Positions 1-64,000 of a stretch of DNA of 64,000 nucleotides are shown piece by piece (within the stretch, counting starts at the first letter, position 1; every line of letters begins with the position of its first letter). Position numbers and translations under genes: made by a program. Source of the stretch: Methanoplanus limicola DSM 2279 (lineage in GTDB: Archaea > Halobacteriota > Methanomicrobia > Methanomicrobiales > Methanomicrobiaceae); the NCBI RefSeq assembly GCF_000243255.1, contig NZ_CM001436.1:248692-312691 (forward strand), given 5' to 3'. The notes beneath the pieces were generated by a model. It had not been told where the DNA came from, did not search any database, and saw nothing but the letters and a program-made list of their open reading frames with translations.

Positions 1-120
1 CGGCATCCGGAAAAAAGACCTCTGACAATTCCAAATCACAATGAAATATCACGTGGTACGCTTAGAGCAATCATAAGAGAAGCTGGTTTAACTCCTGATG
101 AATTCATGAATTTGCTCTGA
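1..120 (+). CDS. hicA: HicA-family toxin, C-terminal fragment (cut by window edge)
   Basis: Frame 1 is open from the first base to a TGA at 118-120 and encodes the last 39 residues of a HicA/YcfA-type mRNA interferase. The segment PLTIPNHNEISRGTLR followed by IIREAGLTPDEFMNLL is the typical HicA end (strand, then dimer helix). It resembles the complete HicA at 56750-56977. The catalytic His lies before the window. No HicB follows on this strand, so any partner must lie upstream. Confidence 0.8.
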   Translation, partial: RHPEKRPLTIPNHNEISRGTLRAIIREAGLTPDEFMNLL

Positions 121-244
121 ATAAAACTGCAGAAAAACCGGATAAATTATGTGGGCTTAGAACGAAAAGAACTGATGTTAAGTGTGGGGGAAATTTAGTT
201 TAAATCTTCATAATACTCTTCTTTTTAAGGCCGATCTCAATTTC

Positions 245-337
245 TCATTTTACAGGTTCAGATTCTTTTTTTCCCTGAATAATCTCTGCATAGGGTGCTT
301 TAACTGAAAGAAGAGCTGCCTTACCACAATGAGTCAT
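245..337 (-). pseudogene. Possible ASCH-domain remnant
   Basis: An ATG at 337 opens a 30-codon reading frame containing KAALLSVKAPYAEIIQGKKE, which resembles the start of ASCH-domain proteins (ALLSIKPEYAEKI-like). A TGA follows at once and no body of the domain is seen further along. I read it as a decayed start of an ASCH-type RNA-binding protein. The match is short, so the call is tentative. Confidence 0.3.
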
Positions 338-378
338 AATTGTACTTGTATGACACAATATTATTTAATTATTGTAAA

Positions 379-711
379 TAGTCATCTACAGTGATGTTAC
401 AATCGGTGACAATTTTTCATCGGGACATTTTAGTGATGATTCGGGAGAAGACAACAATCGATGACAATGTATCAGTCGGCAGTTCAGTAATGGCAGTTCT
501 GTAATAATTGATAGGCAACTGCACAATCGGGAATAATGTCTCACTGCAAAGCCTTTTGTACATCCCGACTGATGTAATAATTGAGGATAATGTCTTCATC
601 GGTCCAAATGCTGTACTTACTAATGACCCGTACCCTCCACGCGGAAGGCTCAAAGGTCCGGTGATAAAGAAAGGCACTTCTATTGGTGCCAATGCAACAA
701 CTCCCTGTTAA
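379..711 (+). pseudogene. Decayed copy of the hexapeptide acetyltransferase (N-terminal and middle part)
   Basis: The DNA from about 379 is closely related to 3292-3590 of the intact acetyltransferase gene downstream, including the NDPYPPRG segment. It has lost its first coding part, carries frame-disrupting changes around 420-500 (a partly repeated 'ggcagttctgtaat' stretch and a TAG), and loses similarity at about 705. The matching 3' end is found separately at 2787-2861. This is a broken paralogue, not a functional gene. Confidence 0.8.
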
Positions 712-870
712 AATCAGGTATAAAATCCGGATATAATATTGGCGGATTATTATTCCGGCAGACTTGGGGAAAATTAAACCGGCAGTGACATCAGGTCGTG
801 GATGTGAGGTTCAAAACAGATGATTATTAATAATTTATACCCTACATACCTATAGCAGTGGGGAAATTAT

Positions 871-1332
871 ATGGCTGAAAGTACGCTGAAACCTATTAGA
901 TATAACAGGAGAAAAATCATGGTCCCGCCATCTCCTATAATCCTTTCTTATCTTGCAGAGCATAAAAAAGCAACCAGGAATGACATCACAAAGGTTGTCT
1001 ATAAAGTGTCGTCAGAACTGGATGGTACCAATGTAAGGATAAACGCAGTATTCAGAGGACATATGGAAAATCCTGATTTAGGTATTGAAAGCGAAACTGT
1101 TGACTCTGAACTGTGGTACTGGATATCAAACAGATTCATTGGTGAATGTGATTACCCAAAAAAAGATGATGTCTGTCTTGAGATCAGCAAACCTGATTAT
1201 TTTGAGGAGTATAAACTTGAAAATATCCGCAAAAATATGAAGGCAATAAAATGGGGCACAGAAGATAACCGTCTTGATTTCCTGAGAATTCTTTCAAAAA
1301 TCATAAAAGAAATACCTTCAAGCGTTCATTAA
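871..1332 (+). CDS. Hypothetical protein, likely partner of the HD phosphohydrolase
   Basis: A 153-residue protein I do not recognise. It is hydrophilic with no membrane segment or signal peptide. The first 45 residues (ILSYLAEHKKATRNDITKVVYK) look like a winged-helix 'start' pattern, and the C-terminal third is helical and charged. An in-frame ATG at 919 has a clear GGAG eight bases upstream, so translation may start there instead of at 871, where GGGGAA is the only candidate site. The stop is 3 bases before the next gene, implying co-translation. The pair lies between two pieces of a broken acetyltransferase gene. Confidence 0.7.
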   Translation: MAESTLKPIRYNRRKIMVPPSPIILSYLAEHKKATRNDITKVVYKVSSELDGTNVRINAVFRGHMENPDLGIESETVDSELWYWISNRFIGECDYPKKDDVCLEISKPDYFEEYKLENIRKNMKAIKWGTEDNRLDFLRILSKIIKEIPSSVH

Positions 1333-1335
1333 GGC

Positions 1336-2697
1336 ATGAAAGTTATAAGAGATGTTGTCCATGGTTACATTGAACTATGTGACGATGACATCAGAATAAT
1401 TGATACTCCACATTTTCAGCGTTTAAAGTCCATCAAACAAAATAATCCCTTTTCTGCGTACCCCTGTGCAAACCATACACGCTTTGAGCATTCACTTGGT
1501 GTAATGCACCTCGGTGTAAAAGTTTTCAAATCACTTAAGGAGAAAGAAGATGAGAATAATAAAAATCTCCTGAATGATAAATCTGAGAAGACAGTAAAAT
1601 ATGCCTGTCTGCTACATGATGTCGGCCACGCTCCATTCTCACACTATGGAGAACAATTTTTTGACAGGGACGAATTAAAGGATTTATTTTCAGAAAAACT
1701 CAAAGAAAGGGATATAGATAAAGCTATTGCTTATGAAAATGCAGGCGCACCCCACGAAATTTGCAGCTGCATTTTATCTCTGGATAAGTATGGCGATCTT
1801 CTTGAAAATATTGGTGTTGACCTGGAACTTTTCTGCAGGATGATAATTGGAATGTATTATCCTCCTGAGAAAAACGATTACAGAAACCTGCTTATAGACA
1901 TTCTGAATTCAAATATTGATGTGGATAAACTTGATTATGTACTCCGTGATTCGTATATGTCAGGTGCTAAACTGGTTGTCCTGGATGTAGACAGGCTGAT
2001 ATCGGCATATATGATCTATGATGAAAGGATTGCATTTTCAGGAAAATCGCTAAGCACAATATCAAATCTGATTTATGGAAGAGAAGCTGTATACACCTGG
2101 ATTGTAAATCACCATGTAAATGTCTATACCGGTCGTGTTCTTACTAAATTAATTAAAACTGCCTTTCAGACAGAAGAAGATGAGGCCGATTATTTTTCAT
2201 ACAATGCAGTTTCTGAAAGACTTGTCGATGATCATGATATTGTCTCTTTTATCCGGTCAAAAAGAACTGAAGATCAGAAAATCGGGGATTTATACGAGCA
2301 GTTGTTCTCAAGAAAATTCTTTAAATCAGTCTGGAAGAATGAGCCTGAATTCAATAAATGTATACCAAATGAAGTAAGGCAGAATGATTTCAAGTCCATC
2401 ATCGGTGAAAACCTTCAGGACCCGGATTCAGCAGAAGAAGTAATCGCAGAAAAAATTTCTGTTAAACCGGAGGATATTCTCATTTCAGTTGCAGATTTCA
2501 AACCCTTTGAACCCTTTGGTCTGACTGCCAGCAGGAATAAAAGACATCCGGTATACATAATCATAAATGGTGAACCTGTTACTTTTGAGAAGATATTTAC
2601 AGGAACTATTCATAAGAACAGAGAGCCTTTGCTGCCACTTCTCTTTGTCAGAACAGAGGATGCGAAGACAAAATTTCTTGAAGAATATGGTAGGTAA
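1336..2697 (+). CDS. HD-domain phosphohydrolase (COG1078, SAMHD1/dGTPase-like)
   Basis: 453 residues, the usual length for COG1078 proteins. Metal-binding motifs are visible in order: the early RFEHSLGV histidine (residues ~48-55), the HD dyad in LLHDVGHAPFSH (~92-103), and the distal Asp in NIDVDKLDYVLRDS (~195-208). Family members hydrolyse (d)NTPs or other phosphorylated nucleotides; substrate cannot be told from sequence. It begins GDVVHGYIEL-like (RDVVHGYIEL), the normal start of the family. It is in one transcription unit with the preceding unknown gene (3-base gap). Such enzymes can act in nucleotide-pool control or in defence; the association with a small unknown partner is worth noting but unproven. 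Confidence 0.9.
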   Translation: MKVIRDVVHGYIELCDDDIRIIDTPHFQRLKSIKQNNPFSAYPCANHTRFEHSLGVMHLGVKVFKSLKEKEDENNKNLLNDKSEKTVKYACLLHDVGHAPFSHYGEQFFDRDELKDLFSEKLKERDIDKAIAYENAGAPHEICSCILSLDKYGDLLENIGVDLELFCRMIIGMYYPPEKNDYRNLLIDILNSNIDVDKLDYVLRDSYMSGAKLVVLDVDRLISAYMIYDERIAFSGKSLSTISNLIYGREAVYTWIVNHHVNVYTGRVLTKLIKTAFQTEEDEADYFSYNAVSERLVDDHDIVSFIRSKRTEDQKIGDLYEQLFSRKFFKSVWKNEPEFNKCIPNEVRQNDFKSIIGENLQDPDSAEEVIAEKISVKPEDILISVADFKPFEPFGLTASRNKRHPVYIIINGEPVTFEKIFTGTIHKNREPLLPLLFVRTEDAKTKFLEEYGR

Positions 2698-2786
2698 GGG
2701 GTGCTTTAACATTGGCCAATATATGACAATTTTATTTTAGATCCGGAGGATTTACTAATGTATGTCCAGGCATTTCAATATATATC

Positions 2787-2861
2787 GCCATCGGTGCGGT
2801 TGTAACAAAAAATGTGCCGGCAGGAATGCTGGCTGTCGCTGCACCGGCACCCAGGTTTTAA
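2787..2861 (+). pseudogene. Decayed copy of the hexapeptide acetyltransferase (C-terminal end)
   Basis: Encodes IGAVVTKNVPAGMLAVAAPAP then RF-stop, matching the last coil of the intact enzyme ([20 protein letters not shown]). Together with 379-711 it makes one broken gene copy. About 40 bp of the original coding sequence and everything between the two pieces (the 871-2697 gene pair) separate them. The rest of 2698-3089 shows no gene. Confidence 0.75.
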
Positions 2862-3089
2862 AGAGAGGCCGGAGGATACCTGATGGTATGGAAAAATGAT
2901 TCCGGCTGCAAAACTCCTCAGTTTATCTGACATATGCAGATTATTTTCAGTCATCACCGCTTTTCATCGTAGAGCTTTTTACGATTGATAATTTTGATAT
3001 GCAATCAATTAAAAACAATAAAACACGAATAATTATTAATAATCTGACTGATTATTTCTAAATCTGGCAATTAAATATGTGGTGACTAA

Positions 3090-3728
3090 ATGGGTAAGAT
3101 GGACAGAGATATACCTGACACAATCAATAAAACCGATATGCCTGACACATATGGCATAAACAAAACAGGGGACGGGGGGCATATTTTTAAGAGTGTTACC
3201 CTTGGTTTTCCCTCAAGGGAAAATATCGGCAGAGAGGATTTCACCGGGGTTACCATCGGTGATAATTTTGTCTTAAGACCGGGGACAATCATCTACAGTG
3301 ATGTTACAATTGGTGACAATTTCTCATCCGGGCATTCGGTGATGATTCGGGAGAAGACGACTATCGGGGATAATGTCTCTGTCGGCAGTTCTGTAATAAT
3401 TGAAGGCAACTGTACAATCGGGAATAATGTCTCACTCCAGAGCCTTGTGTACATCCCGACCGATGTAATAATTGAGGATGATGTCTTCATCGGCCCAAAT
3501 GCAGTACTTACTAATGACCCGTACCCGCCACGTGGTGGCATCAAAGGTCCGGTGATAAAGGAAGGCGCCTCAATCGGTGCCAATGCAACGATTCTTCCGG
3601 GAGTTGTAATTGGTGAGGGTGCACTTGTCGCCGCCGGAGCGGTTGTGACAAAGGATGTACCGGACGGGGTTTTGGCAGTCGGTTCACCTGCACGGTTTAG
3701 GGAACTGCCAAAGGGTGCAAAACAATGA
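3090..3728 (+). CDS. Left-handed beta-helix N-acetyltransferase (WbpD/WlbB-like)
   Basis: 212 residues made largely of hexapeptide repeats ([IV]GDN.., IGNNV, IGPNAV, IGANAT, IGEGAL) typical of LbetaH acyltransferases, with the NDPYPPRG loop and closing [21 protein letters not shown] coil. In the Wbp/Wlb pathway this enzyme acetylates the 3-amino group of UDP-2-acetamido-3-amino-2,3-dideoxyglucuronate. The next genes are the matching aminotransferase and oxidoreductase, which supports the assignment. The first ~35 residues are an unusual hydrophilic extension. A second, broken copy lies just upstream. Exact substrate is inferred from context. Confidence 0.85.
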
Positions 3729-3773
3729 GAGAATATACCTGCATGAACAATAAATTACTAAGAGTGCTGAGAT

Positions 3774-4880
3774 ATGATTAATATTGCACAGCCGGCTGTC
3801 GGCGAAGAGGAGATAGAAGCAGTTGCGGAGGTTATGCGCTCAGGTATGCTTGCCCAGGGCAGTGTAACCACTGAGTTTGAGAATAACTTTGCTGAATACT
3901 GCGGGGTTTCACATGCAGTGGGAGTTAATTCCGGAACAGCCGCTCTTCACATGGGCCTTTTAGCCCTTGGGATTGGAGCCGGGGATGAAGTTATCGTCCC
4001 GTCTTTTACGTTTATCGCAACCGCAACTGCGGTCAGCATGTGCGGGGCAACACCTGTCATTGTCGATGTAACGGAGGATACATACACTATAAATCCGGAA
4101 GAAATTACCGCAAATATTACTGACAGAACAAAGGCAGTAATCGGCGTTCATCTCTTCGGTCAGCCTTTTGACGTTGATTCTGTGCTTAAAATCTGTGATG
4201 AGCATAACCTGTACCTGATAGAGGATGCCGCGCAGGCTCACGGTGCTGTGTACAAAGGCAAAAGAGCAGGTGGTTTTGGGAAAATCGGATGTTTCTCATT
4301 CTACCCGACCAAAAATATGACCACCGGAGAAGGGGGAATTGTAACCACCAATGATCAGGATATTGATCAGAAGATAAGAAGGCTTATCAATCACGGGCAG
4401 AGTGAGAAGTACTTACATACTGAGCTTGGGTACAACATGCGGCTGTCAAATATCTCTGCTGCAATAGGTAATGTCCAGCTCAGAAAAATTGACGGTATGA
4501 ACCGGAAGAGAGCTGCTAATGCTGAAGTGTACAATAAAAACATCTCAGCAGAAGGCATCAAAACTCCGTTTTGCATGAGTGATTCAGAACATGTCTGGCA
4601 CCAGTATGTCATTGAGGTGAAGGATAATTTCCCGATGAGCCGTGATGAGTTTATGGTTTATCTCCGGGAGAAGGGGATAGGTTCAGCAGTGCATTACCCG
4701 ATTCCGGTTCACATGCAGCCGATGTACAGCGATTCAGGATCAATAAACAGGAAAATATCAGAATCCGGATGTCCGGTCTCTGAGAGGCTTGCTTCTGAGG
4801 TGCTGAGCCTGCCTGTTCACCCCGGAGTTTCTCCTGAAGAATGTGAATATATATGCGATATAATTAATGAGGTAAATTAA
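3774..4880 (+). CDS. DegT/DnrJ/EryC1/StrS aminotransferase (WbpE/WlbC-like)
   Basis: 368 residues, full length for PLP sugar aminotransferases. Visible motifs: GVNSGTAALHMGLLALGIG (PLP phosphate binding), EDAAQAHGA, and FSFYPTKNMTTGEGG with the Schiff-base Lys in PTKN. Predicted role is to add the 3-amino group to UDP-3-keto-GlcNAcA using glutamate. It precedes the oxidoreductase that would make the 3-keto substrate by a single base, so the two are translationally coupled. Confidence 0.92.
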   Translation: MINIAQPAVGEEEIEAVAEVMRSGMLAQGSVTTEFENNFAEYCGVSHAVGVNSGTAALHMGLLALGIGAGDEVIVPSFTFIATATAVSMCGATPVIVDVTEDTYTINPEEITANITDRTKAVIGVHLFGQPFDVDSVLKICDEHNLYLIEDAAQAHGAVYKGKRAGGFGKIGCFSFYPTKNMTTGEGGIVTTNDQDIDQKIRRLINHGQSEKYLHTELGYNMRLSNISAAIGNVQLRKIDGMNRKRAANAEVYNKNISAEGIKTPFCMSDSEHVWHQYVIEVKDNFPMSRDEFMVYLREKGIGSAVHYPIPVHMQPMYSDSGSINRKISESGCPVSERLASEVLSLPVHPGVSPEECEYICDIINEVN

Positions 4881-4881
4881 C

Positions 4882-5799
4882 ATGGATGTTGGGGTTATTG
4901 GAGTCGGAGTTATGGGCAGAAACCATGCCCGCGTATATTCCGAGCTTAAAGGCGTTGATTCTGTAACAGTCTTTGATTTAAATACGGCTGCGGCAGAGAA
5001 TGTTGCTGAGGGCATAGGAGCTGAATGCGCATCTTCGATGGGTGAGATGTTACAATCGGTTGACTGCGTCAGCATGGCTGTGCCGACACCATACCATTTT
5101 GCAACTGCCAAAGAGGTTTTGAATGCCGGAGTAAATATGCTCATTGAAAAGCCGGTCTGTCTTACAGCTGCGGAGGGTGATGAACTGATTAAAATTATCC
5201 CTGATGACCTGGTTGTAGGTGTCGGGCATATTGAGAGGTTTAATCCTATCATCAATGAGATAAAAAGAATTGTCAGGGACCCGCTATATATCGAGATCAA
5301 GAGGCACAATCCGGCCTCTGCAAGGGTTACAGGCAGTTCTGTTCTTGAGGACCTTATGATCCATGACATTGATCTGATTGAGAATGTCTTTACCGGAGAT
5401 ATGGGATGTGAAATAGTCGGGTGCTCCGGCAGTTTTGATATATTCTCCGGTCTGTTTGAATCCAACGGCACGACAATATCACTCTCTGCCAGCCGGAAGT
5501 CCTCAAAGAAGATCCGCTCGATATACATTGAGGAGGAGGATTACACAATCGAAGGGGATTTCATGTCCAGGGATGTGTACATACACAGGAAGCCTGAGCA
5601 CTACAGCATAGATGATGACCGTTATGTCCAGGAGAATATCGTTGAGAAGGTCATGGTCAACAAGCTTGAGCCGCTTAAGGTTGAACTTTCAGAATTTGTT
5701 GACTGTGTCAGAACCGGAAAGCCTTTTCCCGTAACTCCAAAGCAGGGGAATAACAACCTCAGAATATGCGAAGAACTAAAAGAGAGATGCAGAATATAA
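4882..5799 (+). CDS. Gfo/Idh/MocA oxidoreductase (WbpB/WlbA-like)
   Basis: 305 residues. N-terminal Rossmann motif GVIGVGVMGRNHARVYSEL, then AVPTPYHF and the family EKP motif (LIEKPVCL). The C-terminal half carries LMIHDIDLI, the usual substrate-side helix. In the Wbp pathway this NAD enzyme oxidises C3 of UDP-GlcNAcA, giving the substrate for the aminotransferase encoded just upstream. Position between aminotransferase and dehydrogenase matches wbp/wlb clusters. Confidence 0.9.
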   Translation: MDVGVIGVGVMGRNHARVYSELKGVDSVTVFDLNTAAAENVAEGIGAECASSMGEMLQSVDCVSMAVPTPYHFATAKEVLNAGVNMLIEKPVCLTAAEGDELIKIIPDDLVVGVGHIERFNPIINEIKRIVRDPLYIEIKRHNPASARVTGSSVLEDLMIHDIDLIENVFTGDMGCEIVGCSGSFDIFSGLFESNGTTISLSASRKSSKKIRSIYIEEEDYTIEGDFMSRDVYIHRKPEHYSIDDDRYVQENIVEKVMVNKLEPLKVELSEFVDCVRTGKPFPVTPKQGNNNLRICEELKERCRI

Positions 5800-5996
5800 C
5801 TGTATTCAGCTGAATTCCGGAAATATCACAGATAACCTGAATTAATGAGATACTGAAATTAATCAGATTACTGATAAAATATATACAATTATCAGATAGC
5901 TGGAATTAATCAGATAAACAATGAAATATATGCAATAATCTGTGTATTATTACAGTTCAGACACGATGAGCAGGCATACAATAAAAGTGAGAAAAT

Positions 5997-7622
5997 ATGA
6001 GTGACAAATTAAGCGAAATCATCAGCAAAAGAGGCCCGGTTAAGAAGATTGGTGTAATAGGCATGGGATATGTAGGTATCCCTGCCGCAGTCCTCTTTGC
6101 AGACGTTCCCCATTTTGAGAAGGTATATGGTTTTCAGCGGAATTCCAAAACATCCGGATATAAGATAGATATGCTCAACTCGGGTGAGAGTCCTCTAAAA
6201 GGCGAGGAACCCGGCCTTGAGGAGTTAATCAGTAAAGTTACCGGAAATGATTCTGTGAAAGCAAAGGGAGAAGGTAAAACAGGGGATAAAGATAGTGCAG
6301 GTGAAGGAATCAGAAAGTTTGAATGCACATCTGACTTCTCAAAGCTTTCTGAATGCGATGCTATAACCCTTGCAATCCAGACTCCTTTTGAGAGCAGGGA
6401 AGATCTGATTCCAAACTTTGAACCGTTAATTGAGGGCATAAGAAATGCCGGCAGGTACTTAACACCCGGAACCCTTGTGGTCCTTGAGTCAACAATCACA
6501 CCAGGAACGACTGAAGGTATGGCAAGGAAGATTCTTGAGGAAGAATCCGGACTTGTTGCCGGGGAGGACTTCTGCCTTGCACATGCACCTGAGAGGGTAA
6601 TGGTTGGGCGCCTCCTTAGAAATATCCGTGAGCATGACAGAATTGTCGGCGGGATTAAAAGCTACGGCCCGGACGGAATCCTTCTGGACGGCATTGACTC
6701 ACCAAGCACAAAGCGTGCGATGGAACTCTACGGCCCTGTGCTTACCAAAGGAAAATTAATTCCAATGTCTGCAACAGCCGCAGAAACCACAAAGACTGCC
6801 GAGAACACCTTCAGGGACTTACAGATCGCAGCTGCCAACCAGCTGGCACTTTACTGTGAGGCAATGGGCATAAACTTCTATGACGTTAGAAGGGGCGTTG
6901 ACTCCCTGAAGGGAGAAGGCATAACAAGGGCAATGCTCTGGCCCGGTGCCGGTGTTGGCGGGCATTGTCTTACAAAGGACACCTATCACCTGGAGCGTGG
7001 AGTAAAGATTGTCAACACGGATCTCAATGCCGGACAACTCGAACCTCTGGACTTCCCTGAAGGAAAAGATTCTCTCTACGTCCTTGCAAGGCAGATAAAC
7101 GACTTCATGCCCCACCACATGCTTACGTTAACGAAGGCTGCTCTTGCGCGTGCCGGAAAAGAATTCAGTAAATCCAGTAAAGAATTCAATGACACTGACA
7201 GAGCAAATGAAAAAGGCAATCGGAAAATCAAAGTAGCTATACTCGGCTGGGCCTTCCTTGCCAATTCTGATGATGCACGAGATACTCCGGCAGAGATCTA
7301 CTACAGACTCTGCAAAGATGCCGGTGCAGACGTAAGCATCCATGACCCTCATGTCCTCAGTTATCCCGGACTTGATGATGGTGACAACATCTCACAGGAT
7401 CTTGATGAAGTCATTGCCGGTGCTGATGTCATTGCTGTTCTTGCCGGGCATAAGGAGTATTTCAGCCTGAAGCCGGAGGAGGTTATTAAAACAGCAGGAG
7501 TGAAGTGCCCTGTAATCGTTGACGGCCGGAATGTTATTGACCCGGATACGTGGATCAGCGGTGGCTTCATCTACAAAGGCATTGGGCGTGGTGACAAGAA
7601 CAACCACGAGCTGATTCATTGA
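5997..7622 (+). CDS. Nucleotide-sugar dehydrogenase (UDP-GlcNAc 6-dehydrogenase, WbpA-like)
   Basis: 541 residues, roughly 100 longer than the family norm. GVIGMGYVGIPAAVLF (Rossmann), LESTITPGTTE, the AHAPERV segment, and the catalytic-Cys motif GVGGHCLTKD are visible. The extra length comes from hydrophilic low-complexity insertions, one near residues 80-105 (rich in G, K, D, E) and one near 390-405 (rich in S, N, K), both at expected surface loops. It would make UDP-GlcNAcA for the WbpB/E/D steps. A ~200-bp AT-rich gap with imperfect 'gaattaatcagat' repeats and a TATA-like AAATATATA separates it from the preceding gene, so it may have its own promoter. Confidence 0.88.
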   Translation: MSDKLSEIISKRGPVKKIGVIGMGYVGIPAAVLFADVPHFEKVYGFQRNSKTSGYKIDMLNSGESPLKGEEPGLEELISKVTGNDSVKAKGEGKTGDKDSAGEGIRKFECTSDFSKLSECDAITLAIQTPFESREDLIPNFEPLIEGIRNAGRYLTPGTLVVLESTITPGTTEGMARKILEEESGLVAGEDFCLAHAPERVMVGRLLRNIREHDRIVGGIKSYGPDGILLDGIDSPSTKRAMELYGPVLTKGKLIPMSATAAETTKTAENTFRDLQIAAANQLALYCEAMGINFYDVRRGVDSLKGEGITRAMLWPGAGVGGHCLTKDTYHLERGVKIVNTDLNAGQLEPLDFPEGKDSLYVLARQINDFMPHHMLTLTKAALARAGKEFSKSSKEFNDTDRANEKGNRKIKVAILGWAFLANSDDARDTPAEIYYRLCKDAGADVSIHDPHVLSYPGLDDGDNISQDLDEVIAGADVIAVLAGHKEYFSLKPEEVIKTAGVKCPVIVDGRNVIDPDTWISGGFIYKGIGRGDKNNHELIH

Positions 7623-7660
7623 ATTGATCCGGATGACCATTAAGGTCCATTGATTTAGGG

Positions 7661-8044
7661 GTGAATAAATATCTCCTGATTTTTGAAGGTTGTCACAGAA
7701 AATTGGAGAAGAGTCATCTATTTAAGTTCAGAAGTAGATATTACAAAGTAATCAGGGGTAAAATGCCAATCTTCAACGGAATTTATTGTCTTAGGAAATT
7801 TATAACCTTTGCAGTATCAGTAATATTAATCCTTACTCTTGCTTCATTTCTTGCAACTTTAGCTATGGGAATTATAGCAGGTATCGGAGTGATTGGTATT
7901 GGAATAGTTTTACTTCTTTATGTATTGGACCAATATGGTAATTATCTCCTTATGGACCCTGCATATTATATGAACCGGGAAGATATGGAAAAATTTGGAA
8001 AGATCAAACTAAATAAATCGCTCAGGACCAATAAAGAACATTAA
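7661..8044 (+). CDS. Hypothetical small membrane protein
   Basis: 127 residues, GTG start. A basic N-terminal ~45 residues is followed by two hydrophobic segments (FITFAVSVILILTLASFLA and a Gly/Ile-rich segment after it) and a charged C-terminal tail. No family recognised. It sits 14 bases upstream of another two-segment membrane protein, both between sugar dehydrogenase and epimerase genes; they may be a functional pair or passengers in the operon. Confidence 0.6.
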   Translation: MNKYLLIFEGCHRKLEKSHLFKFRSRYYKVIRGKMPIFNGIYCLRKFITFAVSVILILTLASFLATLAMGIIAGIGVIGIGIVLLLYVLDQYGNYLLMDPAYYMNREDMEKFGKIKLNKSLRTNKEH

Positions 8045-8058
8045 TTCCGCAGCAAAGG

Positions 8059-8529
8059 GTGATGATTACATTGAAAAGTGAGATTTTATTTACTCTTTAT
8101 CAAAATAAAGCTGAGAATGTCCTGAGACAGAGGAATACATTTCTTACAGCATATTTAACAACATTGATTGCAGTTTTTATTCCGGTTTTATTAGCTTTAG
8201 GCTATCCTGAATTAGATCAGTTAATGCAACTATTAAAAAATTCACTTACAGTAATTTTTTTGTTTTCAGTTATTGTTACCCCCGTCCTTTTAAGTCTCTT
8301 CTGGAATGCCAAATATGGTGAGTATAAGCACAATTACATGAAAATTCTAATAAGGGACATAATGGACAATGAAATTCTCATCAGTCCTGAAACGCCCGAT
8401 GATTACAACGGAGCAGGATCTTTTTTAAAAGAGCATACACTTTTTGAAAAAGATGAAATAATGCCTATCTTAAAAGAACTCTACGGTGACATAGAAGATG
8501 ATCAAAAAAATAAATGGCATAACCCATAA
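8059..8529 (+). CDS. Hypothetical two-helix membrane protein
   Basis: 156 residues. Two membrane segments lie near residues 30-50 and 64-86, and an acidic cytoplasmic-type tail follows (DIEDDQKNK). The start is GTG at 8059 or the adjoining ATG at 8062, both placed on an AAAGGGTG ribosome site. No family recognised. It follows the previous small membrane protein with 14 bases between them. Confidence 0.6.
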   Translation: MMITLKSEILFTLYQNKAENVLRQRNTFLTAYLTTLIAVFIPVLLALGYPELDQLMQLLKNSLTVIFLFSVIVTPVLLSLFWNAKYGEYKHNYMKILIRDIMDNEILISPETPDDYNGAGSFLKEHTLFEKDEIMPILKELYGDIEDDQKNKWHNP

Positions 8530-8563
8530 GAAAGATAACAATTAAGGGGTGTTTTGAAAAATC

Positions 8564-9727
8564 ATGAAAATCGTATCAATAGTCGGTGCCCGCCCGCAGT
8601 TTATCAAGTGTGCGCCTGTATCAAGGGTGCTTAGAAAAGAGCACCAGGAGATCTTAGTCCACACAGGCCAGCATTACGATGCCAATATGTCTGACATCTT
8701 CTTTGAGCAGTTAAATATCCCAAAGCCGAATTACAACCTCAATATCGGTTCCGGCAGCCAGGGAGAGCAGACCGGAAAGATGCTCATTGAAATTGAAAAA
8801 GTCCTCATAAAAGAGCAGCCGGATATGGTCTTGGTTTACGGCGATACAAATTCAACCCTTGCCGGTGCCCTTGCAGCAGCAAAGCTTCACATTCCTATAG
8901 CCCACGTTGAAGCCGGCCTGAGGTCCTTTGACAGAACAATGCCCGAGGAGATTAACCGGATTATGACTGATCACCTATCGGACCTTCTCTTCTGCCCCAC
9001 CCAGACCGCCGTTGACAATCTCGCCAAGGAAGGGATAACACAGGACAGCAGTGCGTCAATAACGCAAGACACCAATGGGAAGGGCAGTAAAGGCAAAGTT
9101 AAAGGTAAAGGAGTTTATCTTACCGGCGATGTAATGGTTGATGCCCTCCAATACAATCTAAAAATTGCCAGGGAAAAATCAACAATACTCAATGAATTGA
9201 ATTTTGAGGACAAAAAAGGAAAGTATTACGTTGCAACAGTTCACAGACCAGCCAATACTGATTCCAGAGAAAACTTAACAAACATCATTGAGGCCTTCTC
9301 TGAAATAATCAATTCTGAAAAAACTTCAATAATATTCCCTGTACACCCCAGAACAGTAAAGTGCCTCAAAGAATACGATCTATATGAAAAAATGCCGGAA
9401 AACCTTATCATCCTTGATCCTTTGCCTTACCTTGACATGCTACATTTAATGTCAAATGCAAAGATAATCCTGACAGACTCCGGTGGAATCCAGAAAGAGG
9501 CTTATATCCTTAATGTTCCCTGCATAACCCTCCGAGAAAATACAGAATGGGTTGAGACCCTCCAAGATGGAATGAACATTCTAACCGGAGCTGATAGAGA
9601 TAAAATAATATCAGGCACTTTGGATTGTAAATCTGAGTTATCCTTTAACCATGATATATTTGGAATAGGTAATTCTGCATCTAATATTGTTGATGAAATT
9701 AATTCCTTTTACACTGAGATAAAATAA
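8564..9727 (+). CDS. wecB: UDP-N-acetylglucosamine 2-epimerase (non-hydrolysing)
   Basis: 387 residues. GARPQFIKCAPVSRVL, HTGQHYD, YGDTNSTLAG, HVEAGLRS followed by MPEEINR, and DSGGIQKEA are the diagnostic WecB/WbpI motifs. It interconverts UDP-GlcNAc-type and UDP-ManNAc-type sugars; with the wbp-like genes upstream it may act on UDP-GlcNAc3NAcA (WbpI role) or on UDP-GlcNAc. A ~25-residue low-complexity insertion (S/T/Q/G/K-rich) lies near residue 165, just before the GDVMVDAL motif. Confidence 0.92.
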   Translation: MKIVSIVGARPQFIKCAPVSRVLRKEHQEILVHTGQHYDANMSDIFFEQLNIPKPNYNLNIGSGSQGEQTGKMLIEIEKVLIKEQPDMVLVYGDTNSTLAGALAAAKLHIPIAHVEAGLRSFDRTMPEEINRIMTDHLSDLLFCPTQTAVDNLAKEGITQDSSASITQDTNGKGSKGKVKGKGVYLTGDVMVDALQYNLKIAREKSTILNELNFEDKKGKYYVATVHRPANTDSRENLTNIIEAFSEIINSEKTSIIFPVHPRTVKCLKEYDLYEKMPENLIILDPLPYLDMLHLMSNAKIILTDSGGIQKEAYILNVPCITLRENTEWVETLQDGMNILTGADRDKIISGTLDCKSELSFNHDIFGIGNSASNIVDEINSFYTEIK

Positions 9728-9744
9728 AGGGGTCAGGCAAATAA

Positions 9745-10794
9745 ATGGACAATAAATATTTTGAATTATTAAAAAGCCAGCCGGATTTGTGGGATCATTT
9801 TACAAGAAAGGAGGAGTATGAACCTATATTCAGGGACCGATTTGACAGATTTCCATATTATCTGAGTAAAACCAGAAACATCTTTGAGCCTGATGTATCA
9901 GAATTTCTCTTTAAATCAGGATATAAACCAGAATATCCGGACGGGAAAAAATTCGCAGTCTGCCTAACTCATGATATTGACAGTGTTTACAGAAAAATTC
10001 CGGGCAAGTGCTTTCATATCGCCAAATCCACATATAAGAAAGACAAAGCTGAATTTTCTAAAAATTTAAAGAGTATTTGCAACAAAAAGCAACCTCTCTG
10101 CAACTTTGAAGAAATAATGGATGTCGAAGAGAAATATGGTGCAAAGTCAAGTTTTTATTTCCTTGCTTTAAAACCCGGTGATCAGGATTACACATATGAC
10201 ATCATGGACTTTAAAGATGATATAAGATACATAAGAGATCGGGGATTGGAAGTAGGTCTTCACGGTGGACATGATGCTTACAATTTATATGAAAAGATCT
10301 GCGAAGAAAAAAAGCGACTTGAGGATGCACTTGGTTCAGAAGTCATAGGCTACCGGAACCATTTCCTTCATTTCAAAACACCTGATACCTGGGAGCACCT
10401 TGCCCATGCCGGGTTTAAATATGATACAACCTTTGGCTACGCTGACTGTGTTGGTTTCAGGAATGGCATGTGCCATCCTTTCCGGCCATACAACTTAAAC
10501 ACAAATGAATTCATCAACATAACAGAAATCCCACTGGCTGTCATGGACTGTACAATCCTGCACTCATACATGAAGTTAAACTACGACACAGCAATGAACC
10601 TTGCAAAGAGCATGATAGATAAAGTTGCAGAGCTAAACGGTGTTTTCACCCTATTATGGCACAACACATACCTGCAAAGTGACACGCCTGAACTCAGATT
10701 CTACGAGGAAATACTGAACTACTGCAATCAAAAAAACGCTTGGATAACTGATGGGTTGTCAATATCTGAACATCTGGAGACAACATATGTCTGA
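9745..10794 (+). CDS. Polysaccharide deacetylase-like protein (CE4 fold)
   Basis: 349 residues. LTHDIDSVYR (residues ~76-85) fits the CE4 first Asp/His motif, and GLHGGHDAY (~172-180) supplies the metal-binding His pair; LLWHNTY near the C-terminus fits the last conserved motif. Members of this subfamily occur in surface-polysaccharide loci and deacetylate or otherwise process sugars. It overlaps the next gene by 8 bases when that gene starts at its ATG at 10787. Confidence 0.82.
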   Translation: MDNKYFELLKSQPDLWDHFTRKEEYEPIFRDRFDRFPYYLSKTRNIFEPDVSEFLFKSGYKPEYPDGKKFAVCLTHDIDSVYRKIPGKCFHIAKSTYKKDKAEFSKNLKSICNKKQPLCNFEEIMDVEEKYGAKSSFYFLALKPGDQDYTYDIMDFKDDIRYIRDRGLEVGLHGGHDAYNLYEKICEEKKRLEDALGSEVIGYRNHFLHFKTPDTWEHLAHAGFKYDTTFGYADCVGFRNGMCHPFRPYNLNTNEFINITEIPLAVMDCTILHSYMKLNYDTAMNLAKSMIDKVAELNGVFTLLWHNTYLQSDTPELRFYEEILNYCNQKNAWITDGLSISEHLETTYV

Positions 10795-11761
10795 AGAAAA
10801 GTACTATACTAAAATTCTTGAAAGTTCCGAATATCAAGCGTGGGATGAATTAGTACAGGAATCATCCTCAGGAACAATTTTTTCTAATTCGGAATGGTTA
10901 AAACTAACAAGTGAATCACTGAATTCTGATTTATCAATATATGGATGTTTTATAGAAAATGATATTGTTGCTGGCTGTCCAATATTTACAAAGAGGTATA
11001 AAAAATTATTAAAAATTGGTTCAAACACGGAAGGCATGATGCCATATAGTGGAATTGTAATTAAGGATTACCCTAAGGAAAACATTCGAAAATATGAAAG
11101 AAATCAAAATGATATCCTTAGAGCCTTAAGAATTCATCTTGAAAAGTTAAATCTTCCCTACATTATAATTAAAAACCCTATTGGTATTTCTGATATAAGA
11201 GAATTTAAGTGGAATAATTGGAATGATAAAGTATATTACACCTATCTATTAGACCTAAATAATTTAAATTATTCAAGAGATGTTAAAAGGAATATTAAAA
11301 AAGCACTTGGAAATGAAATTTTTATTGAAGAATCCAAGGACATTGATGCATATTTTTCATTATTTGAACATACATTTAAACACCAAGGCCTAAATACGCC
11401 CGTTGATAATAATTATCTTAGCAAGATGTTCAAATATATTTCAGATAATGATAAAGGAAAAATGTTTGTTTCAAAAACAAAGGAGGATCAATGGGTTGCA
11501 GCAGAAATTTTTGTTCATGACAGTAATTATGTTCATAGGTGGACAGCTGCAACAGACATCAACTTAAGAAAAACTGGAGGATATCATCTATTACTTGACC
11601 ATGCATTCAATTATTTCAAAGAGAAAGGATTTGGTACAATGAACCTTATGGCCGGAAATACAACTCAATTAACTGAGTTCATCACTGGATTTAACCCTAG
11701 TTTAAAGACTTATCTTTCAATAGAGAAAAAATCAAATATAATTTCAATGGCAAAAAAATGA
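10787..11761 (+). CDS. FemAB/GNAT-like acyltransferase
   Basis: 325 residues from ATG 10787, chosen over an upstream frame start at 10751 because GGAG lies eight bases before it. Segments like SGTIFSNSEWLKL, RDVKRNIKKAL and GYHLLLDHAFNYFKEKGF fit the FemAB / BioF2-like double-GNAT family (aminoacyl or acyl transfer to glycans or peptides). Codon use turns markedly AT-rich here compared with the deacetylase gene before it, suggesting a transferred segment starts near this junction. Specific substrate unknown. Confidence 0.72.
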   Translation: MSEEKYYTKILESSEYQAWDELVQESSSGTIFSNSEWLKLTSESLNSDLSIYGCFIENDIVAGCPIFTKRYKKLLKIGSNTEGMMPYSGIVIKDYPKENIRKYERNQNDILRALRIHLEKLNLPYIIIKNPIGISDIREFKWNNWNDKVYYTYLLDLNNLNYSRDVKRNIKKALGNEIFIEESKDIDAYFSLFEHTFKHQGLNTPVDNNYLSKMFKYISDNDKGKMFVSKTKEDQWVAAEIFVHDSNYVHRWTAATDINLRKTGGYHLLLDHAFNYFKEKGFGTMNLMAGNTTQLTEFITGFNPSLKTYLSIEKKSNIISMAKK

Positions 11762-12330
11762 ATCATAAAAGACTATTCTCTATTGGAATTAATCAACTTA
11801 ATAATATTAATCGCAATTTAAAAGATTGTTTTGGAAGCATTATTTCCAGTTATCATTATATAAATTCTTGTAATAGTATTTCCAAATGTGATTTGAACAG
11901 TTTAAAACATGTACTGTTAATTTATAGAGAATCTTTTGGTGGTAATGCTGGAAAAAAGATAAAAAAATATTGTAAATTATTTAATCATACATTTTATATT
12001 TTAAAATATGATGGTGATGTGGTGGGGTATTGTATATATTACATACACATAAAATTAGAAAATTTGAAGCTAATTAAAAAGGCTACATTATATTCAATTG
12101 CTATAACACATAAAGAACGCAAAAAAGGATTTGCAAAAATATTATTAAAAGAGAGTATTAACGAATTAAAATTTAATAATATTTCAAAAATAGCACTATA
12201 TGTGGACTGCAAAAACCAAGCTGCAATAAATCTATACAAATCATATGGATTTATAATTATTGGTGAAACAGAGAATATTTGTGGATTAAAAAAGAACTGT
12301 TACTTAATGGAATTATGTTTTAAAGATTGA
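11758..12330 (+). CDS. GNAT N-acetyltransferase (RimI-like)
   Basis: 190 residues overlapping the previous gene by ATGA. The acetyl-CoA motif region is clear in SIAITHKERKKGFAKILL (the R/Q-x-x-G-x-A loop), followed by VDCKNQAAINLYKSYGF, the usual GNAT end. The first ~55 residues are not part of the fold and are Asn/Ser/Ile-rich. Very AT-rich. Likely acetylates an amino sugar precursor of the glycan, by context only. Confidence 0.8.
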   Translation: MNHKRLFSIGINQLNNINRNLKDCFGSIISSYHYINSCNSISKCDLNSLKHVLLIYRESFGGNAGKKIKKYCKLFNHTFYILKYDGDVVGYCIYYIHIKLENLKLIKKATLYSIAITHKERKKGFAKILLKESINELKFNNISKIALYVDCKNQAAINLYKSYGFIIIGETENICGLKKNCYLMELCFKD

Positions 12331-12350
12331 ATTTAACAATGAGGGAATTT

Positions 12351-14297
12351 ATGAAAATACTTATCTTAGGATTAACATCTTCAGGTTTAGGAGGAATGGA
12401 ATACCATAATCTAGGAAACTATGCTATTATGGAACCATTGATAATTGAATTAAAGACAAAATTTCCGGAGGCTGAAATCTCAACGTCTATTCAGATGTCT
12501 GATGAATTTTGTAATAATTTTGAAATTTCATCAATACATGATAAAAGATTCTGGACTTATGGACCGCGTACAGGTTTAATTACATCTAAAGATCTCATAT
12601 TGAGTTCTTTAAATTATGGTTATAAAAATCTAAAAAAGAAGAATAGTATTTTTTTGGTTAAAAAAAGCAAATTACTATCAGAAATTAATAGTTCTGATCT
12701 AATCATAGATTTCAGCGGCGATGTTTATGGAGACAATGCTTCTAATCTTAAATTTTTGGAGGACAATGCAGAGATCTTTATTTCAAAAATGTTGGGTAAA
12801 CCAGTTGTAGCATTTATAGGATCTCCAGGGCCTTTTTCATCCAAATGGAGACAAATCATTGCTAAAAAAGCATTAAACAGTATTGACCTAATTACCAACA
12901 GGGATCCCATAAGTACTGAAATTTTAAAGGAACTTGGTGTAAAGGAAGACCATATGTATAGTACTGCATGCCCCGCTTTTTTGTTTAAACCTCTCCCAAA
13001 AGAGGATGCTGAAATCATTCTAAAAAAGGAAGGAATCATTCCAAAGGAAAGACCTCTTGTTGGTATGATTATATGCGGATGGAACATGGCAGAAGCACCA
13101 TTCAACAAACTTCCAAGAGAGGAATATGAGTTGATTCCATTTGTTGAATTGATAAAACACATTATATCAAAAGAAGATGTAAATGTCCTTTTAATGAGTC
13201 ATCAGAATAGAACTGATGCTGAAAATAATTTAATTAAAGGTAATGATCATGCCATCATTTCTCAAATTATTGAATTATTAAAAAGGGATAATATTGATTT
13301 AAACAGAATTATTCAGCTGGATGGACTATACAATGCAGCACAGTCAAAAGCAATAATTGGTGAGTGCGATCTGCTAATCAGCGGAAGAATCCATGGAGCA
13401 GTAGGTGGTCTTTCTCAATGTATTCCAACGGTAATTATTGATTATGGGCATGAACCAAAGGCCCACAAGTTAAGGGGATTTGCCCGGCTTGCAGGTGTTG
13501 AAGAATATATATGCAATCCAGCTTCAACTGAAGATATGATCAATAAATTTGACAAATGCTGGATTAATAAAGATAAAATAAAAGTTCTTCTTGAAGAAAA
13601 AATACCGGAAGTAAAAAAGAAAGCCAAAGAGAACTTTTCTCTTTTAAATAGATGTATATTTGAAGAAAATTCCCTAAATAATAATATGTCTGCGATAAAG
13701 CACAATCAACTTGAAAATGTAAACAAATTGAATTCTAATCTAAACCATTTTCTTAAAAACATTCAAAGTGATACAAAATTTATTGAACAAATCTATCCTC
13801 TAATCAAAAAAAATATTGATAACCCAGACTTGGAGATCTTAGATGTTGGTTGTGGTTCAGGCGTTCTTGTCAATAAATTGAAGAAAGAGAATGTCTCAAA
13901 ATTTGTTTATGGATGTGATTTTTCCTCGGAAAAAATTGAAAAATGTAAAAAAATCTATCAAATGGATTCTTTTTTTGTACATGATATATATTCTCTATTG
14001 AATAATTTGTTTGATGTTATAATCTGCACAGAAGTATTAGAACACCTTGAAAATCCTGAAAATGCATTAAAAAACTTGTTAAGTTCCCTAAAAGAAAATG
14101 GAAAATTAATAATAAGTGTCCCTGATGGCAGAAAGGATACTTTTTTAGGACATATTAATTTTTGGAGTCCTGAGAGTTTTAAATTATTTATCACCAAATT
14201 TGCAAATAAGGATAAATATGAGATCTATTTTTATTACATTAGTAACAAGAATATTTGTATTATAAAAGATCTAAATAGCTATCAGATTACCTCTTAA
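12351..14297 (+). CDS. Polysaccharide pyruvyl transferase fused to SAM-dependent methyltransferase
   Basis: 648 residues from ATG 12351 (GAGGG seven bases upstream; an in-frame ATG at 12327 has no such site). Residues ~1-390 match the CsaB/WcaK pyruvyl transferase fold: MKILILGLTSSGLGG start, YHNLGNYAIM, DFSGD, RDPIS, and the late GRIHGAVGG motif. Residues ~490-640 are a class I methyltransferase with LEILDVGCGSGVLVNKL (SAM site) and VIICTEVLEHLENPENA. The two domains are joined by a ~80-residue helical, Asn/Lys-rich linker. A single chain would add a pyruvyl ketal and a methyl group to the same glycan. I see no frameshift, so fusion seems genuine. Confidence 0.85.
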   Translation: MKILILGLTSSGLGGMEYHNLGNYAIMEPLIIELKTKFPEAEISTSIQMSDEFCNNFEISSIHDKRFWTYGPRTGLITSKDLILSSLNYGYKNLKKKNSIFLVKKSKLLSEINSSDLIIDFSGDVYGDNASNLKFLEDNAEIFISKMLGKPVVAFIGSPGPFSSKWRQIIAKKALNSIDLITNRDPISTEILKELGVKEDHMYSTACPAFLFKPLPKEDAEIILKKEGIIPKERPLVGMIICGWNMAEAPFNKLPREEYELIPFVELIKHIISKEDVNVLLMSHQNRTDAENNLIKGNDHAIISQIIELLKRDNIDLNRIIQLDGLYNAAQSKAIIGECDLLISGRIHGAVGGLSQCIPTVIIDYGHEPKAHKLRGFARLAGVEEYICNPASTEDMINKFDKCWINKDKIKVLLEEKIPEVKKKAKENFSLLNRCIFEENSLNNNMSAIKHNQLENVNKLNSNLNHFLKNIQSDTKFIEQIYPLIKKNIDNPDLEILDVGCGSGVLVNKLKKENVSKFVYGCDFSSEKIEKCKKIYQMDSFFVHDIYSLLNNLFDVIICTEVLEHLENPENALKNLLSSLKENGKLIISVPDGRKDTFLGHINFWSPESFKLFITKFANKDKYEIYFYYISNKNICIIKDLNSYQITS

Positions 14298-15732
14298 ATA
14301 TTGATATTATAAATTTTCTTTCTTTTATAGAGAAAAATTTTAATAGCGCCAGTGAAATAAAATAAACAATCATACTAATTATTATTGCCTCAATAAGGGA
14401 AGCAAAAGAATTATTATTAAATATTAATAAAGGAAATAACATAAATCCAGATGCAATTATGCATTTCAAAAATGCAATATAATCATAGTTTATCATATAA
14501 TAATTAACATTAATACAATGGCATAATGCCAACATAATGAGAAATGATAATAAAGTCGCATATGCCGCACCTATTATTCCTAATATTGGAATCAATATAA
14601 TATTTAATACCAAATTTGCAATTGCAGCAGATAGTTGTATATATAAATTTAATTTCGTCTTCTTTACTAATAATGGAATATTGATTAATATCTGAAATAA
14701 TCCAGCAAAAAAAGCTCCTAAAGCAACAACAGGAATCACACCTGCGCCCTCAACAAATTCTTCAGTTGTGAACAAAAGAATCAAAGGCTCAGAAATCACA
14801 AATAATCCAAAAACAGCAGGTATTGCAATCATACTAAAATATTTGACCGCCATTGAAAGATACAGCCGGACTGTATCATGATCCCCCTCGTCATATAATC
14901 GTGCAAGTTCCGGATAGAGGATCATCTGTAGAGGAGTGATAAATAACTGGATTAAACTACCAATAGCATAAGCAGCATTGTAAATACCAACCATTGTAGC
15001 TCCCAGTAAAAATCCAATTATATACCTGTCACTAGAATCAGTAACCCATCGAATTAATCCATTTGGGGTCAACGGTGCCCCGAATTTTAAGAAATCTTTT
15101 ATGTAACAAAATTTTGGAACAACTATTCCAATCTGCCGGTAGATAAAAAATAACGCCAGAAGGAATAATGTAAACATTACAATAAGGTTTGCACCTATGA
15201 CACTCATAAGGCCAAAACCATTCAGGAGAAGAACTGTTGTCAGAACAAGATGTCCAACCGACTTGTAAATAGTAAGAGCACCAAAGAAATTTATCTGCCG
15301 GAAAATCCGGAAGTAAAATGTAACAATCTGTCCGACAGCCCCAAGAAGAATAAGTCCGGCGCCGGCTTTTACATAATATGATGCACTTTCGTCCTGGAGC
15401 ATAAAGGATGCAATATTGTCTGATAGTAAAAAGACAGCTGACGAGATAACCAGGCCTGTTACAAATACAAAGAGGAGTATTGAGTAAAAACTCTCCTGAA
15501 TCTTTTGCTTATCCTTCTCGGCTGAAAGAAACCGGACAGCTGCCATCTGAAGGCCCATAATTCCAAGAGGTGTCAGCAGGGAGACTGTGACTGAGATCTG
15601 TGCCCAGATACCGTAGTCATATGGGCCAAGTGTCTTTGTTATGAGCGGCAGGAGGAGGAATGCTGCAAGTGACGTTGTTGCCTGTGTTATGCCGATTATA
15701 CCAACATCTTTTATGAATTTTTTGTGGTGCAT
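14287..15732 (-). CDS. Polysaccharide/oligosaccharide flippase (Wzx/MATE-like)
   Basis: 481 residues with about 13-14 hydrophobic segments. The start DVGIIGITQATTSLAAFLLL followed by PLITKTLGPYDYGIW is the classical Wzx N-terminus. It would flip lipid-linked glycan across the membrane. The gene is convergent with the preceding fusion gene and overlaps its 3' end by 11 bases. Base composition changes along the gene: the first ~300 codons are ordinary, the last ~170 are AT-rich like the neighbouring transferases, suggesting a recombination edge near 14830. Confidence 0.9.
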   Translation of the reverse strand: MHHKKFIKDVGIIGITQATTSLAAFLLLPLITKTLGPYDYGIWAQISVTVSLLTPLGIMGLQMAAVRFLSAEKDKQKIQESFYSILLFVFVTGLVISSAVFLLSDNIASFMLQDESASYYVKAGAGLILLGAVGQIVTFYFRIFRQINFFGALTIYKSVGHLVLTTVLLLNGFGLMSVIGANLIVMFTLFLLALFFIYRQIGIVVPKFCYIKDFLKFGAPLTPNGLIRWVTDSSDRYIIGFLLGATMVGIYNAAYAIGSLIQLFITPLQMILYPELARLYDEGDHDTVRLYLSMAVKYFSMIAIPAVFGLFVISEPLILLFTTEEFVEGAGVIPVVALGAFFAGLFQILINIPLLVKKTKLNLYIQLSAAIANLVLNIILIPILGIIGAAYATLLSFLIMLALCHCINVNYYMINYDYIAFLKCIIASGFMLFPLLIFNNNSFASLIEAIIISMIVYFISLALLKFFSIKERKFIISIFKR

Positions 15733-15883
15733 TTAGATATTATAAAGATTTTAATTTATTTTGGAATAAAGGCTTCCTTTTTCGGTTTTTCTACCGAGAT
15801 GATTTGGGTTGGCAGGACAGATTTGAAGCCTATTCTGAATTCAAAACCAAAACTTCAAAACACTATTAAAAACAATATATACC

Positions 15884-16843
15884 ATGCATTATGTGGTCAC
15901 CGGTGGTATGGGATTCATCGGTTCAAATCTTTCGGAATATCTGGCGAAAGATCATGATGTCACAATAATTGATGACGGGGCAACCGGGCGATATGTCAAT
16001 ATTAAAAACCTTGTTGAAAATAGAACCGGCAATTCAGGATCTGCTGAAGGATTGGATAATTCTGTGAGGTTTGTAAAGGGGAGCATAACAGATCCGGAAC
16101 TCCTCAAAAAAGAGTTTGAAGGTGCAGACGGAATCTTCCACCAGGGAGCAATACCATCAGTTCCAAGATCAGTTGCAGATCCAGCAAGAACAAGTAATGT
16201 CAATATCGAAGGTACATTAAATGTCCTTATTGCAGCCCGTGACTGCGGTGTCAGAAAGGTAGTATTCGCATCTTCATCCTCAGTATACGGCAATACACCA
16301 ACACTGCCAAAGGTTGAAACAATGTGTCCTTCACCCCTCTCACCATATGCACTCCAGAAACTTGCAGGTGAGACCTACTGTGGAATCTTCACAGATATCT
16401 ACGGCCTTGACACTGTTGCTCTCCGTTACTTCAATGTCTTCGGCCCAAAGCAGGACCCTAATTCACAGTATGCAGCAGTTATTCCGAATTTTATTAAGAA
16501 ACTTCTAAACAATGAAGCGCCCATCATCTACGGAAACGGCGAACAGACCCGTGACTTTACATATGTCAAAAATGTAATCCAGGCAAATGTAAAAGCAATG
16601 GAGTCTGATGCAACCGGATTTTACAATATAGCCTGTGGTGAGAGAATATCACTAAATAATCTTGCAGAAAACATAATGGAAATATTAAACTTCCATACAG
16701 AACCAATATATAAAGAGCCAAGGGCGGAGGATGTAAGGGATTCACTTGCAGACATTTCCAAAGCAAATAATGCATTCAATTACAAACCGGAATACAGTCT
16801 TAATGATGGGCTTAGGGAGACAATAGAATGGTACAATATCTAG
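15884..16843 (+). CDS. NAD-dependent sugar-nucleotide C4-epimerase (WbpP/TviC/GalE family)
   Basis: 319 residues, extended SDR. HYVVTGGMGFIGSNL (NAD site), FASSSSVYG, SPYALQKLAGE (catalytic Tyr and Lys), RYFNVFGPKQDPNSQYAAV and GNGEQTRDFTYV are diagnostic. A short low-complexity insertion lies near residue 50. With the TviB/WbpO-like dehydrogenase two genes downstream it would give a UDP-GalNAcA-type sugar. It is divergent from the flippase; the 151-bp gap should hold both promoters. Confidence 0.9.
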   Translation: MHYVVTGGMGFIGSNLSEYLAKDHDVTIIDDGATGRYVNIKNLVENRTGNSGSAEGLDNSVRFVKGSITDPELLKKEFEGADGIFHQGAIPSVPRSVADPARTSNVNIEGTLNVLIAARDCGVRKVVFASSSSVYGNTPTLPKVETMCPSPLSPYALQKLAGETYCGIFTDIYGLDTVALRYFNVFGPKQDPNSQYAAVIPNFIKKLLNNEAPIIYGNGEQTRDFTYVKNVIQANVKAMESDATGFYNIACGERISLNNLAENIMEILNFHTEPIYKEPRAEDVRDSLADISKANNAFNYKPEYSLNDGLRETIEWYNI

Positions 16844-16948
16844 AGTAAATTTTATCAAAAATTATATATTAATCTAAGAACAAACAGATTAATAGTTGTA
16901 TTTTTCACATTATAATAGTTATACATATAGTAATTAAGAGGATTTAAT

Positions 16949-17680
16949 ATGATCAGTTTAGATGAACAAACAGAAAGAGATTTTTTTGATAAAAATTTTT
17001 CAACATATATATCTCCAATAGATCGTATAGACAAGTATTTTATGGATTATCTTCTCCTCCATATAAATAAGAAATTAATGATTTTAGATATTGGGGGAGG
17101 AGGAGGACAATTTGCTAATTCCTGTGTTAAAAATATGCCAAATTGTAAAGTGACAATTGTTGATCCCTCTAAAAAAATGCTAGATTCTGCAAATGATTAC
17201 AATATTAATATTATTAAAATTCAAGGAGGCCTTCCAAATAAATTAAATGTTACTGAGACGTATGATACGGTACATATAAACAATGTTATCCACCATATTG
17301 TAGACACCAGTCCAAAATTATCTAAAAAAAAAGTATATGAATCATTATTAAATATCAAAGATACTATGAATTCAGATTCTAAATTACTTTTCGGGGATAT
17401 TTTTTATGATGGACATATATATCCCCCTATTTCAAAATTTCTTATTTTCTATCTTTTGAAAATTCAAAATATTTTAGGATATAAATTTAAAGATGATAAT
17501 TTTCTTTTAGGACTCAATGTTTGTTTTTACTCAAAATATGAATTAGAAAAATTAATAAATGATGCTGGATTCAAAATTGAAAAAACTTACAAATATGAAT
17601 GGAAAAAGTCATATAAAACGGCTTTATTGGGAATAAAACGATATGGAAGAATTGGATTTATTCTTAGTAAAATGAATTAA
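16949..17680 (+). CDS. Class I SAM-dependent methyltransferase
   Basis: 243 residues. LMILDIGGGGGQFANSCV is the SAM-binding motif I, TIVDPSKKMLD the acidic post-I loop, and DTVHINNVIHHIVD the motif II region. GAGG lies eight bases upstream of the ATG. Strongly AT-rich compared with the genes on either side, so it is likely a separately acquired insert. Probable role: methylation of a sugar in the glycan. Confidence 0.85.
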   Translation: MISLDEQTERDFFDKNFSTYISPIDRIDKYFMDYLLLHINKKLMILDIGGGGGQFANSCVKNMPNCKVTIVDPSKKMLDSANDYNINIIKIQGGLPNKLNVTETYDTVHINNVIHHIVDTSPKLSKKKVYESLLNIKDTMNSDSKLLFGDIFYDGHIYPPISKFLIFYLLKIQNILGYKFKDDNFLLGLNVCFYSKYELEKLINDAGFKIEKTYKYEWKKSYKTALLGIKRYGRIGFILSKMN

Positions 17681-17710
17681 TATTAATAAAATAAATTATA
17701 GGAGCCAAAA

Positions 17711-18976
17711 ATGGAAGAAAAAAAAGTAAATGAGCTAACCATCTGTGTGGTAGGTCTTGGGTATGTTGGCCTTCCTCTTGCAGAAGCTTTTGCCGGGAAG
17801 ATCAGAACAATTGGTTATGAAATTGTTGAAGCAAAAGCAAAACAGATAGCTGATTCAACCAAAACACCACTTATTGTAACATCAGATCCTGCAATGATAA
17901 AGGAAGCTGATATGATTGCAATATGTGTTCCAACTCCGGTTCTAAAATCCAAAGAGCCTGATCTCTCATATGTTAAATCCGCAGCCACCACCGTTGGTCA
18001 GAACCTCAAGGCCGGTGCAATTGTTGTTCTTGAATCTACTGTGTATCCCGGTGCAACAGAAGAGATAGTAATTCCAGCACTTGAGAAAGAATCCGGAATG
18101 AAATGCGGACAGGATTTCAAAGTAGGTTATTCTCCGGAGAGAATAAACCCCGGTGATGACGAACACACTCTGGACAAAATAACAAAAATTATCTCCGGAA
18201 TGGATGAGGAAACAACAGAAACTCTTGCAGAGATATACGGACTTATAACAACAGTTTACAAAGCACAAAATATCAAAACTGCCGAGGCTGCAAAGGTCAT
18301 AGAAAACATCCAGCGTGATCTAAACATTGCCCTGATGAATGAACTCTCATTAATTTTCAGCCGGATGGATATTGACACAAAAGCAGTCATTGATGCAGCA
18401 TCAACCAAATGGAATTTCCATCAGTACAGGCCCGGCCTAGTTGGTGGTCACTGTATTCCGGTTGATCCTTATTATCTAGTCTACAAAGCAAAGGAGCTTG
18501 GCTATCATCCACAGGTGATTCTTGCCGGACGCGCCATTAACGACTACATGCCAAAGCATGTTGCTGAAATGGCCATAAAGGGCATAATTGAAGCCGGAAA
18601 AGTCATAAAAGGTGCCAAAGTTCTGATAATGGGCCTTACATATAAAGAAAATGTCGCTGACACCAGAGAAAGCCCTGTCGAAGACATGATCAAGGAGCTT
18701 AAAGAATGGGGCATTGAAGTCTATGGTTATGATCCTCTTCTTTCTTTAACTAGCATAAATAAACTAGGGGCACAACATTTTGAAAGTAAGAGAATGAACA
18801 AAAATAACATAGTGATAGATTGTATTATATTCAACACCCCACATGATATTTTCCAAAAACAACAAATCGAAAGTTTATTGACTTTTATTGATGATAAATT
18901 TGTATTAGTGGATATACCAGGTTCATTCAAAATTCCCAATAACATTATTGAAGGAAGCAACTATAAAAAATTATAA
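17711..18976 (+). CDS. Nucleotide-sugar dehydrogenase (TviB/WbpO type)
   Basis: 421 residues. VVGLGYVGLPLAEAFAGK, LESTVYPGATE, YSPERINPGDDEHTLDKITK, EAAKVIENIQRDLNIALMNE and the catalytic Cys motif GLVGGHCIPVDPYYL place it in the TviB/WbpO group (UDP-GlcNAc or UDP-GalNAc 6-dehydrogenase). From about 18740 the DNA becomes AT-rich and the last ~75 codons differ in style from the rest, consistent with a recombination edge inside the gene. GGAG precedes the ATG. Confidence 0.9.
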   Translation: MEEKKVNELTICVVGLGYVGLPLAEAFAGKIRTIGYEIVEAKAKQIADSTKTPLIVTSDPAMIKEADMIAICVPTPVLKSKEPDLSYVKSAATTVGQNLKAGAIVVLESTVYPGATEEIVIPALEKESGMKCGQDFKVGYSPERINPGDDEHTLDKITKIISGMDEETTETLAEIYGLITTVYKAQNIKTAEAAKVIENIQRDLNIALMNELSLIFSRMDIDTKAVIDAASTKWNFHQYRPGLVGGHCIPVDPYYLVYKAKELGYHPQVILAGRAINDYMPKHVAEMAIKGIIEAGKVIKGAKVLIMGLTYKENVADTRESPVEDMIKELKEWGIEVYGYDPLLSLTSINKLGAQHFESKRMNKNNIVIDCIIFNTPHDIFQKQQIESLLTFIDDKFVLVDIPGSFKIPNNIIEGSNYKKL

Positions 18977-19130
18977 TTAATTTAGACAAACATTAGGCAT
19001 GTAAATTCTATAGTGTGATTATTGTGGCGCATAACCTTATTTTTAGGATTAATCGGAATGAAATAGAAATTATTTCTAAGCGTGCATCCTTATCACACAT
19101 AGTCCAATACAGTGTTGAGGATTTAAAAAT

Positions 19131-20348
19131 ATGCAAGTAATATTATTGGATCACCATTATTTATCGGATGGTAGAATAGAGAGACATTTAAAATATATAT
19201 TATCTAAAAATATCAATACTACAAGATTACATTTTAACAGGTGTGAACCTAATTTAAAATCTGGTTTATACTCCCAATTTGGAGAAAAAAGCTATCGAAT
19301 TAATGTTAATTGTAATTCGAACTTTTTAAAGAGATATTCATCATATTTAGTGTTTTATTACTCCAGTTACTTAATATATAAGGATGTAAAAAAAGCTATT
19401 AAAACTCTCAAAATTAATAAATATGAACCCACAATAATTCATGTTCATGATCCTGCTCTTTTGAACCTTGCAAAAATCTTAAAGAAAAATATATTTAATA
19501 AATCCATAATCATTTATGATAGACACGAAGTGTATGAAAAAAAAATCAATATAAAAGGCATAAAAATTACTAAACTATCTAGAATATATGAAATTAGAGC
19601 AAAAAAACATATTAATGGCATAATCTCTGTTTCAGAAAAACACAACCAAAAAATAAAAGATATGTTTCCAATGGCTCAGATATCGACAATTCCAAATTAT
19701 CCAAGCACATCAGATTATAATATAAAATACATATATAATAAAATAGATGAAACCAATTCAAAAAATGATATTAATTTAGTATATGTGGGATCTTTAGCAA
19801 ATAACTATAATAGAGATATAGATTTACTTTTGGCTGTTTACAAGGAGGTCCTGCTTAAGTTTCCAAATGTAAACTGTTATGTAGGTGGAACATGTAATGA
19901 TCCAAAAATAAACAAAAAAATGGCTGATTTAAAGCAAGAATTTGGAAATAAATTTAACTACTTAGGAAGGATCTCTCGCTCAAAAACTGCTGAAATAACA
20001 GAGAATTCACATATAGGTTTTCTTTTGATGAAACCTGATACTCATTGGGTACGTACTTCTCCAAATAAAACATACGAGTATTTAATGTGTGGTGCTCTAC
20101 CAGTAATAAGAGCTGATGTTGATCATTCGAATGAATTTGCGAAATGTTCACTAATGTTCAATAGAAATACTTCTGAAGAAGAAATTATTCAAGGAGTAAT
20201 AGATCTCTTAGAAGAACCAGATAAGTTAAAAAATATGATGGAGGGTGCACTACATTTAAGCAAAAAATTTTCTTTCGAATTAGTAAATGAGAAATATTAC
20301 AACATTTATGAGTCCCTATTACATACTGAAGGATATTATAATAAATAA
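19131..20348 (+). CDS. Glycosyltransferase, GT4-like (GT-B fold)
   Basis: 405 residues. N-terminal half: VILLDHHYLSDGRIERHLKY, IHVHDPALL, YDRHEVYE. C-terminal half: LVYVGSLANNYNRDIDLLL and NKTYEYLMCGALPVIRAD, the donor-binding region. Very AT-rich. GAGG lies ten bases upstream of ATG. Sugar donor and acceptor unknown; by context it extends the lipid-linked glycan. Confidence 0.82.
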   Translation: MQVILLDHHYLSDGRIERHLKYILSKNINTTRLHFNRCEPNLKSGLYSQFGEKSYRINVNCNSNFLKRYSSYLVFYYSSYLIYKDVKKAIKTLKINKYEPTIIHVHDPALLNLAKILKKNIFNKSIIIYDRHEVYEKKINIKGIKITKLSRIYEIRAKKHINGIISVSEKHNQKIKDMFPMAQISTIPNYPSTSDYNIKYIYNKIDETNSKNDINLVYVGSLANNYNRDIDLLLAVYKEVLLKFPNVNCYVGGTCNDPKINKKMADLKQEFGNKFNYLGRISRSKTAEITENSHIGFLLMKPDTHWVRTSPNKTYEYLMCGALPVIRADVDHSNEFAKCSLMFNRNTSEEEIIQGVIDLLEEPDKLKNMMEGALHLSKKFSFELVNEKYYNIYESLLHTEGYYNK

Positions 20349-20394
20349 GATTATATTTAAAATAAAAATATAGCCCCACTAATTTATGGGCACG

Positions 20395-22212
20395 TCAAGA
20401 CCTGAGCCAATGCCCAAAATAATAAGGACCTGTAATCAAAGAACTATTTAGGTCTTCAAAAAAATATTTCTCTCCATTATTATAAACAAAATTTGCTTGG
20501 TTTTTTGTTTGCATTAGATTACCATTATAAACCATATATTCCACACACTCAATACATAAAATATTATTTTTCCTAAAATTTAGTGCAGATCTATCTTCAT
20601 ATGTAAGATAGATCTTATCTATATTTATTTCATCGTTGAATATTTTATTCCCATCAAAATTATAATATGACGTAGTAGTAAAAAAGAAAAAAAAGAAAAA
20701 GATTAGAAATACTGAAATAATAGGAATTCTATTATTGATTAAATTGAGATTTTTTTTCCTCAGAGAACATATTATCCTCAGTATTGAATTTGAAGAAAAA
20801 ACTAGTATAATTGTTGATATTACTATCAAAGATCTCTCACCACCTAGAGACATTTTACCAGTTACAAGACCCAATAAAGGTGTTAGAAAAATAGAAACTA
20901 CAATACTGGAATATAAAATATTTAACTTAGACGGCTTTTTTAACCAAAGTAATAATTGTATTACTAAAAAGAACATGACAAATGAAATACAAAGGTATGA
21001 AACAAAATGTTGAAGAAAAAAATTAATAGACATATCCAAAATTGATAATTTACTAGTTGTCATCATTGAACCAGTTGAACCCTCTTTGGAAATTTCATGA
21101 ATTATTAAATTTGATAAGAAGGTATTTATTACAAATAAATGGTACATATAAATTAAGATATATGTTAGCAAAGGCCCTCCAATCAAAATATTAAGAAAAG
21201 GAGTATTATAAAAGTTTTTGCAAAAAAATAATTTATATACAAAGCACAATATGAAATATGCACCTAATATTAAAATTACTGGTAATGACACTTCGGGATG
21301 CCAGAAATACAGAGCAATCAATGAAAACCAAAGAATTATAGGGTATTTAGGAGATTTATATTTATGTATTGAAATCAAAATTAATATTACCAACAATAAT
21401 AAAGAAATACCGGCAATTTTCCCCTGATTAAATGTAACGCAATAAATACTAAGTGTAGATATTGATACTAAAAGTGCAGCTAATAAACCTGATTTACTAC
21501 TATTGAATGTAGACCTTGCAATAGAAAATGCTAATAATACTGATACAACAGAAAATGATATATTTAAAATCTGAAATGTATTTTTTGAAAATGATAATAG
21601 ATTGCCACAAATTCCGTATAAATAATAATAAGAAGGAAAATGATAATATTGATCAAAATCCCTACTGATTTCACCACTAACAATTACGGAATTTATATTA
21701 TTAAAATGATAATATGAATCTATCCCAGTAATATAAGGATTTATTGAATATGTAGATGCACGAGCAACAATAGCTAAAACCAATATAAATAAGAGTAAGA
21801 CACATACGTTATAGCTTGACTTTTTACTAACGTATAATATATTTGCTATAACCATCAATGCGAATAAAGACAACAAAATGTAATATTCTATTGGTTTAAT
21901 ATAAGTTGCAAAGTAAAGTATACCCAACAACCCAACATATAATGCAATAAATATCAGATAATAAATATTATTCTTCCCAAAACATACACTTCGAGCTAAT
22001 GTCCAATTATATTTACACCTATTATCTCGAAATAAATAATTAATTACTCCCAATAATGAAAAAAATGAGACTCCAATCATTAGAATTCCAAGTGTTTTAA
22101 GTTCACTAGTAATAAATAAAATAACTGAAATTAACAAAAATACAAAACAGATTAAGGCTGAAAAATATTCAAAATAAATATAATATTTTCCATAGTTATT
22201 AGCTTTAATCAT
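20395..22212 (-). CDS. Polytopic membrane protein, GT-C-like glycosyltransferase or polymerase
   Basis: 605 residues with roughly 12-14 hydrophobic segments and a C-terminal ~100-residue soluble part. After the fifth segment comes ITGIDSYYHFNNINSV and then RDFDQYYHFPSYYYL, reminiscent of the first-loop acidic motif of GT-C enzymes such as STT3/AglB (D.YYH). No WWDYG motif is seen, so it is not a standard oligosaccharyltransferase. A Wzy-type polymerase is the alternative. Very AT-rich; a run of eight Phe near residue 500 follows from a poly-A/G stretch. Confidence 0.6.
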   Translation of the reverse strand: MIKANNYGKYYIYFEYFSALICFVFLLISVILFITSELKTLGILMIGVSFFSLLGVINYLFRDNRCKYNWTLARSVCFGKNNIYYLIFIALYVGLLGILYFATYIKPIEYYILLSLFALMVIANILYVSKKSSYNVCVLLLFILVLAIVARASTYSINPYITGIDSYYHFNNINSVIVSGEISRDFDQYYHFPSYYYLYGICGNLLSFSKNTFQILNISFSVVSVLLAFSIARSTFNSSKSGLLAALLVSISTLSIYCVTFNQGKIAGISLLLLVILILISIHKYKSPKYPIILWFSLIALYFWHPEVSLPVILILGAYFILCFVYKLFFCKNFYNTPFLNILIGGPLLTYILIYMYHLFVINTFLSNLIIHEISKEGSTGSMMTTSKLSILDMSINFFLQHFVSYLCISFVMFFLVIQLLLWLKKPSKLNILYSSIVVSIFLTPLLGLVTGKMSLGGERSLIVISTIILVFSSNSILRIICSLRKKNLNLINNRIPIISVFLIFFFFFFFTTTSYYNFDGNKIFNDEINIDKIYLTYEDRSALNFRKNNILCIECVEYMVYNGNLMQTKNQANFVYNNGEKYFFEDLNSSLITGPYYFGHWLRS

Positions 22213-22358
22213 ATAAATCCCTCTTCTTCCTCCACATTAGAAATATAATCGTTTCCATTAAATACACAGCCCATATACATGCAAACATATATGAGTATGC
22301 ATATTATCTAGGGTTAAAATTATAATTAATTTCAAACCTATACAAGCAAAATACACCC

Positions 22359-23504
22359 TTATTTTCCACCATAAATATATTCTAATTTATTAATTATGAC
22401 ATCCCAAGAAAAATGATTCCTAATGTACTGTCTTCCATTTGCAACCATTCTTAGATTGACCTCAGGATTTTCTATTGCATATCTAATCATCTCACTTAAT
22501 TGAATAACATTTCCATAATCAACAAGATATCCACAATGTTCTTTATAAATTTCTTCTGAAATATGACATTCCCGTGTTAAAATAACTGGTGTTCCATATA
22601 TTAATGATTCAATAATCGTATTCCCAAAGGATTCATATTTTGATGAAACAACAAATAGATCAGAATCACAATAAGCCTCTATTTTATCAGTACCATATTG
22701 TGGACCAATAAATAATACCTTTGTATTAAGTTCTAATTCATCAACCAATCCTTTTAGATTATTTAATTCTCCTTCATCAGGTCCTGCAATAATTAATTTA
22801 ACATTTTCTATAGATTTTGATATCTCATAAAATGCCAAAATTAAAAATTCGAGACCTTTTATCTTATGTATTCTCCCTAAGGACAAAATTATTTTTTCAT
22901 CTGTTGATAAACCAAATCTTTCCCGAAAACTACTATTGGGCAGTAAATAATTGGCATAATTTATATCTATACCATTCGGAACAATACATATTTTATTCTC
23001 AGAAACACCCATTAGCATGTATTGTTTTTTTTCAATTTCAGTTGAGGCAATAACCTTAGATGCATCACTTAATTGTCTAAATCCAAAAATGTGATCATAT
23101 ATCTTTTTTTCAATAGATTTTTCAAAAAAAGGCAGTACCGAACCACGGGCCTGGACAATATATGGAATACCATATTTAATAGCATATTTCCGAGTAGCAT
23201 CATTTTGATACGCCCTATACTGTTGCATATGAATTACATCATATTTTCGAATTTCTTTAATAAGCCAAACCTTGATGCCAGGTGAGAATATATACAATCC
23301 TAAATTAAATTTAGAAGAGAAAACCACAACATCAATACCACAGTCTCTAATTTTAGATAGATATTCCATATCGATCATATAATCAGAACAAATTATTGTA
23401 ACATCATGTCCACGCTTGACAAGTTCACTTGAAATATTTGCTGTAGAAGTAACTGGACCCCCAAACATAGGTGAAAAAAAAGGAATTACTTGTAATATTT
23501 TCAT
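22359..23504 (-). CDS. Glycosyltransferase family 4
   Basis: 381 residues. ILQVIPFFSPMFGGPVTSTA is the GT4 start, VQARGSVLPFFEK the acceptor region, CIVPNGIDINY the domain link, and LGRIHKIKGLEFLI plus YESFGNTIIESLIYGTPVI the nucleotide-sugar site with its conserved E-x7-E pattern. Same strand and operon-like order as the next transferase upstream. AT-rich. Confidence 0.9.
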   Translation of the reverse strand: MKILQVIPFFSPMFGGPVTSTANISSELVKRGHDVTIICSDYMIDMEYLSKIRDCGIDVVVFSSKFNLGLYIFSPGIKVWLIKEIRKYDVIHMQQYRAYQNDATRKYAIKYGIPYIVQARGSVLPFFEKSIEKKIYDHIFGFRQLSDASKVIASTEIEKKQYMLMGVSENKICIVPNGIDINYANYLLPNSSFRERFGLSTDEKIILSLGRIHKIKGLEFLILAFYEISKSIENVKLIIAGPDEGELNNLKGLVDELELNTKVLFIGPQYGTDKIEAYCDSDLFVVSSKYESFGNTIIESLIYGTPVILTRECHISEEIYKEHCGYLVDYGNVIQLSEMIRYAIENPEVNLRMVANGRQYIRNHFSWDVIINKLEYIYGGK

Positions 23505-23582
23505 AATTTACCACAAAACAATATCTCACTCATATTTTACAATATTAATTGCCAATTAACTCTTAAATTATTTATTGATTAA

Positions 23583-24779
23583 TCATATAAGACATAAAAG
23601 AATTATTTCGAATCTTTTAATAACTAAATCCCAATTATATTTTTTTACAAATTCACCCGCTTTTATCCCATATTCATGACAATTAACCTTAGAGAGAAAA
23701 TCTTGTGCAGTTTTCATGGTTTCGTCTGGTGAATTAGCATAAATAATACCATTATCATCTCCAAACTCTTTGATTAGTCCGGGGAGTCTGGTTGTAATAA
23801 CTGGTTTACCCATTGCCATATATTCCAAAATCTTAATTGGGACAATATCCTTCATTGTTGGTTCATCAGTGTAGGCCGGGAGAATACAAATATCAGATGA
23901 AGCAATATACTCCGGAATCTTTTCGTAGGGCTGTCTTCCTGTAAGGAAGAGCTGATCTTCAAGATGATATTGGTCTCTCAGTTTTTGAAGATCCGGGTAT
24001 GCATCACCTTCACCAACAACCAGCAGTTTTATGTTTGAATACTTACCCGATTCTTTCTCTTTGCCTAGTTCTTCTGCTATCTCTTTTAGCCCTGAAAAAT
24101 GATAAATCCAGCCCATAAAGAAAAGAACTATTTCATTGTCTTTTATGCCATATTGCTTACGGATAGCTGAACCATCAATTTTATCATTGAACACATTGAA
24201 ATCAATGCCGGAACTAAAGATCTCGATTTTATCTTTCTCTGCACCAAGGTCAATTATATGATCTTTAAGTTTTTCATTTGTGACAAAATATTTCCTGGAA
24301 TTCTTGATACTTTTCCTTTCAATTATTCTTCCTAAAGTCTGGAATGTCTTTTCCGGAATTAAAGTATCAAGAGCATCAATCCAGTAGTAAATAAATGGAA
24401 TATTATACTTTTTAGCAAGCCTGGATGCAACATATGCATTAAGAATTCCAAACCCAATTATTATATCAGGTTTAAATTCCCGGATCTGTTTTTGAATTTC
24501 ATTATTATGTGAAATAATAAGATAAGGATATTCCAGAACAGGGATCCTCAGTGCAGAAGGACGAATCACATCAACTCCTGCACCATCATATATCTTTTTT
24601 ACATCATGAAATTCCTGTTTACTCTGAAAGATTTTTTTATCTTTATCCTTTTTCCAGTCGAAAGCATAATCTATTACTTTAATACTATGTCCTTTAAGCG
24701 ATAGCCTTTCCATCAGATGGTGCTGTGTATGGGGGTATCGTTCAAGCCAGTCTGTTTCCTGAACTAATAGGATTTTCAT
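23583..24779 (-). CDS. Glycosyltransferase family 4
   Basis: 398 residues. N-terminal ILLVQETDWLERYPHTQHHL, middle FFMGWIYHFSGLKEIAEEL and C-terminal DIVPIKILEYMAMGKPVI identify a GT-B transferase. It lies 17 bases downstream of the 2-epimerase gene on the same strand, in one unit with the L-sugar genes, so it may transfer that sugar. Confidence 0.88.
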   Translation of the reverse strand: MKILLVQETDWLERYPHTQHHLMERLSLKGHSIKVIDYAFDWKKDKDKKIFQSKQEFHDVKKIYDGAGVDVIRPSALRIPVLEYPYLIISHNNEIQKQIREFKPDIIIGFGILNAYVASRLAKKYNIPFIYYWIDALDTLIPEKTFQTLGRIIERKSIKNSRKYFVTNEKLKDHIIDLGAEKDKIEIFSSGIDFNVFNDKIDGSAIRKQYGIKDNEIVLFFMGWIYHFSGLKEIAEELGKEKESGKYSNIKLLVVGEGDAYPDLQKLRDQYHLEDQLFLTGRQPYEKIPEYIASSDICILPAYTDEPTMKDIVPIKILEYMAMGKPVITTRLPGLIKEFGDDNGIIYANSPDETMKTAQDFLSKVNCHEYGIKAGEFVKKYNWDLVIKRFEIILLCLI

Positions 24780-24796
24780 ATTATGCCACTAAAATA

Positions 24797-25888
24797 TTAT
24801 GCTGTCCGGCGATTATAACCAAATATAATCCTTATAACTGTGTCACTGACATTTTTCTTAAGGTATTCAGGCGGAACTATCCATTCTGATTCCTGCTCCA
24901 TCACACAGCGTACACACTGTTCAATAGTCTCGGGATCAGCACCTGCAAGAATATTGCTGCCGCATTCTATTGTTTCAGGTCTTTCTGTTACATCCCTGAT
25001 TGTAACATTTGGTACTCCCAATATGCAGCACTCCTCCTGAACAGTTCCACTGTCACTGATCACACAGAAAGCATTTTTTTCCAGATTTACAAAATCAAAA
25101 AAACCAAATGGTTCTAAAAACCGGATTCTGTCATTATCAAGCGACAAACCATACTTTTCCATGCGATCTTTAGTCCGTGGATGTGTACTACATACAACAT
25201 TCATTCCATATTTATCGCTTAACTTCTGGAGTGCCTGAGTCAGTGATTTAAGACGTGGTTCTGAATCTACATTCTCTGCACGATGCATAGTTACAAGGAA
25301 GTAATCATTATTTTTAATACCCAATTTCGTTAAAATTTCAGATGAATCGATTGAAGACTGATAATAATTAATAACTTCATTTATTGGATTACCGGTTACA
25401 AAAATTCTTTCACCCTGAATTCCTTCATGCAAAAGGTTAGCACGACTTCTTTCAGTATATGGCATTAAAATGTCACTACTATGGTCAATAATCCTTCTAT
25501 TAACTTCTTCAGGGACCCTGTCATCATAACATCTGTTACCGGCCTCCATATGATATACAGGAATTCCCAGCCTTTTTGCAACAATTGCAGATAAACTGCT
25601 GTTAGTATCTCCTAAAATAAGAAGTTTATCCGGTTTTTCCTCTAAGAAAATCTTTTCACATTTTTCAATGATTTTACCAATCTGTTCACCTGATGTTTTA
25701 CCCTGAATTCCAAGATAGTAATCCGGAGAACGTACATTTAGCTCATCAAAAAAAATATCATTCAGATTTTTGTCATAATTTTGCCCGGTATGAACCAAAA
25801 CATGATCACATATTTTATCCAGTTTTTCAATAATTCTGCTTAAACGAATTATTTCCGGTCTAGTTCCGAGAACAGTAATAATTTTCAA
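24797..25888 (-). CDS. UDP-N-acetylglucosamine 2-epimerase-family protein (FnlC/CapG/WbvD-like)
   Basis: 363 residues. LGTRPEIIRLSRIIEKL, HTGQNYDKNLNDIFFDEL, LGDTNSSLSA, MEAGNRCYDDRVPEEVNRR and SDSGTVQEE are 2-epimerase motifs; the NRCYDDRVPEE variant is seen in the enzymes acting on L-configured 2-acetamido sugars rather than in WecB proper. Its start overlaps the stop of the upstream dehydratase gene by 4 bases. With the two upstream genes it completes a CapE/F/G or WbvB/R/D-type route. Confidence 0.87.
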   Translation of the reverse strand: MKIITVLGTRPEIIRLSRIIEKLDKICDHVLVHTGQNYDKNLNDIFFDELNVRSPDYYLGIQGKTSGEQIGKIIEKCEKIFLEEKPDKLLILGDTNSSLSAIVAKRLGIPVYHMEAGNRCYDDRVPEEVNRRIIDHSSDILMPYTERSRANLLHEGIQGERIFVTGNPINEVINYYQSSIDSSEILTKLGIKNNDYFLVTMHRAENVDSEPRLKSLTQALQKLSDKYGMNVVCSTHPRTKDRMEKYGLSLDNDRIRFLEPFGFFDFVNLEKNAFCVISDSGTVQEECCILGVPNVTIRDVTERPETIECGSNILAGADPETIEQCVRCVMEQESEWIVPPEYLKKNVSDTVIRIIFGYNRRTA

Positions 25889-26943
25889 CGAATCAGCTCT
25901 CCTTCCTGGATTTTATTGTCTTCAAGGAGAAGATTGTATGATTTCAGCAGGTTTCTGGTTTCATCCTTTGTCATCAGATTATCAGCAGAACTGTACTCAT
26001 TACCAAGCACTTCAGTTTCAATAATATTATCCACTATTTCAGGGAGAATAGGGAGTATTACATAATAATCTCCTCTTCTTATGGTTCTGTGAGCTTCTTC
26101 TTCAGAAACCAAAATTTCATGGATCTTTTCACCAGGTCGGACACCAGTAACTTCTATTTTTATTGGCCTGTCACCTATAAGAACATCAGCAAGATCAGTG
26201 ATCTTTGCAGATGGTACACGGGGAATATATGTTTCTCCTCTCTTACCCTCCCGTACCGCAGCAAAAATAACATCTACAGCATTATCAAGACTTAATAAAA
26301 ATCTGGTCATTTCAGGAGTTGTAATTGTAACAGGTCCACCATTCCTGATTAACTCATGGAATAATGGAATAACCGAACCACGGGATGCCAAAACATTTCC
26401 ATACCGCACACAGATAAATCTTGTATTTTCTGTATCAAGGTTTCCACGAATAAAAATTCTTTCCTGAATTGCTTTTGTCATTCCCATTACATTCACAGGT
26501 TTGCACGCTTTGTCAGTAGAAATCCCAACTACTGTTTCAACCGGAAGATTATGCTCACATATTGCACGGATTATATTCTGAGGGCCTTCAATGTTTGTCT
26601 GAACTGCCTCAAATGGGAAGTATTCGCATGAAGGAACCTGCTTTAAAGCAGCTGTATTAAATACAACATCAACATTTTTCAGAACCTGACTTACACTATG
26701 GAAATTACGGACATCACCAATTCTGAAATCCAGAAGACGTTTAAAATTGTTATATATTATCTCATCTGTTGCAGAATATTTTTTTAAATAATCTACACGC
26801 ATTTCATGCTGTTTTGCTTCATCACGTGAAAAAACAATTATTTTTTTTGGATTACCCATCTCACCGGATAAAAGTCTGCGAATTAATACTTTACCTAAAG
26901 AACCGGTACCACCTGTAACTAATATTGTTTTATTACTAAGCAT
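25885..26943 (-). CDS. UDP-GlcNAc 4,6-dehydratase/5-epimerase (CapE/FnlA/WbvB family)
   Basis: 352 residues, short SDR dehydratase. ILVTGGTGSLGKVLIRRLL is the NAD site; VGISTDKACKPVNVMGMTK carries the family's Met in the usual catalytic Tyr position, as in CapE/FlaA1 relatives; RYGNVLASRGSVIPLF and GVRPGEKIHEILVSEEE follow. It converts UDP-GlcNAc to 4-keto-6-deoxy L-configured intermediates. First step of the route finished by the next two genes. Confidence 0.92.
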   Translation of the reverse strand: MLSNKTILVTGGTGSLGKVLIRRLLSGEMGNPKKIIVFSRDEAKQHEMRVDYLKKYSATDEIIYNNFKRLLDFRIGDVRNFHSVSQVLKNVDVVFNTAALKQVPSCEYFPFEAVQTNIEGPQNIIRAICEHNLPVETVVGISTDKACKPVNVMGMTKAIQERIFIRGNLDTENTRFICVRYGNVLASRGSVIPLFHELIRNGGPVTITTPEMTRFLLSLDNAVDVIFAAVREGKRGETYIPRVPSAKITDLADVLIGDRPIKIEVTGVRPGEKIHEILVSEEEAHRTIRRGDYYVILPILPEIVDNIIETEVLGNEYSSADNLMTKDETRNLLKSYNLLLEDNKIQEGELIR

Positions 26944-26952
26944 TTAAAAACC

Positions 26953-27837
26953 TCATATATTGTAATTTACTTCATCCAAGTACATTTCCGAAATCATATC
27001 TTCCCAATTGGGAACAATTATTCCGGTTCTATTTCTAAAACACGACCCATCAAGACTTCTGTCAATAACTAAACTCTCATCTGACTCAATGGTGATATCC
27101 AAACCATAGTATTTTTTTATTGAATCTAAAAGATCAAATTTACTTATTGGTTCTGAAGCCAGATTCCAGACGCCAGTTAAATCCGGGGATTCATTTATTA
27201 TTTTGCATAGAATATTCCCATGCTCAAGAGTTGTTAAACCACTGAATATCGCTTTTTTAAAGCCTTTAACAGACCCACCATTTTGAGAGATAAACCATTC
27301 CACAAGACTGTGCCCTTCATTTAATTCTCTTCCAATAATTGAAGTTCTTAGTGTAAGACTATTTTGATAATTAGCTTCTCCAAGAAATTTAGTTCTGCCA
27401 TAAAGGTCATTTGCATCCGGAAAATCGTTCTCTTTATACCCACCTTTATTCCCCGAAAATACACAATCTGTACTATAATGAATTAGTTTTCCACCAGTAC
27501 TCTCACAAATACTGGCCAATTGGTGTGGAAATAGAGCATTTATTGATATTGACTGAATGGCATCCTGAGCTTCAGGTAACTGTTTTACTATTCCGATGCA
27601 ATTAATAACAAAATCTGGATTTTCTCTTTGAATCACTTCTGAAACAGTATTGAATCTGTCTGCTGTTATCCCTTCTATTAATTTAACATCTTTAAAAAAA
27701 GGATATTCTGAATATTTATCTGAACCTTTCCTGATTGTACCCACTACTTCAAAATCCCTGGAAAGAACCTGTATTAATTTATGTCCCAGCATGCCATTTG
27801 CACCCAGAACCATAATTTTATTATTAATCCCGACCAT
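26953..27837 (-). CDS. RmlD-like NAD(P)H-dependent reductase of the L-aminosugar route
   Basis: 294 residues from ATG 27837 (GAGG about ten bases upstream; a TTG codon precedes it). MVLGANGMLGHKLIQVL is the cofactor site, HYSTDCVFSG and YGRTKFLGE hold the catalytic triad. It lacks the C-terminal cupin domain of CapF/WbjC and so looks more like WbvR/RmlD. Together with the dehydratase and the 2-epimerase this favours UDP-L-QuiNAc, with UDP-L-FucNAc as the alternative. Confidence 0.87.
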   Translation of the reverse strand: MVGINNKIMVLGANGMLGHKLIQVLSRDFEVVGTIRKGSDKYSEYPFFKDVKLIEGITADRFNTVSEVIQRENPDFVINCIGIVKQLPEAQDAIQSISINALFPHQLASICESTGGKLIHYSTDCVFSGNKGGYKENDFPDANDLYGRTKFLGEANYQNSLTLRTSIIGRELNEGHSLVEWFISQNGGSVKGFKKAIFSGLTTLEHGNILCKIINESPDLTGVWNLASEPISKFDLLDSIKKYYGLDITIESDESLVIDRSLDGSCFRNRTGIIVPNWEDMISEMYLDEVNYNI

Positions 27838-27888
27838 CAAAAGTCCTCGAATATCTTATTTTCTTGGAAATTAATTAAATTTAATGAA

Positions 27889-29184
27889 TTAACCCTTTTT
27901 CATCATTAATGAGAGAGAGTTTAGTATCAACCCTGACGTTATCAGAAGCATGCCTATAACAATGCAGTTGAAGCTTATAAACAGCATCAGGTAGTGAAAT
28001 ATCTCGAAGTGGTAGTATTCGGATATTACAAAGACGCCACTTACGAGGCCTGCCAGGAATAGGAGGAGGCCGGGTATGCCGAATACTAGCAGGGGCCGGC
28101 TGTAACCGATCTTGCCCACAATACTTCCCAGGACACCAAAACCATGAGTAATTGGGTTCTTTTTGTGCTTGTTTGGGACATCGTATCTGACTGAGATGGG
28201 CACCTCACAGATCTTAAGACCCTTTCCAAGCATGTGGGTTATCATGTCAGACTCTATGTTGTATCCGTTTGACATGAAATCCATGTTTGCAAGGGCATTG
28301 GGGCCAAGGGCACGAAAGCCGGACTGCGAATCTGTGGATTTGAAGTTTGAGTTTTGTCTGATTTCTTTATCACAGGTCAGGTTCGTTGCATAGTCAAGGG
28401 TTACCTGGCCAAGGCGCCGGTATTTTGGGACCTTGTTCCTGCATTGATTGCTTCTGCTTTTAGTTTTTTTGTTGTTATTACCTTTATTGTTGTTTTTGGT
28501 TCCATTTCCATCATCATCTTTCTCACTCTCATCTTTCCCCCCCTCAGCTTCCTCGTCTTCATCATCGAAGTCTATGAAGCGGGATCCTATTACGAGATCA
28601 GCCTCGCCGGCGATAACCGGAGCCAGAACCCTCTCAATATCAGTTGTGTGGTGCTGGCCGTCACCGTCAAGGAGGACTGCGGCTGTGCAGCCTTTCTCTA
28701 GCGCTGCCTCAATGCCGCGTTTTAATGCATAGGCTTTGCCCTGGTTCTCTTCGTACCTTATAACTTCGGCACCGGCAAGTTCTGCAACCTCTGCCGTTCT
28801 GTCAGTTGAGCCGTCATCCACTATAATTACCCTGTCAACCTCCGGCAGGGTTTTTAGGATAAGGCTGCCTATGACAAGCTCTTCATTGAGGCAGGGAATT
28901 ATTGCACAGACGCATGAACTCTTTCCACCTAAGGATGAATTTTCCCTATCAAAGGATGAATTTTCCCTATCAAAGGATGAATTTTCCCTATCAAAGGATG
29001 AATTTTCCCTATCAAAGGATGAATTTTCCCTATCAAAGGATGAATCTTTCCCATCTAAGGACGAATCTTTCCCACCTAAGGATGAATTTTCCACATATGA
29101 GTATGAATTATTCCCATCAAAGGATGAATATTCCCCATCCGAGCATGAATCTTTCCCATCCAGTCCTGTCAGATTGCCAGACAA
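27889..29184 (-). CDS. Family 2 glycosyltransferase with heptapeptide-repeat N-terminus
   Basis: 431 residues from a TTG at 29184 (GGGG about four bases before it; no in-frame ATG precedes the catalytic domain). Residues ~15-90 are about eleven 7-residue units of the SSFDREN type. The DPM1-like domain follows: AIIPCLNEELVIGSL, DDGSTDRT, LDGDGQHHT, VIGSRFID. A ~45-residue D/E/K/N-rich insertion comes after VIGSRFID, and two membrane segments end the protein. It likely makes a polyprenyl-phosphate sugar. The repeat region and the insertion are not found in ordinary family members as far as I know. Confidence 0.85.
   Translation of the reverse strand: MSGNLTGLDGKDSCSDGEYSSFDGNNSYSYVENSSLGGKDSSLDGKDSSFDRENSSFDRENSSFDRENSSFDRENSSFDRENSSLGGKSSCVCAIIPCLNEELVIGSLILKTLPEVDRVIIVDDGSTDRTAEVAELAGAEVIRYEENQGKAYALKRGIEAALEKGCTAAVLLDGDGQHHTTDIERVLAPVIAGEADLVIGSRFIDFDDEDEEAEGGKDESEKDDDGNGTKNNNKGNNNKKTKSRSNQCRNKVPKYRRLGQVTLDYATNLTCDKEIRQNSNFKSTDSQSGFRALGPNALANMDFMSNGYNIESDMITHMLGKGLKICEVPISVRYDVPNKHKKNPITHGFGVLGSIVGKIGYSRPLLVFGIPGLLLFLAGLVSGVFVISEYYHFEIFHYLMLFISFNCIVIGMLLITSGLILNSLSLMMKKG
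28925..29166 (-). repeat. 21-bp tandem repeat inside the GT2 gene
   Basis: About eleven units of 21 bp (five nearly identical, the rest diverged). As 21 is a multiple of three, unit gain or loss keeps the reading frame and changes only the number of 7-residue units. Central units are most alike, as expected from recent slippage or unequal exchange. Confidence 0.9.
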
Positions 29185-29693
29185 TTGCCCCTGAAACCCC
29201 CTTTATCCTGACTTAGCCCAATCAATGACTTATCCCAACCAAATATTATGAAATCACTCTCCGGATATATCATAGCATTGTAACCCGGTTATGCCAATCA
29301 ATACTATATACCAGACTATTACCAGTTATGTTCTACTTAAGAATTAAAAATGCTTTTGATATTTAGGTAGATTCAGAAGTTGATATTGGAGTCAGGGGTT
29401 GATATCGAAGTCAGGATTAAGTTTGAGATGAGGTTGAGGTTGAGTTATCGCTGCATTATAGCTGCATCATGACTCATCGCAGTTGAAGTATGGCCCATCA
29501 TAGTTGTATCAGTGGATTCATCCACCCGGGTTGTGTCTGAATGAATCAGTGGAGTTGTCACAACTCACAGGAATCATCGCAAAAGTCGCAAAAACCACAA
29601 TAACCAATAAAAGGTATTCCGGTTGCTCCTGTATTTCTGCTCTGTGCTTCCTGCTCCCTGTTCCATCTCAACTGATTCATTCAGACACCACCA

Positions 29694-29778
29694 GATGAAT
29701 GAACCCACTGATACAACAACCCGGATGAATAAACCCACTGACACAACAACCCGGATGAATAAACCCACTGACACAACT
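29694..29778 (+). repeat. 30-bp tandem repeat, with an inverted relative upstream
   Basis: Just under three units beginning gatgaat(g/a)aacccactga. The opposite-strand form of the same sequence occurs at about 29503-29560 (ttgtatcagtggattcatcc), so the two could pair over a ~130-base loop. The rest of 29185-29690 shows no gene. Confidence 0.75.
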
Positions 29779-29790
29779 ATAGTATGCCGC

Positions 29791-30061
29791 TTCCACTTTT
29801 CCGGCAACCCCTGCGAAAGTATCACTTCGAGAACACGCCCTGACCTCAGGGCTTTTCGCTAATACAATAGCTAATAGCCAACAGCAAATACAACAGCAAA
29901 TACAACAGCAAATACAACAGCAAATACAACAGCAAATACAACAGCAAATACAACAGCAAATACAACAGCAAATACAACAGCAAATAACCAACAACCCGGC
30001 CAAACAGCCCGGCCAACAGCCATCAGGAATACCCTTCCGGGTATTCACAGCAGGCAGAAAC
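29791..30061 (+). repeat. Dispersed repeat, copy A
   Basis: Matches 49756-49997: both begin with ttccacttttccggcaaccc, contain the hairpin GCCCTGA-CC-TCAGGGC followed by TTTTCGCTAA, then an acagcaaataca stretch, and end with the hairpin AATACCC-TTCC-GGGTATT and cacagcaggcagaaacc. The two copies differ mainly in internal short-repeat number. Confidence 0.85.
29881..29986 (+). repeat. 12-bp tandem repeat
   Basis: Nearly nine perfect units of acagcaaataca inside dispersed repeat copy A. The other copy of the element has only about one unit, so this array expanded here. Confidence 0.95.
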
Positions 30062-30333
30062 CACATAAACCGCGGAAACCACAGGAACCACAACATATAC
30101 TTCCAATCTGCCTGCGGTGCACAATAAATATGTAATCATCTCCAATCGTCTGCAAGCGTCTGCAATACATCCGTGGGATAGGAAGAATAGACAGAACGGC
30201 AGTTACAAAAAGTTACAGTAAGTCACGCGAGGCCTGTTACAGACACCCACATGCAACCACAGACGACCACAGACGACCCCGGAAACCTGACAAACCGGAC
30301 AAAACCAAACAATCTCAGCTGAACATGGACACA

Positions 30334-30402
30334 CCCATAGCTATAGCAGCCATAGCCACAGCCATAACCATAGCCATAGCCACAGCCATAACCATAGCCA
30401 CA
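30334..30402 (+). repeat. 6-bp tandem repeat (ccatag/ccacag/ccataa)
   Basis: About eleven hexamers with a higher-order pattern. No reading frame around it looks coding. Confidence 0.85.
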
Positions 30403-30627
30403 AGTTAAATGTCATAGAATAATGGACGAGTAACATAATGTAACAAAACCTCAAAAGCCATCATATGCAATAACAGAGGAAATAGTCCAGAGGAAGCAGT
30501 CAGGGTGCCTCAGCACGCACTCCCGCAATGTTTACAGCACTCACAACACCCATAATATTCACAACACCCATAATGTTAACAATTGTTCGCTCCGCTACCA
30601 CGTCAGCCATATCAGCCACGCCATCAA

Positions 30628-30669
30628 CACCGCCAGCTCCGCCTGCTTCGCAGGCTCCGCAGGGCGGTG
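30628..30669. other. GC-rich hairpin
   Basis: Outer arms CACCGCC and GGCGGTG enclose a perfect inner stem GCCTGC-TTC-GCAGGC. It stands out in otherwise AT-rich non-coding DNA. Function unknown; could be an extragenic palindromic element. Confidence 0.6.
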
Positions 30670-30905
30670 CGGGCAAACCCCCCGCAGCCCTCCAGCATAA
30701 ATAAACAAAGTCCACAATCCAGGCACAAAGCCCAAAAACAAAGCCCACAAACAAATTTAACAAACAATGTTGGAAAACAAAATCTACACACAAATTACCG
30801 GTGCAATTACCAGTGCAATTACCGGTGCGCATCAGGGTTTTGTCTTCATTCTCATTGCCGGATTTCCTAATTGGCAATATTACAATTGGCAATATTGCGT
30901 AAGTC

Positions 30906-31045
30906 CTGTTGAGCACTACAAAGTGGCTAATGACAGAGGAATGAAGGTAACTTCCGCTGAAACCCGCTCCATACACACCAGTTCACAGAAGGAAATGAGC
31001 GGCATCCCTTCGGTACCCGCCCGGACAAATCAGGATTATATCCTT
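30906..31045 (+). repeat. Multi-hairpin dispersed repeat, copy E1
   Basis: Diverged member. Stem B is CCGCTC/GAGCGG around a loop with the shared GTTCACAGAA; stem C is GGCAT/GTACC with a 7-base loop CCCTTCG. Preceded by the shared ggcaatattg and ctgttgagcactac leader. It lies upstream of the 31172-32006 gene pair. Confidence 0.6.
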
Positions 31046-31171
31046 CCCCAGTATATTTTATAAAATACTGACAATAACACTTTCAGAATAGCGAAAAACA
31101 CGTGCCATTGATAAATTATATGACATTGTAAAGCAATAGATCCAGTTACTAAAGGAAGAGTGCAGGCGCAT

Positions 31172-31387
31172 ATGAAATCACTAATATTTGAAAAGAAATA
31201 TAATGCGACCATTAAGGATTTTAAAACTATTGAGGAGATTGACAGTTTCATTCAGGAAAAAACTGGTAAAAAACTGGAGTACAAACGTTCAGATAATCTT
31301 ATAATGGCAAAAGGAGGCAGTGTGTTTAAATTAACGACTGTAAATCCCGGAAAGATCATGGATAAACTCATATCAAAGAATAAATAA
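31172..31387 (+). CDS. Hypothetical small protein
   Basis: 71 residues from ATG 31172; a GTG at 31160 is an alternative closer to GGAAG. Sequence is MKSLIFEKKYNATIKDF..., mixed alpha/beta, charged, no known motif. It is followed after 22 bases by the gene at 31410, probably one unit. Confidence 0.55.
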   Translation: MKSLIFEKKYNATIKDFKTIEEIDSFIQEKTGKKLEYKRSDNLIMAKGGSVFKLTTVNPGKIMDKLISKNK

Positions 31388-31409
31388 ATATTTTGCCCAT
31401 ACACCATAC

Positions 31410-32006
31410 ATGATCTCAGCTGAAGATTATAACTATCTCATTAACAATTATTTTTTGATTGTATATGCAGATTGCCTCGCTTACCTTGGGCAAAAACCAG
31501 TTGAAGTATTAATAGAAATGGAAAGTGCTTTCATGCACTTTTCAATATATTCCAACGAAAAAAATGAGGAAATCAGGGCTGAGAATCTTCAGAAAGCATA
31601 TAACCATATCGTGAGAGCAACTCTTGACTGCCAGAAATTAATCTGGCTTCAGATGCATGAGTTGATCGAAGGCATATATAAAGATCCAAATCTCAGAAAA
31701 TTTTGTACCAATTCCACAGAACAATCATTTTTAGCTGAATGCAACGAGTTTTTCGAGCTTGCGAAAATAGCAAGAAGAGACGAAATAAACAATATTGGTA
31801 AAAAACCACTAAAATCTATAGAATCCTATTATCATTTACTGGAGAAAGGTCACTCAATCCTTAATTCTGTAGATTGTGATAAAAAAGAGCAATTTAACAG
31901 ATATTCTAAATTTCTTGGAATAAAAAAGAACATTGTAGAACTGATCATCTCATTTGCAGGAGGGTTGATATCCGGAGTAATATTAATGATTATTCTTGGT
32001 CCCTGA
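31410..32006 (+). CDS. Hypothetical C-tail-anchored protein
   Basis: 198 residues. A helical, charged body (~170 residues) ends in one membrane segment, LIISFAGGLISGVILMIILG, with almost nothing after it: a tail-anchor layout. No family recognised. It follows a small unknown gene and precedes a hairpin repeat and an antitoxin gene; such tail-anchored proteins in accessory islands can be effectors, but nothing here shows it. Confidence 0.65.
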   Translation: MISAEDYNYLINNYFLIVYADCLAYLGQKPVEVLIEMESAFMHFSIYSNEKNEEIRAENLQKAYNHIVRATLDCQKLIWLQMHELIEGIYKDPNLRKFCTNSTEQSFLAECNEFFELAKIARRDEINNIGKKPLKSIESYYHLLEKGHSILNSVDCDKKEQFNRYSKFLGIKKNIVELIISFAGGLISGVILMIILGP

Positions 32007-32034
32007 ACCTGAACTGTCGGAAAAAAAGTGAAAT

Positions 32035-32190
32035 GGATTCCTGTAATGAAGTGAGTAAAATGGTTTATTGCGAATTAAAAAAGGGGATACCCTTCCCTTG
32101 GCTCTAACTCCCATGTGATATATCTAATAATGGAGTGGGTTCAGGCACCCATTCTGTGCCGGGATAAGTTCATTCTGTTGTTAAGGAAAA
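32035..32190 (+). repeat. Multi-hairpin dispersed repeat, copy E2
   Basis: Stem A AAGGG/CCCTT; stem B ACTCC (32107-32111) with GGAGT (32132-32136) around the shared CATGTGATAT loop; stem C GGCAC (32144-32148) and GTGCC (32156-32160) with loop CCATTCT; tail ccgggataagttcattctgt. Directly upstream of vapB at 32223. Confidence 0.8.
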
Positions 32191-32206
32191 AATATTTCAG
32201 AAATGA

Positions 32207-32219
32207 TATATTATATGTG
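32207..32219. promoter_or_regulatory. Degenerate vapB palindrome
   Basis: TATATTATATGTG, a weakened form of the TACAT-TAT-ATGTA palindrome found before three other vapB copies; it ends three bases before the start codon. Confidence 0.4.
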
Positions 32220-32222
32220 AAT

Positions 32223-32420
32223 ATGTCATCAAAAACAGTGAGCCTTTCAGAGGAGGCATACAACCGGTTAAAAATGTGGAAGATAAACGATAATGAAAGC
32301 TTCTCAGAGGAGGTTTTAAGGCTTCTTCCAAAGCATAGAGACGTTGGTGAGGTTCTCCGGAATGCAAAATATCATCTCTCAGAGGAAGAAGCTGAGAAAA
32401 TGAAGAAGGATATTGAGTAA
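32223..32420 (+). CDS. vapB: VapB-type antitoxin (DUF217-like), orphan
   Basis: 65 residues from ATG 32223; the frame stays open upstream to 32115 but that part is hairpin-repeat DNA. SSKTVSLSEEAYNRLKMWK is the DNA-binding ribbon-helix start, LRLLPKHRDV the middle, and LSEEEAEKMKKDIE the C-terminal toxin-binding tail. Its toxin gene follows but is broken after about 20 codons. Nearly identical to the copy at 36035. Confidence 0.85.
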   Translation: MSSKTVSLSEEAYNRLKMWKINDNESFSEEVLRLLPKHRDVGEVLRNAKYHLSEEEAEKMKKDIE

Positions 32421-32485
32421 GTGATTATATTTGATTCCACTTTTCCTATTGATGCAATGAAAAGCCCAAATAATGCCAATTCCTG
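32421..32485 (+). pseudogene. vapC: vapC toxin remnant
   Basis: Begins VIIFDSTFPIDAMKSPNN, matching the intact VapC at 34171 (MIIFDSTFLIDLMKSSNN), then loses similarity. The start codon is GTG and the first catalytic Asp is kept, but the PIN body is gone. Confidence 0.85.
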
Positions 32486-32602
32486 TTTAATATTCTCAAT
32501 TACTTCAGTTTATTGGATATTTTCTAAATTGGCCAATCCCTTAAAAATTCTGATGCATCAACACTACATAACAGAATAAAAATAGTATAATAAGTGATTG
32601 AT

Positions 32603-32752
32603 ATGTCTTTTAGGACAGTTAAAAAAGATCTGCAAATCTTAGAGAGATATAGCCCAGGAGACTGCCTTAAGCCAGAGGATAAAGATGATGTTGAGCGTCT
32701 TGCCAGCATGGGTATGATGTCAATTGGAGTTAATCCTCAGTTATTTAAATAA
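32603..32752 (+). pseudogene. Truncated copy of the small helical protein at 36333
   Basis: 49 codons nearly identical to the first 49 of the gene at 36333, then a deletion at TTTAAAT(A) shifts the frame to a TAA; the remaining similar DNA continues to about 32800. The protein begins MSFRTVKKDLQILERY and looks like part of a small helix-turn-helix. Confidence 0.8.
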
Positions 32753-32805
32753 ATGCAAAAACAACTTCTTTTGGCAAAGAACCAATTATATATAAATAGC
32801 TTTAG

Positions 32806-32949
32806 ATGGGACTCAAAGGTATAGGATGGATCTTCAAATTCAAAGGGTTGGGTTTTACCCATAATAATCCAATAATATCAATCACCGGGAGAAAATATTT
32901 GAAGAACAAGCAAAAAATTAATAATAGAAAATACAATATATATCTGTAA
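32806..32949 (+). CDS. Small protein sharing the MGLKGIGWI leader
   Basis: 47 residues. Starts with MGLKGIGWI, the same nine residues that open the 349-residue protein at 36537, then diverges into FKFKGLGFTHNN and a basic tail. The related copy at 48520 keeps this reading frame. It precedes the 55-residue membrane protein by 12 bases. Could be a real small protein or a recombinant fragment of the larger gene. Confidence 0.45.
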   Translation: MGLKGIGWIFKFKGLGFTHNNPIISITGRKYLKNKQKINNRKYNIYL

Positions 32950-32961
32950 ATTCTGATTGCT

Positions 32962-33129
32962 ATGGTATTATCAGATATAATTACAGCCGGATTACAATTG
33001 TTTTTAGGCTCTGCAAGTATAATTGCAATGCTGTCAAATTCATTGCTCATAGGTCTTGGATTTATGTATGCATTTGTACTTTTTAATGTATATATAAGCA
33101 AAAAGAGTCAGGTAATTCAGAATAAGTAG
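32962..33129 (+). CDS. 55-residue membrane protein
   Basis: Two hydrophobic stretches, LQLFLGSASIIAMLSNSLL and LGFMYAFVLFNVYI, with a basic end SKKSQVIQNK. Nearly identical ORFs occur at 35765 and 48678, all open over their full length, which supports coding. Two bases separate it from the next gene at both complete copies, so the pair is co-translated. Function unknown. Confidence 0.7.
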   Translation: MVLSDIITAGLQLFLGSASIIAMLSNSLLIGLGFMYAFVLFNVYISKKSQVIQNK

Positions 33130-33131
33130 TT

Positions 33132-33761
33132 ATGATGGATGAACTATCCGGTTTTTTATATCCTCCAACAATATCCTTATTGCTTGTAATATTTTTCTGT
33201 CTGACAATATTTTATGTTCTTCCCTGGTTATCAGAGCAAATTTCTTTTATAGGGGTATATCATAATTACGAAACAAATAATGAAAAACAAAGGAAAAAGA
33301 AGATATTAAAGGTTTATTTTTTAGTTTCCGTTCCTTTGATGTCATCGTACATCTTAATACTGAATTCTTTGCAGATTACGCTTGATGCATTCATTGCATT
33401 CACAGTTGTAGCTACAACAATGGGTACGCTGCTTGTAATCAGAATTCATGGAAATCCTTCCAAAGATCAGGTTTCTTTTAAGAAACTGTTTCCTCCGGGA
33501 AAAAGACACGAAATTGTTGAACAGCACAGGGAAAGAATATTATCCTTTATCTTCTCATTAATAGCAGCTCAGGTCATAATTGCTCTTCTTTCTTTCTGTT
33601 ATGGTGCCTACCTTAATGTACAATATGAAATTGAGCTGAATACAACTCTGTTACTGTTTTTTGCAGTAATCTACATTGGCGGCCTTTATTTAATATGCTG
33701 GTATGGAGAAAAATATCTGAAAGAGAACCCTCCGAAAAATAAAATCGACTACATTGAATAA
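33132..33761 (+). CDS. Hypothetical five-helix membrane protein
   Basis: 209 residues with hydrophobic segments near 10-31, 57-75, 80-100, 140-165 and 172-192. A basic loop (NNEKQRKKKILK) follows the first segment and a longer hydrophilic loop with FKKLFPPGKRHEIVEQHRE lies between the third and fourth. The near-identical copy at 48848 differs at a few residues only. Always preceded by the 55-residue membrane gene. Might be an effector/immunity pair, but there is no direct evidence. Confidence 0.7.
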   Translation: MMDELSGFLYPPTISLLLVIFFCLTIFYVLPWLSEQISFIGVYHNYETNNEKQRKKKILKVYFLVSVPLMSSYILILNSLQITLDAFIAFTVVATTMGTLLVIRIHGNPSKDQVSFKKLFPPGKRHEIVEQHRERILSFIFSLIAAQVIIALLSFCYGAYLNVQYEIELNTTLLLFFAVIYIGGLYLICWYGEKYLKENPPKNKIDYIE

Positions 33762-33794
33762 TGTAATGGACTTATGGGAAATTATTACAAATTC

Positions 33795-33925
33795 AATGTT
33801 GCAGAGTGAGTAACTGTTTACGGGAGAGAGGATGATCCAACCTTGAACCCACCCTCATGTGATATGTCCCGAAAATGGGTGGGTCTGGTTACCTCATCTG
33901 TGCATGACTGTGGTGTCCGGCAATT
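33795..33925 (+). repeat. Multi-hairpin dispersed repeat, copy E3
   Basis: Leader gttgcagagtgagtaactg; stem B CCCACCC (33848-33854) with GGGTGGG (33877-33883) around CATGTGATATGTC; stem C is weak. Upstream of the intact vapBC at 33968. Confidence 0.8.
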
Positions 33926-33950
33926 AAGGATAAAACTATTTCAGAGATAG

Positions 33951-33963
33951 TACATTATATGTA
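33951..33963. promoter_or_regulatory. vapB operator-like palindrome
   Basis: TACATTATATGTA: 5-bp arms TACAT/ATGTA around TAT, ending four bases before the vapB start codon. The same 13 bases precede two other vapB copies at nearly the same distance. Likely VapB binding site; the embedded TATAT may serve promoter function. Confidence 0.55.
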
Positions 33964-33967
33964 AACT

Positions 33968-34174
33968 ATGACATCAAAAACAGTGAGCCTTTCAGAAGAA
34001 GCGTATGAGAGATTATTGACATGGAAAAATGCAGATGAGGAAAGTTTTTCAAGCATAATACTCAGAGTTCTTCCAAAACATCGTGACATCTCTAAAATTC
34101 TTGAGGAATTTGAAAAAAAAGGCCTTGGAATATCCGAAGAAGAAGCGGAAAAGCTAAAGAAGGACATTGAATGA
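33968..34174 (+). CDS. vapB: VapB-type antitoxin
   Basis: 68 residues: TSKTVSLSEEAYERLLTWK, then LRVLPKHRDISKILEEF, and an acidic helical end LGISEEEAEKLKKDIE. ATGA overlap with the toxin gene gives tight translational coupling. It neutralises VapC and should repress its own promoter through the palindrome at 33951. Confidence 0.92.
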   Translation: MTSKTVSLSEEAYERLLTWKNADEESFSSIILRVLPKHRDISKILEEFEKKGLGISEEEAEKLKKDIE

Positions 34175-34581
34175 TTATTTTTGATTCAACGTTCCTCATA
34201 GATTTAATGAAGAGTTCAAATAACCCTAATCGCAGAAGAACAAATCTCCTTTTTCAGGAAATAAAGGGCAGCGGTGAAACTTATGCTACAACATTTGTAA
34301 ATATTTTTGAAATGTACAAGGGGATATATAAGTCAGAAGCTAAATCAAAAACAATCGATTCCCTCAAATATATTCTGAGTGAAATTCCGGTCCTTGGTTT
34401 TGACGAAAATTACTATTCAGAATATGGTAAACTGTCATCGTATCCTGAAAATAGGGGAACACCAACAGGAAAATTCGATGAACTGATTGCTGCTATTGCT
34501 CTCTTTCATGGAGCAAAAGTGGTGACAAATAATACTAAAGATTTCTCAAGAGTGCCCATGCCTGAAATAATTAATCATTAA
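34171..34581 (+). CDS. vapC: VapC-type PIN-domain toxin
   Basis: 136 residues, normal for VapC. IIFDSTFLIDLMK has the first acidic residue, NIFEMYKGIY the Glu of the second motif, GKFDELIAAIALFHGA the third acidic residue, and VVTNNTKDFSRV the fourth (T-N-x-x-x-D-F). All four are present, so it should be an active Mg-dependent RNase. One of only two intact toxins among the vapC copies in the window. Confidence 0.93.
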   Translation: MIIFDSTFLIDLMKSSNNPNRRRTNLLFQEIKGSGETYATTFVNIFEMYKGIYKSEAKSKTIDSLKYILSEIPVLGFDENYYSEYGKLSSYPENRGTPTGKFDELIAAIALFHGAKVVTNNTKDFSRVPMPEIINH

Positions 34582-34639
34582 GAGATTAAAAGGCACAATT
34601 ATTTTTTTGTGCCAGAGAATGAAGATTTTCCTAACCATC

Positions 34640-34800
34640 AATATTGCGCAGGTTCTACCTATAAAAAATCACAGGCAGTCTGAAAATAGAGAAAGTTCAC
34701 TACCTCTAAGCCAATCTTCTCTACCTCCAGGATTTTGGTAGCAAAAAGAAGTGGGCCAGGCACCCCTTCTATGCCGGGCAAGCCATATGATCGCTGAGGG
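34640..34800 (+). repeat. Multi-hairpin dispersed repeat, copy E4
   Basis: Diverged member with the shared tcaatattgcgcagg leader; stem C GGCA/TGCC (34759-34762, 34772-34775) keeps the CCCTTCT loop core. Shares the atcacaggca and attttggtagcaaaaag segments with E5. Upstream of vapB at 34840. Confidence 0.6.
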
Positions 34801-34822
34801 AAAAAGCATTTTTTAGCTTAAT

Positions 34823-34835
34823 TACATTATATGTA
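34823..34835. promoter_or_regulatory. vapB operator-like palindrome
   Basis: TACATTATATGTA again, ending four bases before the ATG at 34840. Confidence 0.55.
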
Positions 34836-34839
34836 AACT

Positions 34840-35052
34840 ATGACATCAAAAACGGTAAATCTTTCTGAAGAAGCGTACGAGAGATTAAAGAAATGGAAAG
34901 TAAATGATGCTGAAAGCTTTTCAGATGTAATTTTAAGAGTTCTTCCAAAAATAAGGACCCCTGAAGAATTGCGGAAAGCCTTCGATGAATTTGAAAGTTC
35001 ACTTTCTGATAAGGAAGCCGATAAAATGATTGAAGACATCGAAGAGAATTAA
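34840..35052 (+). CDS. vapB: VapB-type antitoxin, orphan
   Basis: 70 residues: TSKTVNLSEEAYERLKKWK, LRVLPKIRTPEELRKAF, ending in KEADKMIEDIEEN. It keeps its palindrome but the toxin gene that starts directly after its stop is cut to 21 codons. It may still neutralise related toxins or regulate other copies. Confidence 0.88.
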   Translation: MTSKTVNLSEEAYERLKKWKVNDAESFSDVILRVLPKIRTPEELRKAFDEFESSLSDKEADKMIEDIEEN

Positions 35053-35118
35053 ATGATCGTAATTGACAGCATTTTTCTGGTTGATTTAGTAAGAAGCCGG
35101 AAATTATGCAATGAGTGA
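35053..35118 (+). pseudogene. vapC: vapC toxin remnant
   Basis: ATG right after the vapB stop encodes MIVIDSIFLVDLVRSRK then a TGA after 21 codons. Same start as the VapC at 38221 (MIVPDSTFLIDLIRSR). No PIN body follows. Confidence 0.88.
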
Positions 35119-35285
35119 ACCAACCGTTTTAATATCGGGAGCACCTCTCCAGAATCTTATGCAGGTGGCTGTAATGAGAACTACTTCTCAGGTAACTGAG
35201 TTCGCTTTGCATAGTTTCAGCACGGACAGGGTAATGGGTATATATGATTGAAAACCGCATATCCACATTATTTGTGGAGAAATAA

Positions 35286-35570
35286 ATGCCAATATTTGAA
35301 TGTGAAGCAAACTCATTTCCAAAAACAATAATATTTATGGTGCTATATACAGGATCAATCCTTGTATCAGCATATGGTGCATATAATATCTGTGAATGTT
35401 ATTCATTCAATCCGATAGCGGGGGCACTAATTGTTGTAGGTCTGGAGTTATCCGCTCTAAGATATATATTAGATCAATGGGGAGACCAGATATTCTCTAA
35501 AAGTCATATGTTTGGCAAAATGAACATATCAAATAAAGATGTAGATGTATTTCTGGGAAGAGACCAGTAA
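35286..35570 (+). CDS. Hypothetical small membrane protein
   Basis: 94 residues with two hydrophobic segments (TIIFMVLYTGSILVSAYGAY; NPIAGALIVVGLELSALRY) and a hydrophilic tail. GGAG lies six bases before the ATG. Single copy in the window. Function unknown. Confidence 0.6.
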   Translation: MPIFECEANSFPKTIIFMVLYTGSILVSAYGAYNICECYSFNPIAGALIVVGLELSALRYILDQWGDQIFSKSHMFGKMNISNKDVDVFLGRDQ

Positions 35571-35595
35571 TGCAGAAGAGATTATATGAATAACG

Positions 35596-35724
35596 TTGGA
35601 AAGGTTTATTAATTCCCGCATTGAAAAGTTCATTGAGGAGAGAATAAAGGAAAATAAAACTAAACATTACTTGGAATTCAAAATAGAAATAAATAAACTT
35701 CTAAAAGAACAGAACAGACAATGA
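35596..35724 (+). CDS. Possible small charged helical ORF
   Basis: 42 codons from a TTG, with content like RFINSRIEKFIEERIKENK: a highly charged helix resembling an antitoxin tail. No good ribosome site is visible and it may be a gene fragment. Confidence 0.25.
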   Translation: MERFINSRIEKFIEERIKENKTKHYLEFKIEINKLLKEQNRQ

Positions 35725-35764
35725 TCAATATAAATACAATATATTCCTTTAAATTCTGATTGCT

Positions 35765-35932
35765 ATGGTATTATCAGATATAATTACAGCTGGATTACAA
35801 TTGTTTTTAGGCTCTGCAAGTATAATTGCAATGCTGTCGAATTCATTGCTCATAGGTCTTGGATTTATGTATGCATTTGTACTTTTTAATGTATATATAA
35901 GCAAAAAGAGTCAGGTAATTCAGAATAAGTAG
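35765..35932 (+). CDS. 55-residue membrane protein, second copy
   Basis: Same protein as at 32962 (protein sequence appears unchanged). Here its downstream partner is broken, so this copy stands alone. Confidence 0.65.
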   Translation: MVLSDIITAGLQLFLGSASIIAMLSNSLLIGLGFMYAFVLFNVYISKKSQVIQNK

Positions 35933-35934
35933 CT

Positions 35935-35985
35935 ATGATGGATAAACAATTCGGTTATTATATCCCCCAACAATATTGTCAATGC
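35935..35985 (+). pseudogene. Remnant of the five-helix membrane protein gene
   Basis: Matches the first ~45 bases of 33132 (ATGATGGATGAACTATCC-like) with base changes and frame loss, then stops matching before vapB copy 36035. Confidence 0.7.
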
Positions 35986-36018
35986 CGGTCATTAAGGTAA
36001 ATACTATTTCAGAGATAA

Positions 36019-36031
36019 TACATTATATGTA
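36019..36031. promoter_or_regulatory. vapB operator-like palindrome
   Basis: TACATTATATGTA ending three bases before the ATG at 36035. No hairpin repeat is present directly upstream in this copy. Confidence 0.55.
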
Positions 36032-36034
36032 AAT

Positions 36035-36238
36035 ATGTCATCAAAAACAGTAAGTCTCACAGAGGAGGCATACAACCGGTTAAAAATGTGGAAGATAAAC
36101 GATAATGAGAGTTTTTCAGAGGAAGTTTTAAGGCTTCTCCCAAAACACAGGGATGTTGGTGAGGTTCTCAGGAAAGCAAAGTATCACCTATCAGAGGAAG
36201 AGGCTGAGAAAATGAAGAAGGATATTGAATTTTTCTGA
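36035..36238 (+). CDS. vapB: VapB-type antitoxin, orphan without toxin
   Basis: 67 residues, almost the same as 32223 but ending KKDIEFF. The extra FF comes from the TTTTTC that lies just inside vapC in intact modules, showing that the toxin start was deleted and the antitoxin now reads into the scar. No toxin follows. Confidence 0.88.
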   Translation: MSSKTVSLTEEAYNRLKMWKINDNESFSEEVLRLLPKHRDVGEVLRKAKYHLSEEEAEKMKKDIEFF

Positions 36239-36332
36239 ATTAGACACTACCTTAAAAATTCTGATGCTTTAACATAAGTCTTATACATTAATACGACATA
36301 ATTGAATAAAAATAGTATGGTAAGTGATTGAT

Positions 36333-36530
36333 ATGTCTTTTAGGACAGTTGAAAAAGATATGCAAATCTTAGAGAGATATAGCTCAGGAGACTACCTTAA
36401 GCCAGAGGATAAAGATGATGTAGAACGTCTTGCCAGCATGGGTATGATGTCAATTGGAGTTAATCCCCAGTTATTTAAATTAACTGCAAAAACAACTTCT
36501 TTTGGCAAAGAACTAATTATATATAAATAG
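36333..36530 (+). CDS. Hypothetical small helical protein
   Basis: 65 residues from ATG 36333 (GTG at 36324 is an alternative). MSFRTVEKDMQILERY, then DKDDVERLASMGMMSIGV, and FKLTAKTTSFGKELII; the last part resembles the wing of a winged-helix protein (L-T-x-x-x-x-x-G-K-E-L). It lies 6 bases before the 349-residue gene. A truncated copy is at 32603 and only the end is left at 48458. Confidence 0.6.
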   Translation: MSFRTVEKDMQILERYSSGDYLKPEDKDDVERLASMGMMSIGVNPQLFKLTAKTTSFGKELIIYK

Positions 36531-36536
36531 CTTCAG

Positions 36537-37586
36537 ATGGGACTCAAAGGTATAGGCTGGATTCCGAATCTAAATGGTGACATATCACTAAGTAATCCAT
36601 TTGTTAGAAAAAAATCTCTTTTTACTGAAGAAAATGAATTAATCAATATTGATTTAGATAAGTTACGAACAGGTGGAACAGATGATGAAAATTTTCTTAC
36701 CCTCAAGTATCCTCTATTTGAGACAGGTGAAAATTCTAATATGCCGGGTCTCTTCATTTTCTCTCTGAAAAACAAAAATCAACATATTAATTCTGTCCAT
36801 ATATTCCAAAATGCCTCTTTTACAGATGGAAATCCGGAGTTACTCAGAATAGCCACAGTTAAGGTCGAAAATATAAACCCCAAAGGGCTTATTACATTAA
36901 AAATGGTTTACTTTTTTCTATCGGACGATGGTAAGAATTCTGAAATCATACTTAATATCAAAAAAACTGTAATGGGGAAGGCGTTTGAGATATTAAGGGA
37001 AATATATCACACTCATACACATCACACTCCGGAAATGACAGAATCATCTTCAATCATGACACGCCTTTATTATGTTGAGACTGAAAAAGAAGCATGCGAA
37101 AGAGTTGTTCAATGGTATCTTGACAAAATACGATATTATCACGAATGGATTCCGGATTATCTCAAAATGGTTGGAAATAAGCTTAAAAATGAAAAAAGTA
37201 TAGCAAAAAACCGTTTGAAGTATATGTCTGTGGCAGAAAAATTCATACGTCAGGCAAAAGGAGAATACTTGTATGGTCAGAACTTTGTAACCTATTTTTA
37301 TGGCAATGATACTAATGAAAGTAATATGCTCCCTAAAATATTTGAAAATGCCATAATGTCTGTAGATATTCTTGCCCAGGAATTAAAGAACATATATTCT
37401 AATGTGTGTGTTGAAGAAACACTACAGATTAACGAATCAATGAAAAGAATATCAATTTATGTTGGAATCATTGCTCTTTTAACACTCCTTGCCACAGCAG
37501 CAACATTTATCGTTCAAATGGAATATGATTCACTATATTCTTTCATATCAGCTTCATTTGACACAATTAAGGGATTCTTGGCGTAA
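36537..37586 (+). CDS. Hypothetical tail-anchored protein with MGLKGIGWI leader
   Basis: 349 residues. After the MGLKGIGWI start comes a ~110-residue domain with sheet-like pattern, a His-rich patch HTHHTP (~160), a helical region with VQWYLDKIRYYHEWIPDYL, and a C-terminal membrane segment (IYVGIIALLTLLATAATFIV). No family recognised. The same 5' end (small gene plus leader) is joined to different downstream genes at 32806 and 48520, so this seems a module with an exchangeable body. Confidence 0.65.
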   Translation: MGLKGIGWIPNLNGDISLSNPFVRKKSLFTEENELINIDLDKLRTGGTDDENFLTLKYPLFETGENSNMPGLFIFSLKNKNQHINSVHIFQNASFTDGNPELLRIATVKVENINPKGLITLKMVYFFLSDDGKNSEIILNIKKTVMGKAFEILREIYHTHTHHTPEMTESSSIMTRLYYVETEKEACERVVQWYLDKIRYYHEWIPDYLKMVGNKLKNEKSIAKNRLKYMSVAEKFIRQAKGEYLYGQNFVTYFYGNDTNESNMLPKIFENAIMSVDILAQELKNIYSNVCVEETLQINESMKRISIYVGIIALLTLLATAATFIVQMEYDSLYSFISASFDTIKGFLA

Positions 37587-37649
37587 ATAATTACACTGTC
37601 CCTGATGATGGTGCTGCTTAAGTCCTGCTAAAATGCTTTGATTTTCTAA

Positions 37650-37800
37650 TTGGCAATATTGCGCAGGTCCGATCTATAAAAAATCACAGGCATTTAGTGA
37701 GAATTAAGAATGATCATTATCCTTTAAACTAACCCTCCCCCCGCAGCATTTTGGTAGCAAAAAGGGATGTTTCAGACACCTTCTATGCCAGTCAGGCTAT
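37650..37800 (+). repeat. Multi-hairpin dispersed repeat, copy E5 (degenerate)
   Basis: Shares ttggcaatattgcgcagg, aaaaaatcacaggca and attttggtagcaaaaag with E4 and the caccttctatgcc core of stem C. Stems are poorly kept. Followed by a MITE and vapB at 37989. Confidence 0.5.
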
Positions 37801-37848
37801 ATGTTCACTTAGGGAAAAAACTTTTTTAGATTATTTACTGTATATACA

Positions 37849-37987
37849 GTGGCTGTTGCACGAATGAAATCTTGAGGACAATAGTATCAATTATTTGAAG
37901 TATATTAGCTGAAATTGGATAATAATTACTCATTTATTAAACAAATTGTCCTCATTGTATATTGAAAAAGAACCATGCAACAGCTTC
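37849..37987. mobile_element. MITE, diverged fourth copy
   Basis: 139 bp with ends GTGGCTGTTGCA and TGCAACAGCTTC, close to the GAGGCTGTTGC ends of the other three copies and of the same length. An inner pair GAGGACAAT/ATTGTCCTC is present. It sits exactly between the upstream region and the ATG of vapB at 37989, replacing the palindrome seen in other copies. Target duplication is not recognisable. Confidence 0.65.
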
Positions 37988-37988
37988 T

Positions 37989-38198
37989 ATGGCATCAAAA
38001 ACGGTAAGTCTTTCAGAAGAAGCATATGAGAGATTAAATAAATGGAAAAAAAGTGAGGAAGAGAGCTTTTCAAGTGTTATTCTTAGAACCATTCCAGGGA
38101 TCAGAACTCCGGAAGAATTACAGGAAGCTCTTGACAGAATTGGTCATCTCTCTGACGAAGATGCCGACATTATGGCCAAAAGCGTTGAAGAAGACTAA
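37989..38198 (+). CDS. vapB: VapB-type antitoxin
   Basis: 69 residues from ATG 37989; nine codons upstream in frame belong to the MITE end. ASKTVSLSEEAYERLNKWKK, LRTIPGIRTPEELQEAL and an acidic end SDEDADIMAKSVEED. The intact toxin follows after 22 bases. The MITE has replaced the usual palindrome, so control may differ from the other copies. Confidence 0.9.
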   Translation: MASKTVSLSEEAYERLNKWKKSEEESFSSVILRTIPGIRTPEELQEALDRIGHLSDEDADIMAKSVEED

Positions 38199-38220
38199 TT
38201 AATAGAGGAGTAATGACTGA

Positions 38221-38634
38221 ATGATCGTCCCTGACAGTACTTTTTTAATCGATCTAATCAGAAGCCGGAATAATACCAGACAAAAGGAGGCCCGGAACTT
38301 TCCTGATGATTTGTTAAAGAGTGGGGAAACATACAATACAGGTTTTGTCAATGTTTATGAGCTATACTATGGAGCCTACAGAACACAGGATGTCCGGAAT
38401 TCAATAGAGAAAATAAATGAGATTTTGGCTGACATCAGTGTAATTGATCATTCCGATGAATATTATAGTATATATAGAGATATATCTGCAAAACCTGGAA
38501 AAAAAGGAACTCCTATAGGTAAGTTTGATCAGCTTGTGGCAGCGATTGTCATCTACCATGACGCAAAGCTTGTTACCAACAATACAAAAGACTTTGAAAG
38601 AGTGCTCTCTCCTTCAGAAATAATCAATCACTGA
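38221..38634 (+). CDS. vapC: VapC-type PIN-domain toxin
   Basis: 137 residues. IVPDSTFLIDLIRSR (first Asp), NVYELYYGAY (Glu), GKFDQLVAAIVIYHDA (third acidic) and LVTNNTKDFERV (fourth) are all present. Second intact toxin of the window. Its last ~75 codons recur as a fragment at 44343-44565 with few changes. Confidence 0.93.
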   Translation: MIVPDSTFLIDLIRSRNNTRQKEARNFPDDLLKSGETYNTGFVNVYELYYGAYRTQDVRNSIEKINEILADISVIDHSDEYYSIYRDISAKPGKKGTPIGKFDQLVAAIVIYHDAKLVTNNTKDFERVLSPSEIINH

Positions 38635-38722
38635 TTAATCCCACCAATACACACTTAAGCCCACGTATGTGTCAGGGTTTTGATAAAAATGTATATCTGT
38701 TACTCCGTGTAACAGAATAATC

Positions 38723-38914
38723 ATGCCAGATATTACAGATGAAAACCCGCCCGGAACAAATTTTCCGGCTGTAAACTATATCCCGAAAACAAAGAGTCTC
38801 CATAAAAAAAGATTCTCCGGTAAAATTCTTCCGATAATTGCAAAACCAGCAGGAAATGTTGAAGGGACAACAAGAATCATACTTAAAACCACTCCCGGTA
38901 AAATCCGTAAGTAG
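38723..38914 (+). CDS. Possible small basic protein
   Basis: 63 codons, ATG preceded by an inverted repeat CTGTTAC/GTAACAG but no clear ribosome site. The sequence (PDITDENPPGTNFPAV... basic end TTPGKIRK) is not recognised. Weak case. Confidence 0.25.
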   Translation: MPDITDENPPGTNFPAVNYIPKTKSLHKKRFSGKILPIIAKPAGNVEGTTRIILKTTPGKIRK

Positions 38915-38991
38915 GCAACGATGATAAGAGAAATGATTCTTATGACATGGTTGCCTCTATTAATGATTCAAACCCGGTCCTAATCAATAAT

Positions 38992-39789
38992 TTAAACCTT
39001 AGCTGATTTTGGCATAAAGCGACTTATATAATCAATTATTCTGTTCTGATTCATAGACAGACTGGAAAACTGTCTCTCACAGACATCTGTGAGTCTTGCA
39101 AGGGCCTTTCTATTAATCTCTTCCTGGTTCTCAAATATGCACAATGAATGAAAATTCTCACCAATCTGCTCATACCTCTGAATGGTAATGGTTGAGTCTC
39201 TGACTTTAGTATCAGAATTGAGGAAAAAGACAAATATCGGCTCATCATGCCCCTCAATCTTACAATCAACAGAATAAATCTTATCCTTATCATACACCGG
39301 ATCATGCCAGTCAAACGATAAATACTCCTTATTAATTCTGCTAAGAAACATATCTTTTGCATCTTCCAGAAATGTGGACCTGACAATTTCCCGGCTGAGA
39401 TATGAAGTATCTATTATCTTTAAGAGGCCCTGGATATAATTGTAAAATGCACCACCATAATCATCATCTTCAACATAAATTATCAGCTCACCATCCCGGT
39501 CATCAATCATATAAGCTGCAAGGGCATTGTTAATTAACTTTAGCCGGTTTCCTTTCATTATTTTGGAATATTCTGTATCATAGGAGAGATGCATTAATGT
39601 ATGGCCTTCATCGGAAAGTACAGTTCTCCCGTCCCTCTCTCTTTTAAGTACTATTGAAAGATAGTCACCATCATCAAAACAAAAGGGAGTAAATACCCTG
39701 TAACGGTTTAATCCTTCAGCCTCCAGAGATATCCGGCTACATACTGATTCCCTGAAGAGCGACTGAACTGAATCAATGTTCATCATCAT
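38992..39789 (-). CDS. DUF1828-domain protein
   Basis: 265 residues. The N-terminal FCFDDGDYLSIVLKRE followed by TVLSDEGHTLMHLSYDTEY is the DUF1828 signature. The C-terminal ~120 residues hold a second domain (FFLNSDTKVRDSTITIQRYE) of the DUF1829-like kind often following it. Its start overlaps the preceding gene by 17 bases. Such pairs turn up in accessory regions of bacteria and archaea; function is unproven, a defence or toxin-antitoxin role is possible. Confidence 0.75.
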   Translation of the reverse strand: MMMNIDSVQSLFRESVCSRISLEAEGLNRYRVFTPFCFDDGDYLSIVLKRERDGRTVLSDEGHTLMHLSYDTEYSKIMKGNRLKLINNALAAYMIDDRDGELIIYVEDDDYGGAFYNYIQGLLKIIDTSYLSREIVRSTFLEDAKDMFLSRINKEYLSFDWHDPVYDKDKIYSVDCKIEGHDEPIFVFFLNSDTKVRDSTITIQRYEQIGENFHSLCIFENQEEINRKALARLTDVCERQFSSLSMNQNRIIDYISRFMPKSAKV

Positions 39790-40186
39790 TTATACTCCAT
39801 TCAAATAGTGATACAGGTCTTGATCCATCTTCAAAAGTCATGTTGCAGTCTTTAATCATACACATCACAGCCATACGATAATCGGAGTACCTGTCTGTAA
39901 TTTCAGCAAATCCATCTTCTCTTAGCCCGGGACGTTCCTGATATCTCTGAGTCGCTTTATGGATGTGGAAACCATATATTTTTCCGTCATGCTCTATATG
40001 ATTTTCATGCTGGTGGCTCTTACCATTGTACCTTCTTAGCCTGAATAATATATTTGTGTTTGGTATGTAGTACATAAGAATTACAGAAAAATCAAATTGG
40101 TTGAATCTGCTCTGACGAAATAAAAACCTGAACTTAGAGCCTGATTCTCCGGAAATTTCCATAGAACATTCTTTCATATAAGTCAC
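39773..40186 (-). CDS. DUF6978-like protein, probable partner of DUF1828 protein
   Basis: 137 residues. FRFLFRQSRFNQFDFSVIL, FRLRRYNGKSHQHEN, FHIHKATQRYQE and EDGFAEITDRYSDYRMA resemble the DUF6978 family. Compared with the family it seems to lack an N-terminal ~40 residues; a separate small ORF at 41921-42058 looks like such an N-terminus (ending HKECSY). So this copy may be shortened at its start, with MTYMKECSMEIS as the new beginning. Confidence 0.65.
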   Translation of the reverse strand: MTYMKECSMEISGESGSKFRFLFRQSRFNQFDFSVILMYYIPNTNILFRLRRYNGKSHQHENHIEHDGKIYGFHIHKATQRYQERPGLREDGFAEITDRYSDYRMAVMCMIKDCNMTFEDGSRPVSLFEWSINDDEH

Positions 40187-40304
40187 TTTTAGCGTGAAGT
40201 CATCAATATTTCATTTTTGAGTATTACTCCCCAATAATCCCACACCCCACAACAGATCGGAACCTTTATATACTTTCGCGCGCCGCTTCGCGGAACCTGG
40301 AAAT

Positions 40305-41649
40305 ATGAATCATCAGCAAAAAGATGATAACAATTCCCTGAGGAATTGGCAGGAGAAATTACTCCCTCCTGAAGTTATTATGGAAAAGGCACGCAGTAAT
40401 GGATTTATTAAGAGAATGAGGAAATTAGATCCGACATATCTCTTATACGTCCTTATTTTTGGAATCAGTAGTCACTGTAAACCTACACTTGAAGAAATTC
40501 ATCGTGACTATCAAGACCTGGGTGGGAAATCTGCAGGGACAAAAGAGATTAGATATCAGAGTTTTCACAATCGTTTTGACAGTAATATGGCTCTTTCTTA
40601 CGAGCGATGCTGGATCACTATATCAATATAACCTTTGCAGATTCACCTGCAAGATTAAAGGGTCCGGTTGGGATCCTGAAAGATATCTTGATACAGGACA
40701 GCAGCATCGTTCGATTGAGCAAAAAACTTGCAGAGGAATTTCCACCGGCAAGATCACGTAGTGAAGCTGCGGGATTGAAAATTCATGCAGTATATAGTGC
40801 TGTATCACATTCACTTAAATCATTTGAAATTACTGATGAAAAAACGCATGACTACAAGAAAATCAGGATTGATGGGAACATAAAAGACGTTCTTTTCCTT
40901 TTTGATTTAGGCTATTATTCGCATTATGTTTTGGCAAACATCAATGAAAGAGGAGGATTTTTTGTAGTCGGGTCAAGAATTCAGCCAAAACCAAAATTAA
41001 AAGAAATTGTATCAGAATCTAAGATTTTTGATAGTATTTTTGAAAAAGGAATGAATTTAGGAGACTTTCTTGAGAAAGTTCCAAAAAGCGATGAAATTGA
41101 GCTAATATGCACCTTTACTGGAAGAGATAAAGAAAAACCATGGGGCAAAAAAAGAATTAATGCAGATTTCAGAGTCGTCTGTTTCTGGGATGAAAATGAC
41201 AAGATTTGGCATAATTATGTAACAAACTTACCTGGTGATGCTTACAAAAAGGACGAGATTTATCAGCTATATCGGTATCGATGGATAATTGAGCTGTTAT
41301 TCAAGGAGATGAAAAGTGACTATGATCTTGGGAAATTTCTTTTAGCCAGGGAACCGCTTGCTCTGATCCATGCCTATTCTATGTTAATAAGGCTTGTTTT
41401 GAGCAGAAATCTGTACAAAAAATGGTAGCATCACTTGATGAAGATGAAAAACCTCGTTATGGTCCATTGTTATGGTCTAAAGTTTTTGCAGAGAAAGCTC
41501 ACGAGTTCCTGAGTATCATTGATCAGAGTATCTTTGGAAAAGAGAGTGTTGGTGAAAGATGGAAAAAACTGGAAGATTCATTGCGGCGACTTGCATGTAG
41601 CCGACATAAAGGATACGACCGAATTTCACTCAAATTTGTTGGCTTTTAA
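40305..41649 (+). pseudogene. IS4-type DDE transposase, two frameshifts
   Basis: Three successive frames make one transposase: 40305-~40600, ~40607-41428 and 41422-41649. DDE residues are visible: LIQDSSIVRLSKKL (first D), FLFDLGYYS (second D), and YRYRWIIELLFKEMKSDYDLG, the Y-x2-R-x3-E-x6-K signature of IS4-like enzymes. The second shift is one A lost in a poly-A run before ATGGTAGC. I could not find terminal inverted repeats flanking it. Inactive relic. Confidence 0.88.
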
Positions 41650-41920
41650 AGAGTAGAAGTCAATCCAACAATATTTGAGTCGTTAGCCTTAGCGATAGCT
41701 GTATTCAAAAATTCTAAAAATACGTTTAATATGCCATTATTTTACATTTGACATAATACAGCTTAGAAAATGGCTTGAGATAGCAACATTTTACCTCTTA
41801 TTTCCTAATCTGCGCGAAGTATCTTCTTTTAGAATTTCTAAATCCTGTTAATTTAATCGGAAAATATTACTAATTAATACGTACACTCAAAAATGTATGC
41901 AATTTTTCAGTCCAGATCCC

Positions 41921-42058
41921 TTAAACTGACTTATATGAACATTCTTTATGGCCACCTTTAATTCTCACATTTCCAAGTATTTTATGAAAATCTGCCGGAA
42001 TAATTTTTCGCTCGCTGATTAGTTTCTCAATTTCCTGTTCTGTTATTATATATTCCAT
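41921..42058 (-). CDS. Small ORF, likely N-terminal fragment of a DUF6978-like gene
   Basis: 45 codons with a good GGAG five bases before ATG. Sequence: ITEQEIEKLISERKIIPADF then RIKGGHKECSYKSV-stop. The end HKECSY lines up with MKECSM at the start of the 39773-40186 protein, suggesting both derive from one longer gene. 41650-41920 shows nothing further. Confidence 0.4.
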   Translation of the reverse strand: MEYIITEQEIEKLISERKIIPADFHKILGNVRIKGGHKECSYKSV

Positions 42059-42227
42059 ATTATCTCCGGGAGAACTCAATGTTCAATTGTTCATCTGAAA
42101 CATATAACCATCATTCAATCTCTTTAATTATTTTATCTGTTTCTTGTTAGCGGAGAAGTTCTTTGCCTGAATGCTTTATCAATACTTCTCCTGGTTCTGA
42201 TTTTAAGGAAGAAACCTGGAAAAATGT

Positions 42228-42380
42228 TTAGTGTTTTGCAAGCTCTCTGAATGAAACTTTATGACGTCTTAAAGTATCCTGCAGGGCCTCTCTCTCAAAT
42301 TTGTTTAGCCCTTCATCCGGCTTTACAGTTCTTTTGCCCCGTGGAATGTTATATTCTGATTTATCAATTACTTTATTCAT
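42228..42380 (-). CDS. Conserved 50-residue small protein
   Basis: ATG at 42380 with GGGTGA eight bases before it. Sequence runs NKVIDKSEYNIPRGKRT, then KPDEGLNKFEREALQDTL and RRHKVSFRELAKH. Basic and helical, antitoxin- or regulator-like. A second complete copy (two changed residues seen near the start) lies at 47499-47651, and both stay open. Upstream TATA-like ATATAGTATAATA. Confidence 0.6.
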   Translation of the reverse strand: MNKVIDKSEYNIPRGKRTVKPDEGLNKFEREALQDTLRRHKVSFRELAKH

Positions 42381-42599
42381 AGTCGGGTCACCCTTTCTCT
42401 TTTCACTTATTATACTATATGCAAAGGATCGGCATTAATTTAACCAGCAAAGCAGGACTTATGCAATACTGCCGGAATTATTGTTCAGGATCATATAATC
42501 GGTTATCCTAAACGGATTTACTGTCCAATTGCTACAGAATATACAATTTGTGAAAGTCTACTGACAAAACAGGACAGATTCTATTTTTTGCTCTTGTGA

Positions 42600-42740
42600 A
42601 AAGTTCTGTTAAACATTACAGGGTGAGTAACTGATTACGGGAGAAAGGAATATCCCTCTTCTCCTAAAACCCACTCTCATGTGATAGGTCTTAAAAGGGG
42701 GTAGGCAGGCAACAATCCGTATCCGGATATATTTTTCCCG
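42600..42740 (+). repeat. Multi-hairpin dispersed repeat, copy E6
   Basis: Leader ctgttaaacattacagggtg and agtaactgattacggg; stem A GGAGAA/TTCTCC; stem B CCCACTC with CATGTGATAGGTC loop. Stem C is degraded. Upstream of full-length rpn at 42943. Confidence 0.75.
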
Positions 42741-42942
42741 GAACTGTTTAAAGAAAAGATATGTAAATATACAATTCGGATTCTAATATAAGACTGAGAT
42801 TTTAAAGCATACCTGAAATATTAATGACTGGCTGAAATATCGGCGACTATATATTATATTAATGAATACCAAAAATATTAGTGGATATCTGAGATTCTCA
42901 TGGAGTTTCGAGACTAAAATATTATTCAACCGGATTTTTATC

Positions 42943-43878
42943 ATGACAAAACGTAACTTTCCGCCCAAAATAGCCACACCGGATGGCTCATTCATCATGT
43001 CTCCAAAGAACGACTTTGCCTTTCGGCTGTTATTTGGAGATGAGAAGAACAAAGAGATCACAATAGCCTTTTTAAGGGCCATGCTTAAAATTCCGGTTAA
43101 GGACATTAAGATAAAAGATCCCTTTCTTCTTAAGCAGATGGCCGGAGATAAAACGGGGATACTGGACATCCGGATTGTTCTGGACTCAGGAGTGCAGGTG
43201 GATGTGGAAATTCAGCTGAGTGATCATCCGGCAATCAGGGAGAGGGTGCTGTTTTATAACTCAAGGCTGTATACATCGCAGCTCTCATCCGGAGACGGGT
43301 ATCATTTACTTAAAAAGACCATCTCTCTGGTAATTCTCGATTATAATCTCTTTAAGGTTGAACCGATGCATACTACATTCAGGCATTATGACCAGGATAA
43401 TGAGATAGAACTTAAAGATGTCCAGGAAGTGCATATTGTTGAACTACCAAAACTTAAATATCATCAGAAACAACATAGAAACAATCCGGAAATACCGTGG
43501 CTGATGTTTCTTAATGCAGCAACAAAGGAGGAATTAATAATGGCCGCAGATGCTGAACCCAAAGTCGCAAAGGCGTATGACCGCTTACGTGATATGAGTG
43601 AAGATGAAGAGAGCAGAAGGGCATATGAAGAGAGAATAACCGAGATAATCGAGGTTGATCTCAGGATGCAGGCAGCTGAGGAGAGAGGAGAAATCAGAGG
43701 AGAAATCAGAGGAGAAATAAAAGGAAGAGAAGAAGGAAGGGAAGAAGGGAGAGAAGAAGGGATTATTAATACTGCAAAGAACCTGATACTGCTTGGAATG
43801 AACGATGATATTATAATAAAAGCAACTAAGTTATCTCCGGAAAAGATTTCTCAACTTAGATCTGAAGTTGGGCCATAA
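42943..43878 (+). CDS. rpn: Rpn-family PD-(D/E)XK nuclease, copy 1
   Basis: 311 residues from ATG 42943 (an upstream in-frame ATG at 42862 adds 27 unrelated residues). N-terminal nuclease: MSPKNDFAFRLLFGDEKN, IPVKDIKIKDPFL, GDKTGILDIRIVLDSG with VDVEIQL supplying the D...ExQ active site. From residue 200 the C-terminal module begins: MAADAEPKVAKAYDRLRD, ERITEIIEVDLRMQ, then RGEI and GREE repeats and a terminal LRSEVGP. The module can be translated alone from an internal ribosome site. Family proteins are linked to recombination and, in E. coli, to phage defence. Confidence 0.92.
   Translation: MTKRNFPPKIATPDGSFIMSPKNDFAFRLLFGDEKNKEITIAFLRAMLKIPVKDIKIKDPFLLKQMAGDKTGILDIRIVLDSGVQVDVEIQLSDHPAIRERVLFYNSRLYTSQLSSGDGYHLLKKTISLVILDYNLFKVEPMHTTFRHYDQDNEIELKDVQEVHIVELPKLKYHQKQHRNNPEIPWLMFLNAATKEELIMAADAEPKVAKAYDRLRDMSEDEESRRAYEERITEIIEVDLRMQAAEERGEIRGEIRGEIKGREEGREEGREEGIINTAKNLILLGMNDDIIIKATKLSPEKISQLRSEVGP
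43524..43542 (+). promoter_or_regulatory. Internal ribosome site and ATG in rpn copy 1
   Basis: AAAGGAGG at 43524-43531, eight bases, ATG at 43540 in the rpn frame (codon 200). Would give a 112-residue C-terminal protein. The same site is in every full-length copy and at the start of each stand-alone C-terminal ORF. Confidence 0.7.
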
Positions 43879-43919
43879 AGCCATCTGCAAAATCCCTTTC
43901 GGGACTTATATTTTTCTAA

Positions 43920-44050
43920 CCGGCAATATTAACTGCTTAAACCTGTGAAATACACAAAGCAATTGATGACAAGAGAAGGGAAGGACCCTTCCCTTCTACG
44001 CACTCCATTTGAAATATGGTCACAGAATAGCAGGCCAGGCACCCATTTTT
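43920..44050 (+). repeat. Multi-hairpin dispersed repeat, copy E7
   Basis: Leader taaccggcaatatt; strong stem A AGAAGGGAAGG/CCTTCCCTTCT (11 bp, 2-base loop) then atttgaaatatggtcac. It runs directly into the ATCATGACAAAACG start of an rpn copy. Nearly the same block occurs at 52950-53085. Confidence 0.8.
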
Positions 44051-44053
44051 ATC

Positions 44054-44122
44054 ATGACAAAACGTAACTTTCCGCCCAAAATAGCCACACCGGACGGCTC
44101 ATTCATCATGTCTCCAACCTGA
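44054..44122 (+). pseudogene. rpn 5' fragment
   Basis: First 21 codons of an rpn gene (MTKRNFPPKIATPDGSF then IMSP), cut and followed by a TGA where unrelated DNA begins. Confidence 0.88.
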
Positions 44123-44342
44123 ACTCCCGGAAATTTAAGCACATGGATCTAAAATGGGCTTGAAATTGAATAATGCTGGTATATTGCTCGTCATTTACAA
44201 AATAATGCGCTTATAAATTAGGCACATGATATGAGTTGCCTTATTTAAATTTCGTGCCCTATAACGCATTTAATCCTAAGAAATGGCCTGTAAATTAGCC
44301 ATTTTTTAAGGTGCTGTGCCTAACAATGGCGGGAAGTTAGGT
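44123..44342. other. Unassigned 220-bp block between an rpn and a vapC fragment
   Basis: Not similar to other parts of the window that I could find and without a coding frame. Contains the hairpin AAATGGC/GCCATTT (44281-44304) followed by T residues, and GGCAC/GTGCC arms. May be the remains of an inserted element. Confidence 0.4.
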
Positions 44343-44565
44343 TATAAATGAGATTTTGGCTGACATCAGTGTAATTGATCATTCCGATGAATATTATAGT
44401 ATATATGGAGATATATCTGCAAAACCTGGAAAAAAAGGAACTCCTATAGGTAAGTTTGATCAGCTTGTGGCAGCGATTGTCATCTACCATGACGCAAAGC
44501 TTGTTACCAACAATACAAAAGACTTTGAAAGAGTCCTCTCTCCTTCAGAAATAATCAATCACTGA
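44343..44565 (+). pseudogene. vapC: vapC 3' fragment
   Basis: Last ~73 codons of the VapC at 38221 (from INEILADISVIDHSDEYY to LSPSEIINH), with few base differences; the downstream ~80 bases match too. First half missing, so no first catalytic residues. Confidence 0.9.
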
Positions 44566-44882
44566 TTAATCCCAACAATACGCACATACGCCCACGTATG
44601 TGTCAGGGTTTTGATAATAAAAACGCTTATCTGTTAATTCGTGTAACGGGACTAATGTTAATGACGTATTAAAAATCCCCAACCGGCTCTGAATCTGTTT
44701 ACTCCTCCTTTAAACCCTCTCTGGATTATCTTATTCCTGGATTGCCAAAAGAAAAGAGATTTAAATATGTAACCGGGATTTTAATATATATCTGAGATTT
44801 TAATGTATAGCTGAAATATTAAAGCATATCTGAAATTCTCATGGAGTTTTGAGACTAAAATATTATTCAACCGGATTTTATC

Positions 44883-45797
44883 ATGACAAAACAAAACTTT
44901 CCACCCAAAATTATCACACCGGATGGCTCTTTCATCATGTCTCCTAAAAACGACTTTGCCTTTCGGCTGCTGTTTGGGGATGAGAAGAACAAGGAGATCA
45001 CAATAGCCTTTTTAAGGGCCATGCTTAAAATTCCGGTTAAGGACATTAAGATAAAAGATCCCTTTCTTCTTAAGCAGATGGCCGGAGATAAAACGGGGAT
45101 ACTGGACATCCGGATTGTTCTGGACTCAGGAGTGCAGGTGGATGTGGAAATTCAGCTGAGTGATCATCCGGCAATCAGGGAGAGGGTGCTGTTTTATAAC
45201 TCAAGGCTGTATACATCGCAGCTCTCATCCGGATACGGGTATCATTTACTTAAAAAGACCATCTCTCTGGTAATTCTCGATTATAATCTCTTTAAGGTTG
45301 AACCGATGCATACTACATTCAGGCATTATGACCAGGATAATGAGATAGAACTTACAGATGTCCAGGAAGTGCATATTGTTGAACTACCAAAACTTAAATA
45401 TCATCAGAAACAACATAGAAACAATCCGGAAATACCGTGGCTGATGTTTCTTAATGCAGCAACAAAGGAGGAATTAATAATGGCCGCAGATGCTGAACCC
45501 AAAGTCGCAAAGGCGTATGACCGCTTACGTGATATGAGTGAAGATGAAGAGAGCAGAAGGGCATATGAAGAGAGAATAACCGAGATAATTGAGGTTGATC
45601 TCAGGATGCAGGCTGCTGAGGAGAGAGGAGAGCTTAGAGGAGAAATAAAAGGGAGAGAAGAAGGAATTATAGAAGAACGCATCAATCAGGCAAAAAGCCT
45701 GATCTCACTTGGAATGGATGACGATTTCATAATGACGGTGACTAAACTTTCTGAAGATGAAATATTACACCTTAGATCTGAAGTTGAATCCGAATAA
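44883..45797 (+). CDS. rpn: Rpn-family PD-(D/E)XK nuclease, copy 2
   Basis: 304 residues, very close to copy 1 over the nuclease part and the first half of the C-terminal module. It differs in the end: one GREEG unit, then IIEERINQAKSLISLGMDDD and a different last helix (SEDEILHLRSEVESE). D...ExQ residues kept. Internal ribosome site at the same codon. Confidence 0.92.
   Translation: MTKQNFPPKIITPDGSFIMSPKNDFAFRLLFGDEKNKEITIAFLRAMLKIPVKDIKIKDPFLLKQMAGDKTGILDIRIVLDSGVQVDVEIQLSDHPAIRERVLFYNSRLYTSQLSSGYGYHLLKKTISLVILDYNLFKVEPMHTTFRHYDQDNEIELTDVQEVHIVELPKLKYHQKQHRNNPEIPWLMFLNAATKEELIMAADAEPKVAKAYDRLRDMSEDEESRRAYEERITEIIEVDLRMQAAEERGELRGEIKGREEGIIEERINQAKSLISLGMDDDFIMTVTKLSEDEILHLRSEVESE
45464..45482 (+). 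promoter_or_regulatory. Internal ribosome site and ATG in rpn copy 2
   Basis: AAAGGAGG (45464-45471) and ATG at 45480, codon 200. Would give a 105-residue product. Confidence 0.7.
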
Positions 45798-45904
45798 AAA
45801 CCCGGAGTTAATCTATAATCCTCCGGAAATATATTTTTCACAGACATTTTTATATCCCGGCATTGTTCATACTTTCTCCGGACCTTCTACACCCTCACTT
45901 TTCA

Positions 45905-46003
45905 GATGATAAACAACATAAGAACAATCCGGAAATACCTATGAATGATATTTCTTAATCAGAGCAACAAAGGAGGAATTAATGATGGCTGCAAAAGCTG
46001 TGT
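45905..46003 (+). pseudogene. rpn C-module remnant
   Basis: Decayed DNA from the rpn segment around codon 185-205 (aacaatccggaaatacc, then gcaacaaaggaggaatt and ATGATGGCTGCAAAAGC). The ribosome site is kept but the frame soon runs into hairpin repeat E8. Confidence 0.75.
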
Positions 46004-46105
46004 CAGCGGAGAAAAAGGTCTCCTAAAATCCACCCTATTAAATAAGTTTCAAAATGGGTGGCCCAGGCATCCATTCTGTGTCCGGATAAGCTCATTCTGT
46101 CGTTA
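46000..46105 (+). repeat. Multi-hairpin dispersed repeat, copy E8
   Basis: Stem A GGAG/CTCC; stem B CCACCC (46030-46035) with GGGTGG (46056-46061); stem C GGCAT (46066-46070) with GTGTC (46078-46082) paired through G-T wobbles, loop CCATTCT; tail ccggataagctcattctgtc. Confidence 0.8.
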
Positions 46106-46240
46106 TGAATGCTATATAATTGACCATCTCAGAAGAGTAAAGATAGCTCAGAATTCAGAGCATTGCAGTATGTCAGAAGAGAGTCATATTTATTAATTCG
46201 TGAGTCTAATTCACCAGCTAATATATTCAGAGAGACAAAA

Positions 46241-46440
46241 ATGACAGAAATAACCATAACAGTCCCTCAGCACATCATCCAGGCATTAGCCTTCCTCCGG
46301 ATAACTTACAGGCAGAGCTTAAGCAGGAATTTGCACTTGCCCCGTATCAGAGGGGAATATTACCGTCCGGAAAAACCTGTGAACTTGCGGAAATGAAAAG
46401 ATGGGAATTCAGAAGAGCTTCTTGGCAAAAGACCAAGGGG
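46241..46440 (+). pseudogene. UPF0175-family antitoxin, frameshifted
   Basis: Starts MTEITITVPQHIIQAL, then continues in another frame from about 46288: LPPDNLQAELKQEFALAPY, QRGILPSGKTCELAEMKRWEF. Together they make a normal UPF0175 antitoxin, so one base has been lost or gained near 46288. Its 3' end runs into a vapC fragment. Confidence 0.8.
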
Positions 46441-46454
46441 TTTTATGCTTATCC

Positions 46455-46684
46455 ATATAAAGAAAATAAATGACATTCTGAGTGTAATCCCTGTTTTTGA
46501 ATTCAATAATGATTATTATCCGGCATATGGGGAACTATCAGCAAGGCTTGAAAAGAAAGGAACTCCGATTGGTAAATTTGACAAACTGATTGCAGCCATT
46601 GCCCTTTATCACGGTGCAAAGGTTTTGACAAATAATACTAAAGATTTTTCAAGAGTGCCCACACTTGAGATTATTAATCATTAA
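46455..46684 (+). pseudogene. vapC: vapC 3' fragment
   Basis: Encodes KKINDILSVIPVFEF, NDYYPAYGELSARLEKKG, GKFDKLIAAIALYHGAK, LTNNTKDFSRV: the second half of a VapC close to the 34171 copy. The first half is missing. Confidence 0.88.
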
Positions 46685-46839
46685 CATTACAGACATCAAT
46701 CCAATCATTTTTTTGACGAATCACATCCGGAAATTATGGTTTCATGTCTGTGATACCTCATATATGCACCGAAGTGCTTTATCTGGTTTCCATATGTCCT
46801 GCTGAAACACTCTGTAAACACTGGATGTCAGGTAGTAGA

Positions 46840-46960
46840 AGCGGAGAAAAAGACTCCCCCACCTGACTTCCCCTTGCGATATGTCCCAAAAAGGAGACCC
46901 AGGTATCCATTCTATACCCGGATGTGCTCATTCTGTCGTTATGAACACTAAAAAGAACTG
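46840..46960 (+). repeat. Multi-hairpin dispersed repeat, copy E9
   Basis: Stem A GGAG/CTCC; stem C GGTAT (46902-46906) with ATACC (46914-46918), loop CCATTCT. Both sides of stem C changed relative to GGCAC/GTGCC, keeping the pairs. Stem B is weak (TTCC/GGAG). Otherwise 46685-47091 shows no gene. Confidence 0.78.
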
Positions 46961-47091
46961 GTCAATATATTATCTCATAAAATTTGAGAAGAGTTATAAT
47001 GATTAAAAGTGATTAGAATAAATAAAAACAGATTAAAAACTAAAATTTTGATTATTGGAGAGACTATAGGGATAAAATAAGTGGTATATTT

Positions 47092-47502
47092 ATGATTGAA
47101 CCAACTGCAAGGAAATTGACTGATATTCAGTCACAGATAATTCTAAGTAGTGATCTCCCTGAAGATATTGGGATGGAGGGCAAAATCCGGGATCAGGGAA
47201 CACTGGATTATATCGTCAATGAATGGAACTGGAAGAATAATCTCTTTGAACATGCAGCCTGGCTATATTATAAAATTACTACATAACATCCTTTTTTTCA
47301 GGGGAACAAAAGAACAGCAGTTGCTGAAAATGTGTTGGCCACAAAAAACCTGTTAATTTCGGCTTCGGAGGAAGAAATTAAAAATTTTACAATAAATGTT
47401 GCAACATATAACGTAAAAAAATGTGGATATGAACTTTCAGTTGATGATGTAGAGGAATGGCTTAAAAATAACGTTAAGGAAGAACCCGGAAAAGAACTTT
47501 AG
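47092..47502 (+). pseudogene. doc: Doc-type Fic toxin interrupted by one in-frame stop
   Basis: 137 codons in one frame with a single TAA at 47284-47286. Before it: LTDIQSQIILSSDLPEDIG ... HAAWLYYKITT; directly after it HPFFQGNKRTAVAENVL, the Fic/Doc catalytic motif (HPFx[D/E]GNxR, here with Gln for the acidic residue), then a Doc-like end DDVEEWLKNNV. The stop falls three bases before the motif. Without readthrough no active toxin is made. Ends overlapping the opposite-strand small gene by 4 bases. Confidence 0.8.
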
Positions 47503-47651
47503 TGTTTTGCAAGCTCTCTGAATGAAACTTTATGACGTCTTAAAGTATCCTGCAGGGCCTCTCTCTCAAATTTGTTTAGCCCTTCATCCGGCTTTACAGT
47601 TCTTTTGCCCCGTGAAATGTTATATTCTGATTTATTAATTACTTTATTCAT
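47499..47651 (-). CDS. Conserved 50-residue small protein, second copy
   Basis: Same small protein as 42228-42380 (NKVINKSEYNISRGKRT... FRELAKH), complete, with similar upstream DNA to about 47800. Convergent with the doc pseudogene. Conservation of the frame in both copies is the main support. Confidence 0.6.
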   Translation of the reverse strand: MNKVINKSEYNISRGKRTVKPDEGLNKFEREALQDTLRRHKVSFRELAKH

Positions 47652-47801
47652 AGTCGGCTCACCCATCCTCTTTTCACTTATAATATTATATGCAAAGGAC
47701 CGATATTAATTTAACCATCAAAGCAGGACTTATGCAATACTGCCGGAATTATTGTTCAGGATCATATAATCGGCTATCCTAAACGGATTTACTGTCCAAT
47801 T

Positions 47802-47939
47802 GAGGCTGTTGCATGGTAACTTTTCTGTAGACTATAAGATAATTTCGCACGACAATTGTTTTTTTGTTGCCAATACTTTACCCAAATGTACCAATCATTT
47901 ATTCATTTGTCTATTAATTTTTATTCACGCAACAGCCTC
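47802..47939. mobile_element. MITE copy 1
   Basis: 138 bp, perfect 11-bp inverted ends GAGGCTGTTGC/GCAACAGCCTC, flanked by AATT on both sides (47798-47801, 47940-47943). The uninterrupted site is seen at 42520-42535 (ctgtccaattgctacag). No coding capacity. Left ~45 and right ~30 bp match the other copies. Confidence 0.92.
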
Positions 47940-48029
47940 AATTGCTACAGAATATACAATTTGTGATATTCTACTGACAAAACAGGACATATTCTATTTT
48001 TTGCTCTTGTGAAAAGTTCTGTTAAACAT

Positions 48030-48165
48030 TAAAGGGTGAGTGACTGATTACGGGAGAAAGGAATCTCCCTCTTCTCCTAAAACCCACCCCCATGCGACAG
48101 GTCACAAAAAGAGGTGGACTGGCACCACTTCTGTGCCCGGATTGATTTTTGTTGTTATGGACATT
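48030..48165 (+). repeat. Multi-hairpin dispersed repeat, copy E10
   Basis: Stem A GGAGAA/TTCTCC; stem B CCACC (48084-48088) with GGTGG (48113-48117), loop CATGCGACAGGTCAC; stem C GGCAC (48121-48125) with GTGCC (48133-48137), loop CACTTCT. Confidence 0.85.
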
Positions 48166-48289
48166 ACAAAGATCTAACCAATATGTTTCCTCAGAAAATT
48201 GGAGAAGAGTCCTTAAACATAAATGATAGTTTGAATAAGGGACAAATTAAAATAACCTCCGGTCAATACTCCTCTTCCATAATTAAGAG

Positions 48290-48425
48290 GGATCCAATGC
48301 AAGGGAGGGGAGACCCCTCCCTTGAACCCACCCCCAATAGGATAGGTCACAGAAGGGGTGGACAGGCACCCCTTCTGTGCCCGGGTCAATTTTTGTCGCT
48401 ATGAACGCTACAAATATCAGGTAAA
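48290..48425 (+). repeat. Multi-hairpin dispersed repeat, copy E11
   Basis: Best-paired member. Stem A AAGGGAGGGG/CCCCTCCCTT (48301-48323); stem B CCACCCC (48328-48334) with GGGGTGG (48355-48361); stem C GGCAC (48365-48369) with GTGCC (48377-48381), loop CCCTTCT; tail ccgggtcaatttttgtcgc. Confidence 0.88.
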
Positions 48426-48457
48426 TATACTCTTTCAGAAAATTGGAGAAGAGTCAT

Positions 48458-48513
48458 TTAAATTAACTGCAAAAACAACTTCTTTTGGCAAAAAACTAAT
48501 TATATATAAATAG
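48458..48513 (+). pseudogene. 3' fragment of the small helical protein gene
   Basis: Encodes FKLTAKTTSFGKKLIIYK-stop, the end of the 36333 protein, joined upstream to hairpin repeat DNA. Confidence 0.85.
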
Positions 48514-48519
48514 CTTCAG

Positions 48520-48672
48520 ATGAGACTCAAAGGTATAGGCTGGATCTTCAAATTCAAAGGGTTGGGTTTTACCCATAATAATCCAATAATATCAATCACC
48601 GGGAGAAAATATTTGAAGAACAAGCAAAGAATTAATAATAGAAAATACAATATATATATCTGTAAATTCTGA
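48520..48672 (+). CDS. Small protein sharing the (M)xLKGIGWI leader, second copy
   Basis: 50 residues: MRLKGIGWIFKFKGLGF... then a basic tail. Closely related to 32806-32949, with a later stop because of a two-base length change in the TATATA run. Precedes the 55-residue membrane gene. Confidence 0.4.
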   Translation: MRLKGIGWIFKFKGLGFTHNNPIISITGRKYLKNKQRINNRKYNIYICKF

Positions 48673-48677
48673 TTGCT

Positions 48678-48845
48678 ATGGTATTATCAAATATAATTAC
48701 AGCTGGATTACAATTGTTTTTAGGCTCTGCAAGTATAATTGCAATGCTGTCGAATTCATTGCTCATAGGTCTTGGATTTATGTATGCATTTGTACTTTTT
48801 AATGTATATATAAGCAAAAAGAGTCAGGTAATTCATAATAAGTAG
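48678..48845 (+). CDS. 55-residue membrane protein, third copy
   Basis: Differs from 32962 by a few residues (e.g. MVLSNIITAG, end VIHNK). Two bases before the 209-residue membrane gene. Confidence 0.68.
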   Translation: MVLSNIITAGLQLFLGSASIIAMLSNSLLIGLGFMYAFVLFNVYISKKSQVIHNK

Positions 48846-48847
48846 TT

Positions 48848-49477
48848 ATGATGGATGAACTATCCGGTTTTTTATATCCTCCAACAATATCCTTATTGCT
48901 TGTAATATTTTTCTGTCTGACAATATTTTATGTTCTTCCCTGGTTATCAGAGCAAATTTCTTTTATAGGGGTATATCATAATTACAAAACAAATAATGAA
49001 AAGCAAAGGAAAAAGAAGATATTAAAGGTTTATTTTTTAGTTTCTGTACCTTTGATGTCATCGTACATCTTAATACTGAATTCTTTGCAGATTACGCTTG
49101 ATGCATTCATTGCATTCACAATTGTAGCTACGACAATGGGTACGCTGCTTGTAATCAGAATTCATGGAAATCCTTCCAAAGATCAGGTTTCTTTTAAGAA
49201 ACTGTTTCCTCCGGGAAAAAGACACGAAATTGTTGAACAGCACAGGGAAAGAATATTATCCTTTATCTTCTCATTAATAGCAGCTCAGGTCATAATTGCT
49301 CTTCTTTCTTTCTGTTATGGTGCCTACCTTAATGTACAATATGAAATTGAGCTGAATACAACGCTGTTACTGTTCTTTGCAGTTATCTACATTGGTGGCC
49401 TTTATTTAATATGCTGGTATGGAGAAAAATATCTGAAAGAGAATCCTCCGGAAAATAAAATCGACTACATTGAATAG
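48848..49477 (+). CDS. Hypothetical five-helix membrane protein, second copy
   Basis: 209 residues, differing from 33132-33761 at only a few positions (YKTNNEK, TIVATTMG, PPENKIDY). The block 48458-49490 as a whole is a near-duplicate of 32745-33775, indicating a recent segmental duplication about 16 kb apart. A MITE lies 20 bp after the stop. Confidence 0.7.
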   Translation: MMDELSGFLYPPTISLLLVIFFCLTIFYVLPWLSEQISFIGVYHNYKTNNEKQRKKKILKVYFLVSVPLMSSYILILNSLQITLDAFIAFTIVATTMGTLLVIRIHGNPSKDQVSFKKLFPPGKRHEIVEQHRERILSFIFSLIAAQVIIALLSFCYGAYLNVQYEIELNTTLLLFFAVIYIGGLYLICWYGEKYLKENPPENKIDYIE

Positions 49478-49496
49478 TGTAATGGACTTATGAGAA

Positions 49497-49634
49497 GAGG
49501 CTGTTGCACGGTTATTTTTCTATAGACAATAAGATAATTTTACAGGACAATTGTCTGGTTTTTGGAGAATATTGTCCCACAGCCACTAATTATTTATACA
49601 TTTATCCATCAAATTTTATTCACGCAACAGCCTC
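49497..49634. mobile_element. MITE copy 2
   Basis: 138 bp, ends GAGGCTGTTGC/GCAACAGCCTC, target duplication AGAA (49493-49496, 49635-49638). The corresponding site without insertion is at ~33775 (cttatgggaaattatt). Confidence 0.92.
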
Positions 49635-49649
49635 AGAAATTATTACAAA

Positions 49650-49755
49650 TTCAATGTTGCAGAGTGAGTAACTGATTACGGGAGAGAGGATGATCCTACC
49701 TTGAACCCACCCTCATGTGATATGTACCAAAAAGGGATGGGCCAGGCACCCCTTT
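49650..49755 (+). repeat. Multi-hairpin dispersed repeat, copy E12 (truncated)
   Basis: Matches E3 from gttgcagagtgagtaactg through CCCACCCTCATGTGATATGT and ggccaggcacccctt, where stem C is cut and dispersed repeat copy B begins. Confidence 0.8.
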
Positions 49756-49997
49756 TTCCACTTTTCCGGCAACCCCTGCAAAACCCTGTGAATCCCTGCC
49801 GGCCCTTGTGAAACCCTGTGAAACCCTGTGAAAGTATCACTTTGAGGACACGCCCTGACCTCAGGGCTTTTCGCTAATGCAACAGCTAATAGCCAACAGC
49901 AAATACAATAGTCAATAACCGACAGCCCGGCTAACAACTCAGCCAACAACTCAGCCATCAGGAATACCCTTCCGGGTATTCACAGCAGGCAGAAACC
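49756..49997 (+). repeat. Dispersed repeat, copy B
   Basis: Second copy of the element at 29791-30061, with the same two hairpins. Here a short 'aaaccctgtg' repeat is expanded near 49786-49830, while the acagcaaataca array has one unit. Joined directly to hairpin repeat E12. Confidence 0.85.
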
Positions 49998-50142
49998 GCT
50001 GGAACCATAATATACCCACAATCCAAAAAGAAGTTCATGTACTGGCAATGTATAGATGAGGTATAGATCATGTATGGATGAGGTGTAGGATATGCACAGA
50101 TTATGTAAAGACAATTTACAGACATGACCTGCCGGAAAGGAT

Positions 50143-50161
50143 GTTCAGTGTCAAACTGAAC
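50143..50161. repeat. GTTCAGT box
   Basis: GTTCAGTGTCAAACTGAAC, arms GTTCAGT/ACTGAAC. Its reverse complement occurs at 55200-55218 (one mismatch), so the two boxes face each other around the eastern rpn cluster. Confidence 0.6.
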
Positions 50162-50245
50162 ATGTGTTCAATTCAGGGGCAATATACACAGCCCATAAAT
50201 AATATATTCTTTTAATGAAGTTTTTAATGAAGCTTTTAAGGATTT

Positions 50246-50267
50246 AAAACTCAAAAAATTGAGTTTT
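50246..50267. terminator. Hairpin with A/T arms
   Basis: AAAACTCAA, loop AAAA, TTGAGTTTT. Symmetric terminator-like structure, but no gene ends right before it. 49998-50400 is otherwise without a gene. Confidence 0.35.
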
Positions 50268-50472
50268 TACTTTCACTCCACGCGGAAACAGTTCTTATAC
50301 AAAAGAGACAAACACAATCAGGAGAACCGGCAGTGAGACCTGGGAGATTAACAGATTATGATAATCAGAGATCAACGGAACCGGAAACTGAAAAGAGAAT
50401 AAGTGACCGGAAGACGAATCAAAGGCAGTTGGATCAATTACGTTAGAATCAGCAGCAGTTGAATCAATAGCA

Positions 50473-51342
50473 GTGAAATCAATAGCGTCAGAATCGGTTG
50501 AAGAGAAATCAGCCGAAAAGGGGACAGAAAATATGAGAGTAAATGTGGATGATGAACCGGAAGGGAAGAGAGATGAGAGAAGAAAAGGGCCGGAAGACGA
50601 ATCAACGGCAGTTGAATCAACGGCAGTGAAATCAACGGTGTCAGAATCGGTTGAAGAAAAATCAGTCAAAAAGGGGACAGAAAATATGAGAGTAAATGTG
50701 GATGATGAATCAGCGGACCTGAACGTAAGAGGAGAAAGTGAAAGAGAAGAAAGAGCAGAGGAATTAAAAAAAGCAGAAAGTTCAGGAAAAAAGAGAGCAG
50801 AGGAATTAAAGGGAGGTGATAAAGGAGAAGTGAGAGAGAGATTAAAAGCTGTCTATTATGACTTTGAGGCTGAAACAGGAGATATGATCGTGAGTGATAC
50901 CGGAATTTGTGCCGGATGTGGGGCAGGAACCGGAACGGCATATCCGGCCAGTAATAATGGCAGGAATTACGGCAACAACTTCGGATACAAACCGAACTCC
51001 AACCTCAAATCCATAACAGATTCAGAAAAATATTACATTTCTGATCCAGGAAAAGAACTCATAACCAGCCCTAAGGAGGAGACCGGTCCTAATGAGGAAA
51101 CCGATCCTAACGAGAAAGCCTGTCCTGCAAAAAGCTCAGGCAAGGCAACCAGTTCTGTAAGCAGTTACAATAAAGCAGCTGATACCGGAAAAGAACTTGA
51201 CGGCGGGATGTATCCTCTCTTTTTACTTCCAAAGAGAGTGTCAGACATCATTAAAGAACACGGCAACAACTTCCGGACGATGAATATCAGAAGAACGGGC
51301 CGGCATAATTATAAGATCTCTTTCACCATTGCAGAGAGATAG
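50473..51342 (+). CDS. Hypothetical repeat-containing acidic protein
   Basis: 289 residues from a GTG at 50473; ATG 50533 is another possible start, and the frame is closed by a TGA at 50404. Two ~50-residue repeats (SESVEEKSAEKGTENMRVNV and SESVEEKSVKKGTENMRVNV cores) open it. The middle is low-complexity with CAGCGAGTGTAY and an Asn/Gly stretch. The last ~45 residues, beginning YPLFLLPKRVSDIIKEH, look folded and basic. Not recognised. The unit structure at DNA level begins before the start codon, so the gene may be an eroded longer form. Confidence 0.45.
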   Translation: MKSIASESVEEKSAEKGTENMRVNVDDEPEGKRDERRKGPEDESTAVESTAVKSTVSESVEEKSVKKGTENMRVNVDDESADLNVRGESEREERAEELKKAESSGKKRAEELKGGDKGEVRERLKAVYYDFEAETGDMIVSDTGICAGCGAGTGTAYPASNNGRNYGNNFGYKPNSNLKSITDSEKYYISDPGKELITSPKEETGPNEETDPNEKACPAKSSGKATSSVSSYNKAADTGKELDGGMYPLFLLPKRVSDIIKEHGNNFRTMNIRRTGRHNYKISFTIAER

Positions 51343-51374
51343 CACAGAAAAATAAGGCAGAAAAAGAGCACAGG

Positions 51375-51450
51375 GAAATGAAACAGAAGAGGTGGACAGA
51401 CACCCATTCTGTTCCCTGATTGATTTTTTGTTGCTATGAATACCACAGAG
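51375..51450 (+). repeat. Multi-hairpin dispersed repeat, copy E13 (3' part only)
   Basis: Keeps gaggtggacagacacccattctgtt and the tail tgattgattttttgttgctatgaa; stems A and B are missing. Upstream of rpn copy 3. Confidence 0.65.
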
Positions 51451-51558
51451 ACCTGATCCATATACCATCTCAGAAATCCTGAGAAGAGCTATATCAATGA
51501 ATATCTGAGATATTAATGAAGTTTTGAAATTCAGGCATTATTCAACCGGATTTTTATC

Positions 51559-52437
51559 ATGACAAAACGTAACTTCCCACCTAAAATAGCCACACCGGAT
51601 GGCTCCTTCATCATGTCTCCAAAAAACGACTTTGCCTTTCGGCTGTTATTTGGAGATGAGAAGAACAAAGAGATCACAATAGCCTTTCTAAGGGCCATGC
51701 TTCAGATCCCAATTGAAGACATCAAAATTAAAGATCCCTTTCTTCTTAAGCAGAAGGCCGGAGATAAAACCGGAATACTGGACATCAGGATAGTCCTGGA
51801 TTCAGGGGTTCAGGTGGATGTGGAAATTCAGTTGAGGGATCATCCGGCAATAAGGAGGAGAATTCTGTATTATAACTCAAAGCTGTATACATCACAGATC
51901 TCAGCAGGAGATGGGTATCACCTGCTTAATAAGACTATATCTCTGGTTATTCTCGATTATAACCTCCTTGATATTGAATATATGCATACTATTTTCAGGC
52001 CTTCTGACCTGAGGTACGGGATAGAACTGGCAGATGCCCAGGAAGTGCATATTGTTGAACTACCAAAACTTAAATATTATCGACAACAACATAAGGACGA
52101 TCCGGAAATCCCGTGGCTAATGTTTTTAAACGCAGCAACAAAGGAGGAATTAATAATGGCCGCAGAAGCTGAACCCAAAGTCGCGAAGGCATATGACCGC
52201 TTACGTGATATGAGTGAAGATGAAGAGAGCAGAAGGGCATATGAAGAGAGAATAACCGAGATAATCGAGGTTGATCTCAGGATGCAGGCAGCTGAGGAGA
52301 GAGGAGAGGAAAATAAAGGTAATCGTGATGCTAAAAACATGATCTTACTTGGGATGGATGATGAGATCATAATGAAAGTTACAGAACTTCCGGCAGAAAA
52401 AATAGCTCAGCTAAGATCTGAAGTTGAATCAAAATAA
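51559..52437 (+). CDS. rpn: Rpn-family PD-(D/E)XK nuclease, copy 3
   Basis: 292 residues, the shortest full copy because it lacks the RGEI/GREEG repeats (ERGEENKGNRDAKNMILLGM instead). Nuclease motifs as in copy 1 (NDFAFRLLFGDEKN; GILDIRIVLDSG; VDVEIQL). The nuclease part is of a second subtype (IPIEDIKIK, RRRILYYNSKLYTSQISAG) shared with copy 4. Internal ribosome site at codon 200. Confidence 0.92.
   Translation: MTKRNFPPKIATPDGSFIMSPKNDFAFRLLFGDEKNKEITIAFLRAMLQIPIEDIKIKDPFLLKQKAGDKTGILDIRIVLDSGVQVDVEIQLRDHPAIRRRILYYNSKLYTSQISAGDGYHLLNKTISLVILDYNLLDIEYMHTIFRPSDLRYGIELADAQEVHIVELPKLKYYRQQHKDDPEIPWLMFLNAATKEELIMAAEAEPKVAKAYDRLRDMSEDEESRRAYEERITEIIEVDLRMQAAEERGEENKGNRDAKNMILLGMDDEIIMKVTELPAEKIAQLRSEVESK
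52140..52158 (+). promoter_or_regulatory. Internal ribosome site and ATG in rpn copy 3
   Basis: AAAGGAGG (52140-52147) and ATG at 52156, codon 200; product would be 93 residues. Confidence 0.7.
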
Positions 52438-52613
52438 AAAGCGGCGATTAACCTTTAACTTTCTGAAAAATATCTTATCCAAATACTTTTCGTTATCCCC
52501 GTATTACCCACACCATCCATGACAGGCATATCATATGGATGGTTCAACATAAGAACAATCCGGAAATCCCGTGGCTAATGTTTTTAAACGCAGCAACAAA
52601 GGAGGAATTAATA

Positions 52614-52916
52614 ATGGCCGCAGAAGCTGAACCCAAAGTCGCGAAGGCATATGACCGCTTACGTGATATGAGTGAAGATGAAGAGAGCAGAAGGGCATAT
52701 GAAGAGAGAATAACCGAGATAATCGAGGTTGATCTCAGGATGCAGGCAGCTGAGGAGAGAGGAGAAATCAGAGGAGAAATAAAAGGAAGAGAAGAAGGGA
52801 TTATTAATACTGCAAAGAACCTGATACTGCTTGGAATGAACGATGATATTATAATAAAAGCAACTAAGTTATCTCCGGAAAAGATTTCTCAACTTAGATC
52901 TGAAGTTGGGCCATAA
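52614..52916 (+). CDS. Stand-alone Rpn C-terminal protein A
   Basis: 100 residues from ATG 52614 with AAAGGAGG eight bases before it. Rpn-like DNA starts just upstream at ~52545 (NNPEIPWLMFLNAA), so the nuclease half is missing. The end (one GREEG unit, INTAKNLILLGMNDD ... LRSEVGP) is that of copy 1, not of copy 3 next to it. Probably translated as a short Rpn-S-like protein; role as inhibitor of Rpn is inference. Confidence 0.7.
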   Translation: MAAEAEPKVAKAYDRLRDMSEDEESRRAYEERITEIIEVDLRMQAAEERGEIRGEIKGREEGIINTAKNLILLGMNDDIIIKATKLSPEKISQLRSEVGP

Positions 52917-52949
52917 AGCCATCTGCAAAATCCCTTTCGGGACTTATAT

Positions 52950-53085
52950 TTTTCTAACCGGCAATATTACCTGCTTAAACCTGTGAAATACACAAAGCAA
53001 TTGATGACAAGAGAAGGGAAGGACCCTTCCCTTCTACGCACTCCATTTGAAATATGGTCACAGAATAGCAGGCCAGGCACCCATT
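52950..53085 (+). repeat. Multi-hairpin dispersed repeat, copy E14
   Basis: Near-identical to E7, again running directly into an rpn start codon; stem A AGAAGGGAAGG/CCTTCCCTTCT is intact. The duplicated block reaches back into the preceding C-module (from about 52800 here and 43760 at E7). Confidence 0.85.
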
Positions 53086-53091
53086 TTTATC

Positions 53092-54018
53092 ATGACAAAA
53101 CGTAACTTCCCACCTAAAATAGCCACACCGGATGGCTCCTTCATCATGTCTCCAAAAAACGACTTTGCCTTTAGGCTGTTATTTGGAGATGAGAAGAACA
53201 AAGAGATCACAATAGCCTTTCTAAGGGCCATGCTTCAGATCCCAATTGAAGACATCAAAATTAAAGATCCCTTTCTTCTTAAGCAGAAGGCCGGAGATAA
53301 AACCGGAATACTGGACATCAGGATAGTCCTGGATTCAGGGGTTCAGGTGGATGTGGAAATTCAGTTGAGGGATCATCCGGCAATAAGGAGGAGAATTCTG
53401 TATTATAATTCAAAGCTGTATACATCACAGATCTCAGCAGGAGACGGGTATCACCTGCTTAATAAGACTATATCTCTGGTTATTCTCGATTATAACCTCC
53501 TTGATATTGAATATATGCATACTATTTTCAGGCCTTCTGACCTGAGGTACGGGATAGAACTGGCAGATGCCCAGGAAGTGCACATTGTCGAACTACCAAA
53601 ACTTAAATATCATCAGGAACATAATAAGGACGATCCGGAAATCCCGTGGCTAATGTTTTTAAACGCAGCAACAAAGGAGGAATTAATAATGGCCGCAGAA
53701 GCTGAACCCAAAGTCGCGAAGGCATATGACCGCTTACGTGATATGAGTGAAGATGAAGAGAGCAGAAGGGCATATGAAGAGAGAATAACCGAGATAATCG
53801 AGGTTGATCTCAGGATGCAGGCAGCTGAGGAGAGAGGAGAAATCAGAGGAGAAATAAAAGGAAGGGAAGAAGGGAGAGAAGAAGGGAGAGAAGAAGGAAT
53901 TATCCATGACGCAAAAAAAATGATCTCACTTGGGATGGATGATGACATTATAATGAAAATCACAGAACTTCCGGCAGAAAAAATAGCCCGGCTAAGGTCC
54001 GAAGAAGAGTCTGAGTGA
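53092..54018 (+). CDS. rpn: Rpn-family PD-(D/E)XK nuclease, copy 4
   Basis: 308 residues from ATG 53092 (frame is open to 53047 through hairpin repeat DNA). Nuclease part nearly the same as copy 3; the C-module has three GREEG units and ends IHDAKKMISLGMDDD ... LRSEEESE. Catalytic D...ExQ present. Followed by two C-module ORFs in tandem. Confidence 0.92.
   Translation: MTKRNFPPKIATPDGSFIMSPKNDFAFRLLFGDEKNKEITIAFLRAMLQIPIEDIKIKDPFLLKQKAGDKTGILDIRIVLDSGVQVDVEIQLRDHPAIRRRILYYNSKLYTSQISAGDGYHLLNKTISLVILDYNLLDIEYMHTIFRPSDLRYGIELADAQEVHIVELPKLKYHQEHNKDDPEIPWLMFLNAATKEELIMAAEAEPKVAKAYDRLRDMSEDEESRRAYEERITEIIEVDLRMQAAEERGEIRGEIKGREEGREEGREEGIIHDAKKMISLGMDDDIIMKITELPAEKIARLRSEEESE
53673..53691 (+). 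promoter_or_regulatory. Internal ribosome site and ATG in rpn copy 4
   Basis: AAAGGAGG (53673-53680) and ATG at 53689, codon 200; product would be 109 residues. Confidence 0.7.
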
Positions 54019-54180
54019 GAAACCGGAATTAATCCAGAATCCTCAGGAAATATATTTTTTTAAAGATTCCATTGTCCTTTGCGTACCCTATGACCTTTTA
54101 GATTTCCAGATATTCATATAGGGCTAATAAAGACAATCCCGAAGTACCTTTGAATGATGTTTCTTAATGCAGCAACAAAG

Positions 54181-54317
54181 GAGGCTGTTGCACGGTTATT
54201 TTTTGTAGATAATAAGATAATTTTATTTGGCAAACGGATATTTTTTTGACAATTTTTAACCAATAAATACAAATAATTTATCATCAGTCCATCAAATTTT
54301 ATTCACGCAACAGCCTC
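54181..54317. mobile_element. MITE copy 3, inserted in an rpn C-module ribosome site
   Basis: 137 bp, ends GAGGCTGTTGC/GCAACAGCCTC, target duplication AAAG (54177-54180, 54318-54321). The target is the AAAG of AAAGGAGG; the right-hand duplicate restores the complete AAAGGAGG in front of ATG 54334. Uninterrupted site at 54810. Confidence 0.93.
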
Positions 54318-54333
54318 AAAGGAGGAATTAATA

Positions 54334-54651
54334 ATGGCCGCAGAAGCTGAACCCAAAGTCGCGAAGGCATATGACCGCTTACGTGATATGAGTGAAGATG
54401 AAGAGAGCAGAAGGGCATATGAAGAGAGAATAACCGAGATAATCGAGGTTGATCTCAGGATGCAGGCAGCTGAGGAGAGAGGAGAAATCAGAGGAGAAAT
54501 AAAAGGAAGGGAAGAAGGGAGAGAAGAAGGAATAATCCATAACGCAAGAAAAATGATTTCACTTGGAGTGGATGATGATTTCATAATGAAGATCACAGAA
54601 CTTCCGGCAGAAAAAATAGCCCGGCTAAGGTCTGAAGAAAAGTCTGAGTGA
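54334..54651 (+). CDS. Stand-alone Rpn C-terminal protein B
   Basis: 105 residues from ATG 54334, ribosome site AAAGGAGG at 54318-54325 rebuilt by the MITE target duplication. Two GREEG units, then IHNARKMISLGVDDDF and LRSEEKSE. Only ~35 bp of rpn sequence remain upstream of the MITE. The MITE may now supply the upstream region. Confidence 0.7.
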   Translation: MAAEAEPKVAKAYDRLRDMSEDEESRRAYEERITEIIEVDLRMQAAEERGEIRGEIKGREEGREEGIIHNARKMISLGVDDDFIMKITELPAEKIARLRSEEKSE

Positions 54652-54825
54652 GAACCCGGAATTAATCCAGAATCCTCAGGAAATATATTTTTTTAAAGAT
54701 TCCATTGTCCTTTGCGTATCCTATGACCTTTTAGATTTCCAGATATTCATATAGGGCTAATAAAGACAATCCCGAAGTACCTTTGAATGATGTTTCTTAA
54801 TGCAGCAACAAAGGAGGAATTAATA

Positions 54826-55116
54826 ATGGCCGCAGAAGGAAAACCCAAAGTCGCGAAGGCATATGACCGCTTACGTGATATGAGTGAAGATGAAGAGAGC
54901 AGAAGGGCATATGAAGAGAGAATAACCGAGATAATCGAGGTTGATCTCAGGATGCAGGCAGCTGAGGAGAGAGGAGAAATAAAAGGGAGAGAAGAAGGAA
55001 TTATCCATGACGCAAAAAAAATGATTTCACTTGGGATGGATGATGACATTATAATGAAGATCACAGAACTTCCGGCAGAAAAAATAGCCAGGCTAAGGTC
55101 TGAAGTTGAGCTATAA
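54826..55116 (+). CDS. Stand-alone Rpn C-terminal protein C
   Basis: 96 residues from ATG 54826 with AAAGGAGG at 54810-54817; an in-frame ATG at 54787 (MFLNAATKEEL) is less likely as start. One GREEG unit, ending LRSEVEL. The ~150 bp before it repeats the DNA after copy 4 (54019-54170), so B and C arose by tandem duplication. Confidence 0.7.
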   Translation: MAAEGKPKVAKAYDRLRDMSEDEESRRAYEERITEIIEVDLRMQAAEERGEIKGREEGIIHDAKKMISLGMDDDIIMKITELPAEKIARLRSEVEL

Positions 55117-55199
55117 AGGCATCTGGAAAATCTCTTCAGGAAATTCATATTTTCCTAACCGGCAATATTGTGTGTATATCCTGCCTCATTTGAACATTA

Positions 55200-55218
55200 A
55201 TTCAGTTTGACACTGAAC
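55200..55218. repeat. GTTCAGT box, opposite orientation
   Basis: ATTCAGTTTGACACTGAAC, reverse complement of the box at 50143. A third partial copy (gtgttcagtttgac) is near 55448. 55117-55480 holds no gene. Confidence 0.55.
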
Positions 55219-55485
55219 ACCAAAGTCCGGCAGTACCGAAACAGTCTTTTGCTGACATTGAACACCTGCCACAACGGATATATCCTGTATCATAAGTCAA
55301 CTGTCAAAGGCCGACCACAGTAGGCACTCTATCAAATCGGCCGCATTTCACCCTGTAAGCACAAATATCATTATAAGACACCGGTAAGCATATAACTTTC
55401 AGGAAACTCCACTTTAAGACCTGAACTGTTCAATATCTCCGGAAAGGGTGTTCAGTTTGACCGGACTAACTGTTCAGTTCTTCCC

Positions 55486-55740
55486 GGAATATAAACGACA
55501 AAATGTTTGAGATTTATCGGATACAAACGACAAAATGTTTAAGATTTATCGGATACAAACGACAAATGTTTGAGATTTATCGAATATAAACGACAAATTG
55601 TTTAAGATTTATCGGATACAAACGACAAAATGTTTAAGATTTATCGGATACAAACGACAAATGTTTGAGATTTATCGAATATAAACGACAAATTGTTTAA
55701 GATTTATCAAATATAAACTACACAATCATTAATTATATCG
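55486..55740 (+). repeat. Array of eight 31-33 bp tandem repeats
   Basis: Units start near 55486, 55519, 55551, 55582, 55614, 55646, 55677 and 55709, each like ggatacaaacgacaaaatgt plus ttaagatttatc. Units 2-4 and 5-7 form a repeated triplet of about 95 bp. There are no spacers, so this is not CRISPR. Iteron- or protein-binding-like array; flanking DNA to 55951 has no gene. Confidence 0.92.
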
Positions 55741-55951
55741 TCCATAAACAATGAAATACTATGCATGACCAGGGCAGATAAATATGCTAAGGATACGTTC
55801 AAAAATAATCAATGCATATAGTCTTAATGTATAAAATAATCCAAATGTGAGGATTTAAGGTTCAATTTGATCATTTACCTTTTGAAATGAGCGAAAGCAA
55901 AGAGACTACAAAAGAAGTACAGAAATTCCGGTAAAAAAAATAATATTACTC

Positions 55952-56500
55952 TCACCATTCAGAAGGCCCCTTCTCCTCTAAAATATCTGCAAGAAGTTTT
56001 ACCTGTTTCTCATCACTAATCTTTTTCTCCCACTCTTTCTTTATCCAGAAAAACTTGTCATGACAGAAATCAGGAATCTCCTCAAGAACATCTGAACTGT
56101 ATTCCTTTTCAAATTTATACAGTCCATAAAGAATTCCGGCACAGTAATCACGGGACTGATCGGGCATTCCCCTCTCAATGTATTTATTCATCTCCATAAC
56201 ATATTCGTCAGTTATCTCCTCAAGCATCTCATATGCCCTCTCACCGGGGTAAATATAACCGTCACGTGTTCTCCCGGAACTGTCCCAGACCTCTTCAACA
56301 TTCAGGCAGTCAAGTTCATCTGCAAGAGACTCTGCAATATCATCAGTATCAACATCACATAACAGACCTTCTGCAATCTCTTCAGCATAAGCTCTTATAT
56401 CAGGATATTCACGGATTATATTATAAAGTACAGTGCTCCTCCCGGACAGGTCAAGGGAATCAAGGAGAGGTGTTGAGGCAGTCTTCTTTTTTCCGGCCAT
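55952..56500 (-). CDS. Hypothetical protein, paralogue of 57365-57913
   Basis: 182 residues, helical, acidic with a basic start MAGKKKTASTPLLD. Regions: IIREYPDIRAYAEEIAEGLL, VWDSSGRTRDGYIYPGE, YIERGMPDQSRDYCAGILY. No membrane segment. Very close to the gene at 57365, the two flanking a HicBA pair, so the block probably duplicated. Family not recognised; the alpha-helical repeats resemble tails of some SWIM-type proteins, which is weak evidence. Confidence 0.75.
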   Translation of the reverse strand: MAGKKKTASTPLLDSLDLSGRSTVLYNIIREYPDIRAYAEEIAEGLLCDVDTDDIAESLADELDCLNVEEVWDSSGRTRDGYIYPGERAYEMLEEITDEYVMEMNKYIERGMPDQSRDYCAGILYGLYKFEKEYSSDVLEEIPDFCHDKFFWIKKEWEKKISDEKQVKLLADILEEKGPSEW

Positions 56501-56644
56501 AATAATTAGTTTTAACTCCGACAGAATATATTCATTTTCAAAAAATCAGACTGGCATGCAAATGGTCATGAAAACTGATCCACTTTTAGCCAGAAGTAAC
56601 AGACTCAGGATGCTCCGGTGCATTCTCCCAAATATAGTGAAGCT

Positions 56645-56716
56645 GGTGAAGTTCTCAGAAAAGCAAAGTATCATCTCTTAGAGGAAGAAGCAGAAAAGCT
56701 AAAGAAGGAAATTTAA
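56645..56716 (+). pseudogene. vapB: vapB 3' remnant
   Basis: GEVLRKAKYHLLEEEAEKLK then KEI-stop, matching the tail of VapB at 36035. Frame before it is decayed. No toxin follows. Confidence 0.8.
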
Positions 56717-56749
56717 TGTAATGTGGGGTGAATCCATTTGAGCAATTGA

Positions 56750-56977
56750 TTAGAGAAGATCGTTGAATTCTTCAACAGTTAAACCGGCCTGTTTTAGAAT
56801 ATGTGAAAGAGTTGAACGTTTCAATGGTTTGTGTGCAGGAACAGTTATTTTCAGAGTTTTATTATGCAGATGTTTTTGCAGACGCATGTGACTGCCTCTT
56901 TGTCTGACAACAACAAAACCATATCTCTGAAGAGCAACAATTAGTCTGTCATAATTAACTGAAGGTACTTTATCCAT
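56750..56977 (-). CDS. hicA: HicA-type toxin
   Basis: 75 residues. VNYDRLIVALQRYGFVVVRQ and RGSHMRLQKH (catalytic His in GSHM), then ITVPAHKPLKRSTLSHILK and AGLTVEEFNDLL. Typical HicA dsRBD-like RNase. Encoded after hicB on the same strand with an 82-base gap, so both may share a promoter upstream of hicB. Confidence 0.92.
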   Translation of the reverse strand: MDKVPSVNYDRLIVALQRYGFVVVRQRGSHMRLQKHLHNKTLKITVPAHKPLKRSTLSHILKQAGLTVEEFNDLL

Positions 56978-57059
56978 TGGAAATACCGGAAAAATTAAAA
57001 ATCAAGGGGCAATGCACCTACAATTATCTAATGCCTGAATGGAATGATAATTCCCTGAT

Positions 57060-57263
57060 TTACACAGCGATCTCTACCTGTTCTGCATTATCATTCAATA
57101 ACATATCATCAGGAACAGGTTCGAGATATAATGCAATGGCCTCCCTGATATTTTTAAGTGCCTCTTCTCTTGTATCTCCCTCACTTATGCAGCCTGGCAG
57201 AGATGGCACATAAACAGTATATCCTCCTTCATCACCTGGCTCAAGAATGACACGAAGATTCAT
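57060..57263 (-). CDS. hicB: HicB-type antitoxin
   Basis: 67 residues. LRVILEPGDEGGYTVYVPSL, PGCISEGDTREEALKNIREA, then IALYLEPV: the UPF0150/HicB N-terminal domain. No DNA-binding C-terminal domain is present, so this is the short HicB form. Pairs with the HicA downstream. Confidence 0.92.
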   Translation of the reverse strand: MNLRVILEPGDEGGYTVYVPSLPGCISEGDTREEALKNIREAIALYLEPVPDDMLLNDNAEQVEIAV

Positions 57264-57364
57264 GATAGTAATTATAATTCCGGGAACTTATAATTTATCA
57301 TAAAATCAAATATCTGCCGTAATCCCTGCCGGTCTAATATTTCATGTGAAAGATTATGTTCATC

Positions 57365-57913
57365 TCACCATTCTGCCATTCCCTTCTCCTCTAAAATATC
57401 TGCCAGAAGTTTTACCTGTTTATCATCGCCAATCTTTTTCTCCCACTCTTTTCTAATCCATGAAAACCTGTCATGACAATAATCAGGAGTCTCCTCAAGA
57501 ACATCTGAATGGTAATCTTTTTCAAATTTATACAGCCCATAAAGAATTCCGGCACAGTAATCACGGGACTGATCGGGCATTCCCCTCTCAATGTATTTAT
57601 TCATCTCCATAACATATTCATCAGTTATCTCCTCAAGCATCTCATATGCCCTCTCACCAGGATCAACATAACCATCACGTGTTCTCCCGGAACTGTCCCA
57701 GACCTCTTCAACCTTCAGGTAGTCAAGTTCATCAGCAAGAGACTCTGCAATATCATCAATATCAACATCACATAACAGACCTTCTGCAATCTCTTCAGCA
57801 TAAGCTCTGATATCAGGATATTCACGGATTATGTTATAAAGAACAGTGCTCCTCCCTGACAGGTCAAGGGAATCAAGCAGGGGTGTTGAGGCAGTCTTCT
57901 TTTTTCCGGCCAT
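57365..57913 (-). CDS. Hypothetical protein, paralogue of 55952-56500
   Basis: 182 residues from ATG 57913; the frame extends upstream to 57991 but the paralogue starts at the equivalent ATG with the same MAGKKKTASTPLLD. Differences are scattered (YVDPGE, DYHSDVLEETPDYCHD, end GMAEW). Function unknown. Confidence 0.75.
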   Translation of the reverse strand: MAGKKKTASTPLLDSLDLSGRSTVLYNIIREYPDIRAYAEEIAEGLLCDVDIDDIAESLADELDYLKVEEVWDSSGRTRDGYVDPGERAYEMLEEITDEYVMEMNKYIERGMPDQSRDYCAGILYGLYKFEKDYHSDVLEETPDYCHDRFSWIRKEWEKKIGDDKQVKLLADILEEKGMAEW

Positions 57914-58134
57914 AATTATTAATTTTGACTCTGCCAGAAAATAACTATTTCCAATTATCGCAATAACTTCATTATCGATGTTAAATCTCATTCCAGGAAA
58001 TTCCCTCAGCTTTTAGCAGTAATATTACAAAAACCTGTGAGAGATTATAACTTTCATGGCTGTGATTACAGGTCCTGTCTGCTATATATCAACACAGAGA
58101 TAATGGTCATGATGCAGGTATTTTTCCGGATGAC

Positions 58135-58479
58135 TCAGATAAGAATACCCTCATCAAGGATTGTACAGACAAAAGAGTTCTGTCGCTTTAGCATCTCACC
58201 AAACTCTTCCTTTGTATAGCATATGGCCTCAACCGGAAGTTCGGTCATCTCCATAATCTCACCGGGCCTTTTATGAAAACGCTCCTTAAAGTCTGCAACT
58301 ACAAGGAGATCGACATCACTTGCCTCATTATAGTCCCCCCGTGCAACAGAGCCGTAAAGTATTATTCTCTCAACATTCCACCTTAAGCGAATTTTTCCTG
58401 CAAGTCTCTTTATTTCCAGTTTCAGGCTTTCAAAACTTCCTTCACTTTCTTCAATATTAATTCTGCACATCTGATACAT
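58135..58479 (-). CDS. MNT-type nucleotidyltransferase (HEPN partner)
   Basis: 114 residues. ILYGSVARGDYNEASDVDLL is the minimal nucleotidyltransferase motif (GS..RG...SDxDL) with its metal-binding Asp pair. It overlaps the HEPN gene by 58 bases, though a later start (e.g. ATG 58470) is possible. In HEPN/MNT modules the MNT protein inactivates the HEPN RNase, in studied cases by AMPylation. Confidence 0.9.
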   Translation of the reverse strand: MYQMCRINIEESEGSFESLKLEIKRLAGKIRLRWNVERIILYGSVARGDYNEASDVDLLVVADFKERFHKRPGEIMEMTELPVEAICYTKEEFGEMLKRQNSFVCTILDEGILI

Positions 58480-58829
58480 TCTTCTGCATCCTCCTCCTCA
58501 AAATATTCTGACGGTGTCAAATCACTGACTATACTATCGGGATATCTGGTACTCATATAATAACCATCAAGAACTTTGCCCTCTTTTCTGAGATCTAAAA
58601 AAGATTCATCCAGTTTTCCGGTCTTTTTAATGAGATCAAATACTGAATAGGTCAGAATTTTCCTGTACCCTCTCCCGTAAAGAACAGATTTTAAGGCCTT
58701 CTCAGCACTTTGCTGTGCCTGAAAACATGCCCAGTTGAAATCAGATGTGCTGACACTGTTCCCTGCACTTTTAAGATCTCCTTCAGCCTGTTTTAGCCAC
58801 TTAAAAGCTTCATGGAGATTATTCTCCAT
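58422..58829 (-). CDS. HEPN-domain protein
   Basis: 135 residues: AFKWLKQAEGDLKSAGNSV and FNWACFQAQQSAEKALKSVL are the helical HEPN core. The usual R-x4-6-H RNase motif is not obvious (GYYMSTRYPDSI in its place), so it is nearer to the non-toxic 'DUF86-unlike' HEPN group with RYPD. It forms a unit with the MNT gene. Confidence 0.88.
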   Translation of the reverse strand: MENNLHEAFKWLKQAEGDLKSAGNSVSTSDFNWACFQAQQSAEKALKSVLYGRGYRKILTYSVFDLIKKTGKLDESFLDLRKEGKVLDGYYMSTRYPDSIVSDLTPSEYFEEEDAEECIRCAELILKKVKEVLKA

Positions 58830-58830
58830 G

Positions 58831-59316
58831 TTACTTCCTTTTTAGCTCCTCAATAATCTCAATCTCTTCCCGGAGTTCAGGCGGAAGCACACTCTTTGGA
58901 ACAATCATGCCGTCTATCATCACAAAGCTGTTAAACGGATTCTTCTCACGCATTCTTCCGGTGGAGAACTCATCATCAAAATAAGACATCTTAAACAGAT
59001 CACGGATTACTTTGGACTTCTGTGAGGTCGTGCTCTTCTTTGTCCCGAAATAATCGCATATATCATCCGCAGTCGCATACGGCTGTGTATTTTTATCAAA
59101 GAGAAAATTAATGCTCCCCAGTGCATAAATAACAGATGCAGCCCATATATCCATTCTTCCGGTCATGAAAGGAACAGTCCTCTTCCTCGACATCTTACGG
59201 ATCAGCTTCTCACAGAGTTCTTTGTACTCCTCATCCAGGCATTCATCGCAGAACCCGGCTGTCATCTCAATGAGCTGTTCAGTCTTCTCCTTTACCGCTT
59301 CCTTATCCTTTGCCAT
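58831..59316 (-). CDS. DUF6398-like protein
   Basis: 161 residues. TAGFCDECLDEEYKELCEKL, RMDIWAASVIYALGSINFLF and ADDICDYFGTKKSTTSQKSK match DUF6398, with an HTH-like segment in the last. One base separates its stop from the HEPN start region, so it is probably the first gene of that operon. Function unknown, perhaps regulatory. Confidence 0.72.
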   Translation of the reverse strand: MAKDKEAVKEKTEQLIEMTAGFCDECLDEEYKELCEKLIRKMSRKRTVPFMTGRMDIWAASVIYALGSINFLFDKNTQPYATADDICDYFGTKKSTTSQKSKVIRDLFKMSYFDDEFSTGRMREKNPFNSFVMIDGMIVPKSVLPPELREEIEIIEELKRK

Positions 59317-59513
59317 GTTATCATTATTATATCAGTTTTGTTGAATACAAAATAATTACTGAAACAATAACATTAATACGAAGCCACAGCAACATTCATT
59401 CGGCTAAACAATAGGATTATTTTTAATTATTATCTTCAGTCATAGACAATAAATGATACATTTTGTAGTCAACATAAGAACATATTAAATAGTCTGCAGA
59501 AACATTATCTGTA

Positions 59514-60800
59514 ATGATAGATGAGGCTGTACGCAGATGGAACCCCTGGTGGGCTGAGAAAAAAATCCCGGACCAAATCTTAGGAATACATCGTGATATT
59601 ACAGATTCAATAATTAAGACACTGAAAACACCGCATATAAAAGACATCATAGGCGTAAGGCGTTCCGGCAAGACAACAGTACTCTATCAGACAGCAGATT
59701 ACCTGATCAAAACAGGGACTGACCCAAAGAACATAATATTCATCAATTTTGACGATCCGACAATAAATGCAGCCTCTTTTGATGAAATCCTAAAAGAAAT
59801 ATACAAAATAAACCCTGAAATATCACACATATTCCTTGATGAAATTCAGCAGAAGAAAGGCTTTGAAAACTGGATAAGAATGCTGTATGATACAAAAAAA
59901 TTCTCACAGATATTCCTGTCAGGCTCATCTGCAAGCCTGCTGTCACAGGAAACCGGAAGAGTTTTATCCGGAAGACACATTACATCTGAAGTTTTTCCAT
60001 TATCATTTCCGGAATATCTTAAAATATCCGGCCTTAAAGGATTAGATCAGGACTACCTTCTAAACAACAGAGAAAGACTCCTTTATCACCTCACTAAATA
60101 CCTCAAAGAAGGAGGATTTCCTGAATCCGCAGGAACAGAAGATTACATCCATAAAATGATTCTAACCTCTCTTTACAATGATATCATTGCAAGAGATATA
60201 GCCTCCAGGTTTGGTGCGGATTACAATATCACCAAAAGAATTTCCCATTTCATGCTTACAAACACAACATCAGAATATTCATACAGCAGAATTTCCAAAA
60301 ATACAGATGTAACTGTAGAAACGGCTGAAAAATATACAGGATACCTGTTAGACTCACTAATGATTCTACAACTTCCATTATTCTCATACAAGCTGAAAGT
60401 GCAGTATAAGCAGAATAAAAAAATATATGCAACAGATACCGGGCTTAGAAATGAAGTTTCATTCAGTTTTTCGTCTGATATTGGAAAACTTGCAGAAAAT
60501 GCAGTATTTATTGAGCTTAAAAGAAGAGGTCATGATATTTATTACTGGAAGGACAAAGGCGGATTTGAAGCCGACTTCCTGATAAAAGAAGGAATGGATA
60601 TATCAAAGATTATTCAGGTCTGCTGGGACCCCAAAAATGATAAAACAAAATCCCGCGAAGAGAGATCAATTGTAAAGGCATGCACAGAATTTAACCTAAA
60701 AAGCGGACTGATTCTGACTGAAGACTACCAGGATACCACAGAAGCAGACGGTATAAAAATAGAATACTATCCGTTATGGAAATGGTTCTGCGGAATTTAA
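59514..60800 (+). CDS. AAA ATPase with DUF4143 domain
   Basis: 428 residues. Walker A GVRRSGKTT (~45), Walker B HIFLDEIQ (~105), SGSSASLLSQETGRVLSGR sensor region and the C-terminal DUF4143 with ELKRRGHDIYYWKD and GGFEADFLI (PD-(D/E)XK-like). Common in archaea, function unclear. Divergent from the DUF6398 gene; TATTAAATA at about 59484 could be its TATA box. Confidence 0.92.
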   Translation: MIDEAVRRWNPWWAEKKIPDQILGIHRDITDSIIKTLKTPHIKDIIGVRRSGKTTVLYQTADYLIKTGTDPKNIIFINFDDPTINAASFDEILKEIYKINPEISHIFLDEIQQKKGFENWIRMLYDTKKFSQIFLSGSSASLLSQETGRVLSGRHITSEVFPLSFPEYLKISGLKGLDQDYLLNNRERLLYHLTKYLKEGGFPESAGTEDYIHKMILTSLYNDIIARDIASRFGADYNITKRISHFMLTNTTSEYSYSRISKNTDVTVETAEKYTGYLLDSLMILQLPLFSYKLKVQYKQNKKIYATDTGLRNEVSFSFSSDIGKLAENAVFIELKRRGHDIYYWKDKGGFEADFLIKEGMDISKIIQVCWDPKNDKTKSREERSIVKACTEFNLKSGLILTEDYQDTTEADGIKIEYYPLWKWFCGI

Positions 60801-61015
60801 TCAATATTTCCGGCAGAATGCAGCAATAATATAACTGAGATATAAAATATTCTGGTATAATTCCCGGAGTTACTAACACCGGACAATAACTCCGGCTAAA
60901 ATACAGCAAAAGAATTTCATAACCAAAATACAATGTTGTAACAAACGGATATATTCTCAGAGATCTGAGACTTAAAATAGCAACAATAAAAGCAGGTCAA
61001 TAAACCGGAGAAATA

Positions 61016-62182
61016 ATGACACCCGAAGAATTAATCACTGCAATATCTGCAGGCGAAGACATTCAAAAGCAGTTTAAGCAGGATATAACCAATGCAGATG
61101 CACTTGCAGCAGAGATGGCAGCCTTTGCCAACAGTGAAGGGGGAACAATATTCTTAGGTGTTGCAGATGACGGAACAGTGCCCGGACTGACCCTAAAGGA
61201 TGTCGGAAGATTAAATCAGCTAATAAGCAATTCAGCTTCGCAGCATGTAAAAAGCCCGCTTAATGTCAGGACAGAGAATGTCTGTATGGAAAAGAACAGG
61301 ATTGTAATAGTCCTTACAGTCCCAAAAGGCATAGACAAACCATACTTTGATAAAAACGGAGTTATCTGGCTAAAGACCGGGGCAGATAAAAGGCGTGTAA
61401 ATACAAAAGAGGAATTATGCAGACTCTTTCAGAGTGCCGATCAGTTTCATGCAGATGAACTGCCAACCAAAGCAGGAACTGACAGAATTGACAGGCTGCG
61501 TCTCAGAATGTTTCTTGAAAAAAAATATGACATCCCATATCCTGAATCTGATGATGAGCTGCTCAGAATTCTCCAGAATATGAACCTTGCAACAGATTCC
61601 GGGAAGCTAAACCTTGCAGGGGTTTTGCTCTTCGCAGAAAATCCCGAATGGATTAAACCGGAATTCATAGTTAAGGGCGTCTGTTATCCCGGCAATGATC
61701 TCCATATCAGCAGTTATCATGATATGGAAGACTTCTCAGGGACACTTCCTGAGATATTTGAAAAGGCATTATCGTTTATCATGCGGAACCTGCATAAAAT
61801 CCAGGCCGGAAGAGGTATTAATACACCCGGAATACCTGAAGTCCCGGAGATTGTATTTGAAGAACTCCTGGTAAATGCACTTATTCACAGGGATTACTTC
61901 ATCAGTGCTCCGGTCAGGATATTTATATTTGACAACAGAATTGAGATCATCAGTCCCGGAAATCTGCCGGGCAACCTCACTGTTGCAAAGATTAAAACCG
62001 GAAACTCAAATATCAGAAATCCGGTTCTGACATCATTTGCTGCGAAAGGGCTTTTACCATACAGGGGTCTTGGCTCCGGAATAAAACGTGCAGTTGAAGA
62101 ATGGCCCGACATAGATTTCACTGATGACCGTGAAAACAGCCTCTTTAAAGTGATTATCCACAGGAAGTACAGCCGGGAGTGA
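61016..62182 (+). CDS. AlbA_2 (Schlafen-like) / HATPase-type predicted regulator (COG2865)
   Basis: 388 residues. N-terminal AlbA_2: IQKQFKQDITNADALAAEMA then AFANSEGGTIFLGVADDG. C-terminal HATPase-like part: EELLVNALIHRDY, NRIEIISPGNLPG, GLGSGIKRAVEEW. Family members are annotated as transcriptional regulators or RecG-like; actual activity is unknown. Confidence 0.9.
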   Translation: MTPEELITAISAGEDIQKQFKQDITNADALAAEMAAFANSEGGTIFLGVADDGTVPGLTLKDVGRLNQLISNSASQHVKSPLNVRTENVCMEKNRIVIVLTVPKGIDKPYFDKNGVIWLKTGADKRRVNTKEELCRLFQSADQFHADELPTKAGTDRIDRLRLRMFLEKKYDIPYPESDDELLRILQNMNLATDSGKLNLAGVLLFAENPEWIKPEFIVKGVCYPGNDLHISSYHDMEDFSGTLPEIFEKALSFIMRNLHKIQAGRGINTPGIPEVPEIVFEELLVNALIHRDYFISAPVRIFIFDNRIEIISPGNLPGNLTVAKIKTGNSNIRNPVLTSFAAKGLLPYRGLGSGIKRAVEEWPDIDFTDDRENSLFKVIIHRKYSRE

Positions 62183-62262
62183 TAATATCATCTTAATTGC
62201 CCAAAACAGGCAGGAAAATTCCGGATAAAACATTTATTACAACATTTGCCGGTGAAACCATC

Positions 62263-63075
62263 ATGAATATACCACAATATATGATCGACAGAATTAAAGA
62301 GGAGCTTTCAGGAAGAAAATTCATATTCTATACTCTTTCCGGTGCACACCTCTACGGCTTTCCATCAAAAGACTCGGATTATGACATCAGGGGCTGCCAT
62401 ATCCTAAGCCTAAAAGACATCTGCAGGCTTAAAGAAGAGCGCGATGTTATCGAAAAGATGGACGGTGACTTTGATTTTGTCTCATTTGACATAAAAAAAG
62501 AGCTTTTGCTCCTCCTAAAGAACAATTCAAACGTCCTTGAGCACATCTTTGCAAAACCCCTGACAGAAGGGCCTGAATTTAAGGAACTAAGGAGAATTGC
62601 GGAAATCTCCTTATCCAAAAAGATATATGAACCCTATCACGGCCTTGCAGTGCACAATTATGAGAAATACATACTCAGAAATTCCGAAGAAAGACAGACA
62701 TCTGAAGAACACATTCCAGAGAAGGCAGACAGAAATACAGAAAATGGCAGAAGCCCCACTGTAAAAAAATATCTCTATGTCCTAAGGAGCCAGATGGCCG
62801 GAATATATGCCCTTGAAAAGGGAAAAATAGAACCCGACATAACTGTACTAAACTCCTGTCTCAAATTTCCGGTTGTAGACAACCTGATAGCCATAAAAAA
62901 ATCCGGCAGTGAAAAAGAACTTCTCTACTCCGCAGAAGAAGCAGAATCCCTAATCTCAAAACTCTGGAAAGAGCTTGACAATGCACTGGAGAATTCACCC
63001 CTCCCAAAAACCCCGCCGGAGGAAGCATACGAAATGGCGGATGAATTCCTGCTTAAATGCCGGGGAGTTATATAG
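62263..63075 (+). CDS. Predicted nucleotidyltransferase (COG3541-like)
   Basis: 270 residues from ATG 62263 (GGTGA nine bases upstream; a TTG at 62197 opens the same frame). FYTLSGAHLYGFPSKDSDYD then IRGCH is the Pol-beta nucleotidyltransferase motif in its GSHxYG...SDxDxRG form. A hydrophilic ~25-residue insertion lies near residue 150. The substrate is unknown. Confidence 0.85.
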   Translation: MNIPQYMIDRIKEELSGRKFIFYTLSGAHLYGFPSKDSDYDIRGCHILSLKDICRLKEERDVIEKMDGDFDFVSFDIKKELLLLLKNNSNVLEHIFAKPLTEGPEFKELRRIAEISLSKKIYEPYHGLAVHNYEKYILRNSEERQTSEEHIPEKADRNTENGRSPTVKKYLYVLRSQMAGIYALEKGKIEPDITVLNSCLKFPVVDNLIAIKKSGSEKELLYSAEEAESLISKLWKELDNALENSPLPKTPPEEAYEMADEFLLKCRGVI

Positions 63076-63249
63076 GTTATTGCCGTGTATAATTCCTAAC
63101 TGCCTCAAAACGCCCAAAATTATTCCTAATCTACTCCAAAATATCTCTTCTTCTAATAAGAGGCAGTTTATGTTCCAGTGCATTTACCTGTCATAACAGC
63201 AATCCCTTTCAACGAACAGAATTATCACCCGGAATGCTGATTATCAATT

Positions 63250-63810
63250 ATGAAGAAGGTCACTGCAAAGATAACCGGCAGGGTGTGTGATGTCGGTTAC
63301 AGAAATATCGTGGATGATGCAGCTTACCAAAATAACATACACGGCTATGTAAAATACATTGATTTTCGTCCTGACGGGTGCGTACCTGAAAAAGGTGATC
63401 CGGAATCAGGAATTAAGAAGCAGCCTGAAACCAAGTCTTCACACTATGATGAGAATGCGGAAAATAATCCAGAAAAGCAACATAACAAAATTCCGGCTAA
63501 CAACAGTTACCCACATGCAGTTGAAGTCGTAGCTGAAGGAGAAGAATCAGACCTAAAGAAGTTCTTTGAGGATATAAAAGTCAGAAAAAGACCAGTTTAC
63601 GTTGAAGAAATAACTCAGAAATGGGAGGAATCAGAAGGCGAATACTCATATTTTGAGCTGGTCCGTGAAGATTTCTGTTATGAACTATATGAGGGCTTTA
63701 ACAAAATTGCCATTATGGATGAAAAGATGGACTTCGGGTGGCTTAGGTATAAACGGCTCATTGAAGAAGAATCAGATTTAACATCAGATCAGCCGGACAG
63801 GAGAGCATAA
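63250..63810 (+). CDS. Divergent acylphosphatase-like protein with internal insertion
   Basis: 186 residues. AKITGRVCDVGYRNIVDDAA, then HGYVKYIDF resemble acylphosphatase GRVQGVGFR...GWVRN; the Arg is kept but the catalytic Asn position is not Asn. A ~45-residue low-complexity insertion follows, then VEVVAEGEESDLKKFFEDIK, the second half of the fold, and a ~60-residue C-terminal extension. Probably not an active acylphosphatase, perhaps a ligand-binding derivative. Confidence 0.65.
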   Translation: MKKVTAKITGRVCDVGYRNIVDDAAYQNNIHGYVKYIDFRPDGCVPEKGDPESGIKKQPETKSSHYDENAENNPEKQHNKIPANNSYPHAVEVVAEGEESDLKKFFEDIKVRKRPVYVEEITQKWEESEGEYSYFELVREDFCYELYEGFNKIAIMDEKMDFGWLRYKRLIEEESDLTSDQPDRRA

Positions 63811-63844
63811 AAGAAGATGAATAGTTTTTGCACAACGTATATAT

Positions 63845-64000
63845 TCAGTGTTGTGAAGGATGAATCAAATTAAGCAAATCTTCAATTAAATCTGCACCAT
63901 TGTTCTGACTGGTAAAAAGTACAGATGCAAGTATTTCTAATGTCCGAGAACCTTCTGGTGATCTCGTTCCTCCGGAAATTTTCCTTTTTACAGTCATTGG
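63845..64000 (-). CDS. Transposase C-terminal fragment (IS66-like), cut by window edge
   Basis: 51 codons open to the window end, reading VKRKISGGTRSPEGSRTLEI then LASVLFTSQNNGADLIEDLL. The KISGGTRS...GS.T...L pattern is the usual end of IS66-type transposases. Start lies outside the window. Confidence 0.7.
   Translation of the reverse strand, partial: PMTVKRKISGGTRSPEGSRTLEILASVLFTSQNNGADLIEDLLNLIHPSQH

Follow-up and report, generated by a model that had tools for sequence, protein, structure and literature searches.

Organization of the glycan locus

We analyzed a window of 64,000 nucleotides from the Methanoplanus limicola genome, in which a wecB-like gene, a polysaccharide deacetylase-like gene, a flippase gene, and a tviC-tviB pair are interspersed with two AT-rich cassettes and an AT-rich methyltransferase gene (Table 1). 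Unsupervised recursive GC segmentation of positions 5,997 to 30,000 placed breaks at 10,872, 14,701, 18,776, and 23,653, yielding five segments with GC contents of 0.38, 0.28, 0.37, 0.27, and 0.35 in order; a sample of the genome has a GC content of 0.422. These breaks recover the outer edges (10.9, 14.7, 18.8, and 23.7 kb) of the AT-rich blocks that an initial annotation had described as alternating with blocks of ordinary composition. Its additional AT-rich block at 16,850 to 17,700 is a separate insert consisting of a single methyltransferase gene of 25% GC, with no break of its own in the segmentation. The glycan region is a mosaic of pieces with different origins, and its genes probably constitute a surface-glycan biosynthesis locus built by cassette replacement around a few conserved genes.

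Table 1. Features of the M. limicola glycan locus (positions in the window)
Feature	Position	Strand	Remarks
wecB-like UDP-GlcNAc 2-epimerase	8564..9727	+	NCBIfam wecB above cut-off; left backbone common with G115 (blastn)
Polysaccharide deacetylase-like gene	9745..10794	+	VimE-like, under cut-off; backbone
AT-rich cassette 1	10787..14297	+	Three genes; segmentation, domain searches
FemAB/GNAT-like gene (cassette 1)	10,787-11,761	+	
GNAT gene (cassette 1)	11,758-12,330	+	
Pyruvyltransferase-methyltransferase fusion (cassette 1)	12,327-14,297	+	
Flippase (Polysacc_synt / MOP type)	14287..15732	-	5' part resembling backbone; AT-rich 3' part (14,287-14,844) resembling cassette 1
TviC-like SDR epimerase	15884..16843	+	Backbone; best NCBIfam match TviC, under its cut-off
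AT-rich methyltransferase insert	16949..17680	+	Splits tviC-tviB pair
tviB head	17711..18735	+	UDP-HexNAc 6-dehydrogenase NAD-binding and central domains and first part of C-terminal domain (Pfam); backbone
tviB tail	18736..18976	+	Remaining C-terminal UDP-binding domain; foreign to head; tail class B
AT-rich cassette 2	18977..23504	.	Three genes
Dispersed intergenic repeat	19008..19104	.	31 bp past tviB stop; 6 copies in genome
GT4-like gene (cassette 2)	19,131-20,348	+	Domain match under Pfam cut-off
PMT-like membrane protein (cassette 2)	20,395-22,212	-	Domain match under Pfam cut-off
GT1 gene (cassette 2)	22,359-23,504	-	Pfam

Relatives were searched in 232 genomes of the order Methanomicrobiales, with one genome per species. 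The slot between the deacetylase and the flippase has unrelated contents in the window and in genome G115, which carries an ATP-grasp-like gene, a PHP-methyltransferase gene, and a different flippase in place of cassette 1 (names read from translations rather than from a search). Homology to G115 stops at 10,755, in the final codons of the deacetylase gene, and a further break lies within the wecB-like gene near 9,086, where GC3 changes from 0.59 to 0.33 and identity to G115 from about 0.8-0.87 to 0.62-0.8; both breaks were overlooked in the initial annotation. The methyltransferase gene is missing between tviC and tviB in the congener G001 and in the pair of related G110 loci, where the genes on either side overlap by 19 bp, and it has a relative at E<=1e-15 in 2 other genomes of the 232. 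The tviB product scored 356.6 bits against NCBIfam model NF011729, below the cut-off of 592, and passed the general nucleotide-sugar dehydrogenase model TIGR03026. A search for RNA families gave none at the gathering threshold.

Head and tail of tviB

Nucleotide identity between the tviB genes of the window and G001 is 0.887 up to positions 18,734 to 18,737 and 0.433 past this break (lnL gain of 104.8), and GC content is 0.42 in the head and 0.27 in the tail. At this fixed point, the head-tail contrast was significant for per-codon GC (p=0.0002) and only p=0.049 for GC3; with a free scan giving p=0.22, GC3 alone was ruled out as proof of a joint. The earlier suggestion that the last ~75 codons of the TviB-like gene differ from the head was borne out by the loss of identity and by GC content, with a weak GC3 contrast, and both intragenic edges, here and in the flippase, had been placed within about 15 bases of the positions given by our tests. 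The decisive support for the tviB edge is homology, in the form of DNA identity to G001 coming to an end, and not composition, and by this measure the edge is a genuine recombination joint. We also considered the repeat at 19,008 to 19,104 as the cause of the joint and set it aside, given its location beyond the tviB gene and the apparently unrelated genes next to its other copies.

The tviB head is 89.6% identical to that of G001 and the TviC-like epimerase gene is 90.2% identical over 15,884 to 16,834, which compares with a median of 90.2% over eight sampled orthologs, a thin baseline, since DNA matches with 60% coverage in the part of G001 that was sampled were obtained for only 8 of the 184 ORFs taken; the head therefore looks vertically inherited. 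An AU test on tail data did not reject a grouping of the window with G001 (p=0.172), owing to the shortness of the tail and the great length of its branch, and the putative swap of the window's own tail is argued from the abrupt loss of identity. The first part of cassette 2 (18,742 to 20,400) had no match in G001 save a small repeat. No donor of the window tail was found, the best tail identity being 36%, and DNA searches of the 232 genomes identified none for the tail together with the start of cassette 2.

For analysis of the family, a tviB row had to share 50% identity or more with the head, span head residues 12-338, and include a tail of 40 residues or more. This filter retained 78 rows, and removal of L060 for a truncated tail left 77. 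Class B tails, comprising the last ~76 codons, form a single clade on the tail tree (100/97) and require nine state changes on the head tree, which is a "quick" tree, and head data reject class B as a clade (dlnL of 600; AU p=5e-66). Sharp breaks were detected in 13 of 61 head-similar pairs, forming five lineages (window/G001, G110a/b, G090, G207/G200, and G065). All five have breaks at codons 278-292 or 339-344, a clustering that is partly a selection effect of requiring pairs to be alike in codons 1-200; the L023/L025 pair (break near codon 327, gain of 30.6) was left out of these lineages. AU tests on tails rejected the head grouping for G090 (p=0.0004), G207/G200 (p=0.0008), and G065 (p=2e-7) and left G110a with G110b unrejected (p=0.101). 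In a predicted model, residues 268-294 form a single helix and residue 342 lies in a loop past the strand at 336-340. The tail residues D370, H378, D401, and G404 show no variation among the 22 sequences aligned, in favor of tail exchange. The distribution of long exact-match runs speaks against it, as these are concentrated at codons 191-210 and 231-280 and are scarce at 339-344. Separate head and tail phylogenies, proposed in the initial annotation as a check on exchange, are in strong conflict across the family, and the abrupt break recurs elsewhere. These comparisons point to recurrent exchange of the tviB tail across the methanogen order at an intragenic point.

We also observed linkage between the tail and its downstream DNA. 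At 70 of the 77 loci, tail GC3 tracks GC content of the downstream and not the upstream kilobase (partial r of 0.55, p=8e-7, in correlations that ignore shared ancestry), and head GC3 tracks the upstream kilobase; the seven loci without 500 bp on both sides were left out. Downstream gene content tracks the tail given the head (partial Mantel 0.086, p<=0.004; 61 of 77 loci) and not the head given the tail. Upstream genes slightly track the tail as well (0.099, p<=0.048; 64 of 77 loci), and the neighbor-gene effect is small and, like the GC3 correlations, uncorrected for phylogeny. Content downstream of tviB differs in G001 and G110. We interpret the pattern at tviB as cassette exchange with apparent hitch-hiking of the tail.

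The flippase edge

The flippase gene has a GC3 change-point at 14,844, from 0.39 to 0.19 (permutation p=0.0004). Among 139 control ORFs sampled elsewhere in the M. limicola genome, 8 had change-points at p<=0.005 and 3 had an LR as high as that of the flippase; the GC3 change alone is thus unusual but not unique. A flippase remnant in G115, which belongs to another genus, matches the 5' 418 bp at 87.6% identity and lies beside different genes, and GC3 falls by at least 0.25 past the same point in three other flippases of 35. Trees of the 5' and 3' parts showed no conflict across the 35 sequences and placed the window with the same relatives, which is the outcome that the initial annotation had taken to speak against exchange. 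The flippase edge that it had claimed is therefore upheld by composition and the G115 remnant and not by separate-part trees, and the persistence of the 5' part beside a different cassette, together with composition, suggests exchange at this edge.

Proposed cassette replacement, alternatives, and known systems

Cassette replacement with crossovers in conserved genes and the tail carried along is the likely process at this locus. The proposal builds on what we observed at tviB, where the joint is sharp and is seen again in other lineages and the tail is linked to downstream DNA. Incoming DNA would recombine inside conserved genes (the tviC-tviB pair, the flippase, and the deacetylase), so that the cassette-proximal portion of the conserved gene would be carried in with the cassette. 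In tviB, the crossover would fall in the final fifth of the conserved head, within the domain-linking helix (codons 278-292), or alternatively in the loop past the C-terminal domain's second strand (codons 339-344), and the product would be a chimeric, structurally plausible dehydrogenase with an old head, a new tail, and new downstream genes. The archaeal homologous recombination machinery presumably acts, with a second crossover downstream; the enzyme would remain active, and selection for new surface glycans would retain the products. The O-antigen-like homologous exchange anchored in conserved genes that had been envisaged initially is partly supported: it holds for tviB, given the tree conflict, the abrupt and recurrent break, and the tail-downstream linkage, and for the flippase, whose part trees agree, it has the support of composition and the G115 remnant; homologous recombination on both sides of an exchange is what we infer. 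More broadly, the evidence leaves evenly balanced the proposal that the C-terminal subdomain of archaeal TviB-like dehydrogenases is a recurrently swapped module and a gate for cassette exchange across Methanomicrobiales, with two fold-compatible points as the sole sites of crossover and with each type of tail bringing along its downstream cassette.

Resident tviB paralogs could have undergone ectopic gene conversion, with two ancient tail types staying put and heads homogenized within a genome. This would fit G110, which has both tail types on 89%-identical heads with the change at codon 292, and several genomes have two tviB copies. This explanation is unlikely: the window genome has no other close copy, the runner-up match being 33%, the breaks in G090/G088, G207/G200, G065/G055, and window/G001 are interspecies, and the tail tracks downstream genes. 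Very improbable is an absence of recombination, with the C-terminal subdomain merely evolving faster and AT-richness reflecting relaxed constraint. Tails are generally less conserved than heads, and the agreement of the flippase parts and the strong GC3 change-points in control ORFs also favor such an account. However, non-swapped pairs with 90-97% identical heads keep tails that are 67-97% identical, whereas tails of swapped pairs are 24-37% identical, identity falls within a few bases, class B tails are 80% identical on heads merely 71-74% identical, and head and tail trees conflict.

We consider it quite unlikely that cassettes were inserted by illegitimate or element-mediated events with incidental intragenic joints. 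The methyltransferase insert, for which no homologous anchor of its own was recognizable, and the proximity of the dispersed repeat to the tviB stop are consistent with such events, but tviB joints are in frame, near conserved motifs, and exchange homologous for homologous sequence. In addition, a tRNA search of the 64,000-nt window found no tRNA anchor, and neither a transposase nor an integrase was named by Pfam scans of the 20 genes that we tested. A more serious possibility, although still the lesser one, is that tviB is the sole mosaic gene and the AT-rich 3' part of the flippase is a chance compositional stretch, as the agreeing part trees and the equally strong GC3 changes in control ORFs would allow. 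Against this, the flippase change sits at the edge of an AT-rich cassette with similar GC3, the 5' part alone persists in G115, and the GC3 drop recurs in other flippases. Cassette replacement with crossovers in conserved genes remains our preferred interpretation.

Replacement flexible genomic islands, in which glycan and surface cassettes are swapped via conserved flanks, are described by Lopez-Perez et al. (2014, PMC4033161), including for the archaeon Haloquadratum walsbyi. As in these islands, cassette contents here are unrelated and recombination appears to lie in conserved bordering sequence; features of replacement islands and O-antigen loci found at this locus are the same slot with unrelated contents, joints in conserved bordering genes (in the flippase by composition only), and hitch-hiking bordering sequence. 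The islands in that account are whole clusters exchanged among strains typically of >96% ANI, with SNP peaks in flanking genes, whereas the joints here fall within glycan genes and separate different species and families, and the tail types are reusable. Many recombination events were detected in the Haloquadratum cell-wall island GI1, also an archaeal surface locus (PMC4535781), but these are haloarchaeal and within species, and the available text describes no recurrent dehydrogenase joint. Haloferax N-glycosylation clusters are variable, and tests for within-gene recombination gave one event in aglD (PMC5867893); events there are mostly inside clades of one genus, and the portions at hand describe no tail swap tied to downstream genes. 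Like gnd beside the enterobacterial O-antigen cluster, which undergoes intragenic recombination and is co-inherited with the cluster (PMC2884935, citing Bisercic 1991 and Nelson & Selander 1994), tviB encodes a dehydrogenase of sugar metabolism and borders an antigen or glycan cluster. As presented in that source, gnd is a flanking housekeeping gene, whereas tviB is a pathway member whose swapped subdomain is ~25-35% identical to the part replaced.

Our findings extend antigen-cluster-like exchange of surface-glycan loci to a methanogen order for which we found no such report in print, and they reveal a reusable joint within a pathway enzyme. The natural chimeric dehydrogenases could be used to probe the role of the C-terminal half of the UDP-binding domain, and tail type could serve as a marker to follow cassette exchange in metagenomes. 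Replacement glycan islands are already known, haloarchaea included; what this work adds is an exchange point within the tviB gene that recurs across a methanogen order.

Block structure of the locus and the tviB joint

The host genome is a single contig of 3,200,946 bp, of which the window covers bases 248,692-312,691; the available text of the genome report gives the same length for Methanoplanus limicola DSM 2279 and 42.2% G+C (PMC4149034). Pfam and NCBIfam assigned the window sugar-nucleotide enzymes, glycosyltransferases, a flippase, and acyl- and methyltransferases. G+C segmentation placed breaks at 10,872, 14,701, 18,776, and 23,653, close to the edges of the AT-rich blocks described in the initial annotation.

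Features of the locus
Feature	Position	Remarks
wecB-like gene	8,564-9,727	own GC3 break near 9,086; identity to G115 falls about there
TviC-like / TviB-like pair	15,884-16,843 / 17,711-18,976	resemblance; both under NCBIfam equivalog cutoffs
AT-rich insert	16,850-17,700	single methyltransferase gene, 25% G+C
Dispersed intergenic repeat	19,008-19,104	~70-100 bp; 6 genome copies, other 5 at 76-86% identity; 1-2 copies in the congener; copies adjoin apparently unrelated genes
21-bp tandem repeat	28,931-29,157	10.8 copies; encodes SSFDREN-like repeats at start of a glycosyltransferase 2 gene
12-bp tandem repeat	29,861-29,986	10.3 copies; within a low-complexity reading frame
32-bp tandem repeat array	55,489-55,726	about 7.5 copies

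Within Methanoplanus, comparison was with one further species, G001, presumably M. endosymbiosus. The tviC and tviB frames overlap by 19 bp, with no gene between, both in G001 and at each of the two loci of a related genome, G110, so the methyltransferase gene was most likely inserted in the window. Only 2 other genomes among 232 of the order hold a relative of it (E≤1e-15). The two tviC-tviB pairs of G110 lie ~11 kb apart (L086 10267-12434 and L087 1099-3266), with similar tviB heads (89% amino acid identity) and different tails, the tail being the last ~76 codons.

Nucleotide identity between the window and G001 dropped from 0.887 to 0.433 at 18,734-18,737, and amino acid identity of tviB was 93% in the head and 24% in the tail. 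The TviC-like gene (90.2%) and the tviB head (89.6%) were close to the median for orthologs (90.2%), a baseline from the 8 of 184 ORFs with a usable match. The window genome contained no second close tviB copy, the next best match being 33%.

Tail exchange among tviB homologues

We found 78 tviB homologues and used 77 after dropping one truncated row. Separate 5' and 3' phylogenies, which the initial annotation had put forward as a check on exchange within this gene, conflicted across the family: one tail class (23 rows, including the window) formed a clade in the tail tree (100/97), the same label changed 9 times on the head tree, and the head data rejected that class as a clade (ΔlnL 600, p=5e-66). 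Among 61 pairs chosen at ≥83% identity in codons 1-200, 13 pairs, representing five lineages, had a sharp break, with joints at codons 278, 281, 292, 341, and 342 in the break-scanned pairs representing lineages. AU tests on tails rejected the head grouping in three of the five lineages (p=0.0004, 0.0008, and 2e-7) and did not reject it for the two G110 copies (p=0.10) or for the window and G001 (p=0.17); tests on heads rejected two groupings taken from the tails, one at p=0.026 and the other at p=0.0003. The tails of G001 and one G110 copy, G110b, formed one clade (97/93), and translations revealed in both a 602-amino-acid protein of the same kind downstream of tviB, which we read as a putative ABC transporter. 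Judged from these sequence comparisons, tviB tail exchange is not confined to the window and recurs in other lineages.

In two alignments, the best solved relatives reach only about residue 346. In a model predicted from 22 of the tviB sequences (mean pLDDT 84, pTM 0.77), residues 268-294 form a single helix and a loop comes after the strand at 336-340; this would place the joints near 342 in the loop and those at 278-292 in the domain-linking helix. Tail residues D370, H378, D401, and G404 were invariant in all 22 aligned sequences, suggesting that swapped tails remain functional.

The tail travels with neighboring genes, with modest effect sizes. In the 70 of 77 loci with flanks, partial correlations uncorrected for phylogeny related tail GC3 to the next kilobase downstream (r=0.55, p=8e-7, given other segments and upstream) and revealed no upstream effect on the tail, while whole-head GC3 tracked upstream (0.56, p=5e-7) and had no downstream relation. 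The segment just before the joint was intermediate (r=0.22, p=0.07), which would be expected were some joints close to codon 280. Head codons 188-265 correlated negatively with downstream (-0.36, p=0.002), for which we offer no explanation. In Mantel tests, likewise uncorrected for phylogeny, downstream gene similarity tracked tail identity given the head (0.086, p≤0.004) and had no relation to the head given the tail (-0.03); upstream genes tracked the head (0.216, p≤0.006) and, to a slight degree, also the tail (0.099, p≤0.048).

The flippase edge and further candidate joints

An edge had also been proposed inside the flippase, at ~14,830. Flippase GC3 changed from 0.39 to 0.19 at 14,844 (p=0.0004), and G115, from another genus of the same family, carries in the same slot a 167-amino-acid flippase remnant (L080 11944-12447) beside a different complete flippase; over the first 418 bp the remnant is 87.6% identical to the window's flippase, the remainder is a short decayed piece, and the genes between remnant and deacetylase differ from those in the window. 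Against this, 3 of 139 control ORFs had an equally strong GC3 change, and the 5' and 3' trees did not conflict, both giving the window the same neighbors. Thus, composition and the remnant favor the proposed edge and phylogeny does not, so that we consider a flippase joint likely but not shown. Beyond the same point, GC3 dropped by ≥0.25 in 3 other flippases among 35. The flippases of L137 (G086) and L044 (G106) drop by ~0.3 past the window's codon, and a comparison of L137 with L043 places a break at window codon 282 (lnL gain 49). Two further joints seem to exist, one in the deacetylase (10,755) and one in the wecB-like gene (near 9,086).

Proposed mechanism and known systems

We propose that incoming DNA would pair with conserved genes of the locus and cross over inside them, bringing a new downstream gene set and replacing as well the cassette-proximal end of the gene. 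Distant tviB alleles shared exact runs most often at codons 191-210 and 231-280 and, in lesser peaks, at 141-150 and 311-320; past 350 such runs were almost absent. This distribution agrees with crossing over close to the last stretch of homology ahead of the variable tail, although at 339-344 itself the runs are rare.

Searches of open-licence papers gave no record of dehydrogenase tails being swapped recurrently in methanogens, and the available portion of PMC3726653 describes no dehydrogenase chimera in Acinetobacter clusters. As far as the accessible texts go, surface islands are exchanged via homologous recombination in conserved flanks in bacteria and Haloquadratum (PMC4033161, PMC4535781), gnd is coinherited with O-antigen clusters (PMC2884935), and Haloferax glycosylation genes have undergone within-gene recombination events (PMC5867893). 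The tviB case is a genuine, somewhat unusual instance of this known process.

Follow-up and report, generated by a model that had tools for sequence, protein, structure and literature searches.

Full rpn genes and C-module cassettes in the window

The window, i.e., the whole stretch of 64,000 nucleotides of Methanoplanus limicola DSM 2279 that was analysed, carries four full rpn genes on the forward strand. The first, c1 (42943-43878), encodes a predicted RpnL of the PD-(D/E)XK nuclease type and contains an internal Shine-Dalgarno (SD) sequence at 43524 and an internal ATG at 43540, from which a putative RpnS module runs to 43878. The three others are c2 (44883-45797, internal ATG at 45480), c3 (51559-52437, internal ATG at 52156) and c4 (53092-54018, internal ATG at 53689). 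All four match PF12784 (177-178 bits, for a cut-off of 27.4) and TIGR01784 (153-176 bits, for a cut-off of 52.1). In an alignment of eight full rpn genes, the motif I-L-D-I ... E-x-Q is invariant, which fits the PD-(D/E)XK superfamily. The weak structure model of the full-length protein (mean pLDDT 67) gave no reliable fold match, the top one being the EcoT38I restriction endonuclease (E 0.027, probability 0.44); a phmmer search of c4 against the PDB returned no meaningful match, and PADLOC has no model for the full rpn protein or for the cassette protein.

Three shorter genes lie behind c3 and c4 on the same strand. Cassette A (52598-52916; SD at 52598, ATG at 52614) encodes a module of 100 amino acids, cassette B (54318-54651; SD at 54318, ATG at 54334) one of 105 and cassette C (54810-55116; SD at 54810, ATG at 54826) one of 96, the last two with a tail of the c4 type. 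Their TIGR01784 match is confined to the last third of the profile. The initial annotation, whose start at 52614 coincides with the internal ATG of cassette A, had proposed that C-module cassettes follow full rpn genes, and this is what we find: A, B and C are open from ATG to stop, each has its own SD and ATG, and they are intact C-modules, not gene debris. A further C-module, 3' of c2 (about 45915-46000, forward strand), is decayed; its SD region can be recognised (87% identical to the head query across 84 nt) and its frame is lost. The identity between the flanks of c1 and A also reveals what is left of the beginning of a further rpn gene 3' of c1 (44062-44117, approximate limits, forward strand).

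Truncated fragments of PIN-domain (VapC-like) genes lie behind both c1 and c2 (44356-44565 and 46445-46684, forward strand), which suggests the duplication of a larger unit made up of rpn and PIN. Directly after the rpn cluster there is a tandem array (55487-55726) of a 32-bp unit, ATACAAACGACAAAATGTTTAAGATTTATCGG, in 7.5 copies with 88% matches. Further toxin-antitoxin genes follow on the reverse strand (56750-58829), namely HicA (56750-56977), a HicB-like gene (57060-57263), an MNT nucleotidyltransferase (58135-58479) and a HEPN gene (58422-58829). A near-identical gene pair (MAGKKKTASTPLLDSLDLSGRSTVLY...; 55952-56500 and 57365-57991, reverse strand) stands on either side of HicAB, and the one member that was searched had no Pfam match.

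The source genome is a single contig of 3.2 Mb and contains a second rpn cluster (cluster II) on the other strand, at about 2.332-2.348 Mb, approximately 2 Mb from the cluster in the window. Cluster II comprises several full genes and at least two intact cassettes, with assembly gaps within two modules; since these two C-modules contain runs of N (contig piece L017, about 4800-6000), their unit numbers cannot be read. Four-residue repeat arrays may be misassembled in short-read genomes. One rpn gene of cluster II (L017, 19143-19904, reverse strand) ends in EESISP shortly past the internal start region; without repeats and end, it corresponds to a nuclease without the antitoxin part.

A MITE-like element of 137 bp (54181-54317, forward strand), with the terminal repeats GAGGCTGTTG...CAACAGCCTC and a flanking direct repeat AAAG, sits exactly 5' of the SD of B and leaves this SD and the ATG whole; an 86%-identical piece of the upstream part of the module remains on the other side of it (about 54127-54184). 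Other copies of 137-138 bp with the same ends lie at 47802-47939, with the direct repeat AATT, and at 49497-49634. The names of the two families read "putative transposase", and one could thus imagine that the rpn genes are transposases and the cassettes their non-autonomous derivatives. We regard this as hardly credible. The modules have no terminal inverted repeats, target duplications or common ends, their flanks being variable, and the only element with inverted-repeat ends found at a module is the MITE at 54181-54317. Moreover, the copies are clustered in two tandem arrays, and Zhong et al. (2023) found no sign that rpn genes transpose autonomously (PMC10327210).

A predicted internal translation start in every full gene and cassette

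Zhong et al. (2023) demonstrated that an internal start in E. coli rpn genes produces a short protein, RpnS, that RpnS binds to the full-length nuclease, which is toxic, and blocks it, and that a helix of RpnS carries four-residue repeats in variable number (PMC10327210). The archaeal genes contain, in their 3' part, an in-frame internal ribosome-binding site and start codon of this kind. The sequence AAAGGAGGAATTAATAATGGCC, which comprises the SD and the ATG, is common to every full gene and cassette, and AAAGGAGGAATTAATAATGGC, whose SD and ATG lie in the reading frame of the nuclease, is found in all 14 near-identical copies of the genome. The corresponding 27-mer occurs in seven exact copies in the window, plus a decayed one with three mismatches, and not once in 100 shuffles. 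Among seven genes checked for [KRE]EE triplets, 4 of 16 are written AGGAGG, none of them outside the internal start sites, and four is also the number of rpn genes in this set. The internal methionine is invariant among full-length relatives that are 43-45% identical to c4 (internal starts in the archaeal homologues were located by HMM). Translation would thus be expected to begin at the archaeal internal SD. As the same SD and ATG are present in every full gene and cassette, each cassette reads as a stand-alone RpnS: the cassettes are, from their sequence, complete translation units that look like stand-alone RpnS antitoxins.

The predicted structure of cassette B agrees with this reading. 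Its model has a mean pLDDT of 63, reaching about 80 over the last 40 residues, and its best fold match in the PDB is E. coli RpnA-S (7TH0; probability 0.99, target TM 0.76), with an rmsd of 0.9 A over 38 columns and 37% identity. The predicted C-terminal fold is thus like that of RpnA-S, which ranks first despite a Foldseek E-value of 0.45; in a sequence-profile search, 7TH0 ranked second with an E-value of 0.2, and the weight lies in the ranks and in the agreement of both searches rather than in either value. The variable four-residue repeats are also present, within the helix formed by residues 59-76 of the model. Taken together, the full genes are probably toxin genes of the RpnL/RpnS type, and A, B and C duplicated stand-alone copies of RpnS.

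Four-residue units differ between neighbouring modules

Within each module, about 50 codons form the head, and a block of four-residue units separates it from the end. The numbers of GREE/REEG units are those given in the initial annotation, i.e., three in c1 and c4; two in B; one in c2, A and C; and none in c3. The variable block also holds GEIR/GEIK units. Measured from "AAEERG" to the tail, this insert has 28 residues in c1 against 16 in A, 24 in c4 against 20 in B and 12 in C, 20 in c2 and 8 in c3; no cassette in the window has the insert length of its tail partner. In every complete module measured, including those of cluster II and of a congener, the insert length is a multiple of four.

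The congener (G024, locus L026) presents this variation in its simplest form. One full gene has a single IEKG unit, and behind it lie three cassettes, of 6, 5 and 4 units, and a decayed fourth one. The full gene and the three cassettes share an identical tail protein, the cassettes differ from each other almost only in unit number, and GAAGGAGGAGTTAAAGATGGC is found in each copy. The decayed cassettes, after c2 and in G024, indicate that some cassettes are not maintained.

These decayed copies are also what one would expect if the cassettes were passive by-products, i.e., 3' fragments left by tandem duplication and deletion, similar to each other through recent duplication, with a unit number that changes by neutral slippage. 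The 12-bp repeats are slippage-prone, the cassettes of G024 are near-identical and hence young, and the E. coli ypaA cassette is annotated as a pseudogene in K-12. However, intact frames with SD and ATG are found in A, B and C, in at least two cassettes of cluster II, in three of G024 and in others; B kept its SD and ATG across the MITE insertion; the E. coli YpaA protein is made (PMC10327210); and single-copy remnants of the nuclease domain are rarer here than lone C-modules. Over 31 codons, the tails of C and c4 differ by four synonymous and no nonsynonymous changes, and those of B and c4 by six synonymous and three nonsynonymous ones, which would fit purifying selection on the cassette proteins, the numbers being small. 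We therefore consider passive origin rather unlikely, and hold to the reading of the cassettes as RpnS genes.

An RpnS gene just downstream of a full gene could simply supply more antitoxin for the adjacent toxin, and the tail type of B and C is that of c4. The unit numbers speak against this. In E. coli, one extra unit in RpnC-S or in RpnC-L, and not in both, abolishes blocking, a specificity demonstrated for a single E. coli Rpn, RpnC (PMC10327210). In the archaea, the inserts are mismatched in the window, in cluster II (28 vs 32) and in G024 (28, 24 and 20 vs 8), and none of six distinct E. coli haplotypes has matching unit numbers. Thus, no comparable pair of cassette and neighbour matched, which argues against a simple extra dose if the RpnC rule holds, and makes this explanation improbable. 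The rate of mismatch is the one that independent drift gives; it argues against selection for matching, not for selection for mismatching. As the enrichment of mismatched unit numbers is not significant under independence, we claim no selection for mismatch.

Alternatively, mismatched unit numbers and foreign tail types would fit a library of immunities, in which the cassettes neutralise transferred Rpn toxins of other specificities or act as decoys for viral inhibitors of Rpn. Mobility and a link to defence have been described for rpn genes (PMC10327210), and the cluster is surrounded by toxin-antitoxin and HEPN/MNT genes. On the contrary, the module alignment found no relative among 89 pattern matches in the viral collection, so that no virus there has a recognisable relative of the module, and direct evidence of incoming matching toxins is lacking. 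Such a library appears quite improbable. The same alignment retrieved two loci only in the genome collection.

Heads are homogenised and tails change places

The modules of M. limicola are of mixed ancestry. Between the SD and codon 50, no difference (0/166 nt) separates c3, A, c4 and B, and c1 departs from their sequence at 3 nt. The tails of A and c1 are also identical (0/116 nt), with 1/150 nt differences in the downstream flank, and their common block extends beyond the stop by about 238 nt, so that it includes the beginning of the rpn gene that follows. A is thus a mosaic of a c3/c4 head with the tail of c1 and 238 nt of c1 flank. The initial annotation had recognised that A, located after copy 3, has the tail of copy 1; an exchange of this tail alone is rejected, the exchanged block including the flank. 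The duplicated flanks that it described for B and C, in tandem after c4, are found for B, whose downstream flank differs from that of c4 by 2/150 nt (head 0/166, tail 11/116), while the downstream flank of C is different. For comparison, c1 and c3 differ by 83/590 nt in their nuclease domains and by 36/113 nt in their tails.

The head, i.e., the first 50 or so codons of the module, is nearly identical in 14 copies. Between the two clusters, its synonymous divergence (dS) is 0.035-0.19, against 0.80-1.03 for the nuclease domain, with tails that have diverged too (Fisher p of 2e-7 to 6e-5 for head vs nuclease domain in the three pairs tested). In sliding windows, divergence drops from about -60 to +150 around the internal ATG, a stretch close to the segment that the cassettes have in common with the full genes. 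Heads that are near-identical beside diverged nuclease domains and tails indicate that recombination has homogenised the heads and reassorted the tails. A constraint at the nucleotide level, on codons or RNA, was considered and rejected: when the two congeneric species are compared, the head has diverged as much as the rest, with a dS from above 1.2 to saturation in synonymous changes. The identity of the heads is therefore explained by gene conversion or repeated replacement and not by such a constraint. Part of the identity of heads and flanks could nevertheless come from recent tandem duplication instead of later conversion. Homogenisation is not universal, as the heads of the three full genes of the congener itself are not homogenised (dS 0.2-1.1). 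In the locus of the window, tail movement is read from one M. limicola genome.

Tail exchange is also visible in related archaea. A Methanospirillum-like genome (G197, locus L059) and locus L095 each have a full gene (G197_1 and L095_1); the two agree in nuclease domain and head, with a few per cent of differences up to about +120. Past the repeats they are about 30-65% different, and L095_1 there matches another gene, G197_3. From this alignment, the tail of a full gene has been swapped at the repeats. The gene order in L095 is full-S-S-S-full-S, where S is a separate module, and in G197 a full gene is followed by two modules that share one frame. L095 (1-4900) lies on a contig of a MAG labelled Cloacimonadota while its rpn genes are a few per cent from those of G197; this reflects either a recent transfer or a misbinned contig.

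Strain comparison in E. coli

The initial annotation had proposed to look for tail swaps between full genes and cassettes by comparing strains. We ran this comparison on E. coli rpnE and its downstream cassette ypaA, in 17 sampled strains. In the ten strains that have both genes, rpnE carries one tail (alpha) and the cassette another (beta), and the unit numbers of the two genes differ in each case. In the seven strains where the cassette is absent, rpnE ends in the beta tail, i.e., the tail of the cassette (7/7). Across 5,426 genomes, 5,363 have the beta tail and 3,099 the alpha tail, nearly always as a single copy.

On the nuclease-domain tree of the 17 strains, the tail state needs about four changes, two of which are forced by well-supported branches. 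In one strain pair (loci L084 and L092), the nuclease domains and the 929 nt upstream of the module are identical, and the difference amounts to one module: L084 is without the 243-bp alpha module, and its own module resembles the L092 cassette (6 differences over 386 nt, flank included), whereas its alignment with the other L092 copy contains 429 gap positions. In such changes, the alpha module was either lost or inserted. The tail distribution and the L084/L092 pair were computed here; Zhong et al. mention such a fusion (PMC10327210).

The picture of a store of alternative tails that recombine with the full gene is therefore partly retained. Tails do change places, as the mosaic A, the homogenised heads, the L095/G197 pair and E. 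coli attest, and the strain data thus go against the refuting outcome named in the initial annotation, tails that never move. The cassettes may serve as a store of tails, be it by function or as a by-product of tandem duplication. The idea of a merely silent store is not supported as stated: each cassette, with an SD and an ATG of its own, forms a complete translation unit and looks like a stand-alone RpnS antitoxin, a reading that the initial annotation had not considered. The strain-level data on tail movement come from E. coli and related archaea rather than from strains of M. limicola.

A possible specificity switch

As the sequences show, the heads have been homogenised by recombination, and the unit number and the end move together, the breakpoints falling at the repeats or close to them. 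By analogy with E. coli, each module would give a small protein that forms dimers, binds to the corresponding region of RpnL and blocks it, and blocking would occur only where the unit number, and perhaps the end, match. If a full gene and a cassette crossed over in their identical heads, the DNA in between would be deleted, and the full gene would receive, in frame, the unit number and end of the cassette. Each cassette would hence be both an antitoxin made in its own right and a C-terminus that the toxin may take up next.

Beyond the reading of the cassettes as RpnS copies, we tentatively propose, as one possibility, that the array is a built-in specificity switch, in which different C-termini for an antiviral nuclease stand in line and each of them is produced beforehand as its own antitoxin; recombination in the shared head would then change specificity, i.e., unit number plus end, in one step. 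If so, the cell already holds the antitoxin for the new form of its toxin.

Rpn proteins are widespread antiphage toxin-antitoxins whose specificity varies by four-residue steps, and the reason for and origin of this variation are stated as open (PMC10327210). The archaeal loci lay the variation in unit number side by side in one genome (1 beside 6, 5 and 4), the drop in synonymous divergence shows module heads recombining genome-wide, and the archaeal loci and E. coli strains together show that ends move in one step. This leads to a testable question: does cassette X protect solely against the toxin with end X, and do cultures switch?

Comparison with known systems

Intragenic RpnS, specificity by repeat number, single downstream copies and fusions are already known (PMC10327210). 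In the small part of the RpnS literature that we covered, we found no description of archaeal arrays with up to three intact cassettes that differ almost only in unit number, nor of a genome-wide homogenisation of the module head; a prior description of either is possible.

The closest system is E. coli rpnE with ypaA, and likewise rpnC with its downstream copy: as in the archaeon, a full gene with an internal SD and ATG is followed by a separate gene for the C-module (PMC10327210). These separate rpnS genes have been lost by deletion or fusion, the full gene and the cassette being fused in some strains (PMC10327210). In rpnE/ypaA, as in the archaeon, the two modules have the same head and differ in unit number (0 units vs 1 in K-12) and end. 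However, the archaeal genes belong to the PF12784/TIGR01784 subfamily, unlike RpnE and YpaA; they are accompanied by up to three intact tandem cassettes, against one for rpnE or rpnC; and their heads are homogenised across clusters 2 Mb apart. The internal start also precedes the repeats by about 50 residues in the archaeal module and by 8-20 in E. coli, a feature taken from examples and not from a definition, and because of this distance the archaeal antitoxin may behave differently from that of E. coli. In Clostridioides difficile RpnL/RpnS, there is likewise an internal start in the rpn gene and a variable number of units in RpnS (PMC10327210), but, unlike at the archaeal locus, no cassette array is described in that paper.

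Two further systems have features in common with the array. The orphan modules of contact-dependent inhibition (CDI), cdiA-CT/cdiI, are spare C-terminal modules located downstream of the full gene, and recombination in a segment common to both can link them to it (PMC6336857). The spare module of CDI encodes a toxin tip together with its immunity protein, and other cells are the target to which the full protein is delivered, whereas the archaeal spare is the antitoxin-like part; the likeness is one of working and not of descent. In the type I restriction enzymes EcoR124I and EcoR124II, the number of four-residue TAEL repeats also sets specificity (cited in PMC10327210), in an unrelated protein where the repeats set the spacing of DNA recognition.
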